In this document: piece by piece, positions 1 to 64,000 of the stretch
Position numbering within the stretch: the stretch's first letter is position 1
How the letters are laid out: every line of letters begins with the position of its first letter
From: Eucommia ulmoides
Taxonomy: Eukaryota; Streptophyta; Magnoliopsida; Garryales; Eucommiaceae
Length of the DNA stretch: 64,000 bases
Direction: 5' to 3'
NCBI GenBank assembly: GCA_016647705.1
Contig: CM028325.1
Span: forward strand, 30,360,474 to 30,424,473
The notes under the pieces: model-generated
Databases searched by the model: none
Told to the model about the DNA's origin: nothing
The model's input: the letters and a program-made list of their open reading frames with translations, nothing else
Program-made: the position numbers and the translations under genes

Positions 1-72
1 AAGATTTTAAAATATAAAAAAAAAAAAATATTAAATTATGTTTAAATTAAAAAAATTCCTTTAAATTAATTT

Positions 73-205
73 TAAAATTCAGTTAAGTGAATATCTATTT
101 AGATATCAATTGAGTGGATATCTACTTAAATATTCATTAAGTGGATATCTACTTAAATATTCATTAAGTAGATATCTACTAAATATAATTAAGTAGATAT
201 CCATG
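73..205. repeat. Short tandem repeat of palindromic units
   Basis: About four to five units of roughly 30 bp share the core agtggatatctact or agtagatatctact, which is itself nearly palindromic. The units sit in A/T-rich DNA with no coding potential. Unit ends are imprecise because the copies have diverged. No known family is recognised. Confidence 0.6.
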
Positions 206-318
206 TAATGGACGCAATCAGAAAATCAAATCATCAATAAACAAGATACGACATTTTGACTGTCCTCCAATTCGGATCACCAATATTTATAAAAAAATCT
301 AGAAAATTTTGAAGAGGC

Positions 319-705
319 TGTAGACACGACATTTTGACTGTCCCGCAAAAAAATAATTAAAAAAAATAATTATACTTCGTTTTACAGCTGAATTTGTTTT
401 GTTTCATTTCATTTGTTCTAAATATACAAAAAAAAAAAAAAAAAAAAAAAAAAGAAAAAGAAAAATGGAATAAAGAAAAAGGTGTGAAATTGAAAAATAA
501 AGAAATGGGGGTTTGAAATTGAAAGAATGCTAAATAAAGGGAGTAAAATAAAAATGGAAGAAAAGGGAGTGAGACCCTTTTTTGCGTCTAAACCGTGAGA
601 GAGAGAGAGAGCAGGCGTGGGGCCCGCCTGCCCGCGCCTGCACAGCGCTAGAGAGAGAGAGAGAGGCGGTAGGGCTCACCTGTCGGCTGGTGTGGAACAA
701 AAATG
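319..705 (+). repeat. Tat/Ogre-type Gypsy LTR 5' fragment
   Basis: The segment begins TGTAGACACGAC and can be aligned by eye to the first ~400 bp of the LTR at 58803. Shared features are an A-rich stretch, a phrase ending in gggagtg-gaccc, a GA-rich run, and a GC-rich block around 615-690. Similarity fades after about 705, so only the start of an LTR is present. A second ~20 bp match to the LTR start lies at 245-265. It is an old fragment with no internal region, and it lies upstream of the candidate gene at 1237. Confidence 0.7.
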
Positions 706-1012
706 AGTTATGAAGAGGGTAATTTTGTCATTACAAAATGTGAGTAGAATTTTTAACTAATTTTTTTTTTATTTTTTTAAAATAAGAGTTAAAATGTTAT
801 TTTTATTTGTATAAGAGTATAAAAGTTATTGGGTCTCCAAATAAAACTTTAAGAGGAAAAAGTCATTTTTTAAAAGGGTCATCGTGGGGAGTGTGAAATT
901 TGGATTAACATTAAAAAAAACTTTTTCTTTTTCCATCCTTGTTCAACACAACCAAGCGCACCCATAATTTTCTCTGGTTTTTCATTTTACTGGGACAGGT
1001 AAGATTCTACGC

Positions 1013-1022
1013 ATTATATATA
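1013..1022 (+). promoter_or_regulatory. Candidate TATA box
   Basis: The sequence tatatataac lies about 215 bp upstream of the ATG at 1237 and is followed by a less A/T-rich leader. Spacing fits a plant core promoter with a 5' UTR of about 180 bp. No transcript evidence is available. Confidence 0.4.
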
Positions 1023-1236
1023 ACAATTCGTCCAATCGATGAATAAATATGTAAGTTGATGGCTGGCAAAAACGACGAGCTTCGCATTACTTCTGAAACC
1101 CATTTATTTCCTCTAAGAAGACCTGAAACTGAAAACTACTCCTCCATCTCATTTCATTGATCAACGGAGGTATGCGATTGGAAACCTGTTTGATCTGACC
1201 AACGCCGGAGCTTGACGAGAAATCGCCGCAGCAGCA

Positions 1237-1584
1237 ATGGACGTGCTCAGCAGAAGCTGCCGGTTCGAGAGAGGGTCGTCGTTGAGGAAGGTCGGGAGAT
1301 CCAACAGCTCGATTCTGTTGTCGGAGTTGATTTCGACGGAGATCGATAGAGTTGCGACTTACGATCGGCTGTCGGAGTCTATGAGGATGACCGGAGAGCG
1401 CGGCGGCGAAAGGCGGCGGAGGAACAGATACTGGACGTTTCTGATGAAGATGTTCTCGATCGGGAAGATAGACGGGGGAGGACCGGTGACGAAAAAGCGG
1501 GAAGTGACGGCGGAGGCGAAGCAGGGGAAGCGATCTTCCTTGCTTCCGGATCCTCACCGGCGATGGCCCGTTCAAGGTTGGTGA
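1237..1584 (+). CDS. Small basic plant protein, function unknown (candidate host gene)
   Basis: A 115-residue open frame lies in a GC-rich pocket inside A/T-rich DNA, with an adequate start context (cagcaATGG), a TATA-like box upstream and no need for introns. The protein is Arg/Ser-rich. It has a serine-rich N-terminus, a central segment ELISTEIDRVATYDRLSES that could form an amphipathic helix, an Arg cluster ERRRRNRYW at about 64-72, and a compact C-terminus RRWPVQGW. No enzyme or membrane motif is visible and I cannot name the family with confidence. A longer frame on the opposite strand (1087-1575) overlaps it; it has proline/arginine-rich composition typical of the antisense of a GC-rich gene. 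The real start could be different, and a gene fragment is possible. Confidence 0.55.
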   Translation: MDVLSRSCRFERGSSLRKVGRSNSSILLSELISTEIDRVATYDRLSESMRMTGERGGERRRRNRYWTFLMKMFSIGKIDGGGPVTKKREVTAEAKQGKRSSLLPDPHRRWPVQGW

Positions 1585-2861
1585 TGGGGCACGAACATCA
1601 AATGGAAATAATTATTGAGAAGAAATCATATTATAATTGATATATGCTGGCGATTCTGTTTTTTTTTCATATGCTTTTTTTGATATAAAAAATTTATATT
1701 AATATATTTAAAATGTATCATTTTGATTTAATTGAGTGGATAAAGGTAGTATACATCAAGTTTATATTTGAGATACCTTGTGTTATTCTTTCAGATACCA
1801 AAATTAGCCTCTATTATTTTTGTAATATTTTTGTTGGCAAAAATACTCTGGTATCATTTTTATTTGTTTTTAATTTTTCGTTTTTGTTTTTATTTTATGT
1901 TTTCTACTTATCATTTGTTTACTATTTTTTATTATTTATTTTTGTTCCCTATTTTATATTTTGTTTATTTTATTTTTAATTTTTTCTACGATTTTCTTAA
2001 GAAAACAACAAAATCAAAAGTAAAAAATTAAAAAACAAACAACATAAAATAAAACAAAAACAAAAACTTAGATTTAAATATGGTAAATAGTTATATTTTT
2101 TAAATTTATATTTTTAATATTTTGAATTTTATTTTTTTATTTTTTACATTTTGTTTTCTAAACTTTTATTTCCGATTTTTTTTTTTTAATTTTCTAAAAT
2201 ATCATACTAAAAAAATAAAATAAAAATTAAAAAATATGAAATAAACAAAATAAAATATTATATTATGAGATTATTTTCATTAATAAAATATGATAGAAGG
2301 TATTGTAGATAACTAAACCGAAAAGACGAGATATTCCATATATTATTGAAAATAATAGATATTCCATATATGATAAAATTGACATGAAAGAATGGTTGGT
2401 ATTTATCAAAATAACTTATCATATTCAAACTCCATATTAACATTATTATTTCATCTTTTTATTAATCAATAAATTAGACAGTTTATACTCACACCAATTT
2501 ATAAAGTTAGACTTAGCTCAATCTCCAAAAAAAAAAAAGAAAAAAAGAAAAAAAAGGACAATCTTATTGGAATATTAGGAAAGTGACAGCAGACGAGGAA
2601 GACACAAAATGGGCAAATTCAAGCAACGCTTGCGCGTAATCACAAGTTAACCTTTCAATCTCCCAATTCATTTTTATTTATTTATGCTTTTCTCACTCTC
2701 TATTTATATAATTTAAAATTATTATTTTAAATATAAATAATAATTAAAAATAATAATTTTAAATATTTTTGTAACAAATTATTTAATCATTTTTTTTTTT
2801 CATTTCACTTGCTATTATAATAAATATATAAGTAATAGATTTTTTTTTCAATTTTTTTTTT
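1585..2861. other. A/T-rich intergenic DNA, no feature seen
   Basis: This stretch is dominated by T-rich and A-rich runs. The open frames in it encode only Phe/Tyr/Leu-rich low-complexity peptides, as expected from poly-T. No RNA gene, transposon end or tandem array was recognised. Confidence 0.6.
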
Positions 2862-3832
2862 ACTCTTTCCAATGTTTAATTGGTCTTTGGCATTTTAAAT
2901 TTGATACACTTGGTCCCTAATTAATGAATTTGACTTTAATTGGGTCCAATTGACATTTCTATTAGTCTCAATTGGCGGCCAACCATTAGAGTGGAGACTT
3001 TTTGGTCTTTTTAAGTCTAAAACAGTTTTGTTCTCTTTTCTGTTTTTGTCTTCTGCGTAACACCTCTTCATTCTAGCCTATACATAGTCCTTTGCCTTCT
3101 TCCTAATTTGGCAACTCAAAATGTGAAAAATCAACACATTTGTAACTGTGGAGAAAGAAAAAAATGACAACTTTCTCTCCCAATTCATCAAACATACATT
3201 CTAAAGTAAATAAGCAAAATACATTGGACAAACAAAACAATCCATAATATATTTTAAAAAAAATGTCAGAATACATTAAAAAAATATGTATAATGAATTC
3301 AAAACCCCCCCCCCCCCCCCCCCCCCCCCCCGGATTTTGAATTTTTTGGTGGAATGAAACAAAATCCAGAACATAATTAAAAATTCTTCAACCCATTTTG
3401 AACTTGTACATTTCAAACCTGTACAAAACATAACAGAATATTTCCAAAAAAAAAATAACAGAACAATCCAGAAAAAAAGAACAAAACAGAACAAAACAAA
3501 ATGCAAAAACACACACACACACACATACACAATACACAACAACAATGAATGTGTTAAACTCAAAATACCGGAAGCCAATTGAAACACCCACCCCAAATAT
3601 GAAGGCCCAAAAAAGTCATTTCCCAGGTAATTGAGTTCAAAATAACGTATGTACACCTGCTTATAAGGTCACATGCTTAACATGTAACTTATTCCATCCA
3701 ATTTGGACTACCACCATGGTTAACTGGACCAAATTGAAGCTAATTGCATTAATTAGAGATCAAATGTGTCAAACCCGAAATACTGGAAGCCAATTAAACA
3801 CTCAACCCAAATATAAAGAGTCCAAAAAATAT
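2862..3832. repeat. ~1 kb inverted-repeat element (MITE-like or partial)
   Basis: The left block around 2870-2935 is similar to the reverse complement of the right block around 3745-3810: both carry a phrase like caattaaacac, aatactgg/aaatgcc and attaattag. The right arm also has a direct partner at 3549-3620. No coding sequence is present. The MULE at 3851 lies just beyond its right edge. Boundaries are approximate and no target duplication could be assigned. Confidence 0.45.
3305..3331. repeat. Poly-C run of 27 bases
   Basis: An uninterrupted run of 27 cytosines lies inside the inverted-repeat element. Such runs are rare in A/T-rich plant DNA and are length-unstable in sequencing, so the exact count should not be trusted. 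Confidence 0.9.
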
Positions 3833-3841
3833 TTTCTCTAA

Positions 3842-3850
3842 ATAATATTA
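3842..3850. repeat. Left 9-bp target-site duplication of the MULE
   Basis: The 9-mer ataatatta directly precedes the terminal GGG of the element and recurs exactly at 15465-15473 after the terminal CCC. Nine bases is the usual Mutator target-duplication length. Confidence 0.85.
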
Positions 3851-3936
3851 GGGTCAATCCGCCGGTGGTCCTCAAAATGGCAGCTATTTGTTAAAAACTC
3901 CCGAAGCCAAAAGTGACTTTCGTTTTAGTCCCACTC

Positions 3937-3946
3937 AATATAAAAA
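3937..3946 (+). promoter_or_regulatory. TATA box of the MULE Ulp1 gene
   Basis: The sequence aatataaaaagg lies about 90 bp inside the left end of the MULE and about 285 bp upstream of the first ATG at 4224. It is followed by a GC-richer leader. This mirrors the TATA box near the right end that serves the transposase. Confidence 0.5.
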
Positions 3947-4223
3947 GGCGGAATGCCAAATCACACGTGCCAATACACGTGCCCTGCCAGCGTTCTCGCC
4001 GAACTCCAGACCGCATTCGCCGTCCTACGCGAAAATTCAGAGGTCAGACCATCATGGCGCAGCGTGTCAGACCGTAGGCCGACTTTCTACGCAACAAATC
4101 GTTCCACTAAGCTGCAAAACTGTCTCGTCATCTTCTTCATTCTAGAAACCCTAATAAAACCCTTTACACTGAAAAAAATTGTGTTTTCAAAAAACTCTCG
4201 AAAAAATCCTTCTTCCTTAAACA

Positions 4224-7200
4224 ATGTCGAGAACACAGTCCGGCGCCGACTCACCTTATGCTCCAAAAAGAGGTAAAAACCCGTCCATTTCTTCACGATT
4301 CTACTCTGTTTTTTGAGACTACTAGTACATCTGTCTACTATTACATGATTTAGTAATTATTCAGACTACAATAGTTACATGCACCTCGAAACATTTTGTG
4401 ACATGTAACTAGAAACGTATATATGTCATTATCGGAACATATAACTGAATATTACCCTTTTCTATACAATATCCGACTTATATCTGCGACTTATATCTTT
4501 TTTGTTTATGAAAATAGTTACTTGTAATTAATATTACAGAAATACATGTTATTATGCACATGCAAAACGTATTCGACATATATCAGAAATATCAAACTTT
4601 TTAGTTACATGATATCAGATACATGTAACTAAAAAGTTACATATTATTAGACATGTAACTGAATATTACCTTTTTTTGTACTACTTCCGACTTATATGTG
4701 TTAAAATAGTTACTTGTAACTAATATTACTGAAAATATGAACTAAAAAAAGTTACAAGAAAATATCAAATTTTTTAGTTACATGATATCAGAGACATGTA
4801 ACTAAAAAGTTACATATTATTAGAGATGTAATTGAATATTATCTTTTTTTTTGTACTACTTCCGACTTATATGTGTGAAAATAGTTACGTGTAACTAATA
4901 TTACTGAAAATATGAACTAAAAAAAGTTACAAGAAAATATCATTTTTTTTTAGTTACATGATATCAGAGATATGTAACTAAAAGTTACATATTATTAGAT
5001 ATGTAACTGAATATTACCTTTTTTTGTACTACTTCCGACTTATATGTATGAAAATAGTTACGTGTAACTAATATTACTGAAAATATAAACTAAAAAAAGT
5101 TACAAGAAAATATCAAATTTTTTAGTTACATGATATCAGAGACATGTAACTAAAAAGTTACATATTATTAGAACATATAACTGTATATTACCTTTTTTTG
5201 TACTACTTTCGACTTCTATGTGTGAAAATAGTTACGTGTAACTAATATTACTGAAAATATGAATTAAAAACAATTATAAGAAAATATCAAATTTTTAAGT
5301 TACATAATATCAGAGACATGTAACTAAAAAACTTACATATTATTAGAACATGTAACTGAATATTACATTTTTTTTGTACTACTTCCGACTTATACGTGTG
5401 AAAATAGTTACGTGTCACTAATATTACTGAAAATATAAACTAAAAAAAGTTACAAGAAAATATCAAACTTTTTAATTACATGATATCAGAGACATGTAAC
5501 TAAAAAGTTACATATTATTAGAACATGTAACTGTATATTACCTTTTTTTGTACTACTTTCGACTTATATGTGTGAAAATAGTTACGTGTAACTAATATTA
5601 CTGAAAATATGAATTAAAAACAATTACAAGAAAATATCAAACTTTTAAGTTACATAATATCAGAGACATGTAATTAAAAAACTTACATATTATTAGAACA
5701 TGTAACTGAATATTACCTTTTTTTTGTACTACTTCCGACTTATATGTGTGAAAATAGTTACGTGTCACTAATATTACTGAAAATATCTGTCATAATGAAC
5801 ATGTAACTAAAAATGTTTGTAATATTTATCATATCTATATATTGAAGCATAGTAACTAAAAAAAGACATAAAAAAAAGGTTTTAAAATTTTATTTATCAG
5901 CTACTAATTTGTAGTAACTAAATGTACTTTGTAATAAAATACAACTAACTTATATTGTTATAGATCCAAGAAAAGGAAAAGCACCGGTAAGTAGAGAAGA
6001 AGAGGTAGAAAATGTTCTTTCCTTGACTCCAAGTCAAGAAAAAAAGTGGTACCATCAGTTCAGATCATCATTGAATCAGAGGATAGATCTTTTGACCGAA
6101 CTAAACCTTAGAGACGACCACAAGGAATGTTTAGCCAAAACACCTTTTTGGCAAACATTTAGAGCCCTAATTGAGAAAGATGTCACTCCGCAACAGTTTA
6201 AAAAAAAATGATCACCTAATTCTAGACATCATTTCTCGATATAATCCCTATAAAAATGCATTCAAAATTGCTGGGAAGTACCTCAGGCTGAAGCCCTGTG
6301 ATGTACGGCTCATATTTGGGATTAGGTCTGTAATAGAAGTGATCAATTGTAACTACGGGATGCGAGTGTCATCAAATTTTGTAATCAGAAACAGACTGGA
6401 AGGTGTACCGAAATTTACAGTCTGCATGATCAAAGAGATGGCAAAAAACAAAGTAACGGGTACAACACCACTTAAGGTTAGTGATGTTGTTCGCCTACTA
6501 TGCATGCATTTGTTTGCAACTTGTTTTTATGCAAACAAGGGACAATTTATTCCCTATGGCTTGGTCAAGTATGTGGATGACATTGACAAGATGATGACAT
6601 ACGCTTGGGCTGAGTCGATACATGAAAATCTGATGGCGTCTATTCGGTCAGACTACAGTAATCCAGTAGCGGTGAAAGGATGTGTCTTTGTTCTCCCAGT
6701 AAGTACATATTCTAACAAAAAAATCCTTAAATTGTCAAGTTACTAAAAATATTATTGTATTCTGACATAAAATACAATCTTTATTGAAAACAAATGCAGT
6801 ATTGGTTGTGCGAGCATACGACAATACAAAAACCAATTTCGGGAAGACTGAGAGCAATTCCACGTTTCACAAAATGGGATCTAAAGAGATTAAACAAGAA
6901 GCTAAGGAAATTGGGATTGCTCTATGTGACACCAAATCAGGTACCAGATCTCTGTTTTTTCTCATATTTCTTGCAAAAAAATACTAAAAAAAATGTAAAG
7001 TAGAAAGAGTCGAAACATGCATACAATTACTACAAAAAAGAACTAGACACATGTAACTAAAAAATTTGAGAAAATGTAACTAAAAAAACTAGGGGAAAAT
7101 TGGTGAAATATCTCATGTTTAAATTCTAATTATTGGAACATGTAACTGAAAAAAATATAAAACTTTTTAGTTACATATCAGATATGTGTAACTAAAAAGT

Positions 7201-9668
7201 TATATATTATTGCAATATGTATTTGGAAAAAAAAAATTAGTTACCTGTAACTAATAAAAGTAATTACCTGTAATCCATATATACGATTACTAGACATGTA
7301 ACTAAATATATGTAAATTATTAGAGACATATAATTAAAACACTTATATTTATGATTACAGGTTTTGTCGATTGAGGTATCTGAGAAACTGGGTGAAATTC
7401 AACAAGGAATTTGCAAACCAGTAGAGAGAAAGACAACAGAATATGATTAAGATATTACAATAATAGAAGAGCGTAGTGCAAAGGAAAAAACAACTGATGA
7501 TACTCATATTGGAAAAATAAGGAGAAAATTAAGGAAATCGGTTCATCTGCTAGATATACCCAGTTTTGATTTGGGAATTTCTGAATCTGACACTAGAGCC
7601 CCAAGGGTAGATCGAGAGAAAGAACAACTGAAAGAAAGAATCCTGCGTCTGACAGAACAGAATCAGGAGCTGAAAATGTAATGTGCCTAATCTGCTAAAA
7701 GGATTGAGGAATTGAATGGAGTTATTGAGGTGTTTACTGAAAAACAAGAGAAGTTAGAGAAAGAGATAATGAAGTTGAGTGTGCAGCTTGTCACTCAGCA
7801 ATATTGTATTGAGCATCTATTGAGAGAGCAAATCCAAGACCTCGATTGCTACTACAAACAGTTGGTGGCAAGAAAAGATGAAGAAATTGAGAGTTTGAAA
7901 GATCAACTTGCTGGACTTGATGGCAGAGAACCAAATGTAAAGGTGAAAGAGTCCTTTGACGATGAAGAATCATACGTGCCAACAGCATATTTGGGTGCAA
8001 CTTGTGACTTCAGACACAGTCCAACAGAGGAATCGTTTGAGCAGAAATTAAATATTCAGGACATAATGACAAGAGACGCCACACCACAAATGGAATAGGC
8101 AGTTAGGCTGTCTGCTGATTCGATTGATGATGAAAAAAGACAGCTTATTCAAGAAGAAAGTAATGCTGTCAAGCCTTCACACCATAAACAAAAAGTCAAA
8201 TCGAAAGCCAAAAAAACTGGTGACCCAAACTCTCTCATCAAACGAATCAAATCAAGATCACGGAAGCAAAAGGCACATGAAGAAGAATATGTGTATAATA
8301 ATCCTGTGAAAAGGATGAAGACAAGAAAAGATGATGAAGAGAGAGTGGATGAACCCATGGAGGTGGATAGTTATGTAGTCCCTGATGAAGATCCCACAAA
8401 AATGCCATCAAAGCGGAAGAGTTCTGTTGCGCCGTTCTTGGATGACGAGGACTGGACACTCATGAAGACCATTTATGATCTTGAACAATCAGGGTACTAA
8501 TTTACATCTAACATACATTTTTTTTTACCAACTACATGTACTAAATACAGAAAAATATGAAATTCTGCAGGTGTTTTGTGTTTGGAGGTGAAGGAGTAGA
8601 AACACAAGTGTCGTTGCGTGATTTATTTGGAATGCTTGTCGAAACAGAAGTTTCAAATTTTGTAAGTTTCTGTAATGTCTCTAAATTCTAAATTTATAAT
8701 GTTACTCATATATAACGTATAATTTTTTTTTTACTATTTTTGTAGATTATAAATGGATATGCTGAAGTTCTAATGAATAAGCAAGAACAAAAGATTACGG
8801 AGCTTAGTCTAACGCAACAGACTTTGTTGAGCAAATCATTCTTTACAATCAGCTCAGCATGGGTAATTTTGTATATTATTATAAATTTATTATGTTTTAG
8901 CAAAAAATATCTAACATCTGATAAAAAAAAAATTGCAGAAAATGATGAATGACAATTCAACAAAATACCTCGAAGATTATTTCTATCCACAGTTGGTACA
9001 AGCTTTAAGCGAGGACTATAGATACATCCATTTCCTAATGAATTCTCCAGGACGAAGTACGATAGAGAACCATTGGACATTACTCGTTCTGGATACGCAT
9101 GAGAATACATGGAGATTCTATAACTCGTTGCAGCCTAGAACTGGAAAACAAGAGGTCGACTACTATTTCAAAGATGCAAGGAAATTGGTATGTTAATAAC
9201 ATGGAAGTAATATACATTTGTTTAATTATTATTATTATTATTTTTTTATATATATTTCATATATGTTTGTTTTTTTTAGAAATTGTTTGTTGAAACATTT
9301 ATTAAGAAACATCGAAACCAGGATGCATCAGACCCCAAGTCTGAATCTAGGATGACATATGTCAAGAACACTCCACAACAGCACCCCGGCAGGTTTAAAT
9401 TTTTTTTTTAATTTTGTCTGTATGCTAGTCTTCTTAATTTGATAACACTAATTTTTTCTTAAAAAAAAAATACAGCAAAGATTGTGGAGTTTTTGTGATG
9501 TACTTCATGAAGCAAATAGCACTGGGGGAAGAAATTGATCCAGATTTCACAAGAGATGAGATCAGAAAAGAGAGGGCATTAGTCATTGAATCTTTGTTGC
9601 ATCATCCAACAAAATCTTGGATAATGAATGACTATTTGGCAAAAAAATTAGCAACAAAACTGGATTAA
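4224..9668 (+). pseudogene. MULE-carried Ulp1/SENP-like C48 cysteine protease, nine exons, broken
   Basis: I place exons at 4224-4272, 5964-6698, 6800-6940, 7361-8493, 8571-8661, 8746-8862, 8939-9187, 9280-9392 and 9476-9668; every intron is GT-AG. Summed length minus one base is 2820 nt, about 939 codons. The N-terminal third has the LKPCDVRLIFG...GCVFVLPYW region typical of Ulp1-like MULE proteins (DUF1985-like). A charged coiled coil and a Lys-rich nuclear-signal-like stretch follow. The last exons form the protease: His in NHWTLLVLD, FYNSLQPR where an Asp is usual, and the Cys in KDCGVFVMYF. The family cleaves SUMO-like modifiers in the nucleus; its job in transposition is unknown. Damage is one extra A in an A-run (6200-6208) plus four in-frame stops in exon 4 (7448, 7679, 7688, 8096). 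Each stop is one C-to-T step from a Gln codon. Confidence 0.85.
4604..5790. repeat. Tandem array of ~174-bp units in intron 1 of the Ulp1 gene
   Basis: About seven copies of a unit recur. The landmark phrase ctacttccgactta or its variant appears near 4681, 4857, 5031, 5204, 5380, 5552 and 5728, giving a period of 172-176 bp. Each unit contains several copies of the acatgtaact/agttac word, some as facing pairs separated by a few bases. The array fills most of the 1.7 kb first intron. Copies differ at a few percent of sites, so it is not an assembly artefact of identical units. Confidence 0.85.
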
Positions 9669-9890
9669 CAAGCCGTACGCTAATTATTTTGAACAAAAAT
9701 CGTTTCATGTGTGTAATGTTTTTTGACGGTTTGTTTTCATGCAATTTTTGCTATCAAAATTTCATTTTGCAACTATCGTATTCCAGATGCATGTCTGTCC
9801 AACGATTTTCGTAGTAATATATTTGATGTTTTTTGGTTTCTAGACAATTATAGTAATCTAGTTACATGTCACTAAACGATTCACATTTAT

Positions 9891-10185
9891 TGTACTACTT
9901 AAATAAAACAAAAGTAAATAACAAATAGTTACGAAGAACTAGAATCAATATCATTTAATCGCACCTGTGTTTTATTAAAAATAAATAAGTAATTTAAATA
10001 AAAACTAGTTATAAGTAACTATAATCCCCTAATTATTGTATTACTTAAATAAAACAAAAGTAAATAACAAATAGTTACGAAGAACTAGAATCAATATCAT
10101 TTAGTTGCACCTGTGTTTTATTAAAAATAAATAAGTAATTTAAATAAAAACTAGTTATAAGTAACTAGAATCCCCTAATTATCAT
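9891..10185. repeat. Two tandem copies of a 146-bp unit in the MULE
   Basis: The phrase tgtactacttaaataaaac at 9891 recurs as tgtattacttaaataaaac at 10037, and the following ~145 bp match almost fully. Both copies carry tagttacgaagaact and agttataagtaact words related to the element-wide motif. The repeat lies in non-coding DNA just downstream of the Ulp1 gene. Confidence 0.85.
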
Positions 10186-11283
10186 TACTTTTAGTTACAT
10201 GTATCTGCACCTCTTCTTTTTTTAAAAATATAAAAATAAATACTTATTATATATTTAAAAAGTGAAATGTGAAAAAAGACACTAAAAACATAGGCATTCG
10301 ACATCACTTCAAAAACCAATATATTTATTATATATTTATAAAAATATATAAATCTCTTTATACTTATATATTTTAATAATTTAAAAATAAAAAATTATTT
10401 AAAATAGAATACATGTCCCTAGTATCCCTATATTTTGTAACTAACAATTGGATTATTAGAATCTTTTAGTAATATATTTATTAATTAAAAAACTAAATTT
10501 TAATACAAAACACTTTACCTAGTTACATATACCTAGAATATAGAACTAAAAAATTAAATCTAGTTACATGTACCTAAAAACACCATGTCTCATCGCTAGT
10601 ACATTTCAAAAAAGTGAAATGTGAAAAGACTAATCACACCATGCGTCATCACTGCAAAATCGACGTGATGGACTCTTAAATGCACTGCAATACTAAAAAA
10701 TACGTCCTCATATTTATATATTAAAAAAAATTAAACAAACACGTGTCCCTAGTTACAAGTAACTAAAAATAAAAAACACTAAAAGTTAATTAAAAAATAA
10801 ATTTAAAATAAAATATAATAATTAAACGTAATAATTACTTCTATAATTTAGTACTATTAAACCACTATACCTATTTACATGTACCTAAAAATCTTAAACT
10901 ATAATTAAATCTAGTTACATGCAACCATTAATAAACTTCCAAATATATTCTAAAATAAAAATAAATAAAATGGTAAAAAAAAAAAAAATGATTTAAATAA
11001 AAATTAATTTAAATTTAAAAATTACTCCGATTAATAATTCAATAATTCCAAAAAAGAATAATTTAACGATAATATACTCACATGTAAAAATAAAAAAAAA
11101 AAAAAGAAAAAACAAAACACTATGTCTAGTTACAGGTACCTAGAATGTGTAAACTGCATAGATTCTAATTACATGTAATCATGATAAACGTATTTATTAT
11201 ATACGAAACGACGTGATGGATGTTGTATGTAAGAAAATGATTCGTATGCTACATGTAATCGTTGTTCTATCTAAAAAAATTTG

Positions 11284-11292
11284 ACTATAAAT
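11284..11292 (+). promoter_or_regulatory. TATA box of the small MULE ORF
   Basis: The word ctataaatac lies about 65 bp upstream of the ATG at 11354 and is followed by a leader rich in C and A, a normal plant core-promoter arrangement. It supports the ORF being a separate transcription unit. Confidence 0.5.
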
Positions 11293-11353
11293 ACGAAATC
11301 GCCGTCGTTCGTGTTCATATCTTCTGCACAAAAAACTCCCAGAGCAAAAACAA

Positions 11354-11677
11354 ATGGGAAACAAGTTTGAGACTTCCATCAAGACATGTTTATCAGAGTG
11401 CAACCATTTCATGAAAACGATAACAGAACTAATGTGGAAACTGGGCGCAACTCAGACAAGTTATCGGTGGATGAGACAAGAGAGAGATCAAGGAATAAAA
11501 GAGGCAGAAGATATGCGATGGAAATTGGGTGCAACGCAGTCAGAATGTCGACGGATGAAGGATGAACGAGATGAAGCACGACAACAAGCACAGTGGAACG
11601 AGATAGAGACCAAACTCCTCAAAGATGATGTCGACTTTTACAAGAACGTTCTCGCAAGACAAATTGCAAACAAGTAA
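11354..11677 (+). CDS. Small intact coiled-coil protein of the MULE, function unknown
   Basis: This 107-residue frame is open from ATG to TAA, with a TATA box 65 bp upstream and a good start context (caaATGGG). The protein is highly charged and mostly helical by composition. WKLGATQ occurs at residues 28-34 and again at 56-62, so a 28-residue unit, exactly four heptads, is duplicated. No signal peptide, zinc finger or catalytic motif is seen. It lies between the Ulp1 gene and the transposase and converges on the latter. VANDAL-type MULEs also carry accessory proteins beside the transposase (VANB, VANC), but I see no sequence similarity I can claim. It is the only one of the three MULE genes still undamaged in this copy. 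Confidence 0.7.
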   Translation: MGNKFETSIKTCLSECNHFMKTITELMWKLGATQTSYRWMRQERDQGIKEAEDMRWKLGATQSECRRMKDERDEARQQAQWNEIETKLLKDDVDFYKNVLARQIANK

Positions 11678-11989
11678 TACCACATCTCTTTTTTGTCTTT
11701 TCAAAAGTTTTTATATGTATTTTGTTCATTGAAAAAGCCTACTTTTGTATATGTCTATGGATGTTTTTTTGTTATAGATATTTTGAATTTTTGTACTGTA
11801 ACCACATATGCCTAAAAAATCTAAAAAAATTGTTGCATGTTAAACAATGCACAAAAAATCGCAGATTTCAGTGACATGTAACTAAAATTAATTTCAATTA
11901 AAATTGAAAAGAACTGAAAAAATCAAGTAACGCTTTCTAAAAAATCAGAAACTGAAAAAAAATAAAAAAAATGTAAAAACATTCTTCAA

Positions 11990-14549
11990 CTAAAGCGCAA
12001 GTTTGCACGTTTTCCTATTGTGTCTACCTATTCGACTACATCGACCACACTTACGCTCTTTCACCTCACCCCTTGAAAGGATTCTTTGCTTTTTCGGTCA
12101 TCCAGGTTGCCTTCTTGATAAAGGTGACAATATGACAGACTCTGTCTGTTAAAAAATAGGTCTTTCCATTGTTGGCACTGGGTATATGCTTTTCGAATAA
12201 CTCTTACGATAGAAACTACAGTGAAAGTAGTCTTCCACAAAACCATATACCAACGAGCCTGTTCTCATAATTGCTGCACAGGCATGCGAACACGGGAAGG
12301 AATTCAATTGCCACAATTGACACAAACATTTTCTTTTATTTAGGTCAACATAAACAGAAGGGTGGCAGTGCACTTCATAGACTCCTTCTGCGCCCTCGCT
12401 AACCAACCATGTTCGACATTCACTTATATGCCGTAACAATTTTGCATCCCAATGAGGACATATAATTCCACTTAAACGTAATGAATCATTCCTCCGTTGA
12501 GACATTTGTTCCATTAATGAAATCCTTATCTTGTCAACCATCATAATAATTGGCATATGCTTGTAATTCCTAATCCATGCATTAAAAGACTCAGCCAAAT
12601 TTGAGGACATCTCTCCATACCTTGTGCCTCGAAAAAACGCTCGACTATATATTTCTTTTGCCAACTCTTCCATAAACTTCTCCACCCGTGCTCCCCCTTG
12701 AACAATCATGTCATCATATGCAACATGGTATAATTCCGGGGTAACTGCATAAGCACACTCAGATAATTTGGCAACAAAAAATTCCTTTGTTTTGGTAGTC
12801 TGTCCACTCAATGCAGCTTTCAAGTTCATTTTGAGATGGTGTAAACAAAATGCATGATAACAATGTGGAAATACATTTCGGACTCCTTGAATAATGCCGT
12901 TGTGCCAATCAGAAATGAATGTTATGACACGTTCCAGAGATAATATAACATTTAGTCGTGTCAAAAACTAGAACCAATTATCATCATTTTCAGCATCAAC
13001 AATGGCAAATGCAAGTGGAAACATACCTAAACAAATGAAAAAACAAAACAAAAAAAATAACAGTAAAAAAGCAAATTTTTTATAAATGTATACAAAAACA
13101 AAAAAAAAACATCATGAAAAATATATAAAAATTAGATAAGAATAAAGAAGAAAAAGTATAATGTGATTAAAATGGTATAAAAAACTTATATTGTATTTTG
13201 TTAACAAATAAAAAAATATTTAAATAAATTATTGACATGTCACTAATATTACATCTTAAAAATGTAATATAAACTATGACATATTATAAAAGAAGATACA
13301 TGTCACTAATTTTACAAATGACTCTAATTTAAGTGACATGTAACTAAAAAATGATTTAAAATTTAAAAATTTAAAACTTACTTACATGTAACAGAAATGT
13401 GTTAATTTAAGTACCTTGATTGCCGTCCTTACCACAAGCAGCAAGAAGAACTCCTTTGTATCTACTAGTAAAAAATGTCCCATCCAGAAATAACATTGGG
13501 CGTATAAACTGAAATCCATGAATACACCCATGGAAAGCAACAAAAAAACGCTTAAAACGATTTGTGTCGCCTTCATACTCCAACAACATGTAACTGTTAG
13601 GATTTGTTCTATTGCATGCTTCTACATACCATCTCAATTGATTGTATGCAGATATATGATCCCCAAAAAGGCTATCCCATACCTTTTCAACTCCAAGCCA
13701 AGCATGATTGTATGTAATCTCAAGACCATAACTTTTCTTAAACTCATGAAGAATATCAATAGGACGTGTTTCAGGTTTATCCTTGACAGTTTCCAACAAA
13801 CAACTAGCAACAACATTAGAACTCATCCTCTTGTTCTTCATAGTTCTATATGCTGCACCACATGTATGTTCATTCAGCAACTCCTTTATCTTAAAAAATC
13901 CATTCAAGGTATCAGTACGCGCATGTACAAACCACTTGCAATCTCTTGTATCTCTAAATGAACAATATGCAGTGATATGGACTTTATCATTTTTCTTATA
14001 CTTGTAACTAAATCCAATTTCAATCGAATACTTCCTCAAGACAGTACGAAATTCTTCCGCCCCACCTTTAAAACACTGCCCCACACAATTAATACCTTTT
14101 GCCCACTCCGAAGATTGCAAGTACTTCTTCTCATGACGCCAAGAATAAGACAGCATATCATCATCATCATCATCATCATCATCATAAACACATAGACTTG
14201 ATTCCCCTGATCCACTAGGACCACTATCTGCTACATTACTTGAACCCCAACAAGATGTACCACTAAAAACATGTCCAGGGATTATAGAATTGCTCTTTAT
14301 TACAATTTCCACAAAATCAACACTAAATGATCTAATCAACACAATCATACCATCATAGTCATCTTGATCACATAACATACAGTTTGGATGACCAGGCAGA
14401 GAATAATGCATATCAAAAGAGATTGATGACAAGCTGTTCCATCGATAGACAACCTTTTCCGCGAAACTAACAAAATTCATCTCACTATCAATTTTCACAA
14501 TTCCACTGTAATCCTCGTATTTGCACAAAGCAATAGCCAAGTTTGACAT
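11990..14549 (-). pseudogene. MURA-type MULE transposase, two coding exons, broken
   Basis: Exon 1 is 14549-13415 and exon 2 is 13026-11990, with a GT-AG intron, giving about 723 codons. A 5' UTR intron (15146-14561) is also likely. The N-terminus is a regulatory-like domain with an Asp tract near residues 125-135. It is followed by a FAR1/WRKY-GCM1-like zinc-binding region (CKWFVHAR...HTCG). The MULE DDE core follows: Asp 356 in FLDGTFF, Asp 418 in ISDWHNG and Glu 524 in NLAESFN. Next is a SWIM zinc finger (Cys 612/614/624, His 626). A C-terminal Cys-His knuckle, CGRCSRIGRHNRKTC, ends the frame. It cuts and joins element ends in the nucleus. Three in-frame stops break it: 12970-12968 at an expected Trp, 12151-12149, and 12100-12098 at an expected Arg. 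At least two of them fit G:C to A:T change. Confidence 0.9.
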
Positions 14550-15264
14550 TTTATATCTAACTGCAGATATTGCTACAAGAAAAACACAGAATTACAAAAA
14601 ATGTAACTAAACTTACTCTAAAACTAGTAGAATATAACAACTTTTGAACTAAACTCATAACATAAAAAACAGAACAAAAAATAACACAATTAAAAATGTA
14701 ACTAAAAAAGTTACACTAAAACTAGTAGCATGTAACTAAATTTGCACTAAAAAATTTATAAGGTCAGAACACATATCACACAATTAGTATGTAAACTAAA
14801 AACTTATACTAAAACTGGTAGAATGTAATTAATTTTTCACTAAAAAAATCCAGCTAAAGATTCGAACACGTACTCTAAAAAATCCAGCAAAAAGGATCAA
14901 AACACATCAACGAAGGTCAAAATCTGTCGCGTTTATCAAACTTATATATCACCTTATTAAAAAGATTTCGTCCTATATGCAAAAAGACTTAAAGATTGGA
15001 AAATAAATCAATCAGATACTTTGCGAAAAAATACAGTCAATTCATATCCAAAAAAGATCAAGATCTAACCAAATTTGCGTCATAAAAACCAACGATCAAT
15101 GAACAAATCACTAAAAAACAGTGCAAAAACGATATGTGGTACTTACATTTGATTCGCTGATCATTAGTCGACCTCCTAAATCAATAGAATCCGAGATCTG
15201 CAAAACCCTAGCTCGTCGACGAACAAAATCACCGAAAATAGAAGGCAAAACTCTGAAACTGAAA

Positions 15265-15275
15265 CTATATATAGG
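15265..15275 (-). promoter_or_regulatory. TATA box of the MULE transposase gene
   Basis: On the minus strand the sequence reads cctatatatag, about 190 bp inside the right end of the element. A 5' UTR exon follows and ends at a consensus donor (15146). It is spliced to a candidate acceptor at 14561, just before the ATG at 14549. Confidence 0.55.
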
Positions 15276-15464
15276 CGCGAATTCAAACTACAACGACTAA
15301 CGATCTCAAAGAATTGCCCTATACGCTCCAAGAACCATACGTGAGCACGCGCGGGACTAAAACAAGGGAGAAAAACAGATTTAGGGACTAATTCTAAATC
15401 TAATCATAAAAAAGGACTAATCGCGGATTAGACCATATAATTAGGACTAATTGTCAATTTTCCC

Positions 15465-15473
15465 ATAATATTA
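15465..15473. repeat. Right 9-bp target-site duplication of the MULE
   Basis: Exact copy of the left 9-mer ataatatta, directly after the terminal CCC of the element. Confidence 0.85.
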
Positions 15474-15904
15474 TTGAAGATGGTCTAAATTAAATGCCCA
15501 TTTTGAACCTTCTTTATAATAGAGGGAGTTATCTTATTTGACATGCGATTTCTTGGCGTCAAAACCAATTTAACTAAATGAGTCTTAGTTATTACATAAA
15601 TACTTACTAAAAATAAATAAAAATAGATAGAAACGTCCTAAAAAAAGGCATGCACCACTTTGAGTATTGTAGATAGTGGATTAGAAGTATGTTTAGCTAA
15701 TTCCATGAATCGTTATTTCATGTCTAAGAAAAGAAAAGAAAAGTGGAAACCAAGCATTTATGCGTTAAGAAAATATTTAAGCAAACAAATATAAATCAAA
15801 TGGTAGAGAACAAGATGTTCACAACATGAAAAATAGTTCGTGGAATTGTGAAATCCTAATTTTTTTTAATAAATATAAATTATTATTATTATTGTATTCA
15901 TCTA
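15474..15904. other. Flanking DNA right of the MULE, no gene seen
   Basis: A/T-rich DNA with short phrases of mixed composition but no open frame of note, no repeat unit and no recognised transposon end. Confidence 0.5.
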
Positions 15905-16094
15905 CCAACATAGTATAACTCAAATGATAAGGTCTGTTTGAGTTAAAATAGTTGAGGAATCTCTGCAAGATTAGGAGTTCGAGCCTGCAAAAAAATACTT
16001 GTTGAGAGAGACAATCATACACCCTAAACGAGATTAGTCTCATATTTGGTGTGGGTATGTGAATACTCGTGGATATACCAAAATAAAAAAAAAC
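15905..16094 (+). mobile_element. tRNA-derived SINE
   Basis: A pol III A-box-like word (taactcaaatgataagg, about 15915-15931) is followed about 45 bp later by a B-box-like word (gagttcgagcc, about 15975-15985). The body ends in an A-rich tail around 16078-16094. Spacing and order fit a plant SINE with a tRNA-related head. No protein is encoded. The target duplication is not clear, so the ends are approximate. Confidence 0.6.
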
Positions 16095-18373
16095 ATATTT
16101 ATCTTTTTAATTTTTTTTGGGAATTAATTCGTTAAGATGTCGTTTGGTATGCGGGATTCAGCTTGGGATTGGAATGACTTCGGGAATGATCATTCAATTC
16201 TTGCGTTTGGTAGGTGGGATTGGTTTACATTCTCACTCCCAAGTAATCACTAATCCCACAACTCATAGGATTACATAATCACAAATGAAATTTGGTATTA
16301 GGTAATCCTGGGATTAAAATCACACACCCCGACCGATCGAGCCTCCATTCATTCATGAGCTAGAGATGAGAGAATTTTCATCATTTTCGAGAGCGACGAG
16401 CACGATCCTTTACCGATTTCACCTCTATGGCCAAGCCATCAAACTTGAGTCTTCACTCGTGAGGGTATCGACCTAAACCTAGCATTATTCTTCTATTTCA
16501 TCCATCTATCCAGGTTCAAATCTTCATCTTCTCCTTTTCCGAATCAAGACGCGACCTATTCGCTTTGGATTCTTGAGTATCGCGAGTTCACAATTCACAG
16601 TTCCAGAGCAATTAGCACATCGCATTGTAGAGCAGATGAGCACAACATTGATTCTCATTCGAATCTTTTCCATTTCGCAACTAAGTCTCCTTCGATTCTT
16701 GAGCATACCATTTTGCAAGTGATTGTTCCTCTTGAGTTGACCAATTCGCAGGTGAATCTTGTACTTCGGACCTTCGATTTTTTTTTTCTTCGGTTCTTTT
16801 CTTCCTCTTCACATGTTCTCCTCATTCGATTGTTCTCATAGTAGCATTTGAATGTTTGCCTACCATATGTTTGATAAAATGATTGAGGGGAGAGTGTTCT
16901 AAATGGATATGTTATCTATTATTTTCTAATATCGATTCAAAACATGACTTGTTTTCAGTTCTTTTAGCCTAGTAAAATGCTAAGTTAAGAATCAGATAGT
17001 AATTTATGGTTTTCAAGATTATTAACCTATCTACCTTTGTGTTTTAGTAATGTTAATCTTGCTAGTTTTTGTTTTCATTTCAGAAATCTTGGAACATAAT
17101 CAGAAAGCCCCAAAAAACAAATTATATTTTTGTGTGGATTCCAGAATTTTGTTCTATAGATATGGGAACAAAACACTAATCTAAAATTTAAGGGTCAAAG
17201 TGTACTTTCCAAATCACAATCACCTGTTCATCTTCTTCATTAGTTTATCGAACCAAAACATCACCGCCAAACAACACCACCCAACCAAACATCACCAACG
17301 CTGAACAATACTACCCAACCAAACATCACCACTGCCCAACAACACCACCGAACCAAACAACACTGCCCAACACCGTTGATTCCTGGTTTAAGACAACGAA
17401 GATCGAACATAAAGCAAGCAAAAATACGAAATCGATTATGAGCTCTGCGCATATGAAACCGCTTTACTCGCCATTCCTCTCACTCCACAAAAATCAAATG
17501 TCGAATTGATACCCGAATAACCCTGTACCACAGTGAAATCGGTCGTCAAATACCCAATTAGAGAGAGAGAGAGCTAGAGTGAGAGAGAGTTACAGAGCGA
17601 GAGAGATGATGAGGGTTGTCAAGAAGCCGAGAGGGCTTGGAGATGGCGTTGGAGAAGCTAAAAGGGATGAGCAATTGGGAGACAAAACATGTCATCAGTT
17701 TGCTTCTACATAACAATGGAAGCATTTCAATATATTCAATTTTACCTCCATTGATGTTGGCGTTTCCATCGCGAAATTATTTGAAAAAAATAGTTGGATT
17801 TTGCTAGAAAAGAAAAAAATATGTGCCCAAAAGACTGAAAATTGGCCAAAATGGCTTCGGGTTATTCTCCACCTCCATTAATCATCCAGATTGTCCTTAT
17901 CGTCGTCGGGTTCTTTGTTGTCGTCGCGATCGTCTTCATCGTCGTCGGGTTATTCTTCATGCAGTCTACCCATGGGTTATTTTCCATCGTCGTCGGGTTA
18001 TTTGTCCTCTTGGGTTCTTGAAATAGACCAAGATGAGCATCCATCATCTTTATTGACGAAGATGATGATGAAAAAGAAAAAAGGGTGAGTGATGGGTATT
18101 GTTTTTTGTTTAGGGAGAAAATCGTGGGGATTTTTAAGGGACGGTGTGTTTGAAGATAAGCAGTTTTCGAAGTTCGGCGATGGTGGTGTTCAGTGGTGGC
18201 GGTGTTCAGCGACGGTGGTGGTCGATTTGGGGCTGGAAGTGGAATAGGTATGAGGGAAAAGGCCGAAAAAGCACTCATCTAATTACAATATATACCACAA
18301 TTTTTTTTATTAAGTTTTATTTTGAACCCTCTATTTACAAGGATTATTTGCTCATAAAAATGGTCATAAAAGG
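16095..18373. other. Intergenic DNA with MITE-like and simple-repeat patches, no supported gene
   Basis: At 16138-16330 a phrase like cgtttggtatgcgggatt recurs as gcgtttggtaggtgggatt, together with mirror-related words such as aatcctgggatt; this suggests a small hAT-like MITE or its remnant. At 17260-17370 there is an imperfect array of accaaacatcaccnnc words. At 17540-17610 there are GAGA runs and at 17890-18010 repeats of tcgtcgtcgggtt. Frames across these regions are low in complexity and lack domains. Confidence 0.45.
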
Positions 18374-18378
18374 GTAAT

Positions 18379-20705
18379 TGTTGATCCTAAAATTTTGATG
18401 GACAATTAAATATTGATATTTTTTGGTGAAAATAATGGATTTATTGAGTGTTTCAGTTTATAAGTTTCAGTGAAGATATTATCACGAAGAAAATGAATGC
18501 TGAAGAGACTGACAAAGATGATGGACATTAAGAGACAGAAAAAATTGAAGAACCTAGGGAAAACAACTCAGGTTAAATTTTTACTCTTAATGTATCCCGA
18601 TTAAGATCACACACGGCACAAAATATTTTTACAATTATGTGTGTTTTTATAGGATCCTAATTAGTTAAATTATTTCCTCCTATGTGTAATTAAAAAAAAT
18701 AAAATAAAGATAATTGACTAAAATTGAATTTAAAATTTTAGTGGAGCTAACCAAGAAAAAAATAGGTTAAAGGGGCGAAAACGTCGAACAAATTGAATGA
18801 AAGTAAATTAAGGAGAAGTGTTCCAGCAATGGTCGGTTGATAGGTAAGTCGACCTGTGTTTATGAGGCAAACTCCCTGAATTATTTGATCGACAAGTAAG
18901 TCGATTTATGCTTTAAAAATGAACTCTCTGAATCGGTCGGTAGACAGGTAGGTCAACCTATGGCCAAAAGAAGAACTCTCTAGATCTCTAAGTCGACAGA
19001 TAGGTTGACTTATGAAACATCCTAAATCATCTGGTCGACAGATGAAGTATGGGCGGTCGACTGATAGGTGAAGGATTTTTAGCTTGGCTACATCTTGAAT
19101 TGGGCGATCGATCGATGGGTCTTGGACGGTTGACATATGGAGCTATTTCAAAATTTATGGAATTTCGGATTTTATTCAAAAAGTAGTCGTTACTAGCCGT
19201 TTTATGGTTAAGATATGTGAGATATCTTAGGGATCTGATATGTTTTGAGCTATTTAATTAATATTTAATTATCCCTATAGATATGGTTAAAATATTTTTG
19301 ATATCTTTTAATTTGGTACATGTAATTCTTTCAATCTTATCTAATTGAGATTGAGTAAAAGTTTGAGAGATTTAATTGAATATTTTAAGAGATTTTTTTA
19401 ATCGAATTATATCATGAATGAATCATTATGATATAGAGGGTCTATTGGAGTAATTAAATGTCATGATTTATGAGAACTAGTCGTTATAAGGCTTATTTTA
19501 AGAGGTTTTAAATAGATCTGTGGATTTCACATGTAAAAGGATCAGATATCAATATAATCTGAATTTATTTTGAGTTATTCATCTCTCCTGCTTTCTAAGA
19601 GTTATCATACTGAGAGTTTGTGAGATCTTTCTTGAGAATAATTCTTTGGAGATTATTTGTTCGATCACCAATTTGAAGTTGTATTGCTAATCATTATTTA
19701 TTCGGTGGAATCTTGGTGAGATAATTCCAAATTACTTACTATCAATTATTGCTTGATTCTATTATTTATTATTTGGAATTTGATCTTTGAAATTATTTTC
19801 TGAATTTTTATTGAAAATTATTTTTGAAACAATTTCTTGAGAAAATCTTATTACATGCTTAACTGCTTGTTACCCATATTTATTTATCAGATTTTGAAAT
19901 TCTTACTTTTCTATCACTAGTATTGGGACATTAATTGAGTTTGAATTTATCTAGAGTGGTAGAAGCTCCGAGTGGGCAAATTACTTATGGATTGTTTTTA
20001 ATTCGTGAGTTGAGTGTCGGATTAGATATTACTGGGAGTGTCTAATCAATGGTAATTGGTTTCAATCTCTTTCGGTAAAGAGATTGAGATTTTAATCTTT
20101 TCCTAGATTATAAAAAGATTAGGTGTTAATTCTTTCTTGATTGAATTTGTGAGTGAATTGTAAAGATTTCATCCTTATTAGGGAAAATGATACTTGGAGT
20201 GATTGTGAAGTTTTGATTTTTGAGCCTAAGGTATAAAAAGAATTAGGTCATGATTCTCCTTGTAATAGAATTAGGTTAATCTTTAGCCTGTAAAAAGACA
20301 TGTTATTCTTGAGCTTGGGAAAAAGAAGAGGTTATTCCTGAGCCTGTGAAAATGAATTGTAAATGTTGATTCTGAGCCTGTGAAAAGAATCATTGTGAGG
20401 GATTGGTTCCTACCTGTAAAAGAACCTTGAGTTTAGTGGGTGCGAATCTCCATGGGGCTCAGAGGACTGGATTAGCTAAGAGTAACTTGGTGAACTAGAA
20501 TATATCGTGGTGTGTTACTTTATTTACTTTACTTATATATTGTTGTTTGGTGTGCACTTAATTGATAATATATTTCCACTGCTATAAAAAGATAATAATT
20601 AATTTAGGATTAAATTAATTATGTAAATTTTTGAAGTATTATTATATTGATAATTTTTATCAATACCCAATTTACCCCCCTCTTACGTAGATCGCTGGGC
20701 CAACA
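18379..20705 (+). repeat. 5' LTR of the Sirevirus-like Copia fossil
   Basis: The 2.33 kb repeat begins TGTTGATCCTAA and ends GGGCCAACA. It contains a cluster of direct and inverted gtcgac/aggtcgac words at 18830-19135 and, near its end, several copies of a phrase like gagcctgtgaaaag (20280-20420). Confidence 0.88.
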
Positions 20706-20924
20706 ATTGGCCTCAGAGTTGGTTTTAGCTCGATTAGACTTAACATCCTAGCTAAACCAGTTATGTGCACACACCATGGATAATGTGTTTTGTGTATCCT
20801 CTTGTTATAGTAATAGATCCTTATATGACAATGTGATGTATGATTCTGTGATTTTAGTGGTAGTGATGGAGATGATGATAATGAAAATGTCCATATTATT
20901 ATGGAAAAATTATTTTCTTTCACA

Positions 20925-21560
20925 CAACTTTTTGTTAAAGAGAGCTTGGGTTTAAAAAGAAAAATTGATTCTTTTGAAAATGGAAAAATCTAAAGTGTAT
21001 TTGGATGATTATTGTGGTACAAAATAATTTTCAGATGTTATTTTTGAAATTAATAATTTGCTCTCTAAAGTGGATTTTCTTGAAAATAAAAACAGAATTT
21101 TAAAAAATAATTTTGATATGATTTCAAGGCAAATGTCATATCTTGTTTCTAAAATTGATTTACTTTAAAAAAAAATTTGAAAAATCAAAATCCGACCTTA
21201 AGACTGTTTCAAAAGATTTTGAGAATGATTTTTTTGGGCAAAGTAGATATGTTTCATTGTCTCATCTTTCATCATAAGCCAGTGATAGTTTTGTTGGTAT
21301 TGTTAAAAATGATTCTTGTTTTACATCTCGTACTTTCTATTGTAAATTAGATTTGAGATGTTATTATTGTAATAGGGTTAGGTATTTTAAAGTATCATGT
21401 CCCTTTCAGAACCCTAAGTTTATGTCTAATAAGGACGGATCCAAAATGAAATGGATACCGAAGCGAACTATTGGAATGTCTTGTACAGAATTACATAATG
21501 TCATAAGTGGACCTGAAGGAGCAAACAAAGAAGTTTTATCAAAGTTAAAATAAGAAGTCA
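20925..21560 (+). pseudogene. Copia gag remnant
   Basis: A helical Lys/Phe-rich stretch is followed by a CCHC-type knuckle near 21358 (CYYCNRV...CPFQNPK) and by KWIPKRT, which resembles the end of Sirevirus Gag. The region is broken. What follows to 22839 shows no recognisable pol domain. Confidence 0.65.
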
Positions 21561-22839
21561 CCAAAGATTCACAAGCGACGCATGCAAAGCGAAAAGATGC
21601 ACCAAAGACAAAATGTGAAATTACAAAGAAGCCACAAGGGAAACGTGCAATTAGAAAATAATTGTCAAATTCAAGATGGGATATCACCAGGAAGCCACAA
21701 GTGACATGAGCAAATGGAAGTATTAGTAAATCAAATAACAAAAATCAAAGGCTGAGAGGATACAGATAAGTCAAGAAGAATGATGCACCCAAAGTAATCA
21801 TGAGTACAAATGAGGTAAAAAGTAAAGTCGTCCCAAAAGATATAAAAGATACTCCTAATCCCTCGCAGTTTAATTTTATTAAATTTGTTAAAGAGAGAGA
21901 TTCCCGATTTGCCAAAAAGGTAAGTTGGTAATGGTTTCTAAGACTTATTTTAAATGATTGTTTTAGAAACATTGCATGGTGATTTTGAGAATCACATTTA
22001 GTTAAGGGGTATTAACATGTCTTTATATACTTATATCAAATAGTGATCATGTGTTAATTTTAAAGCATGTTATGTGATTTAGAAGATTAATCGAGTATTT
22101 GTGATCTCATTAAATAGTGCTAATTATTTGTTGTATATGAATTTAGTAAGATTATTTGTATAATGTGTTGTCATTCATGGTATTTACTTTTATACAAATG
22201 AGTTGAATTAAGCTGATTTTTTTATGCATATTGACTTATTAAAATGCATCATATTTTATAATGAGGTGATTTAAAAAATAAAGAATGATTTGATTGATGC
22301 ATATTGTATTCAGTCTATTTTTGATACTATATATATGCGATCATTTGAATATTTATAGCGTATCAATCTGTGCTTAATATTTTAATTTGATACTTTGTGC
22401 ACATGAATATATTTATGGAAATTAAGTATCTTGCTATATGTATGCCAATATGTTCTTCTTATACGTCTCATATCTGTTGATTTTTAAATGATTATGATTA
22501 TGAAGGGATCTAAAATGATATGAGATAACATCGTTATTCTTGAGATATACTTCCTGTCCTAGTGTATTAACAATTACATGTTTCTAGATTCTATCTATAA
22601 GAAAGATATTATTTGGTATCATGAGTAAGGTATGTAGACTTAACTGAAACTATATAATTACATGCTATATTATTGAAATATTTTAATTGCCTCATGATTA
22701 TTCTCCTATGCATGATTTTGCTTGTTTACAATTATTTAGGGGAATAAGTTTTTATAAGTCGAGAAATAATGTGTTATGCTTAAATTGAAAAAGATGATAT
22801 TGAAGATTTTGATATTTTTGATTAGTTTGTTATACTCAT

Positions 22840-24971
22840 TGTTGATCCTAAGATTTTGATGGACAATTACACGTTGATATTTTTTGTGGAACTAACGGTT
22901 TGTTTAAGTGTTTCAATTTATTAGTTCCGAATGATGAAGATTTGATGATAAAGATGATAAGGAAATTAAGAGGTTGAAAAATTTGAAGAACCTAGGGAAA
23001 ATAATTCATGTTTAAATTTTAACTCTTAATATCCCAATTAGGATTACATACGACACAAAAATATTTTTAAATGATTTTTATAAATATGTGTGTTTTTAAT
23101 AGGATCCTAATTAATTAAATTATTTGCTCCTATGTGTAATTAAAAAAGAAATATTTATAATTGATTAAAATTTGATTTAAGTATTTAGTAGAGCTAATTA
23201 AGAAAGGAAAATGGTTAAAGAGGTGAAAACGTAAATGAGAATGTATTAAAAACGAGTTTAGAAAAGAGATCCAACATGCATAAGTTGACTGCTAAGTCGA
23301 CCGGACAAAACAGGTAAAACTATTTGTATTTCTCAGTCGACAGGTCAGTCGACCGGTGAAGAGAAATAGAACTCTCTAAATCTCTAAGTCGACAGGTAGG
23401 TCGATGATGAAGGAAAATGGAACTCTCTGAATCTCTAAGTCAACAGATAGGTCTACCGATAGGCACAAAATCTTTGGCTTTGCTACATCCTGAATTGAGT
23501 GGTCGACTGGTCGGTCGACTGAATCAAGCGGTCGAGAGGATTCCGAATTCATATCTAAGAGTAATTATTTTTGGTTGGGATTTGTGAGAGATTTTAGGGA
23601 TTTTATGATATTTAAGATATGCTACACCTATTATTTAATTCCTATTGATTTGGTTCATTAAGTTTTAATGTTTCTCAATTTAGTGCATAAAATTGTTTCT
23701 ATTCTATTAAATTGAGATTGAGAAATATTTGGAGACTTAATTGAGAGATTTAAAAGTTATAATTAAGTGAATTGAACCAAAATGAAGTCATAATGATATA
23801 AAGGTTCTAAGAGAGCATTTAACTGTCATGACATATGAGAACTAGTCGTTAGAGATGTGATTTATATCCCATATATATAGACCTGTGTTTTTCATATAAT
23901 TAAGAGGGGCTAAGAGAGATTAAGAGATTAAGAGATCATATTGAGTTTTTCTAATAGATATCATACTGAGTTTTTGTGAGAGCTATTCTAAGAGACAATC
24001 TTGATGATCACTGGCTGTTGATCATTGCTATTACCGAATCTGAAGTAATTACGCTCTAATTATTTTTTCGGTGGATTCCGAGTGAGATCTTTTCAATTAC
24101 TTTCTATATTGTATTACTTGTTTAAATTTTGAAAATTGATCTTTAGAAATTGTTTCTAATTTTTATTGAAGAAAATATTTTATAAATAATTTCTTGAATC
24201 TGATTACGTGCTAAATTACGTGCCACCTATCTTTTATTAAAAATTAGATTTTTGAGTATCTTACATTTCTATCACTAATTTTGAGATATTAATCGAGTTT
24301 TGATTTATCTAAGGTGATAGAAGTTTCGAGTGAGATAATTTGCTTATCAATTTGTATTGGTGAGTAGTGTGACGGATTAAATACTATTGGAGACATTTAA
24401 TCAAAGAGTAGTCTGTTTCAGTCTCTTCCTGTAAAGAGATTAAGGTAGTAATTCTTCCTAGATAGAATTGATTTGTGTGAATTTTGTAACGGTTCAATCC
24501 TTACCGAGTAAAAGAATATTTGGAGTGTTGGTGATGTTTTGATTCTTTTGCCTTTGTGTTAAAAAGAATTAGATTATTCTTTACCCTGTCAAAAGTAGAG
24601 GTTTTTCTTTAGCATGTGAAAATGATTTTATAAAGGTTGATTCTAAACCTGTAAAAGAATAATTGTGAGAGTTTGGTTCCTAACTTTAAACGGATCTTGA
24701 GTATTAGTAGGTATGACTCTCCGTGAGGCTCGAAGAACTGGATTGGCCAAGAGTAGCTTGGTGAACCAGTATAAATTTCTAGTATGCTACAATCTTTATT
24801 TTATTATTGTTGTTTGGTGTGTACTTATTTGATTTTATAATTCCGCTGTAATATAAAGATAATAATTAATTTAGGATTAAAATTAATTATTTGATTTATT
24901 AAAGTATTTTCTCTATAATATTTTTAATTATCCAATTCACTCCCTCTCTTGGGTATTCCACTAGGCCAACA
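22840..24971 (+). mobile_element. Solo LTR of a related Copia element, nested
   Basis: This 2.13 kb copy has the same TGTTGATCC start and GGCCAACA end as the flanking LTRs but is clearly more diverged from either than they are from each other. It is flanked by ctcat (22835-22839) and ctcac (24972-24976), a 4 of 5 match to a target duplication. It carries the same gtcgac cluster (23280-23520). The simplest reading is a solo LTR left by recombination after a related element inserted. Confidence 0.75.
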
Positions 24972-25063
24972 CTCACTAAATCTCTGGCGGAAAATTAAAG
25001 TTAATGACATTTTCCTAGAGTAGTGATGCTTTTGGTTTCTCTTCTCTATTTTTTTTAGATGAC

Positions 25064-25309
25064 AAAGGGGGAGAATTTGTTGATGTTTTATTGAATATCT
25101 TAAGGGGGAGCTTGGATTATTTTGATAAATATCTTAAGGGGGAGTTTATTATATTTTGAAATTTGTGCCTTTTTGAATATCTTATAATTATCTTCATTAC
25201 TATGCTTTAATGAGTTATAAAATTCGTCCTCAGATTCAGGGGGAGTGTGGTTACATATTGTTTTGAAGAAAATATTGAAGTTAATTATCAGCATTAAAAA
25301 TGGGGAGAT
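25064..25309 (+). other. Multiple polypurine boxes before the 3' LTR
   Basis: Five purine boxes with the core agggggag or tggggag lie at 25064-25075, 25101-25110, 25135-25143, 25237-25246 and 25297-25309. The last abuts the 3' LTR and would be the functional polypurine tract. Repeated polypurine motifs here are characteristic of Sireviruses. Confidence 0.75.
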
Positions 25310-27620
25310 TGTTGATCCTAAGATTTTGATGGACAATTAAATGTTGATGTTTTTTGTGGAACTAATAGATTTATTGAGTGTTTCAGTTTATAAGTTCCAG
25401 TAAAGATATTTTCATAAAGAAAATGAATGCTGAAGAGACTGACAAAGATGATGGACGTTAAGAGAACGAAGAAATTGAAAAATTGAAGAATCTAGGGAAA
25501 ACAACTCAAGTTAAATTTTTACTCTCAATGTATCCCGATTAGGGTCACACACGACACAAAATATTTTTACAATTATGTGTGTTTTTTTAGAATCCTAATT
25601 AGTTAAATTATTTGCTCATATGTGTAATTGAAAAAGAAATAAAGATAATTGACTAAAATTGAATTTAAGATTTTAGTGGAGTTAACCGAGAAAAGAAATC
25701 GGTTAAAGGGCGGCAACGTCGAAGAAATTGAATGAAAGTAAATTAAGGAGATATGTTCCAACAATGGTCGGTTGACAGGTAAGTCGACCTGTATTTATGA
25801 GGCAAACTCCCTGAATTGTTCGGTCGACAGGTAAGTCGACTTATGTTTTAAAAATGAACTCTTTGAATCGGTCAGTCAACAGGTAAGTCGACTTATGTTT
25901 TAAAAATGAACTCTCTGAATCTCTAAGTTAACAGATAGGTCGACTTGTGAACTATCCTAAATCGTTTGGTTAACATATGAAATGTGGGCGATCGACTGAT
26001 GGGTGAAGGATTTTTGGCTTGGCTACATCCTGAATTAGGCGGTTGACCGATGGGTCTTGGACAATCGACAGATAGAGATGTTTTAGGATTTATGAAATTT
26101 TGGATTTTATTCAAAAGGAAGCCGTTACTAGCCATTTTATGGTTAAGATATGTGAGATATCCTAGGAATCTGATATGTTTTAAGCTATTTAATTAATATT
26201 TAATTATCCCTATAGATATGGTTCAAATATTTTTGATACCTCTCAATTTGGTACATGTTATTCTTTCAATCTTATCTAATTGAGATAGTGTAAAAGTTTG
26301 AGGGATTTAATTGAATATTTTAAGAGATTTTCTTAAGCGAATTATACAAGGAATGAATCATTATGATATAAAGGGTCTATTGGTGTAATTAAATGTCATA
26401 ATTTATGGGAACCAACCGTTATAGGGCTTGTTTTAAGAGGCTTTAAATGGACCTGCGGATTTCACATGTAAAAGGATCAGATATCAATATAATCTGAATT
26501 TATTCTGAGCTATTTATCTTTCGTGTTTTCTAAGAGTTATCATACTGAGAGTTTGTGAGATCTTTCTTGAGAATCATTATTCAGAGATTATTTGTTTGAT
26601 CACCGATTTGAAGTTGCATTGCTAATAATTATTATTCCCTGGAATCTTGGTGAGATCGTTCCAAATTACTTACTATTAATTGTTGCTTAATTATATTATT
26701 TATTACTTGGAATTTGATCTTTGAATTTGCTTTCTAGATTTTTATTGAAAATTATTTTTGAAACAATTTTTTGAGAAAATCTGATTACGTGCTTAACTGC
26801 TTACTATCTATATTTATTTATCGGATTTTGAAATTCTCACTTTTCTATCACTAGTATCGGGACATTAATTGAGTTTGAATTTATCTGGGGGCGGTAAAAA
26901 CTTCGAGTGAGAAAATCACTTATTAATTGTTTTTAATTGGTGAGTTGAGTGTCGGATTAGATACTACTGGAAATGTCTAATCAAGAGTAGCTGGTTTCAA
27001 TCTCTTCCGGTAAAGAGATTGAGGTTTTGATATTTGCCTAGAGTATAAAATAATTAGGTGTTAATTCTTTCTTGATTGAATTTGTGAGTGAATTGTAAAT
27101 GTTTCATCCTTACTTGAGAAAATGATACTTGGAATGATTGTGAGGTTTTGATTCTTGAGTTTAAGGTATAAAAAGAATTAGGTCGTGATTCTCCCTATAA
27201 TAGAATTAGGTTAATCTTTTGCCTGTAAAATGATAGGTTATTCTTGAGCTTGGAAAAAGAAAAGTTTATTCCTGAGTAAAGGTTGATTTTGAGCATGTGA
27301 AAAGAATCATTGTGAGAGTTTGATTCCTACCTGTAAAGGAATCTTGAGTTTAGTGGGTACGAATCTCCGTGGGGCTCGGAGGACTGGATTAGTCAAGATT
27401 AACTTGGTGAACCAGGATATATCGTGGTGTGTTACTTTATTTACTTACTTATATATTATTATTTAGTGTGCATCTAGTTGATAATATATTTTCATTGCTA
27501 TAAAGAGATAATAGTTAATTTATGATTAAATTAATTATTTGAATTTTTTAAGTATTATTATATTGATAATTTTTATCAATACCCAATTCACCCCTTCTTG
27601 GGTAGCTCATTGGGCCAACA
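25310..27620 (+). repeat. 3' LTR of the Sirevirus-like Copia fossil
   Basis: This 2.31 kb repeat matches the LTR at 18379 almost end to end, including the gtcgac cluster at 25765-26075, and is followed directly by gtaat. Confidence 0.88.
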
Positions 27621-27625
27621 GTAAT

Positions 27626-30330
27626 ATAGTCATTTACTTAAAGAAAAAAATAGTTAAAATGAAAAACTTTTAGAGGGTATTTTCGGAATAAAAAATGACC
27701 TGAGAGTTTAGGTATCATTTGACCAAATAGTTCAAGGGGTGTCCTATGTAGTTTTGAAAGTTGAGAGGATTCCCATGGTTTTGGTCAAAAGTTGAGGGGA
27801 TGTAAGTGGTATTAACCTTTTTTTTTTTCAAGACTTGTGGTATTAGTATGTGTACGGGTTGTTTTGAACTATGAATTTGTTAGTTTATTTTTTATGTTGA
27901 TTTTATTTGGTTTACGTTTGATGGTTGTTTAATTTGGTTTATATTTGATGTTGGTTTCATTTGGTTTATATTTGAATATTCTCTATTTCACTTTTATTTT
28001 TATTTATCGGTCATTCCAATACCACAAATACTTTTGTCACCAAACGTAGAAATGGTAATGGTTATTTCAAGATTATGTTTAATCACTTTTGTCATTAAAC
28101 TTAGAAATGATAGTAGTCATTTTATTTCAATATTACATTCATGTCAATACTACACTCATTTCATTCCATTCCATTTCATTTTAAGCGTATCAACGTATCA
28201 TCAAGATTTTAAAATTTAAAATCGATATCTTCATATATGGTTTTTACATGACAAATTTTTATTCTATAAATATCAAATTCATTAAATTTTTTTCTCCTAT
28301 TTTTTCTATCAAAAATTGTTGGCAGAGAGGATGAGAAGAAAAGACAAAATAATATAAAATAATTCATATAAAGGTAATTCTACGATCGGTTTTAAATTGT
28401 ATTAGTTACATCATCATATTTAACCGAATCGATGGCTTTAGATTAATGTAAACTTTGGTGGAGATCGAATGTCCTTATTTGGAACAATTAATTAATTATA
28501 CACGAATTGATTTTATGTAATTCTAATGCCCAATGGATTTCATGTTTAAACTGTTTTTTTCAAATATATTTTTGGAAATATGTTTTATTGAGATTATTAT
28601 TATTTTAAGAAAAAGTAGAGCTAATCCCACGTTGATAAAGTAAATTCACATTGACCATAAGCTCAATAAATTTTTTAAGAAAATACTTTTTTAAAAAAAT
28701 ATTAACAAAATTAATTATCTAATTTTGATATTCCAAAACAACTATTTTCATAAATAAACAAGTAAGCCCCAATTCATTTTACATATCTACTCTCTTTATC
28801 TCTTTATTTTTTGACGCTTCCTCCCCATCACCGGTTGATGTCACCATCAGTTGTAATTTCACACCGCTGACTTAACAACGTTACCACTGTCAACCACCAT
28901 CTCTCTTTCTCTCTCTCTCCTTTTCCAAAATACGACCACCACAACAAAATCTAGTGGCGGTCATGTATGATTTGGCAGGGTATGACCAAATTGTGGTGTT
29001 GGCTCAAATCTGACTAGCAACAGTCAGTTCTGATCTCGATTTAATCTTAGTTGACCAATGCATATTCAGGCACCACCAGATTTGGTGGTAGCCCATATAT
29101 CACATGTTACGACCAGATAAAGTTTTTTTTTTTCCCATGATCTGGTTTCATTTAAACTGGATCTTGTCGCAAATTAGATCATCAGATATGATCCCTTAGA
29201 ATTCAGATTATTTACTGTAAGAAAAATGACATTTAACTATGAACATTTTTGTAGCCAAAGCGTTATCTTTCATAGAGAAATTAGTGTTTTAGTGACAAAA
29301 TATATTCGTGGACAGTTTCCGTCGCCCATGCTTTATCACATAAGATATTTGCAACGAAATGTTCTTTCCTCACACATGAATAATATTTCACAACGCGTGA
29401 TTTTGTAGTCGATTTTGTGGTTAAATAGTTGCATTATGTCGTCAAATTTGTAGCTATATGTATATTTTTTACTTATAAGTATTTTGGCAAGAAGGAGAAT
29501 GAATATCAAATTAATATTTTCTGTCTAAAATTGTTATAGGGATAATCAGTAGGGGTGTAGTGTAATGATTGGGAAACTTTAAGTTGTCATATTTCAAGGG
29601 GACTTTATACTTTGTACCCCTCAAGTTTGACCAAAAAATCTCACTTTGGTTCTCATTGTTACAATTTGAATATTTAATATCGTAATTTTTTTTAATCATA
29701 CCACTATAGTGATGATCAAGAATAATCCAGAATCCATCTGTTAGTACATGATGAGCGTCAACCAATTGTCGAATTTAGTAATAATTGAGGTCGATTAGTT
29801 CGAACTCCCTTTTTATTTTCCAAGAAGAATTTTACCTTTCTAGTAACATTTTTTTATCAAATGGGCGTCCTATAAGTCTGATTATCAATGTATCTTTCCA
29901 ATTCTTTCTAACTTGGCTGAGAATTTGATTTGGGATTGTGATTTTCGAAAACAAGGGTTCCGCATTGGGTTTCCTCTAATAGATTTGAGTTTTTCAAGTT
30001 TTTGTTTGTTTTGTATTATATTTGTAGGCATAAAATCTAAGGACACGTGGCAAGTCAACATTCAACTTCCTAAGCAAAAAGTGTGATAGGTCAAGGATCA
30101 TATGAATATTTAGAAAAATAATTTAAAATTAAATATTTTATTTTATTTCACTGTATGTAAATTATATTATTTTATTTTAATTATTGTTGATATATATATT
30201 TGTAATGATTATATTTATGTATCGTAATTACATGTTTATGAGATATTATTATTGTGATTAAATTATAAAATTTATTAAAACGACTTTATGAATTCTATTA
30301 TAAATATATAAGTTATAGTGTAATTATTAT
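27626..30330. other. Intergenic DNA, no supported gene
   Basis: This A/T-rich stretch holds short low-similarity remnants. Around 27700-27810 is a phrase resembling common plant repeat debris (aaagttgaggggat). Around 28890-28920 is a CT microsatellite. Two short blocks (29565-29660 and 30036-30110) partly resemble sequences upstream of the small gene at 55708. Frames are short and domain-free. Confidence 0.45.
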
Positions 30331-32396
30331 TGTTGGTGCGTAAAACTGGTACACACTACGAGTATGATTCAGTCGGATGACAGGTAGGTCCTCTTGCTGA
30401 GGTGAAGTCGTCAGTTGAAAATTCTTCGGATGACATGTGTTGGGTCCTAGGAGGACTGACTTGCTGTGTCCAGAGTCTTGCTCCTCAGGGGGTGTATTTG
30501 CAAAAAGCTCAAACCGGGATTTATCTTAGTGAAACCCTTCCGATGTGGTAATTAGTGCTTAGAGAGAAAAGGTACAGTAATGGAATAAGTAAACAAATGA
30601 ATTTACGCGTAATGTAAAGCGTATTAAAGCGTACCTCGGACTTACATAGCCCTCGATATATATGGACGTTAGAGATGATTAGTTGGGCCTAAACACGGTT
30701 AATTAGTTAAAATCCGGTGTTTAGCCGATAATCCGGGACGCTTAGGAGATAATTGTTGGGCTTGGGCTTTTGGGCCCATTTGGCGAAACCCGCGAGCCTT
30801 TGGTAGGCCTGTGGTGAAAATGTTGGCAATAGTGGACATGGGGCCGTTAAGGCCCAGGTGTTGACTTGGGAAAGCTCAAAAATACCCTCATCATTAGCCC
30901 TCCTAACCCTGTGCGACGAGGGAAGCGAGACGGTAAGAGATTATCAATTCTTGATTGGAACGAGCGTTCTGGAGACTTCGAAGGGTGAGAAACACCTCTA
31001 ATCGACATTTTTCTTAGAGTTAGTTTTTTCTTGAGGAGTTTATTCGAAATAGGCTTCCAGATGGTCGGGGTCCGGGATCAGGTAGCACAGTAGGGCGACA
31101 CCGAATTTCTTCTATTTTCAGGATGATAATTTTTCAAAAGTTGACTTTTTCTGGAGAGCGAATTTTAAATAGGCCCCCATGTGGTCGGGGTCCGGGGTCA
31201 GGTAGCATGGGAGGACTTCGAATTTCTTCAATTTTTAGGGCGTCGTTTTTTCCACTGTTAGTTTTTTCTGATGAGCTAATTTAAAATATTCTCCCATACG
31301 GCTGGGATCCGAGATCAAGTAGCAAGACAGGGCGGCCCCGAATCTTTTCAATTTTCAAGATGACACACGTTCACTGTGAACAAGCCTTGAACATGGATTG
31401 ATCTTTACCATGGAGAAAATAGAAGTGAGCCCAAGGATGGTGCGTGTCGCGAACGAGTAGGGCGGCGACACGGTGCACCTGTTAGGGATGCCAAGCATCC
31501 ACCCCGGCTAACCGCTCAGCCGGGAACACGGTGGCCCAAGGGGACAGCCTCACTGATCCCCATAGGGAAATGGGGCCAGCATGGTGTTAGACCCCAAATA
31601 GGGCCAACGACTGGCCTTCACTTGGGGCTAACAGCGCTCCTGTTGGGGCGTTGGCCGCAAGGCCAGCCTTTAAGCTGCCCTTAAGGGGCCAGTAAGGGGG
31701 CGTTCTCTCTCATCTCTTAGCGCTGGCTGCAAGGCTAACATTCAAGCTGGCCTCAAGGGGCTAACATGGAGGGGGCACCCCTTCCCCCCTCCTGGATAAC
31801 ATTTTTGGAGAAGGTCGCCACCTGGACCCTGCCGGGCAAGGGTAGCACGGTAGGGCGGTACCCGTCCTACCAGATGGTTCCGTTTACGATGTACTGAGAC
31901 TGATGCCCGTTACGGTTCCACGCACGAGGGCCCCGATCAAAGGGATGCCGAGGAGGATAACGCTGACGAGGGGGCCCCTGAGGAGAGTGAGATTGATGCC
32001 ACTTCTCCCCGCACGGATGCCCCTTACAACGAGGGCGGAGAGGACTAAGCTCGAACCATCACTTTTTCAAGACTTAGGATTTTGTATACTCTTTTTCGCT
32101 TATTCTTATTTTCCTGCGTGCAAGCGTGTAAGGTTTTGAGCAACATAACTAAGGTACTTCAGAGTACTAATTTCTCTCGACGTTTTCGTCAAGCCGCTTT
32201 TTGCTTGGTCCTGTTTTCAGAGTTTTAAAATTTTAAAATTTTTGTCAAAAAAATTTCTCGTCTCTGCCTAGGGCCATAGACCACTAGCCTCCCAGTCTGG
32301 GACACAATTTGATTGTAAGAAAATCATGTTATAGACTTAGGATGAGGGTTTTCCAAGGTGTTTGGTGCTCTCGGTCTGTAGGGGCACAACGCGACG
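30331..32396 (-). repeat. LTR (left copy) of the Gypsy array
   Basis: Starts tgttggtgcgtaaaactgg on the plus strand and runs to about gcgacggttg. It includes repeated ggtagcac-gg-agggcg phrases spaced about 110 bp apart (31070-31340). It matches 38573 onward except for a differing segment corresponding to about 39000-39290. Confidence 0.7.
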
Positions 32397-33359
32397 GTTG
32401 GACCCTATTTGGCGAAGCCCGCTGGCCTTTGTTAAGCCTGTGGTGAAAATATTGGCAATAGTGGACATGGGGCCACCAGGGCCTAGGTGATGACTCGGAG
32501 AAGCCAAAAAATACTCTCATTAGTAGCCCCAATAGCCCTGTGCGGCGAAGGAAGCGAGACTGTCAATGATATCAATTCTTAACCGGAACGAGCGTTTTGG
32601 AGACTTTGAAGTGTGAGAAACATCTCTGATCGACATTTTTCCCAAAGTTAATTTTTTCTTGAGGAGCTTATTTGAAATAAGCCTCCATACGGTCAAGGTC
32701 TGGGGTCAAATAGCACGGCAGGGCGACCCCGAATTTCTTCAATTTTCAGGATGATATTTTTTCAAAAGTTGACTTTTTTTGGAGAGTGAATTTGAAATAG
32801 GCTCCTATACGGTCAGGGTTCAAGGTCAGGTAGCACGGCAGGGCGACCCCGAATTTCTTCAATTTTTAGGGCATCGCTTTTTCCACTGCTAGTTTTTTTT
32901 TTCTGAGGAGCTAATTTGAAATAGGCTTCCATACGGCAGGGGTCCGGGGTCATGGGGCAGAAGTCCAAGGTCATGTGGCACGACAGGGTGGCCCTAAATC
33001 TTTTCGATTTTCAAGGCGACATATATTCATCATGAACAAGCCTTGAGCACGGATGAACCTTTACCATGGAGAAAATAGAAATGAGCCCGAGGAAGGTACA
33101 CATAGCGAACGGGTAGGGTGGCGACGCGGTGCACCCGTTAGGGATGCTGAGCACCCACTCCGGCTAACCACTCAGCCGGGAACACAGTGGCCCAAGGGGG
33201 CCAACCTCACAAGTCCCCAAAGGGAAAGGGGGCCAGCATAGTGCTGGACCCTAAATGAGGCTAGCGGCTGATCCTTACTTGGGGCCAAGAGCACCCTGTT
33301 GGGGCGCTGGCCCCAAGGGGACTGCTGACTGCCTTGGGGTCAGTTCCCTAAGAGGGGCA
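32397..33359 (-). repeat. Partial tandem duplication of the LTR interior
   Basis: The sequence from 32405 (ttggcgaagcccgctggcc) repeats the LTR interior from about 30772, about 1.63 kb earlier. The similarity continues to about 33340, where a solo LTR interrupts it. This indicates an internal duplication within the fossil. Confidence 0.65.
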
Positions 33360-33654
33360 CTAGCTGTAAAACCCCGACTTAGCAAGTACGTCATTTTAGT
33401 TACATTTTGGAGCAATTGGAAAAAATATGGGGTAGAATTGAATTAATCATTATCCGAATTAAAAGTTTAGGGGGACGAATTGTAAATTTGTATACATTAA
33501 ATCCAACCTTTAGGATTCAAATTGTATTTCAATTGATAACATGTAAACTTTTTGGGGGTGAAATTACAATTTGAAGGAAAATTATAAATGGTAAATTGGG
33601 TTAAAATAGGAATTAAAGAAATTTGGGGGGAGGAAGGAGTAATTAGAATAAAAG

Positions 33655-33656
<2 letters not shown>

Positions 33657-33725
<69 letters not shown>
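33657..33725. repeat. (AT)n microsatellite, 69 bp
   Basis: Uninterrupted AT dinucleotide tract inside the solo LTR. Its homologous position in the other chromovirus-like LTRs (47050-47072 and 51809-51858) also holds an AT tract. Confidence 0.95.
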
Positions 33726-33726
<1 letters not shown>

Positions 33727-35448
33727 GCATACGATATGGGTATGGGTACCGAGAGCACAACCGGATCGGAGAGGGGAAGGATCGAGATTCATTGATGTGG
33801 CAAGCTAGGAATAAACCGATCCACCTAAAGCATGCAATTGTGATCTTTGAAACATGGAATCGTGATCTTCAACGGTGGAAGAAAAGAAGAGCAGAAATTG
33901 GAAACAGAAGAGAGAGAGAGGGGAGGTCCGGTGGTCAGGGGGTGGTAAGATCCGACAATCGTTGGTGTGAGCGACTCGTTCGGATCATTGATTGATCATC
34001 GGTGGTGCCGACGGTGTGAGGTCCCGTTCATTGCCGATGGTGTGGAGTGCCGATGGGGTAATTGTCACGGTTTCGTCGGAGGTTGCCGTCGGTCAGTTCG
34101 GCGGTGGGCTATTCAGTAGCCGACGGTGGTGAGCTGGGTTGACGATAAGCTTCCGGTGGCCGTCGTTGACGTTGTGATATGTGTGTGTATTTTCTGCTCT
34201 GAACAATTCCTGTTTTTTTTGTGTTGTGTAGTGCGTGTTCGTGGGTTCGCCGATCTGCCCGACGGTGACGATCGGTGGCGTTGGTGGCTCTGCTCCATCA
34301 GTACGTATCGACCCTGCAGGGTGTGTGCGTGTTGTGGGCGCATAGAGGTTGCCGGAGTTTCCGCCGAAAAATTAGAAAGAGAGAGAGAACAGTACGTGCA
34401 TGGTAGGTGGGACGGTCGGCAATGCATGGAAGGGTGTAGGTTGTTCGATTGATAGTGCATGTGTCCGGTCGGAGGGACGGCGAGGCTTGATCGACGGTGA
34501 GACGGCGGCAGCGGCGGCGCGATGACGAGATGTCATCGACGGCGGCGGGACTGCGTAACAGGAAGCGTGAATACAAACCAGGAAAAGAGAAAAAAAAAAA
34601 AAAAAAAAGAAAGAGAGAAGAAGAAAAAGAAAAAATTACGTAAACCCCCCAAATAAAAAATCCAAATATCCTTCTCACGACCAACGGACGATTCGAAGCA
34701 GGTAAAATCTAAATCAATTACCATTATTGTTAAATTGGAATAGTAGCAAACAGGATTATAATTTAGAGTCGTTAATTTTATTAATTTTTGTCACCATCCC
34801 TATTAACAAACGCGTACAATAATTATTAACGAAACAAAATTTACTGGATATCAATTATTCGTAATAAAAAATGGGTACGGGGGGAATTACGGAATTCAGG
34901 GCCTGCATTGTATGATTTGGTTATTTTACATAAAATATTAATTTAGGCTCTGTCGCTATTAGGTTCGCAGGCACCGGAGTACTGGTAGGGAATACGCGGT
35001 TAAGTCTACAAAAACGGATATTCAGGTAAGTGTACTGTCTTCTTGCCAAACTATTTTCTATAAATATATATGATGAAACATGTGATTATTTAAACGGTAT
35101 GAATTTATAAATGATATGGATCAAACAGTATTTGAGTGAGTTGGTAAACTGGATTTTTAGAAGATTTCGATGGTTTCCAAAATGAAACTGAAAATGAATT
35201 TTTGTTGAAATTAGTAAAATCAGACGGTGTTTTTAAAAGGAAATAGAAAACATCTGTTTTCCTAAAAATATCTGGTTTTCAAAAGAAAAATAAAGGGTGG
35301 AAAAGTAGTTTTGAAAGAATCAGACGTTTTCTCTAAAAAGAAAAGTGTGAAATATGCTTTTGGACTTAAAATTTGGTTTTGAGGAAAAGAGATAGACGTG
35401 GTGATTTAACGATATTTATTGAGTTGTGATTCGATGATGCCCTAGTAT

Positions 35449-35590
35449 TTATCTGTTTCGGTAGAGTGAGATTATCCGCTTCGGCGGAGTGATGTTATCC
35501 GCTACGGCGGAGTGATGTTTATCTGCTTCGGTAGAGTGATGTTAGACGTTTATACTTCGCAGTGATTATCCATTTCGGCGGAGTGATGGG
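35449..35590. repeat. 24-bp tandem array inside the solo LTR
   Basis: About five variants of a unit reading tatccgcttcggcggagtga recur with a period near 24 bp, one of them displaced by a short unrelated stretch. Each unit holds a small self-complementary core (cgcttcggcg). Confidence 0.75.
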
Positions 35591-36639
35591 TGTTCGTAGG
35601 AAGGCATATCCTACGGATGATACGGTACCGTTGCAAACTCCCGATCGTGAGGATAAAATGATCACTAGGACTGGCCAGTGTGTGTGTGTTGGAGGTGTGT
35701 ATTTGAGATTGGTGCTTGAGATGTGGTGTTTTACGTATATTGATTGATTTGATATTATTTATTATGATGATTGGTATGATTTCATACTAGAGGGATTTGG
35801 CTGAAACTTATCTATATCGCTTTATTTCCATTGCTTATATACCTGTGCTTGATCCATACTAAATTGTGGAAGTATTTAGAACGTAGTAATATTTTGAAAA
35901 ATGTTTTACTAAGAAGGCAGTACACTCGCAGGTACAACAGCTAGGAGTCGGTACCCTACTGGCACTAGATAATGCTACGTGATGGAGTCGTATAAACGAT
36001 TGAGAGAAGCTGTCAAAGGGAATAAAAATAGAAGGTTCATGAATAACTACTTTTCGCCAGTAAAATTTCGGGACGGGTGTGTCCTTCATAGTATATATTT
36101 GTATTATACAGTGGGTGTATATTGTCATTCTTTTGGAAATTTGGGGATTGGTGATGTCATGTTGTAGTCACGCCATCCTCGGGATGACGGATGTCCGGGA
36201 CGGGTTGTGACACTAGCCTTGCGGCCATCATGTATTATTTATTGACTCGCCACTCATTGGTAAACCAACAGCCAGACCGGGGCCATCTGTTGCGATGCGA
36301 CTCAAGGGGTCAAAATTTGGGTAGAGAATCATCCGTGACGTCGAGAATCGGGATGCGACTCAGGAGGTCGGAGTGTAGCCTTGGTAGGCCAACGACCTCG
36401 GCTCTGGGGGTCAGAATGCCATTGAGGATAATCACTCTCGATGCCGGGGGTCGGGATACGACTTAGGGCGTCGGAATATCGTTTATCGGAGAGAACACAA
36501 GGCACATTGCACAAAACACATTCTTTATTTTGATAAGTAAAATTGTAGCACTTTATACAAACTAGAAGTTATTTACAAAGTGAATCTTCTTTACAGAAGT
36601 TGTGTTACAGCTAGTCAGTGCTCCACGAGTTACTGAGCG

Positions 36640-38540
36640 ACACACCCTACTTTGTTTCAAAATTGTATGTCCTCAGACGTGTGCCCCTAGTGACTTTGTA
36701 CGTCTTCGGAGCTAAATCTACCATGGATGAGGTTGATTTCCCCATCCACGCGTTGGTGATCCTTCCCAACCACAGCCACTTGGGGCGGTGGACAGTTGTG
36801 GTTCTCCTTTCTTTTCTAGGCTCGAGGCTCTCCCCGTGGCTCATCCCCATCAGCCTGCTCCTGATTTTCTCTCCGAACATAAATCCTAAGATAGCCTATT
36901 TGGATGAGAGTTTTAATTTCTTGCCGGAGCTAGAAGCTGTTCTCTATAGAGTGACCTCGATCTTGGTGGAACTCACAGTACTCGATTATCGACCTCCCGA
37001 CGGGCTTTCTTCTTAGGGGTGACGGGGAAGGAAAAACGTATCTCCTTGAGTTTTCTACGGAGACGATGGCCACCGAGACCGTGAGCAAAAGGAACTCTGG
37101 TTAGTGACACCCTGGAGAAGGAAGTGGCCTCTTGTTTCCGGGTAGGGGTCTAAACCTCCCTTCAATTTGTAATCTTCTCGAGCCTTAGGCTGGATTCGAA
37201 CCACTATTCTTTGGTTTCCTCGGCTGGTTTGCTGCTTTCCACTTTTTCTTGGTTGTAGCTCGGAGGTCAGTACCATGGAATCCATTCCCACGGTCTAGAG
37301 CTTGATCAAGAGTGGGAGTAGGGTTGGAGCAGAGGTTGTAGGACAATCTTTGATGCCTCAGTCCGTCAACAAAGGCATTCGCTGCAACAACCTCAAGAAG
37401 GTCGTCACACGTATTTGCTTCTCGATTGAAACGCTGAGCGTAATCTCTGAAAGATTCAGTGGGCTCTTACCGAAGAGTGAGAATATGAGCTACAGTCTTC
37501 GGCCTCCGCCGGGAGCGGCTGAAACGAGCCAAGAATAACTACTCAAGTTCCCTAAAGGCGGAGATGGACGCTAGCCTCAAACTCTGGAACCACGTTCTTG
37601 ATGCACATGTGAAGGTGATGGGAAAGGCTCTATACCGCAAAGTTGTCGAGGCCACTTGCATGTCCATATGAGACTTAAACATAGACAAGTGGTCAACGGG
37701 ATCTAAAGTCCCATTATACGGGCTCATTTGGGGTTGAGTCAAGTGTCTTGGTGCCATTTCTTTTAGACTTCATCCACAAAAGACGATCTCACCTCCGGAA
37801 AAACAACTGGTCCTGCCCGGCCTCTTTGCACCTCTTGGAGGCTGGCTTCCATATCAGCTAGGCGACATTCCATAGCCTCTCCTGCTTGGGACTTTCCTTG
37901 TATCCGATTGCCTATAGATCGAGTCGCAGGATGATAAAAGAGAGATGAGTAGGAGCAAACTTCATGCTCACGCTGACCTCTGTGATTGGACCTAGCAGGT
38001 CGATGAAGAGCTCGACCATTAGGGGTTAGTGACATATCCCTTGGCACAAATTCGTGTGGCGGATGAGGTGGAGATCTTGGCAATGTAGGAGGGCTCTCTT
38101 TTATCCTGCAAACCCAGGGTTGCAAGGCGAAAAGCAGCCCTCGGGCTCCTATCTATTCGGAGTGTCCATGAAAATATCGCGGTCTTGAGGTGGCTCCTCA
38201 AGCGCTGCAGTCTGGAAAGCTGGTCCACCCTGAACAGGGGGCAACGGTAAGCGTTCAAAGAGAAGTTGTACATATAACTTGAACTCTTGTATTTGGCGTT
38301 CAAGGATATCAACTCGGGATGCCTCCACGGCTTCCGAGATTTGTCCCACAGCCCCAAGTAGCAGAGTTGACGGTCCTGCCTAGTCCTGGGGGGCAGTTAT
38401 CCTTGTTGGTGGAAGATGGAGGGTGTGCCCTTGGAGTCCTCGACATATCTTCTCTTTCTTCTATTCCTGGTCTGTCTATCCGACCAGACTTTGTGATTAT
38501 ACAGGCTCAGCCGAGCAGAGAGTAATGATCAGGGGAAAGA
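36640..38540 (-). pseudogene. Gypsy gag remnant, first copy
   Basis: On the minus strand, reading from about 38540 down, there are a charged, proline-containing N-terminal part and then a retrotransposon-gag core (PYNGTLDPVDHLSMFKSHMD near 37700). Further down is the tail homologous to the zinc-knuckle end of the second copy. It is broken in several places. It matches 43476-44500 in order and content. Confidence 0.7.
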
Positions 38541-38572
38541 TTTTTGCATGGTTCCCACAAACGGTGCCAAAC

Positions 38573-41500
38573 TGTTGGGGAGTAAAACTGGTACACACCT
38601 TGAGTACGGTCCAGTCGAATGACGGGTGAGTTCTCTTGCTGAAGTGGAGTTGTTGGTTGAAAAGTCCTCGAGTGAGCTATGCTGAGTTTTGGGAGGATTG
38701 ACCTACTATGTTCAAAGTCCTGCTCCTCAGGGAGTGTACCTGAAGAAGGCTTAAGTAGGGGTTTGTCCCGGTGAAGCCCATCAGGCGTAGTAATCACTGC
38801 TCAGAGAGAAACGGTACAGTAATGCAACAAGTAAACAAATGAACTCATGCGTAATGTAAATCGTATTAAAGCGTACCTCGGGCTTACGTAGCCCCCGATA
38901 TATATAGGAGTTTGAGATAATTAATCAGGCCTAAACACAGTTAATTAGTCAAAATTTTGTGTTTAACCGGTAATCTGGGGCGTTTAGGAGATAATTGTTG
39001 GGCGGAGGAGAGCGAAGATCCGTGAAGTCTTGAAGAAGAAACAAGTAGAAAAAGAAGACGGTCGAGGTGAATGCCTGAGTCTCTAAAATTGATCGTCCAG
39101 GGCACGGCGCAGAACTTAGAGCGGTACGTCCGTACGAGGCTCCTCACTCCTCCCTAGGTGTAAATGAGATTCCAGGGAAGAGCCGTTGTGGACGTATGCT
39201 ACAGCGTGGCGTTGTGGATTTCAGAATGAGTTCCTAATACTACAAGGTCAGGCACGTAGTTGAGTCTCAAGCGTTGACTCAGAGGTGCTCAAAAATACCC
39301 TCATCGGTTGTCCCCTAGCCCTGTGTGGAGAGAGAAGCGAAGCAGTCAGGAATATCAATTCCTGGCTGAAACGGGCGTCCTGGAGACTTTAAAGCGTGAG
39401 AAACACCTCTAATCGACATTTTTCCAAGAGTTAGCTTTTTCTGGAGGAGCTTATTCGAAATAGGCCTCCATACGGTTGGGGTCCGGGGTTAGGTAGCACT
39501 ACAAATTGACCTCGAATTTCTTCAATTTTCAGGACAACAATTTATCAAGAGTTGACTTTTTTGGAGAGCGAATTTGAAATAGGCCCCCTTATAGCTGGAG
39601 TCCGGGGTCAAGTAGCACGGCCGGGCGACTCCAATTTTTTTTGAATTTTAGGGCGTCGCTTTTACCACAGTTAGTTTTTTCTAAGGAACTAATTTGAAAT
39701 AGGCTCCCATATGGCCGGGGCCCGGGGTCAGGTAGCACGACAGAGCGGTCCTGAATTTTTTTAATTTTCAAGGCGACACACGTTCACTATGACCAGGCCT
39801 TGAGCACGGACATACTTTCACTATGGAGAAAATTGAGGCGATCCCCAGGGAGTGCGTGCCGCGGACAGATAGGAGGGTGAGATGGTGTGCCCCCATTCAA
39901 AATTTAAGGGGGGGGGGGCAAAGTTTCCCCCCTAAATTAAAGAATAACAAAAAGATGGGAGAGAGAGGGTTACCCCCTCCCCCCTCATGCTTTCCATTGC
40001 TGGTTTAAGGGGCCAGTACTCTCTGGCCTCCTTCGCCTGCCCTCCTCCCCTTATTTGTTTTGCTCTCCCCCCTTTATAATTTATTTTATTTTATTTTTAT
40101 TCATTTTTTTTTTTTTTTTTTGCATTCATGATTTTTTTGAGGGGAGAATTTGGGATAGACCCCCATCTGTGCTAAGTCGTCTTGAGGCAGCACGACAGGA
40201 CGGGATGAGCAGGATAAGACGACGCCAGCCTAAGGAGATATGGTAAAATTTCTGGACGACACTCCTTGACAATGTTCTTGGAGAAGGACATCATTGGACC
40301 CTACCGGCTAGGAGTAGCACGGCAGGGCGGTGTCCGTCGCTACCTGGACCCTACCGACCAGGAGTAGTGAGACAGGGTAGTGCTCGTTAAACTTGATAGT
40401 TTCGGTTACAGGGCACTAAGGCTAAACCCCTAAACGATACCATACACATGGGCGCCAAAGCAGTCAGTACTGACGAGAGCCCTCCCGAGGAGGGCGAGAT
40501 TAATTCTACTTCTCTTCGCACGGACGTCCCTCACAACGAGGGCAGAGAGGATTGAGCTCGAACCATCGCTTTTTCAAGACTTAGGATTTTGTAGACTCTT
40601 TTTTGCTTATTCCTGGTTTTGTATGCGCGAGCGTGTAAGCTTTTGAGCAGTATAGTGATAGCGAATTATTTCGTCGCAACAATACCTCAAGTGTACGGGT
40701 GAAGTTTTAATAGTATAGGAAGAGTAGGGTTGTCGTATCCATAGGGATTGGTTTAAATTGTAGTTAAGTACCGTAATTATCGTAACTTAACTTTATTTAG
40801 GCGATCGAATTTATGGTTTTTAAAACTAAAATAACTAAAATAAATACAAATATAAAAGTAAAATAAAATATAATATGGATTTTCTATGCACTAATGTTCT
40901 AGGGGCTTGATTTCATCTTATTATTTCCGTGTTATCTTATTAAGCAATTATTATTTAATTCCATTCATTCAACAATCAAGATCTCTAAAAATCACTCATT
41001 ACATCTCCCGAGTGTAAAGTGAGTGAATATGTAACCACGTCAAAACCTATATCCCTATCAAGAATTTAGATGATTACATGCGTCTTGCCCCAACTTTATG
41101 GATTGCACAAGTTCTAATAATCTCCCGAAACATTAGAATTTGTGTTGTGTTTAATCCTAGTCCGAATCCGGGGTTATCTCTCCCGAGCGTCAAATCCCGT
41201 ATTCTCAAATCAACCACAATATCATATACAAGTATACAATGGAAGTAATAAAATGATAAACACAATTGAATGGAGATTCTAATTGATCAATTTAGAACTC
41301 AATTACCTCTTGGTCTCATGAGATCCTAAATTCCCAACTCGAATACTTAGGTGTTGATTTCCTCCCGAATTCACAACAACCTACATTATGCACTCCCAAA
41401 TCTGGTTACGAATTCAACCTCTCCCGAGTATAAAATTCACAACCTAACATTGTCTAAATCATTGGCCACATGAATCAAACACATTAGGCCTAGGGAGTGT

Positions 41501-42545
41501 ATAAAGTGGAATTAAATCTAACAATAGACAAAATATTCACCACACGGTTCAAACGAGACTACGTCAAGCCCTAGATCTAAATTATGAACACAACATAGAC
41601 AAATTCATAGCTAAGCTTCTCAATAAATTCATATATGTAAGAATGTTCAACACAAAATTACAAATACAAACTCAAAACACAAGATTAGGGAGAGAAAAAG
41701 GAAGAGAAAAGCTTATTGTGGGTTTGTGCTCTGGATCTACAACTATATGTGCCACAAATGATGTTTTCTTCATCGATCTCACATCAAAACGCCATCACCT
41801 GGTGTTTTCGCCTTCAAAATCACCTCAATTAGCTCCAAAATTGCCCCATATCTTGTTTCTCTCTCTCATTTCTTCAAAATGAACCCTACAATATCTATTT
41901 AATGTATCAAATCTGACCGTCGGAGTAGAAGGACAGAAATACTATCATTTGCGCGTTGTAGTGAGCTCAAGGCAGTGTTGACGCCTGGTTCGTATTTATG
42001 CCGTAACTTTCTCTTTAGAACTCTGATATAGGTGATTCAAAAACTTTTGGAAAGATAAGACGTATATATAAAACTTTCTTGTTTTGATATTTTCCAAAAT
42101 TAGATTGCATCATTGTCAAAAAGGGCCTTGAAATTACTACACCTGAACCGATTTTGCATATTTTTTTCTATTTATTTATAAACCTACAAAACAATACAAA
42201 AACACATTAAACTAACAAAAATACTTGAAAATACATAAATATTTGAATCTAAAAGTACTTGATTTTCTAGTAAGTAAACCACTCATCACATAGCCAGAGT
42301 ACTTTAGAGTCTACTTCTTTCTCTTGATGTTTTCGCCAAGTCGCTTTCTTCTTGGTCCTGTTTTCAGAGTAGTAAAATTTTAAAAAAAAATTGTTGAAAA
42401 ACTTTATCATCACTGCCTAGGGCCATGGACTACTAGCCCCTCAGTCTAGGACACGAGTTGATTATAAAGAAATCATGTCGTGGACTTAGGAAGAAGGTTT
42501 CCTAAGGTGCCTGGTCCTCTCGGTCTGCAGGGGTACAACGCGACA
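38573..42545 (-). repeat. LTR (right copy) of the Gypsy array, interrupted
   Basis: Starts tgttggggagtaaaactgg and ends near gcgaca before a purine-rich (minus strand) word, matching the left LTR in order. Without the 1.63 kb insertion at 40656 it is about 2.34 kb. A G-run of nine and a T-run of about seventeen lie within it (39909-39917 and 40105-40121). Confidence 0.7.
40656..42288. mobile_element. 1.63 kb LTR-like insertion
   Basis: The segment starts TGATAGCG and ends ACTCATCA. It is flanked by tatag (40651-40655) and catag (42289-42293), and the corresponding site in the left LTR reads gcaacataac with no insert. It has TG...CA ends and a near 5-bp target duplication but no coding content, so a solo LTR or non-autonomous LTR element is likely. 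The internal phrase caagtgtacgggtgaag is one I associate with a widespread plant repeat, but I cannot name the family. Confidence 0.65.
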
Positions 42546-42839
42546 ATTGGACCCCCATGGCTGTTCATCAGGAAGTTCTCCGTAATTAGGCTCATTCAAG
42601 AACCTTTTTAGGTTATCTCTATTTAGTCAATGCAGGAGCACCTTCTCCTTTAGAGCATCGGACTTAGTCGATTGGAGGGGAGAGGTACTTAGCTGCAGGC
42701 CCTTAGACTTGATCAATGACCCACCCTTGGTAGATGACCTCAGTCTTTCCTTGGGTACTGACTATTGACTTTTGAAGAGAGTCTAATTGACACCCTCGAC
42801 GCTGAGCATTGGGATAAGGCTTGTGGAGAGTCATTCACG

Positions 42840-43260
42840 ACACTGTGAGTCGGGATGTTGATCCAGAGAATCATCCGCGACTCAAGGGGTTGGAATGCAG
42901 ATGTGGAAAATCACTTGCGATGCCGATAGCCGGGATGTGACTCAGGGGGTCGAAATGCATCCATGGAGAATTACTCATAACATCGGGAGCCAAGATGCAA
43001 CTCAGGGAGTCGAAATGTAACCATGGAAAGTCATTCATGACAATGAGTGTCCGGGTACAACTCAGGGGGTCGGAATGTTGATGAAAAGAATTACTCGCTA
43101 CGCTAGGAACCAGGATGCGACTCAAGGGGTCAAAATGTAACCATGAAGAGTCATTCGTCATGCCAAGAGCCAAGGTATGACTCAGCGGGTTAGAATGCGA
43201 CTGAGAAGAATCACTCTTGATGCTGGGAGCCAATATATGGATCAGGGGGTCGGAATATCA
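42840..43260. repeat. ~60-bp tandem repeat in the Gypsy untranslated region
   Basis: A phrase like gactcagggggtcggaatg recurs about seven times every 55-65 bp, alternating with gagaatcactcgcgatgc variants. A shorter version lies at 36295-36480 in the first copy. It sits downstream of gag (minus strand), between gag and the LTR. Confidence 0.75.
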
Positions 43261-43475
43261 TTTACCGAAGATAACACAAGGTACATTGCATGAACCATAT
43301 TTTTTATTTTGATAAGCAAAACTGCAACACTTTGTACAAATTATAAGTTGTTCACAAAAGTTGATCTTTCTTATAGAAGTTGCGCTTCAGCTAGACAGCG
43401 CTCCATGGGTGCCTGAGCGGTACACCCTATTTTGTTTCAAAATTGTATGTGCCCAAACAAGTGCCCCTAATGACT

Positions 43476-44500
43476 CTATATGTGTCTGGAGCTATATCCA
43501 TCGTGGATGAACTTGATTTCACCATCCACGCATTGGTGATCCTTCTCGGCCTTAGCCATCCGGGGTGGTGGACAGTTGTGTTTTTTTTTTTCTTCTCTGG
43601 GCTCGAGGCTCTCCCTGTGGCTCATCCCCGTTAGGCTGCTCCTGATTTTCTCTCCGAACATAGTTCCCGAGATAGCCTCTTCGGATGAGAGTTTCAATAT
43701 CTTGTCGGAGCTGGAAGTAAATCTCTGTGAAGTGTCCATGATCTTGGTGGAACTCACAGTACTTGGTTATCAACCTCTCGACGGGCTTTCCTCTCAGGGG
43801 AGGAGAAAGAGGGAAGAAGTTTTGCCTTGCATTTTTTGCCAATACGGTGGCCACTGAGGCTGTCAGCGGATTGTACTCTTGTTGGTGACGCCCTGGAGAA
43901 GGAAGTGGCCTCCTGTCTCCGGACAGGGGTCTGAACCTCCCTTCAATTTGTAATATTTTCGAGCCTTGGGCTTGATTCGAACCTCTATTCCTTGGTTTTA
44001 TCAGTTGGTTTGCTCTTTCCCGCTTTCTCCTGGTTGTAGCTTGGAGGTTAGCATAATGTAATCTATTCCCACAGTCTAGAGCTTGATAGAGAGTGGGAGT
44101 AGGGTTGGAGCAGAGGTTGCAGGACAATCTCTGATGTCAGAGTCCATCAACAAAGGCACTCAGTGCAACAGCCTCAGGAAGGTCGTCACACGTATTTGCT
44201 TCTCGATTGAAATGCTCAACGTAATCTCCTAAAGATTTAGTGGGCTCCTGCTGAAGAATGAGGATATGAGCCACAGTGAGCGACTGAAACGAGCCAGGAA
44301 CAACTACTCGATTTCCTTGAAGGTGGAGATGAACATTGGCCTCAAACTCTAGAACCACATTCTTGCTGCACTTGTGAGGGTGATGGGAAAGGCTCTGCAT
44401 CGCAAAACTACAGAGGCCACTTGCATATCCATATGAGACTTTGAACATAAACAGGTGGTCAATGAGATCTGACGTCCCTTCATACGAAATCATCTGAGGT
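43476..44500 (-). pseudogene. Gypsy gag remnant, second copy
   Basis: From 44493 down the minus strand shows a retrotransposon-gag core (YEGTSDLIDHLFMFK, then KSLGDYVEHFNREANTCDD). Further down are a charged linker and the zinc-knuckle-like end KYCEFHQDHGHFTE with the following LIRRGYL. These are standard features of plant Tat-type Gag. No protease or polymerase follows. The N-terminal end is lost near 44570, where homology to the array stops. It is broken, with several breaks. Confidence 0.75.
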
Positions 44501-44570
44501 TAAGTGAAGTGCCTCGGCGCTACTTCTTCTAGAATCTTATCCATAAAATGAGAATTCACTTCTCTGAGAT

Positions 44571-46384
44571 GAGAGAGAGAGAGAGAGAGAAAATCAACAC
44601 ATTGTGCATGTCGGTAGGGCCCATGAGGATGAGCATCGTTGTCGTATCGGCGAGCGGCAGCGAAACATTAGAAATCGATTCCAATCAGCAATCTTAAGCT
44701 AAATAAAAATATTGTTGACGTTCAGCGGTGACGAAACTATGCCGTTCTTCGACTTCCTCGATGCCGCTGTTGCTCTCGTTTTCTCTTGTAAACAAAAAAA
44801 GCCTTGTGTTTTCTCCTCTCGGTCCCTAACTCACTCGTCTTGCGGTTTGTCCAGAGATAAGGTCGCAAAATCCCATATATGATTTGAATTTATGTTTTTT
44901 TGGGTATGGGAGCTGCATATGGAACAACAAAGAGTGTCACCTTTTTGTGCACATGGTGGTCTAGAAAGAGGAGAATATGAAATGGGTATTCAAAAGTAGG
45001 GTTTTGTTGATTTAATTTTTTTTTTTTGATAATATATATAGAAGAGTAAATATGTCCCTTCACTATAAGCAAATGATTAAATATTAATAATGTTTTGATG
45101 GAGAATTAAATAATAACCTTTTTGCTTGAAAGATTTATTGAGGAGAGAGTGTGAATTTTGATCCAAACCTTAAAAAAAAACTTGTATGAATTCTATTATG
45201 AATATATATATATTATAATATAATTAATATAATATTTATATGTATAATTAGTGATTTTATTAATTATAATATTATGAGTATTTAATGTTATAGTAAGAGT
45301 TACAAAATCAATATACTATATATATGTGTATGAGGATGAAAGAAAATATAGAGTCATATAGATAAATATAGAAGAGAAAAATAGAGAGATATAGAGAAAT
45401 TTAGATAAAGTAGTGTGATACAATATGATAATACTATATAAAATAGTGAGTATATTTTTATTGAGTTATATAAATAGAGAAAAATGATATTTTGTGATAT
45501 TTTACATATATTATATATTTGATGATTTACGGGTAATATAGGGTTCACGATCAGTTCAATATATATAGAGATGTTCTATTTGCACCTTGACTTTCTAGAT
45601 CATTGTATTTTGGGAATGGCTCACCATTCAACATTGTGCATAGAGGAAACGTATTTTTTTCTTAGGACAGTATTTACACGCTTCGATCTACTAGATATGT
45701 ATTTTCTCTCTATTCTGTACTTTATTTTATTTATTTAATTATTGATGTTGTTAATCATTTAAAGAGATTAAATTTGCATGTAATATTTATTTATTTAATT
45801 TGAATTTATATAAATATGTGAAATTTTCTCAACAGAATCATGGTACGTTTTAATTGTTTTAAAAACGCTTGGTCTTTGATGAATTTTTCAACACAGAATT
45901 CAGCCTACCCACCTGGTCAAACCTATTGTGTTCTTATGATATCAATCTGTACTAGATTCATCGCTCCTAGTCCTAGGTAGAAAAAACATTAGAGGAAATT
46001 GGGTTTGACTTTTTCTTCATCTTATCTCAAAAGCTCAAAAAAGAAAAAAAGTACATTTCTCAAAATAAAAACTAAAAATTTAAAAACTTTGAGGTTCCAT
46101 GTCAACATACTAAAAGCATTTTGAATTAATCGCACTTTATTCTAATTTAGACTTAAAGGTAATGGTTAAAAAATTAATAAAATTTTAAAAAATGACCAAT
46201 TTACTTTTATACCTAATTTGGAATAAAAAAAATAAAGGGAAAAAAAAAATATATTTTTACGAAAAAAAAAGTGGGCGAGACATAAACTAATTTAATTAAA
46301 AATTTTGACCTAAATTCATCGTAATTGCTTACTATTTTATAATACGTTATTAAAGTTATATGTACAATTTTATTTTTTATAGTT
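44571..46384. other. Intergenic DNA, no supported gene
   Basis: A GA run lies at 44571-44589. A moderately GC-rich patch with short frames follows (44600-44880) and might be a degraded exon, but no domain is visible. From 45100 the DNA is A/T-rich, with alternating AT tracts and a purine-rich gatagagaaatagag stretch near 45360-45410. Confidence 0.4.
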
Positions 46385-46735
46385 ATTTATTATCTCAATA
46401 GTCGTTGTGCAAGAGGAAGATTATCTCTAAACTATATATACCTAGGATCAGGTAACATAAGCGGTGTGGGGTTCAACACGCCTTCTCACGCGTAAGGTGG
46501 ACTTTAATCAATCACTGCGAATAGATATCGGGGGGCCCAACATCAACATGGGATTCAACACAACCCCTCAGCCATAGGGTGGACTTTGACAAACTACTAT
46601 GAACGGATATTGAAGGGTCCAACATTGATGTGCGATTCAACATTGAGGCAAAAAGTTTCGCTCTAATACCATGTAAAATCCCAATGTGCCAAACTCATAC
46701 TCCTAAACTTATATATAGCTTAAGATCAACTAACA
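46385..46735 (-). mobile_element. TRIM-like miniature LTR element
   Basis: On the minus strand a ~64 bp unit (46735-46672) begins TGTTAGTTGATC, carries a tatatata box and ends GGGATTTTACA. It is followed at once by a primer-site-like word atggtattagagcg. A diverged copy of the unit, sharing the tatatata and gatca-gtaaca parts, ends at 46456. The interior holds two copies of a ~105 bp phrase (gttcaacacgcc...ggtggacttt). Very short LTRs, a primer site and no coding capacity fit a TRIM. The outer left end is uncertain. Confidence 0.5.
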
Positions 46736-46780
46736 TATCTGCGTTCTCTCTGCATGTTCCTTCCATTTTTTCACACAACC

Positions 46781-48046
46781 TGTAATACCCTAAAGATTAG
46801 TATTTTTGAAAATATTATTTTATATAAGTTTAATATTTTTGGGATTATTTTACAAATTTATGGTATAAATAAATATTTGATAATTTTTGGAGAGATAAAT
46901 GTAATTATTGAGTTTAATATGAATTATTTTATAATTGTGGGGTGTTAAGTATAATTTTTCAAAACCTTAATATGTAAGTAACAAATGTGTGGCTAATAAT
47001 TAAAGGAATTAAAATAAAAAAAAATTAAAGCGGCTACATGTTGATCATATATATATATATATATATATATTAGGCATCAAATACACGGAGGAACTTTTAT
47101 ATACATATATTAAAGTATAGGTTATAGAGGGAATAAGAAGGATAATAATCCGGATGATCTTATTAATATCGAATAAAAATTACAGTTTACAGAATCTTGA
47201 ATGTTTTTATGTGAAGAATATATTTTGGTTCAGATTTCGGCTTCGAATTTCAGGTAAAATTTCTAACTCTTTTAATATTTGTATTTAATCTCTCTTTTGA
47301 TTATGTGATTCATGCGGAAGTTGTCATTAAATTTTAACTATTAATTTTCATGCAATATTTAGAGATATTATGTGAAAATTATGTGCGATACACGTTTATG
47401 TGTTTAGTTGTGAATTAATTAAATACACATATTAGAGGGGTTGAAATTCTACTGAGTTGGCTCACAACCCTACAGTTTTGATTGCAGAGCCGATGGAAAT
47501 AATATTGCACTAGGAATTATATAGAAATTTCTATTTGTAGTAATTATATTTATTATTTACTGTTGTAAAATAAAATCGATAAATTTGATAATTATAATTA
47601 CCGCCGTAACTATAAAATTTCTCATATTTTTATTAAAGTAAATATTGATCAAATTGTTATCTATTACTAAATTACTATTGACACTTCAAGAAATGATTTT
47701 TTTTCTTTCTATTTCGTCGTCATTTGTTGGTAAATCAGCAGTTGTTTTTCCTCTTAACATTTTGATCTCTTGCAACATGGATGAATTCAATTAATTGAAT
47801 TAAATAAAAGTCATAGCGGAATTTGAGTCTCTATTTGACACTTTGTTCCCCCAAAATTCGACAAGAATCTTCATGCGATAAATAAAATATCTATTATTCA
47901 AATTTAGTATTAATTCTCCAAATAGACAAATTATAATTGTCGCTGTCGCATTGTAAAAATTCGATGAAATATTGGATATTCGATTTTAGTGTTAATTCTC
48001 CAAGGGAAAAAATCGTGTGGCGGCCCTGGGAAACTGGGTCGTTACA
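46781..48046 (+). repeat. 5' LTR of the non-autonomous element
   Basis: 1266 bp repeat, TGTAATACCC to GGGTCGTTACA, with imperfectly mirrored termini and an AT tract at 47050-47072. Confidence 0.82.
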
Positions 48047-50631
48047 AAATGGTATCGGAGTGAAATTATTAGTAATACTAATTTATTTATAAATGGTAAA
48101 ATATTTGAGGTAGAATTCTTAGTAGGAGAAACTTAGTGGTGACCTTGAAAAATCAAGCTGTGACAGAGTGGTATTAGAGTAGGTTTGCGACTATCTTACG
48201 CTTAGGTTATGATACCCATTAGCCTATTACTCATAGTAAATTAAGTAATATTAACAAATAATTTTAGAATAATTTTTTTGTTTTAATTGTTACTTATTTT
48301 TTTATGCATTTAATTTTTGTCCTATATTAAAATAATATTTTCTAATGCACTTATTAATGCTACAATATTATTAATATTGTACCATTAATTTATTATCAAA
48401 TCCCTTGGTTGGGATCTAAGAAAAATCTCGGATCTAAAAAAATGAATTTAGTAATAATAGTACAATATTATTTATTATATACTAAAATAATTATAGTATA
48501 AATATACTTTTCGTACTATAAGCTGGATAGCAAATATGTCAAAATATAAGAAACGTTTATGATCACAAGAGATATCATATACCATGAAGTGTGAAATGAA
48601 AATGATTCAAATAAAGTAGAGGATAATATTACACTAACTCTTGTGATCATAAACTATTATCAAATATTAGATTTTATCTTTCAAGAAAATCTCGACAGAG
48701 TTCAGGTTTGTGAGCACTCTAGATTTGAGTCATGGTTAAGTAAGATTGGGTTAGTGTCGTGTTACTTGTACACCATAGGATATGTCATGAATTAAAAATA
48801 TCGGTTAAAAGGTGTTTACTGTCTTCTATGTAAATTACTAAATTTTATTTTCGTATTAAAAAAGAAAGTGTTGATGAAAATGAACAGCTTTATGTTGTTA
48901 AATGGATCAAGAAAAAATTTAAAGGTAAAAAAAATTATTTTTATTATCCTGCTATACCATAGTCATCTCGTCAAGAAAGCATGTCCTCAGAGATATTAAT
49001 TGGTCCTTGTAGTTCTTATAGGAGGGTATGTCTTATAGGATGTATATTGATATGTTGTATTGAGACTTGTCAAGAGAACAAGTCCTGCAGGTAATTGTTG
49101 TTGTTATTATTGTTGTTCTTGTTTCTGTTGGCTATTAATATGGTGGAATTGAATATGATATTGATTGTCAATATGATGGAGTTGAATATGGAATTTACGA
49201 TATAATTTGGTGGATTCGAATATGGAATTGATTAAGAAAAAAAAATGTTGTTGATTTGATAACAGAAGTCAAATATGGAATGTATTGTGAATGTGTTGTT
49301 GAGACCTGACAGAAGGGCAAGTCATGTAGGTAATTGATTGTGTTATTGATATGGTAGTTTATACTATGTGTTTCTCCTACTATTGGAGATATTGAATGGT
49401 CCTGACATTGATAGCAACCTTAGATTGCACAATTGTATAGGTTATGGTACTGTCATAACTCTCGATCGTGAGGTAAAACGATCCTATGGTTAGTAAGAAA
49501 ATATATGTGTGGTGTTTTATTATATATCAAAGTAATTTAATTAGTTGATTTAAATGTTTTTGTTTTAGTGAAATTTTATTTTGGCTCAGTGTACGGTTAT
49601 ATTTATATTATATTTTGAAAAGTGGTGTTTGATAAATATACCTGATCTATTAATTAGTTTTATATTATGAAGACAGTACATTGATAAAGTGAGTGCATTG
49701 TCTTCTATGTAAATAGTCAAATTATATTTTTTGTACTAAAATGTGGAAAGAAGAGGTTTATTAAATGTGATTATTTTATAATGCAATGCGGATCAAGTAA
49801 ATTTTTAAATGCAGAAAGTAATTTTATTATCCAATTATGCCATAGTTGTCTCGTTAGGAGGGCATGTTCTGCGAGATGTGGTTGATCCTTACAAGAGGGT
49901 ATGTCCTATAGAACATTATGTTATGACCTAACAGGATGTCAAGTCCTGCATGGTGGTTGATGTCTTGTTGTTGTTGGCATTGTTATTGTTGGCGATGATA
50001 ATTATCATCATAATATGATGGCTTATACCACGTGTTGACTCCTACCATTAGAGATGTTAAATGGCCCTGACACTGTTTGCAACTTTAGATTGCACAGATA
50101 GATAGATTACAATACTGTTATAACTCCCGATCGTGCGGTAAACGATCCTATGGCTAGAAATGAAGTATGATATTTTTTTATATACAAGTGAGTTGACCAA
50201 TTGAATTAAATTCAAATATTCTATTTTGATGATATTTTGTTGAGATTTTGATATTGACAAGTGAGTGACTATATTTTGTTGGGATTTGGATACTGTCCAG
50301 TATGGTTATATTCTATTTTGAAAAGTGGATTTTGATAAAAATACTTGATCCATAAAATATTTTTGTATTATGAAGACAGTACACCGATAAAATATTCAAA
50401 TAAATATTATTTCACAACTAGCGTTAGGTGGAGCCAGAGTGTGGGGTTGTTTTGAGATTATTGGGAGCCAATTGTTATTTGAAAATGTTAATTTGAATTT
50501 TTGAGCCTAATTGGTATTTTATAAATTCGATTGGAGGCTTATGTAATATTGTTTCATACATTTTTTTGTGAGTATTGAACTTAGTATTGAACTCATCATG
50601 TTACGTGACTTTGGAGAAGCAATTATGTGTT

Positions 50632-50840
50632 TGAGATGTATTTATGTTATTGAGACGTATTTGGGTGTTTTGAGACGTATTTATGTGGTTGAGACGTATT
50701 TATGTGATTAATATGTATTTATGTGATTGAGACGAATTTATGTGGTTTGAAACGTATTTATATGTTTCGAGATGTATTTATACGGTTAAGACATATTTAT
50801 GTGGTTGAGAGGTATTTATGTGTTTACAGATGTATTTTAG
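50632..50840. repeat. ~20-bp tandem array (gagacgtatttatgtg)
   Basis: About ten to eleven variants of ttgagacgtatttatgtg follow each other with small length changes inside the interior of the non-autonomous LTR element. The unit length is not a multiple of three throughout, so it is probably non-coding. Confidence 0.85.
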
Positions 50841-51521
50841 AAAATCTATTATTTGAAGTTTGAATTGTGAAAAAAGTTTACGAGATTATGAAATTAAATT
50901 GGGATTTTAATGTGGATATTGGAATTAACTATTTTAGTCTCACGGGATAGACCACAAGGAATTGGGCTATCTACTGATTATGATACTGGTTGCGAATATG
51001 TTTGCTTTAATGTTGGATGAAATCGATTAATGTTTGTTATGGGATATGGTATTGGATTTGAAAAGTCATGCCAAGTGAAAAAATTATTGAGGTCGTAGAC
51101 CTATTGAAATTGATATAGACCCAATCCAGTGAAACTATCGTGATGTTTTAAACTACTGTGATATTTTAAAGATATATTATTATTATTATTATTATTGCTA
51201 TTTTTATTAGAGTGCGCAGCGGAAACATTTAGAAATATAAGATTTTTTGTCAATTGGTTATTTGTGTAAAGTGTTACCGACCAAAGTGTACTATGTCCAT
51301 GGGTTGTTGGATATAATGTGGGCTACCACAAATGCGGATGTGGCGAAGTGTGAAATGAATTTTGTCGGTTATGAATTATAGGTGACTTTTGGTTATGGGA
51401 CCCTACATAGAGAACCATTATTTTAGAAACGAGTGTGACTAACATGACCGTGCAGTGTGATTCATAATTATTATTATTTTGAACGAAATTTCGAGGATGA
51501 AATTTATTCAAGTGGGTAGAT

Positions 51522-51802
51522 TGTAATACCCTGAATATTGGTATTTTTTAAAATATTATTTTATACAAGTTTAATATTTTTAGAATTATTTTGCAAATTT
51601 ATGGTATAAATAAATATTTGATAATTTTTGGAGAGATAAGTGTAATTATTGAGTTTAATATAAATTATTTTATGATTGCAGGGTGTTAAGTGTAATTTTT
51701 CAAAACCTTAATATCTAAGTAACAAATGTGTGATTAATAATTAAAGGAATCAAATAAAAAAAGAAAAAAGAAAAGGAGAGGAATTATAGCGGCCACATGT
51801 TG

Positions 51803-51861
<59 letters not shown>

Positions 51862-52749
51862 GTATAGGTTATAGAGGGAATAGGAAGGATAATAATTGGG
51901 TTGATCTTATTAATATCGAATAAAAGTTACAGTTTACATGATCTTAAATGTTTTTATGCGAAGAATATATTTCGGTTTGTATTTTAGTTTCGAATTTCAA
52001 GTAGAATTTCTAACTCTTTTAATATTTGTATTTAATCTCTCTTCATTATGTGATTCGTGCGGGAGGAGTTAAATTTTAACTATTAATTTTTATGGAATAA
52101 TTAGAGACATTATGTGAAAATTATGTACGACACACGTTGTGTTTAGTTGTGAATTAATTAAATACACATATTAAAGGGGTTGAAATTTTATTAAGCGTTG
52201 GCTCACAATCCTACAGTTTTGATTGCAGGGCCGGCGAAAATAATACTGCGCCAGGAATTATATAGAAATTTCTATTTGTAGTAATTGTATTTATTATTTA
52301 TTGTTGTAAAATAGAATCGATGAATTCGATAATTGTAATTATCGCCGTAGTTATAAAATATCTCATATCTTTATTAAAGAAAATATTTATCAAATTGTTA
52401 TCTATTACTAAATTACTATTGACATTTCAAGAAAATATATATATTTTTTTTTAATCTACTTCTTCGTAATTTGTTGGTAGATCAGCAGTTGCTTTTCCTT
52501 TTAACATGTTGATCTCTTGCAAAATGGATGAATTCAATTAATTGAATTAAATAAAAATCATAGTGGAATTTGAGTCTCTAGTTGACACTTTGTTCCCCTA
52601 AAATTCAACAAGAATCTCCCTATAGTAAATAAAATATCCATTATTCAAGTTTAGTATTAATTCTCCAAATCAACAAATTATAATTGTCGCCGTCGTATTG
52701 TAAAAATTCGATCAAATATTGAGTATTCGATTTTAGTGTTAATTCTCCA
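51522..52749 (+). repeat. 3' LTR of the non-autonomous element, end missing
   Basis: Matches the 5' LTR from its TGTAATACCC start to the phrase gttaattctcca, then diverges abruptly at 52749 into sequence homologous to the 5' UTR of the gene at 55708. An AT tract lies at 51809-51858. Confidence 0.82.
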
Positions 52750-52811
52750 TGGCTCAATATATCTTCCTCCGTGGCTCAAAACCTTCCGCAAGATCTTCAT
52801 CAAAATCAGTA

Positions 52812-52982
52812 ATGGCTTCTTTCTTCTCCAATTTTTTCGGCTGCTTTTCGATTTCCAGTAGGGTTTGCTCGATCCGGGAAGAAGAAGTTAGCTGTAAAAA
52901 GGAAGCTAATGAGAAAGACAAATCAAAGAGCAAGTCCAAGAGGAGTAGTTCTTCAGTTCCAACATACTACTGTTCTGCTTAA
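52812..52982 (+). CDS. Small Ser/Lys-rich protein, copy A of a duplicated pair
   Basis: This 56-residue frame starts MASFFSNFFGCFSISSRV. It is paralogous to copy B at 55708: both share the MAS-FS-FFGCF-SSRV N-terminus, an EEVSCK segment and a Lys/Ser-rich middle. I chose the ATG at 52812 because copy B starts at the equivalent codon; an upstream in-frame ATG (52749) sits on the LTR junction. The C-terminus stops early (VPTYYCSA), where copy B continues for about eight more residues. Homology to the copy B leader begins right where the clipped 3' LTR ends, so its own TATA region is gone and any transcription would start in the LTR. No catalytic motif is seen. The function is unknown, and it may be a decaying duplicate. 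Confidence 0.6.
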   Translation: MASFFSNFFGCFSISSRVCSIREEEVSCKKEANEKDKSKSKSKRSSSSVPTYYCSA

Positions 52983-53037
52983 TGAATACTTTCTCGGATA
53001 TAAGATTCATTTCACCAATTAAGTTGTAATTATTGTT

Positions 53038-53235
53038 TTATTTATTTATTTATTGAGAAGTTGAGTCTTGGGTACAATGGTAAAGTTGTTCAATGTGACT
53101 TGGAGATTCCGAATTCGAATCTTAAAAATAACATTTCCGTATACGGGGATAAGACTGCATATATCTAACTCTCCCCAGATCTTACAATGACAAGAGACTT
53201 TGTGAAGTGGGTTGTTCTTATTTATTTATTTCTTG
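53038..53235 (+). mobile_element. Au-type tRNA-derived SINE
   Basis: An A-box-like word (gggtacaatggtaaag, 53070-53085) and a B-box-like word (gaattcgaatc, 53111-53121) precede a tail region. That tail, with taagactgcatatatct and ctccccagatcttac, resembles the conserved 3' body of Au-type plant SINEs. Similar ttatttatttattt stretches flank it and may be the target duplication. It lies in the 3' region of copy A; sequence similar to the copy B 3' UTR resumes after it. Confidence 0.65.
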
Positions 53236-55590
53236 AATTGCGGTTGCAATTTTTAAACAGGGATTGTGTGCTCTGTTAATGTCAAAGAAAAACATAGGTT
53301 AGTTGCTTTTTTTCCCATTATACTTTGGTCTTGTTACATTTTAAACCATCTATTTTAAAAACCTACACATCATCTTCTCTTTTATTCTTAACTAAAGAAA
53401 GAAATCACATTTTATTTAATATATATATATATATAATGAATTAAATTTTCTATATTTCTTAATTTGAATTTAATATTTAAAAATAATAAACAATAAAAAC
53501 TTTAATTTTCTCTCTCTAGCCCTGTTTCTCTCTCGTTTTCTATTTTTTTTTTCTTTTTTGGATAAAGGCAAGATAAAATAAAATAGAGGGTAATGATGAA
53601 AATTTTAATTTCAACCATTTTGCATAATCTATTAAGCTAAAAAAAATAGTTTTTTAATTTATTATAAGTAAAAACTAGTAAAATGTAGATTTTTGAAACA
53701 AAACGGATAAAACGAAACAAGATTAAAGTACAAGCGGGTAAAAGGCAATTAACACTACATATATAGTCTTATGAGTATGTGGTTCCTCTGGAACTAGCTA
53801 TAGAAGAGTCAAGAACAGAGAGCTTGATCCCCCCTTCCGCCCAACTTTTTAGTCTTAAGAACACTAGTTTTAAGAATGTTTAATTAAAACTTCTTATTAG
53901 TTGGAAAATGTGAGAAAAAAAGAGAAAAACAAAGAAAACAGGTAATGGAGTTTGCGTATTTATTTTTTTATTTTAAATTAATATGATTGACATGTAATTA
54001 AAAATAATTTAAAAACTAAAACTATCCTTATTTTTTGAAAAACTTAAAATCACAAAATACCTAACAAATATATATACTCAAAAATTAATCAAGAATCATA
54101 AATCAAAATTAATGATTGACCAATATCAAACTGGAAAGATACATTTAGGGTTCTTAAGCTCATAAATTGCGATAATTTTTTATGTACGGTTAATGGCACT
54201 TTACTGCTGTAGTTGACCGAATTACACTTCATCGCCATGTGGTATTTTCTTAAACACTAACCCTCGTGTGATTGAAACGAAAGTGCAACGGTTAAATAAT
54301 TCACACAATTTGACCGAAATTATCAAGTTCAAGTGTAAATTTGTCATTTTTCTTTAACCAATTCAATAGAGAATATTTAAACACTCATTCAAAATTGAAG
54401 GATCAAAAGTTTTTTTTTTTTCCTTTTCTTTCTTTGTCCAATGAACGCGGTTCAAACTCAAGTTCGTTGTAAAATAGGGTTCTTAAGCTTATAGATAAAG
54501 ATATTTTTCATCAATTTATGAATAATAGGAAAATATTGGGGTTAAAAGGGTAATTTTTGTTATAGAATAAATGGAAAATTTAATGCAGTGACCGAGTTGC
54601 TTGGTACTCAGTACTGACTTAAGCTCCTCTCTAAACTTTTGAAATCTTTCACTGTTACCCTTAAAAAAAAAAATCAATTAAAATTCTGCACGAACCTCTC
54701 TAAAGAACTCCCTAAAAAAATTACCCCTGACAATTTTTCTTTATATTTCTCGTCAAAATTAACACTTACTACGAGAAAAAATTGAATTTAACCTCTTTTA
54801 ATCCGAAAATGACGAACTAATAATCTAAGGACACATTGTCAACATTCAACTTCCTTGTCAATTAAGCAACAAATTATGATTGGCCAAAGTTATTACGAGT
54901 GAGGGTATCTTTGAAAAATATATGTTCAACATCAGACCTCTTGAAAAAAAAGGGACAAGTTTCAATTTGAACACATGACACTTTGAAGTTTCATTGCCAT
55001 CATACTTCAATCCAAATCTATAGCTCCATCAAAATTTTGGATGACAAACTACGTTTTCAACTTCTTCCTTTGTCCCTTATATTGTTTCTAAAAAAACTTA
55101 TATATAACTATGTATGTATGTGTGTGTATATATATACAAATATAAGTATTTGGACAAAAAGGATAATTAGAGGGAAAAAAATGCTATAAATGCCATAAAA
55201 CCACTTAAAAACAATCAATTACAGGACAACCCATGGGCTAGAGGCATAAAAATAAAAAATCCGACCCTAAAAATGACCAAGTCTAAAGTTTTAAGGCCCT
55301 GACCAATTCAATGGGCCTAAACTATAAGTCCAAACTATAAAAAAAGTAGATGATGAGTCGGGCGAGCCTCCAAGCCCATGAAGAGCCCTACCGGCTTTGG
55401 ATTGTAATGGGATAATTAGGAAACATTAAGTTGCAATGTTTTTAAATTGAAAACTTGGGGATCAAAGTGAGATTTTGGTTTCTAAGAAATTGGGGGAAGT
55501 AAACTTTGTTTTTACCTTTATCTTTAATTGACTGAAACGTGGGTGTGAAGTAATCGGAAAATGACATGCACTAATGATAAAACATGCTCA
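53236..55590. other. Intergenic DNA between the duplicated genes, no gene seen
   Basis: Mostly A/T-rich DNA with short TA tracts (53430, 55110) and no protein-coding frame of substance. A block at 54820-54890 resembles 30036-30110, and one at 55395-55490 partly resembles 29565-29660. The last ~100 bp lead into the promoter of copy B. Confidence 0.45.
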
Positions 55591-55591
55591 T

Positions 55592-55604
55592 CTCTATATA
55601 TAAA
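55592..55604 (+). promoter_or_regulatory. TATA box of copy B
   Basis: The sequence ctatatataaatag is a strong plant TATA match about 105 bp upstream of the ATG at 55708, followed by an A-rich leader. The equivalent region is absent from copy A, where the LTR lies instead. Confidence 0.65.
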
Positions 55605-55707
55605 TAGAAGGAATTTTGCAACATATTTTGTACCCAAAAAAAAAAAAAAAAGGCTTGTTTTCATACCTTCTTCCTCCATAGCCAAAAGCTTTTTGATCGG
55701 TCCAGTA

Positions 55708-55914
55708 ATGGCTTCTTCCTTCTCCAGCTTCTTCGGTTGCTTTTCGGATTCCAGTAGGGTTTCATGTGGAGGAGAAGAAGTTAGCTGTAAAAATGAAGAA
55801 ATAAAGGGGCAAAAAGGTCAGAACAAAAAATCAAAGAGCAAGTGTGAGAAGAGTAGTAAGCCCCCAATTCCAATGTCCTATTTTCCCATTGGATCACAAT
55901 TTTATCGCCTATGA
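55708..55914 (+). CDS. Small Ser/Lys-rich protein, copy B of a duplicated pair
   Basis: A 68-residue protein begins MASSFSSFFGCFSDSSRVSC. It continues with an EEVSCKNEE segment and a Lys/Gly/Ser-rich middle (about 32-50), and ends in PMSYFPIGSQFYRL. The start at 55708 is supported by the paralogue and by the TATA box 105 bp upstream; the frame stays open further upstream but without paralogue support. There is no signal peptide, membrane segment or catalytic motif. The N-terminal Ser/Phe/Cys stretch and the aromatic C-terminal tail are the likely conserved elements. I recognise this as a plant-specific small-protein type but cannot assign a function. The fold-back element at 56083 begins about 170 bp after its stop. 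Confidence 0.65.
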   Translation: MASSFSSFFGCFSDSSRVSCGGEEVSCKNEEIKGQKGQNKKSKSKCEKSSKPPIPMSYFPIGSQFYRL

Positions 55915-56082
55915 GATTTTACAGTAATTTATCTTCTTTCATAGATATGGATTCATGAATCGGTTAAGTACTGGGATTTTTTGTTTTACTTTATTCTTTC
56001 ATTTTGTGATTGTAATTTTAAAGAAGGGATTATATTTATATGTGGCTTATTGATTAGTATCCCAATTTTTTCATTCGAATTC

Positions 56083-57958
56083 TTTACGCAATAAATAGAA
56101 CTTTTTTTAAAAATTACTGACAATACTTACATTTGAACATATTTACCGAACACAAGCATCCCGGTGTTCGAAACACCGGGATCATATTTAATTTTTTTTT
56201 TTCATTGAATGGTCCCGGTGTCGTGAATGCCGGGACCACTTTATTTTTTATTTTATTTTATTTACGTTTCACAATGAAATGGTGGGAGATCAATTAGTCC
56301 CGGCATTTAAAACGCTGGGACTAAGTCCAATTACACTGCACAGAGAGAGAGAGAGAGGAGAGAGAGGGGAGAAAGGGAGAGGCCGGGATCACACAAATTT
56401 CATGATTTTTGACACTTTATATCCCTAAAGTTTGATTGTTATTAATAAAGGATTTTGACATTTTTTTACACTTTATTAATAATGAATTTTTGACAAAGAA
56501 TTTTCATGGAAATATTTACTTTATAATTTATCATATCATGGAAATTATTTTTACCAAATTGAATTTTTGGTCGACTAAATTTAATTTGGCCGACCAAAAA
56601 TTAAAATTTTCGATTGAATGGGATATCTTGTCGACCAAATTAAATTTAGTCGATCAAATTCAATTTTTGTTCAACTGAATTGAATTTTTAGTCAACCGAA
56701 TGGGACATCCTGTAGACCAAATTCAATTTGGTCGACCGAATTGAATTTTTGGTTGACCGAATGGGACATTCTGTTGACCAAAATCAATTTGGTCTATTGA
56801 ATTCAATTTTTGGTCTGCTGAATGAGACATCCTATCAACTGAATTGATTTTTTGGTCGATCAAAAATTGAATTTGATCGATCAAATTGAATTTGGTCGAC
56901 AGGATGTCCTATTTAGTCGGCCAAAAATTCAATTCGGTTAACCGAAAATGGAATTCGATCGACAGGATGTCCCATTCGAACGACCAAGATTCAATTCAGT
57001 CGACCAATAATTGAATTTGGTCAACCAAAAATTGAATTTTTTCAATCGAATGGGACATCCTGTCGAGGTCGACCAAAAATTCAATTCGATAGACCAAATT
57101 GAATTTGGTCGACAGGATGTCCCATTCGGTCGACTAAAATTCAATTCGGTCGATTAAAAATCGAATTCGGCCGACCAAATTGAATTTTTTAAACCGAATT
57201 GGACATCCTGTCGAGGTCGACCAAAAATTCAATTCGGTCAGCCAAAAATTGAATTCGGTCGATCAAATTGAATTTGGTCCACAAAAAATTCAATTAGTTC
57301 AACCAAAAATTCAATTAGTTCAACCAAAAATTCAATTCGGTCGAACAAAAATTCAATTTGGTCGATAGGATGTCCCATTCGGTCGACCCAAAATTCAATT
57401 TAGTCAACCAAAAATTGAATTTGGTCAGCAGGATGTCTCATTCAGTAGACCAAAAATTTAATTCAGTCGACTAAAAATTGAATTTGGTCAACAGGATATC
57501 CCATTCGGTCGAAAAAAATTCAATTTTTGGTCGACCAAATTAAATTTGGTCGATAGAATGCCCATTCGGTCATCCAAAAATTCAATTTGGTAAAAAGAAT
57601 TTCCATAATATAATAAATTACAACGTAAATATTTCCATGAAATTTTTTTTATTACTGGAATTGAATAAATAATAAAATAAAAATAAATTGTCAAAAATCC
57701 CTTTCAAGTGTAAAAAAACTTTATTAATAAAGTGTAAAAATATGTCAAAAATCCTTTATTAATAACAATCAAACTTTACGGGTATAAAGTGTCAAAAATC
57801 ATGAAATTTGTGTGATCCCTGCCTCTCTTTTTCTCCTCTCTCTCTCTCTCTCTTCTCTTCTCTCTCTCTGTGTGCAGTGTAATTGGACTTAGTCCCGGCG
57901 TTTTAAGCGCCAGGACTAATTGATCTCCCACCGTTTCACCGTGAAACGTAAAAAAAAA

Positions 57959-57990
<32 letters not shown>

Positions 57991-58180
57991 AAGTGGTCCT
58001 GACGTTCACAACATCGGGACCATTCAATTAAAAAAAATTAAATATGATCTCGGTGTTCGCAACACTAGGACTAAGATCTCGGTGTTCCGAATACCGGGAT
58101 GCTTGTGTTCGGTAAATATATTTGAATGTATGTGTTGTCTGTATTTTTTTTTTTTTTTTAAATTCTATTTATTACGTAAA
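56083..58180. mobile_element. Long fold-back (inverted-repeat) element, non-autonomous
   Basis: The left arm from 56083 (tttacgcaataaatagaa) matches the reverse complement of the right arm from 58180 inward (tttacgtaataaatagaa) over about 550-650 bp. The match covers aacacaagcatcccgg, agtcccggc-ttt, the GA/CT microsatellite and the cttta-taataa phrases in the same order. Inside the arms are small perfect hairpins, e.g. 56160-56180. The core (56530-57600) is an array of gtcgac palindromes. No protein is encoded. Fold-back, CACTA-derived or Mutator-like origin is possible. The terminal CACTA motif was not found. The ends and target duplication are not fixed. Confidence 0.75.
56530..57600. repeat. 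Array of gtcgac-centred palindromic units
   Basis: About thirty short units alternate phrases such as aattgaatttttggtcgacc with their complements, plus a spacer gggacatcctgtcga or its complement tcgacaggatgtccc about thirteen times. The left part favours one orientation of the spacer and the right part the other, so the array is a large imperfect palindrome as a whole. Frames through it give only repetitive Asn/Phe/Gln-rich peptides. Confidence 0.85.
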
Positions 58181-58802
58181 TAACTCTTTGTTCATTCATC
58201 TCTTGAATAGTATATAAGGGTATATATAGATTGATTCTAGGGCATCCCAAGAATCAAGCTACTACAGAAATCATCTCCCTAATTATAGCATAATCAAATC
58301 TCTAAATTAAGAAGGTAGCAATCACATATAATTTTAACCTTATTCAACACTCCCTCTCAAGTTGGTCTATGGATGTTCCACATGCTCAATTTATCTAAAA
58401 AATTTAAAAATTTCGATTTGAGACTATTTTGGTGAGGATATCAGCCAACTGATCCTCTGATTGAATCTTAGATAATTTCACAATCTTTTCATCCAACTTT
58501 TCCTTAATGAAAAATCTATCGGTCTCGACGTGCTTTGTACGATCATGTTGGACTGGATTATGTGCGATGTCACATGCTATTTTATTATCACAAAATAGTC
58601 GGATAGATTGTTCAGATAGATAACCCAATTCCTGTAAAATGAGTCTTAGTGATAATGTCTCACAAAGTATATTTGTCAAACCTCTGAATTTAGGTTCTGC
58701 ACTGGAACGACCTACAACATTTTTTTTCTTGCTTTTCCATGTTACAAGATTACCTCCTAGAAAGGTAAAGTATCTAGAAATAAACTGCCTGTCACCCACA
58801 TC
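58181..58802 (-). mobile_element. Copia remnant: RNase H end, polypurine tract and LTR start
   Basis: On the minus strand, 58802-58404 encodes the C-terminal part of a Copia RNase H (FLGGNLVTWKSKK, RLFCDNKIACDIAHNP and a terminal DQLADILTK). A polypurine tract follows (58366-58350), then an LTR start TGTTGAATAAGG at 58349 with a tatata box near 58228. The LTR is cut by the fold-back element on its left, and the coding end is cut by the Gypsy LTR at 58803. It is a fossil fragment with at least the two ends lost. Confidence 0.8.
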
Positions 58803-61136
58803 TGTAGACACGACATTTTGACCATCCAGCAAAAAAATAAAAATAATTATGCTTTATTTTATAGTTAGCTTTGTTTTATTTAATTTTTCTTTATTTTATT
58901 CTTTTTTCAAAAAATACAAAAATAGTTAAAGAAAAATGAAATAAAGAACAGGGTATTGAAATTTAAAGAAGAAAGTAATGAGATTTGAAATTGAAATAAT
59001 GGAAAATAAGGGGAGTAAGAGGAAAGAGAGAGAAAGGGAGTGGGACCCCTTCTTTGGGTCCAAACTGAGAGATATAGAGATAGAGGGGAGATAAAGAGAG
59101 AGAGAAAAAAGAGGAAAGAGGTAGAGATCGGTGAGAGAGAGAGAGAGTAGGCATGGGGCTCGCCAGCCCTCCGCCTGTTGCAGCCTGGTGAGGCGGTGAT
59201 GGGGCTCGTGTAAAACACACGCTCTGCGTCCAGAATTTTCCCTTAAATTCTTTTTACAATTTTACCCTTTCCCAGTTCAATTTGGACTAGGCTTGGGCGG
59301 CCAGACCTAGTTTTAGGATTTCCCAAAGTGTTTTTTCATGCCTGATCTTCTCCTATAAATAGGACCCTCATCCTCCTACTTTATTCATTCAAATATTGAG
59401 AGGAGCCACCCTCTTTAGAAGAGTGATTCTCAAAACCCTTTCGGGAAGCCATCTGCGAGAGAAGAAAATACAGGTATCGAGATTCTTGACCTAGAATAGG
59501 TATGTTTTTCTAATTTTTAATTCTTCTTTTAGTTTTATTTTATTCTTTTCGCAATTTAAATTTCTGCAAGTTTTATTTATTTATTTATGTATTGTCGTCT
59601 AATGATCCGATGAAGACGTAGGGGTGGGTTTCTCGTGCTTAAACTTAACCCCCGATCGTTAAGTGAAGGACGTTTTCATTATTTATTTTATTTTGTTTTG
59701 TTTTGTTTACAAATTCATAAACACAAAAAATAAAGTCGTCTGATAATCTGATGAAAACGTTGGGGTGGATTTCTTGTGCTTAAACCTAACCCCCGATCGT
59801 TAGATGAATGATGTTTTCGTTGTTTATTTTTCTGTATTTTCTTTATTTTTATTCTTGTTATCAAAACCCTAAAAAATAAAAAATAAAAATAAAAAATCCA
59901 AAATAAATAAATAAATAAAATAATAAATTCTTTTATTTAAAGAAATTAATCCTTACGAACCTTAAAGTGGGTCTGACGATTCGATAAATCGTGAGAGAGT
60001 TTTCCGTGATCTCATTTTCATTCCCTGACTCGAGTGGAATTTAGAAACGAATGGTTTTTAGGAAATCTCTTCCCTTGGTAAATTTTTCGTGGGATTTCTT
60101 TTAAGTATCGAAAGGATTAATTTCAACTAAATTGTTTCTGTGAACCTCCCTCGATTCTCTTATCTATAGAATTTGAGGGAATTTCAAAACAAGATTTCTT
60201 TAAATTAATCAGGCAAACTCAAAGTAGATTTTTTTTACATCCATTTAGCATGTTTATTTCTCGTATCATTTAGACGGCATGTTTAAGACACTTTCACCAC
60301 TTACACTTTTCATACATATAGTTTTTATTTTTTATTTTTTTTAAGAATCCACGCTACTTTTTCACATCTAATCCACTTCTATTTTTTAATTAAATCATTG
60401 TCACGCATAATCACGTTAATTGATATAGTGTTTTCATATTCGATTCCCTTTGTTCATATCATTTCGCATTGGCACATTTAAATTAAATTCTTTAAAAAAT
60501 AAATTCTTAGTCACTTTTGCATAAAAAATAAAATTCACATAGATGTTAGTTTTGCATTCATATTTTATTCTTTTTTTAACCGATTTTAGTTTGCCTATTT
60601 AAATTAAAGAAATCTTTAGGAAACATATATAAATACCCCTCGGGGACCATCCTTATCAAATTTTTAATATTCGATAAGAGGTTATACCGGAAGAACATTC
60701 CCAAAAAATTCAAAAACTTGTCCCACCTTATTTGTGAAAATATCAAAAAGATTTTATAAGAAAGAAATTATTTCAAAATAAAATAAAACACTCAAACTAA
60801 ACTAATTGGACTTAGTTGGACATAAGGTATCGTTTTTGGATGGGCGTCTTAGGGTGCCTATCACCTTTCCCGAGCATAACCGACCCCCGAGCCTTTAAAT
60901 GAATTTTTGGTTTGACCGTATTTTTGGAGTCAATTTTTTACTTAGGCCTTTTAAATTATTTTCTAAAAATTTGATGACCTAGCACACCATTTAAACTTAA
61001 TGCTAGGTGGTGATTCCTTATTTTTTTATAATGGCCTAAGTATATTTTTGAGAAAAATGGCACTTTAAAAACCCCTCTCTCCTTAATTTATTTATTATTT
61101 ATTATTTTTTTCCTTTCGAAAAATTGGGGCGCGTCA
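58803..61136 (+). repeat. 5' LTR of the Tat/Ogre-type Gypsy element
   Basis: 2.33 kb from TGTAGACACG to GCGCGTCA. It contains a GA-rich stretch (59020-59150) and a block cccccgatcgttaagtga that repeats about 120 bp apart (59650-59665 and 59772-59787) with atgatccgatgaagacg variants. It has a candidate tataaata box at 59352-59360. Confidence 0.78.
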
Positions 61137-61639
61137 GCTAGCAACTCCGCTAGGGATTGTTTAGAGGGTTGAGCCTAATATGTCCAAATAAGTCCAACTA
61201 TTTCATGTCTGAATGTTATATTTTATATTGCTATATTTTCCTTCTTCTTTTTTGTAATAAGTTGTGATGTCTACTTCTTTTCTTTTCTTTATTTTCTCTC
61301 GGGCTTTTATATTGTTGTAAACCTTTCGACACAAGCACGGTCGTATTGTATCCATATTATCCCCTTGGGATTCTATGATACAAGACAAGGGCTTCACACT
61401 TGATGGATTGATGATGTCTTAGGGAGTCTTAAAAACCAAATGAGTTCGAAGTTTTCAATACCGATTAAGCTACGAAAGAATTTTCATAAATCATTATCTA
61501 TTTTGATCGGTTATTATCGTAATTGAAAATGAACTTGGATGGGTTTTAAGACTACCTAAGACCCACATAGACTAATAAATGGGTTTGTTGTAAGAACAGG
61601 ACGAGACAAGAAAATTGGTCCCAAAAAAGCAATTCCAGT

Positions 61640-63560
61640 TCCCTCCATCCGAAGTCCAGTCTTTACTCGTAGCCGAGCCCAAACTCACTCCAGAATGACT
61701 TAAGAAAGTAATCCCGAATCTTCCCATGCGGCCCAGATGGCTCGTATGCAAGAAATCATTGACATGCTAAAGGAAATGATCAACGAACTTAGCCGGCCTC
61801 AAGAGGCGTCTGTTCCCCCCGTCTAGTGGAACTCCCGTGACTGAATCACCAAATGGAAACCCTCCAAGTACCGTGATGGAGAACTTCGTGCCGAATCCGA
61901 ACCATGTCGGCTCGAACTTCGCGGGATCAGTTTACTATGGACCCTAGATGGGCCCTCATCCTTTCACCTACGGAGCACCAGTATACCCCAGCCAGGGGCA
62001 TATCTATCAGGCTCTACCCGAAGGTTCAGCCCCTCCCGCATCCTAGATCTTCATCCACCCGGAGAGGGTCGTTGTTTTGTCGAACGATCCGAATGCTAAT
62101 CGACCGACCCCGACTGTTGAAACCGCAAACAGAAACGAAGATGGACCTCTTCCAGCCTGGGTTCTGAAAATGAAAGAATTGTAGAAAACTATAGAAGAAC
62201 TAAAAAGGGAGAAACCATCCAGAAAAGCGGCGTACAAAGAGCTGTCAGCACCACTCCGGGTAGTGTATCCAGAAAACTTCGTAGTTCCGGAGTTCACGAA
62301 GTATGACGGTACTGGCCCTCCAGAATGGCATGTCAGTATCTACAAGGAGGAGTTGGGAGTTCATGCTCTGAACAAAGACCTTTTCCTAAAGATGTTTTGG
62401 CGATCATTGAAAGGACCAGCTCTCAACTGGTACATGACCTTAGACCTGGCGCAGATTAAGATGTTCGAGGATCTGGTAGAGGCCTTATGTGAACAGTATG
62501 TGTACAATAAAGATATCGCGCCAAACCATAATACCCTTTACCAGATACTGAAGAGAAAAGATAAAAGCTTCTGAAGGTATACTGCCCGCTAGAGGGAAGA
62601 AGCTGCCAAAGTTGTCCCTAGGCTGAGCGAAGAGGCTCGGTTGAAGATATTCAAGTTAATCCAGACACCTCCGTTCTATCAAGATCTTTCGAGTATAGCA
62701 GTGACTTCCTTTGGCAATGCGATCAAACAAGCCGAGGTAATAGAAGAGAAAATAAGAAGCGAAAAATTTTTAAGGACCTCGCCCGATCCGACTAGGAGGT
62801 CAACCCCGCCAAAGAAGAAGGAGAATGAAGTAGCCGTTGTCGTTTCCCTACCAGCAAACCCATCACCAGAACTTCCCCCAAACTTCTCATCCCAAAAACT
62901 ACTCAAACCAGAACAACCAATATCACAACTACCCTCCTCAAAATCACCGAAACCAACATTATCCTCGGAACCAACGCTATTCCCAAAGTCGTCCCCGCTA
63001 TTACCAAAACGTACCTCTCCCTTACCAAAACCACACTCTCCAGTATTATCCCCAAGCCTATCAAGCATCTTCTTACCATACATATCATCCAAACCCGAAC
63101 ACCCCGCCTCAAATTCCTAACCACACCCAAAAGTCAGGAACCCAATACCATCAAGGCTATCTACCTCATACTATTGGGGAAAACTTCTGAAACGATGATA
63201 AAAAACTACTAGATCTTTCGGTCTCAATCACCGAGCTGTATCGGAACTATTTAAAGTAAGGAATGTTGACACCCCTTCCATCCTACGAGCCTAAGCCCGA
63301 GAGTAAAACTGTTTCTTCAAATGCTTTCTGTGAATATCACTCGGGAACCAAAGGACATGCAACCGAGCACTGCTTTCATCTGAAGGATAAGATCTGGGAG
63401 TTCATATGGACGGGAGCCATCACGCTTCCTAAAAAACTTGAGACCGGTGCTCCAAACTATCAGCAGAATCCGCAACCTGAGCATGCATTTTCAAGGAGTG
63501 GTGACGTCAATCTTTACCAAAATATTGGTGGAGATGGGAGTGAGTCATGTGCCTAAGGCT
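61640..63560 (+). pseudogene. Tat/Ogre gag remnant
   Basis: Recognisable parts occur in order. A helical segment (MQEIIDMLKEMINEL) lies near 61750. A retrotransposon-gag core (FTKYDGTGPPEWHVSIYKEE...KGPALNWYM) lies at 62263-62574. A Gln/Asn/Tyr/Pro-rich linker lies near 62850-63170. A knuckle-like end (CEYHSGTKGHATEHC) lies near 63325. Lineage follows from the linker composition and the His-containing knuckle. The region has several breaks. Downstream to 64000 I see no clear protease domain. Confidence 0.75.
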
Positions 63561-64000
63561 TTATTTGAAAAATCTAAAGGCTACAAAACTGGATTTTCTT
63601 GTTTACTTTCAATTTGCTAGAAGTTTTGATAAAATTGGGACGTTTTCGTGTACTCACCTCTCTATCCTGTTGGTTTTTTGGATGGAAATGGATTTTTCTT
63701 TGTCATGGCTTTTAAATTTTAATAAATGCAATACTGTTTATCCAAAACTGTAGTTTAATGTTTGAATCTTACTATCTCAGGTGCTCAAAATCACCTGCAT
63801 ATGTTGTATGTGATGTAATTAAGCGATGATGCAAGTATATAATTTCAATACAAAGCTAGACCATGATCCAATGAGAATAGCAACAAAGAAAGGTTCTGTT
63901 CAGCCAAACGATGGTGAGATCCAAAAGGCCCCTGACCGAATCCGACAGAAATTCCAGAGTACCAGAGGATTCAAAAATCAAGATTGGCTTTCATTGCCCT

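Follow-up and report, generated by a model that had tools for sequence, protein, structure and literature searches.

The element at 3851-15464 of the window (the window is the whole stretch of DNA that was analysed, 64,000 nucleotides) is a full-length but dead member of a multi-copy MULE family without terminal inverted repeats (TIRs) in a plant, Eucommia ulmoides. It pairs a transposase gene with a Ulp1 fusion gene, as in elements of the KAONASHI/CUMULE kind. The two genes probably form a coupled anti-silencing system like that of VANDAL/VANC, in which the fusion protein would bind a 16-bp dyad.

3851-15464, no strand: element, 11,614 bp, GGG...CCC ends
3842-3850, no strand: left target-site duplication ATAATATTA, read in the window
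15465-15473, no strand: right target-site duplication ATAATATTA, read in the window

The sequence-only reading described a full-length Ulp1-bearing MULE with a perfect 9-bp duplication directly outside GGG...CCC ends. The coordinates are exact, and ends, duplications, C48 gene and MULE transposase are all found. Duplications of 9 bp are typical of plant MULEs; the window copy matches at 9/9, within the 8-11 bp of MULEs. The duplication alone is weak evidence, because AT-rich 9-mers recur and chance pairs occur in the window: pairs of identical 9-mers outside GGG...CCC, 1-20 kb apart, number 5 (the element's included) vs 0.54 per shuffle. The duplication by itself was dropped as proof of an element on account of these five pairs, and further copies were therefore sought in the plant's own genome (assembly of 946,670,599 bp in 391 contigs; queries, the left 250 bp and the right 250 bp). 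For the left end, 40 matches were scored of 65 candidates, the window included (identity 83-100%), and all 40 scored matches start at query base 1 or 2. For the right end, 40 matches were scored of 322 candidates. Pairing of left and right ends by hand gives 27 other copies, 20 of which were taken whole for comparison.

Among these 20 copies, the 9 bp outside the ends agree at 9/9 in nine, 8/9 in three and 7/9 in four; the remaining copies agree at 6/9, 5/9, 4/9 and 3/9 (one each). The boundary check proposed with the sequence-only reading thus gives other copies with their own duplication, perfect in 9/20 and at least 8/9 in 12/20. Duplication sequences and 12-bp outer flanks vary from copy to copy. 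Right ends are altered in C14c, C6b and C9b, three of the copies with poorer duplications. A search of the window with the joined flanks for an empty site returned the flanks themselves and flank repeats only.

Three gene units lie inside the element, as had been read from the letters: the Ulp1 fusion gene, ORF3 and the transposase gene.

3939-3946, plus strand: TATA-like box of the Ulp1 gene (by eye)
4224-9667, plus strand: Ulp1 (C48) fusion gene, 9 exons; hand-made model from splice signs and reading frame
4224-4272, 5964-6698, 6800-6940, 7361-8493, 8571-8661, plus strand: exons 1-5 of the Ulp1 gene
8746-8862, 8939-9187, 9280-9392, 9476-9667, plus strand: exons 6-9 of the Ulp1 gene
11286-11293, plus strand: TATA-like box of ORF3 (sequence reading)
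11354-11677, plus strand: ORF3, 107 aa, with an internal repeat (..WKLGATQ..) and a coiled-coil look by eye
11990-14549, minus strand: MULE transposase, broken; exons about 14549-13416 and 13021-11990
15265-15274, minus strand: TATA-like box of the transposase gene (by eye)

The first and last of these TATA-like boxes bear out the boxes claimed close to both ends; at the Ulp1-gene box, TATAAAAA is present in 20 of the 21 rows of the left-end alignment (eye count). The transposase is of the MURA type, as in MULEs, with domain matches to MULE (2.3e-18), DBD_Tnp_Mut (4.7e-12), Transposase_mut (3.9e-8) and SWIM (3.4e-6), X being set at the stops. A CCHC-like knuckle presumably stands ahead of its final stop. 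The Ulp1 gene is encoded opposite to the transposase, which is the KAONASHI/CUMULE arrangement, and its exons 5-9 match Peptidase_C48 (E 9.2e-12; 45.7 bits, cut-off 20.7). The gene map called complete is complete as a map, but its genes are broken: the transposase has three premature stops (12970-12968, 12151-12149, 12100-12098), and the Ulp1 gene has a frameshift near an A-run at 6200 and stops at 7448, 7679, 7688 and 8096. The third ORF that had been announced is ORF3. It aligns at full length in 16 of the 19 other copies that have it, and stops in the copies occur at 11 different positions; these scattered stops suggest that ORF3 was open in the ancestor.

In its N-terminal part, the Ulp1 fusion gives sub-threshold matches to DUF1985 (12.8-14.4 bits, cut-off 35.1) and to PMD (18.1-18.9 bits, cut-off 34.9), the latter a little better. 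DUF1985 is a domain of Arabidopsis VANC. An AlphaFold model of the DUF1985-like exon was discarded (pLDDT 32.6). No relatives were found in the viral contigs searched, and a Rfam scan at gathering scores gave no match.

The non-coding DNA of the element is filled with a short word, GTAACTA (TAGTTAC on the other strand).

4372-14738, no strand: field of 55 GTAACTA/TAGTTAC words, 53 of them non-coding; halves of TAGTTAC-NN-GTAACTA
4587-5786, no strand: tandem array in intron 1, 174 bp x 6.9, with 22 GTAACTA words
9887-10182, no strand: second array, intergenic, 146 bp x 2, with 4 GTAACTA words

The word occurs 55 times in the element vs 3 times in the 52,386 bp of the window outside it (2 in 29,000 bp of the AT-rich rest). 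Non-coding DNA outside the arrays holds 27 in 4,802 bp; coding DNA holds 2 in 5,316 bp. The expectation for these 27 is 1.26 (Markov-1), 1.23 (Markov-2) or 2.71 (Markov-3; maximum 9 of 300). In unbiased scans of the element, words overlapping GTAACTA are the most over-represented outside the arrays; they take ranks 1-3 among all 8-mers of the window. A dense element-specific motif in non-coding parts and tandem repeats is a feature of VANDAL/VANC systems. Both strands are used (29 plus, 24 minus), unlike the single orientation reported for VANC21. GTAACTA makes up one arm of the 16-bp dyad TAGTTAC-NN-GTAACTA. At gap 2 the other arm agrees at 4.33 of 7 positions vs 2.10 at random sites (maximum 2.89 in 2,000 sets), and the next best gap or orientation gives 3.11 (25 gaps tested). 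Dyads with at most 2 mismatches number 27 in the element and 0 in the rest of the window; at most 3 mismatches, 42 and 1. The flanks of words outside the arrays carry little information beyond the dyad.

The dyad is also found beyond the 21 copies (that of the window and the 20 others). The genome contains 1,877 perfect instances of TAGTTAC-NN-GTAACTA vs 10 of the pattern read backwards, and 119 of the 1,877 fall within the 21 copies. Of 50 dyad places listed, all on C1, 34 are outside the copies from the left-end search (hand count). Three such places (L053, L054, L055) were examined over 5 kb each, and the window exons have no match in them at E 1e-3. A scan for 9-bp duplications bounds L055 at 2193-2828 (636 bp, duplication 8/9) and L053 at 973 or 1,023 bp (duplication 9/9, two possible left ends); in the 5 kb of L054 it gave no bounds. 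Gene-less stretches, some of them element-like, thus carry dyads. The chimera TAGTTAA-NN-TTAACTA, intended as a control, proved to be enriched 12.7-fold (764 vs 60), so that the palindrome excess may partly be general. GCGTTAC-NN-GTAACGC gives 0 and 0 in the genome.

That long TIRs are lacking agrees with the sequence-only reading: comparison of the ends over 60-600 bp finds no long TIR, just weak local similarity. The end-to-end similarity score is reached by 3, 1, 11 and 101 of 300 shuffles at 60, 150, 300 and 600 bp. The ends carry phased words instead of the dyad half.

3865-3931, plus strand: left subterminal words GTGGTCC, AAACTCC and TTAGTCC, at positions 15, 45 and 75 from the left terminus
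15354-15450, minus strand: right subterminal words, TTAGTCC each, at positions 15, 45, 74 and 105 from the right terminus

TTAGTCC occurs five times in the element, always in the terminal 120 bp and in a matching 30-bp register. Five copies of one word in one phase of 30 at both ends were seen in 0 of 19,684 random pairs (maximum 3); the pairs were drawn from the window as stretches of 120 bp, simple repeats were excluded and a common 30-bp phase was demanded. A first, looser control was dropped (152 of 3,768 random pairs had some 7-mer at least 5 times, the printed examples being simple repeats). In the alignment of ends, the register is kept among copies with scattered losses. By hand count, L055 carries GTCC at 18-21 counted from either end, and again at 48-51 from its left end; L053 has GTCT and ATCA at 18-21 and does not fit the register.

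These ends bear on the proposal, made from the letters alone, that the transposase uses the internal words as binding sites in place of TIRs. The words are indeed specific to the element, which has no long TIRs, but GTAACTA is absent from its first 521 bp and its last 726 bp, and a separate word is confined to the terminal 120 bp, phased from both termini. The GTCC end register is shared by one gene-less element, L055, although not by L053. This distribution does not support the proposal, which is very improbable. By inference from position and phase, the TTAGTCC-like words are the strongest candidates for what the transposase recognises, and the internal repeats would fit anti-silencing target sites better than transposase sites.

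Phased ends are to be compared with CitMule of citrus (PMC4334395, available text), which is also a non-TIR MULE and has perfect 9-bp duplications in 3 of 4 copies. Degenerate subterminal motifs were suggested there as transposase sites. CitMule has a degenerate TIR of 17-65 bp, unlike the phased word without TIR of the present element, and the word Ulp1 is absent from that text as available.

All 20 copies of the family contain GTAACTA words (40-68 per full-size copy), against 0 or 1 in 600 bp of their flanks. A 2,846-bp deletion copy retains both ends and 17 words. In the intron-1 array the number of 174-bp units varies among copies from about 2.5 to 10.9. Identity of the copies to the window is 94.7-96.7%, over 2,808 to 10,996 of 11,614 aligned columns. 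In none of the 20 are all exons of the transposase and Ulp1 genes both present and stop-free; the transposase exons of C8 are stop-free, and C17 lacks most exons. Per site, C>T (4.6%) and G>A (4.3%) exceed A>G and T>C (0.4%) about tenfold, an excess that fits what would be expected of methylated, silenced copies. No codon-position bias indicative of selection was detected, positions diverging about equally among copies. The words show no excess conservation among copies over partial alignment coverage (0.954 vs 0.949 for other non-coding DNA; the value is reached by 273 of 1,000 base-matched sets). Even codon divergence and the lack of extra word conservation are expected if copies merely decayed after a burst, and are no proof of selection. 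The history of the family is probably a burst followed by decay of the copies.

The same absence of excess conservation would suit words that arose simply as an AT-rich satellite-like unit was duplicated in tandem and decayed, or that are a host transcription-factor site, with no anti-silencing role; 26 of the 53 non-coding words do lie in the two arrays. Against this stand the 27 words outside the arrays, spread over separate introns and intergenic stretches with flanks little informative beyond the dyad, and the near sparing of exons (2 of 55 words). Such an origin is unlikely, the more so as the matching intron of a diverged relative holds another dyad of identical shape.

This relative comes from a protein search with exon 7 (150 of 1,371 candidates scored, among them copies of the family itself), from which three relatives were sampled. 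The one at C10:1753220, a Ulp1 relative (44% identity), is the only informative one of the three. An early exon in it is homologous (47.6% over 42 aa at E 1.4e-9). The intron upstream of that exon holds 23 CGTTAAC (both strands, 2,001 bp; many overlap in pairs), with a Markov-3 expectation of 5.3 (maximum 15 of 500). GCGTTAA-NN-TTAACGC with at most 2 mismatches is found at 11 sites, 3 of them perfect, and 10 of the 11 lie downstream of the likely first exon and ahead of exon 2, in the intron matching intron 1 of the window. Neither a perfect GCGTTAA-NN-TTAACGC nor any CGTTAAC is present in the 21 copies of the window family, and the piece with the C10 relative has no TAGTTAC-NN-GTAACTA. Both dyads have a 7-2-7 shape and GTTA....TAAC in common. 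In the pieces of L056 (C14, 55%) and L058 (C9, 73%) that were examined, neither a homologous early exon nor a motif was located.

The element might also be an ordinary decayed KAONASHI-type MULE whose Ulp1 fusion does something unconnected with the words, e.g. proteolysis of a transposase regulator. ULP1-like genes are reported from several MULE and CACTA families of grapevine (PMC2528002, available text), and a review, as far as its available text goes, calls the role of the Ulp1 part unknown (PMC13317346). The dyad field and the differing dyad of the C10 relative are left unexplained by such a role, which is distinctly unlikely, below the array-based origin in probability.

The coupled anti-silencing system remains the preferred reading. 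The VANC21 target in Arabidopsis is YAGTATTAY, bound in intron, intergenic and terminal non-coding sequences of VANDAL21; the VANC6 motif is AGTTGTCC/AGTTGTAC; VANC targets are often tandem repeats that gain or lose units, and VANC21 motifs are in one orientation (PMC5735166, available text). Ulp1-carrying VANCs (KIU) are described in the review, citing Sasaki 2022, as recognising motifs and causing hypomethylation (PMC13317346, available text). From the fit to this VANC21/KIU pattern we infer that the Ulp1 fusion protein would bind as a dimer and release its family from silencing in a sequence-specific manner. In the proposed mechanism, the transposase would bind the 30-bp-phased TTAGTCC-like words at both ends and insert the element with a 9-bp stagger. 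The Ulp1 fusion protein, as a dimer, would bind TAGTTAC-NN-GTAACTA in introns and intergenic DNA and remove the silencing of its own family, its C48 domain possibly acting on SUMO-like modifications of silencing factors. Gene-less copies that retain dyads and ends may be helped in trans.

Like VANDAL21/VANC21 and VANDAL6/VANC6 as far as described in the available text (PMC5735166), the present element is a non-TIR MULE with a short motif of its own in introns and intergenic DNA and with tandem arrays of changing copy number, and motifs differ between related families. Its motif is other than those of VANC21 and VANC6; unlike the VANC21 motif, it forms inverted 7-2-7 dyads, none of them near the ends. 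Unlike VANC21 and VANC6, the protein here has a C48 domain, with DUF1985 and PMD sub-threshold.

Inverted dyads, dyad-free ends and a sub-threshold DUF1985 are the misfits to the VANC pattern.

By their descriptions, the KAONASHI (KI-) MULEs of Arabidopsis and the CUMULEs of melon resemble the element (PMC2528002, PMC13317346, PMC9768921, available texts): the Ulp1 gene is reverse to the transposase and one of three genes, KAONASHI is a non-TIR MULE, and the 9-bp duplication is that typical of plant MULEs. The end code in a 30-bp register and the genome-wide 16-bp dyad are what is described here in addition. MULEs carrying PMD, for which anti-silencing was speculated by their authors (PMC5418596, available text), resemble the element in the weak PMD-like N-terminal match; unlike it, they are PMD-transposase fusions, from several grasses and Amborella, and the PMD match here is below the Pfam cut-off. 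A limited literature search found no paper with a palindromic VANC target in its title.

It may be, as a tentative generalisation held with less than even confidence, that the Ulp1-type anti-silencing proteins encoded by MULEs act as dimers which read a modular code of 16-bp dyads, with a shared GTTA....TAAC core and family-specific outer and inner bases, and that many gene-less elements with cognate dyads ride in trans. For MULEs without TIRs, the 30-bp-phased words give a concrete hypothesis of end recognition. Transposon anti-silencing has its experimental basis in Arabidopsis VANDALs, according to the texts available, and the present element is a ready test in another genome. The material for it consists of two related proteins, two related but different dyads and 1,877 candidate sites, most of them outside the 21 copies.

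The palindrome TAGTTAA-NN-TTAACTA, first meant as a chimera control for counts of the 16-bp dyad TAGTTAC-NN-GTAACTA, was found to be enriched too (764 versus 60 in the source plant's own assembly, G000); this excess corresponds perhaps to a third motif class or to a palindrome excess in general. Small gene-less stretches with a dyad cluster were found in two of the 5-kb pieces fetched around dyad places on contig C1:

L053:1683-2655 (alternative start 1633); 9-bp duplication, 9/9
L055:2193-2828; 9-bp duplication, 8/9

Another such piece carries two dyads spaced 39 bp apart (L054:2484-2538), close to a 376-codon open frame that appears FAR1-like; the same spacing is found again at C1:16336672 and C1:24944847.

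Immediately ahead of the insertion of the Ulp1-bearing MULE, the left flank contains a 67-bp duplication (window 3548-3614 and 3763-3829, 85% identity); a 27-C run lies at 3305-3331. The rest of the window includes:

23331-23460: tandem array with GTCGAC-type words
25805-25946: tandem array with GTCGAC-type words
56655-57591: tandem array with GTCGAC-type words
43552-44127, minus strand: open frame inside the GC-richer block 30000-44000

This frame, gag-like in appearance, lies among 117-120-bp tandem repeats (31003, 32652 and 42986); an LTR retrotransposon may be present here.
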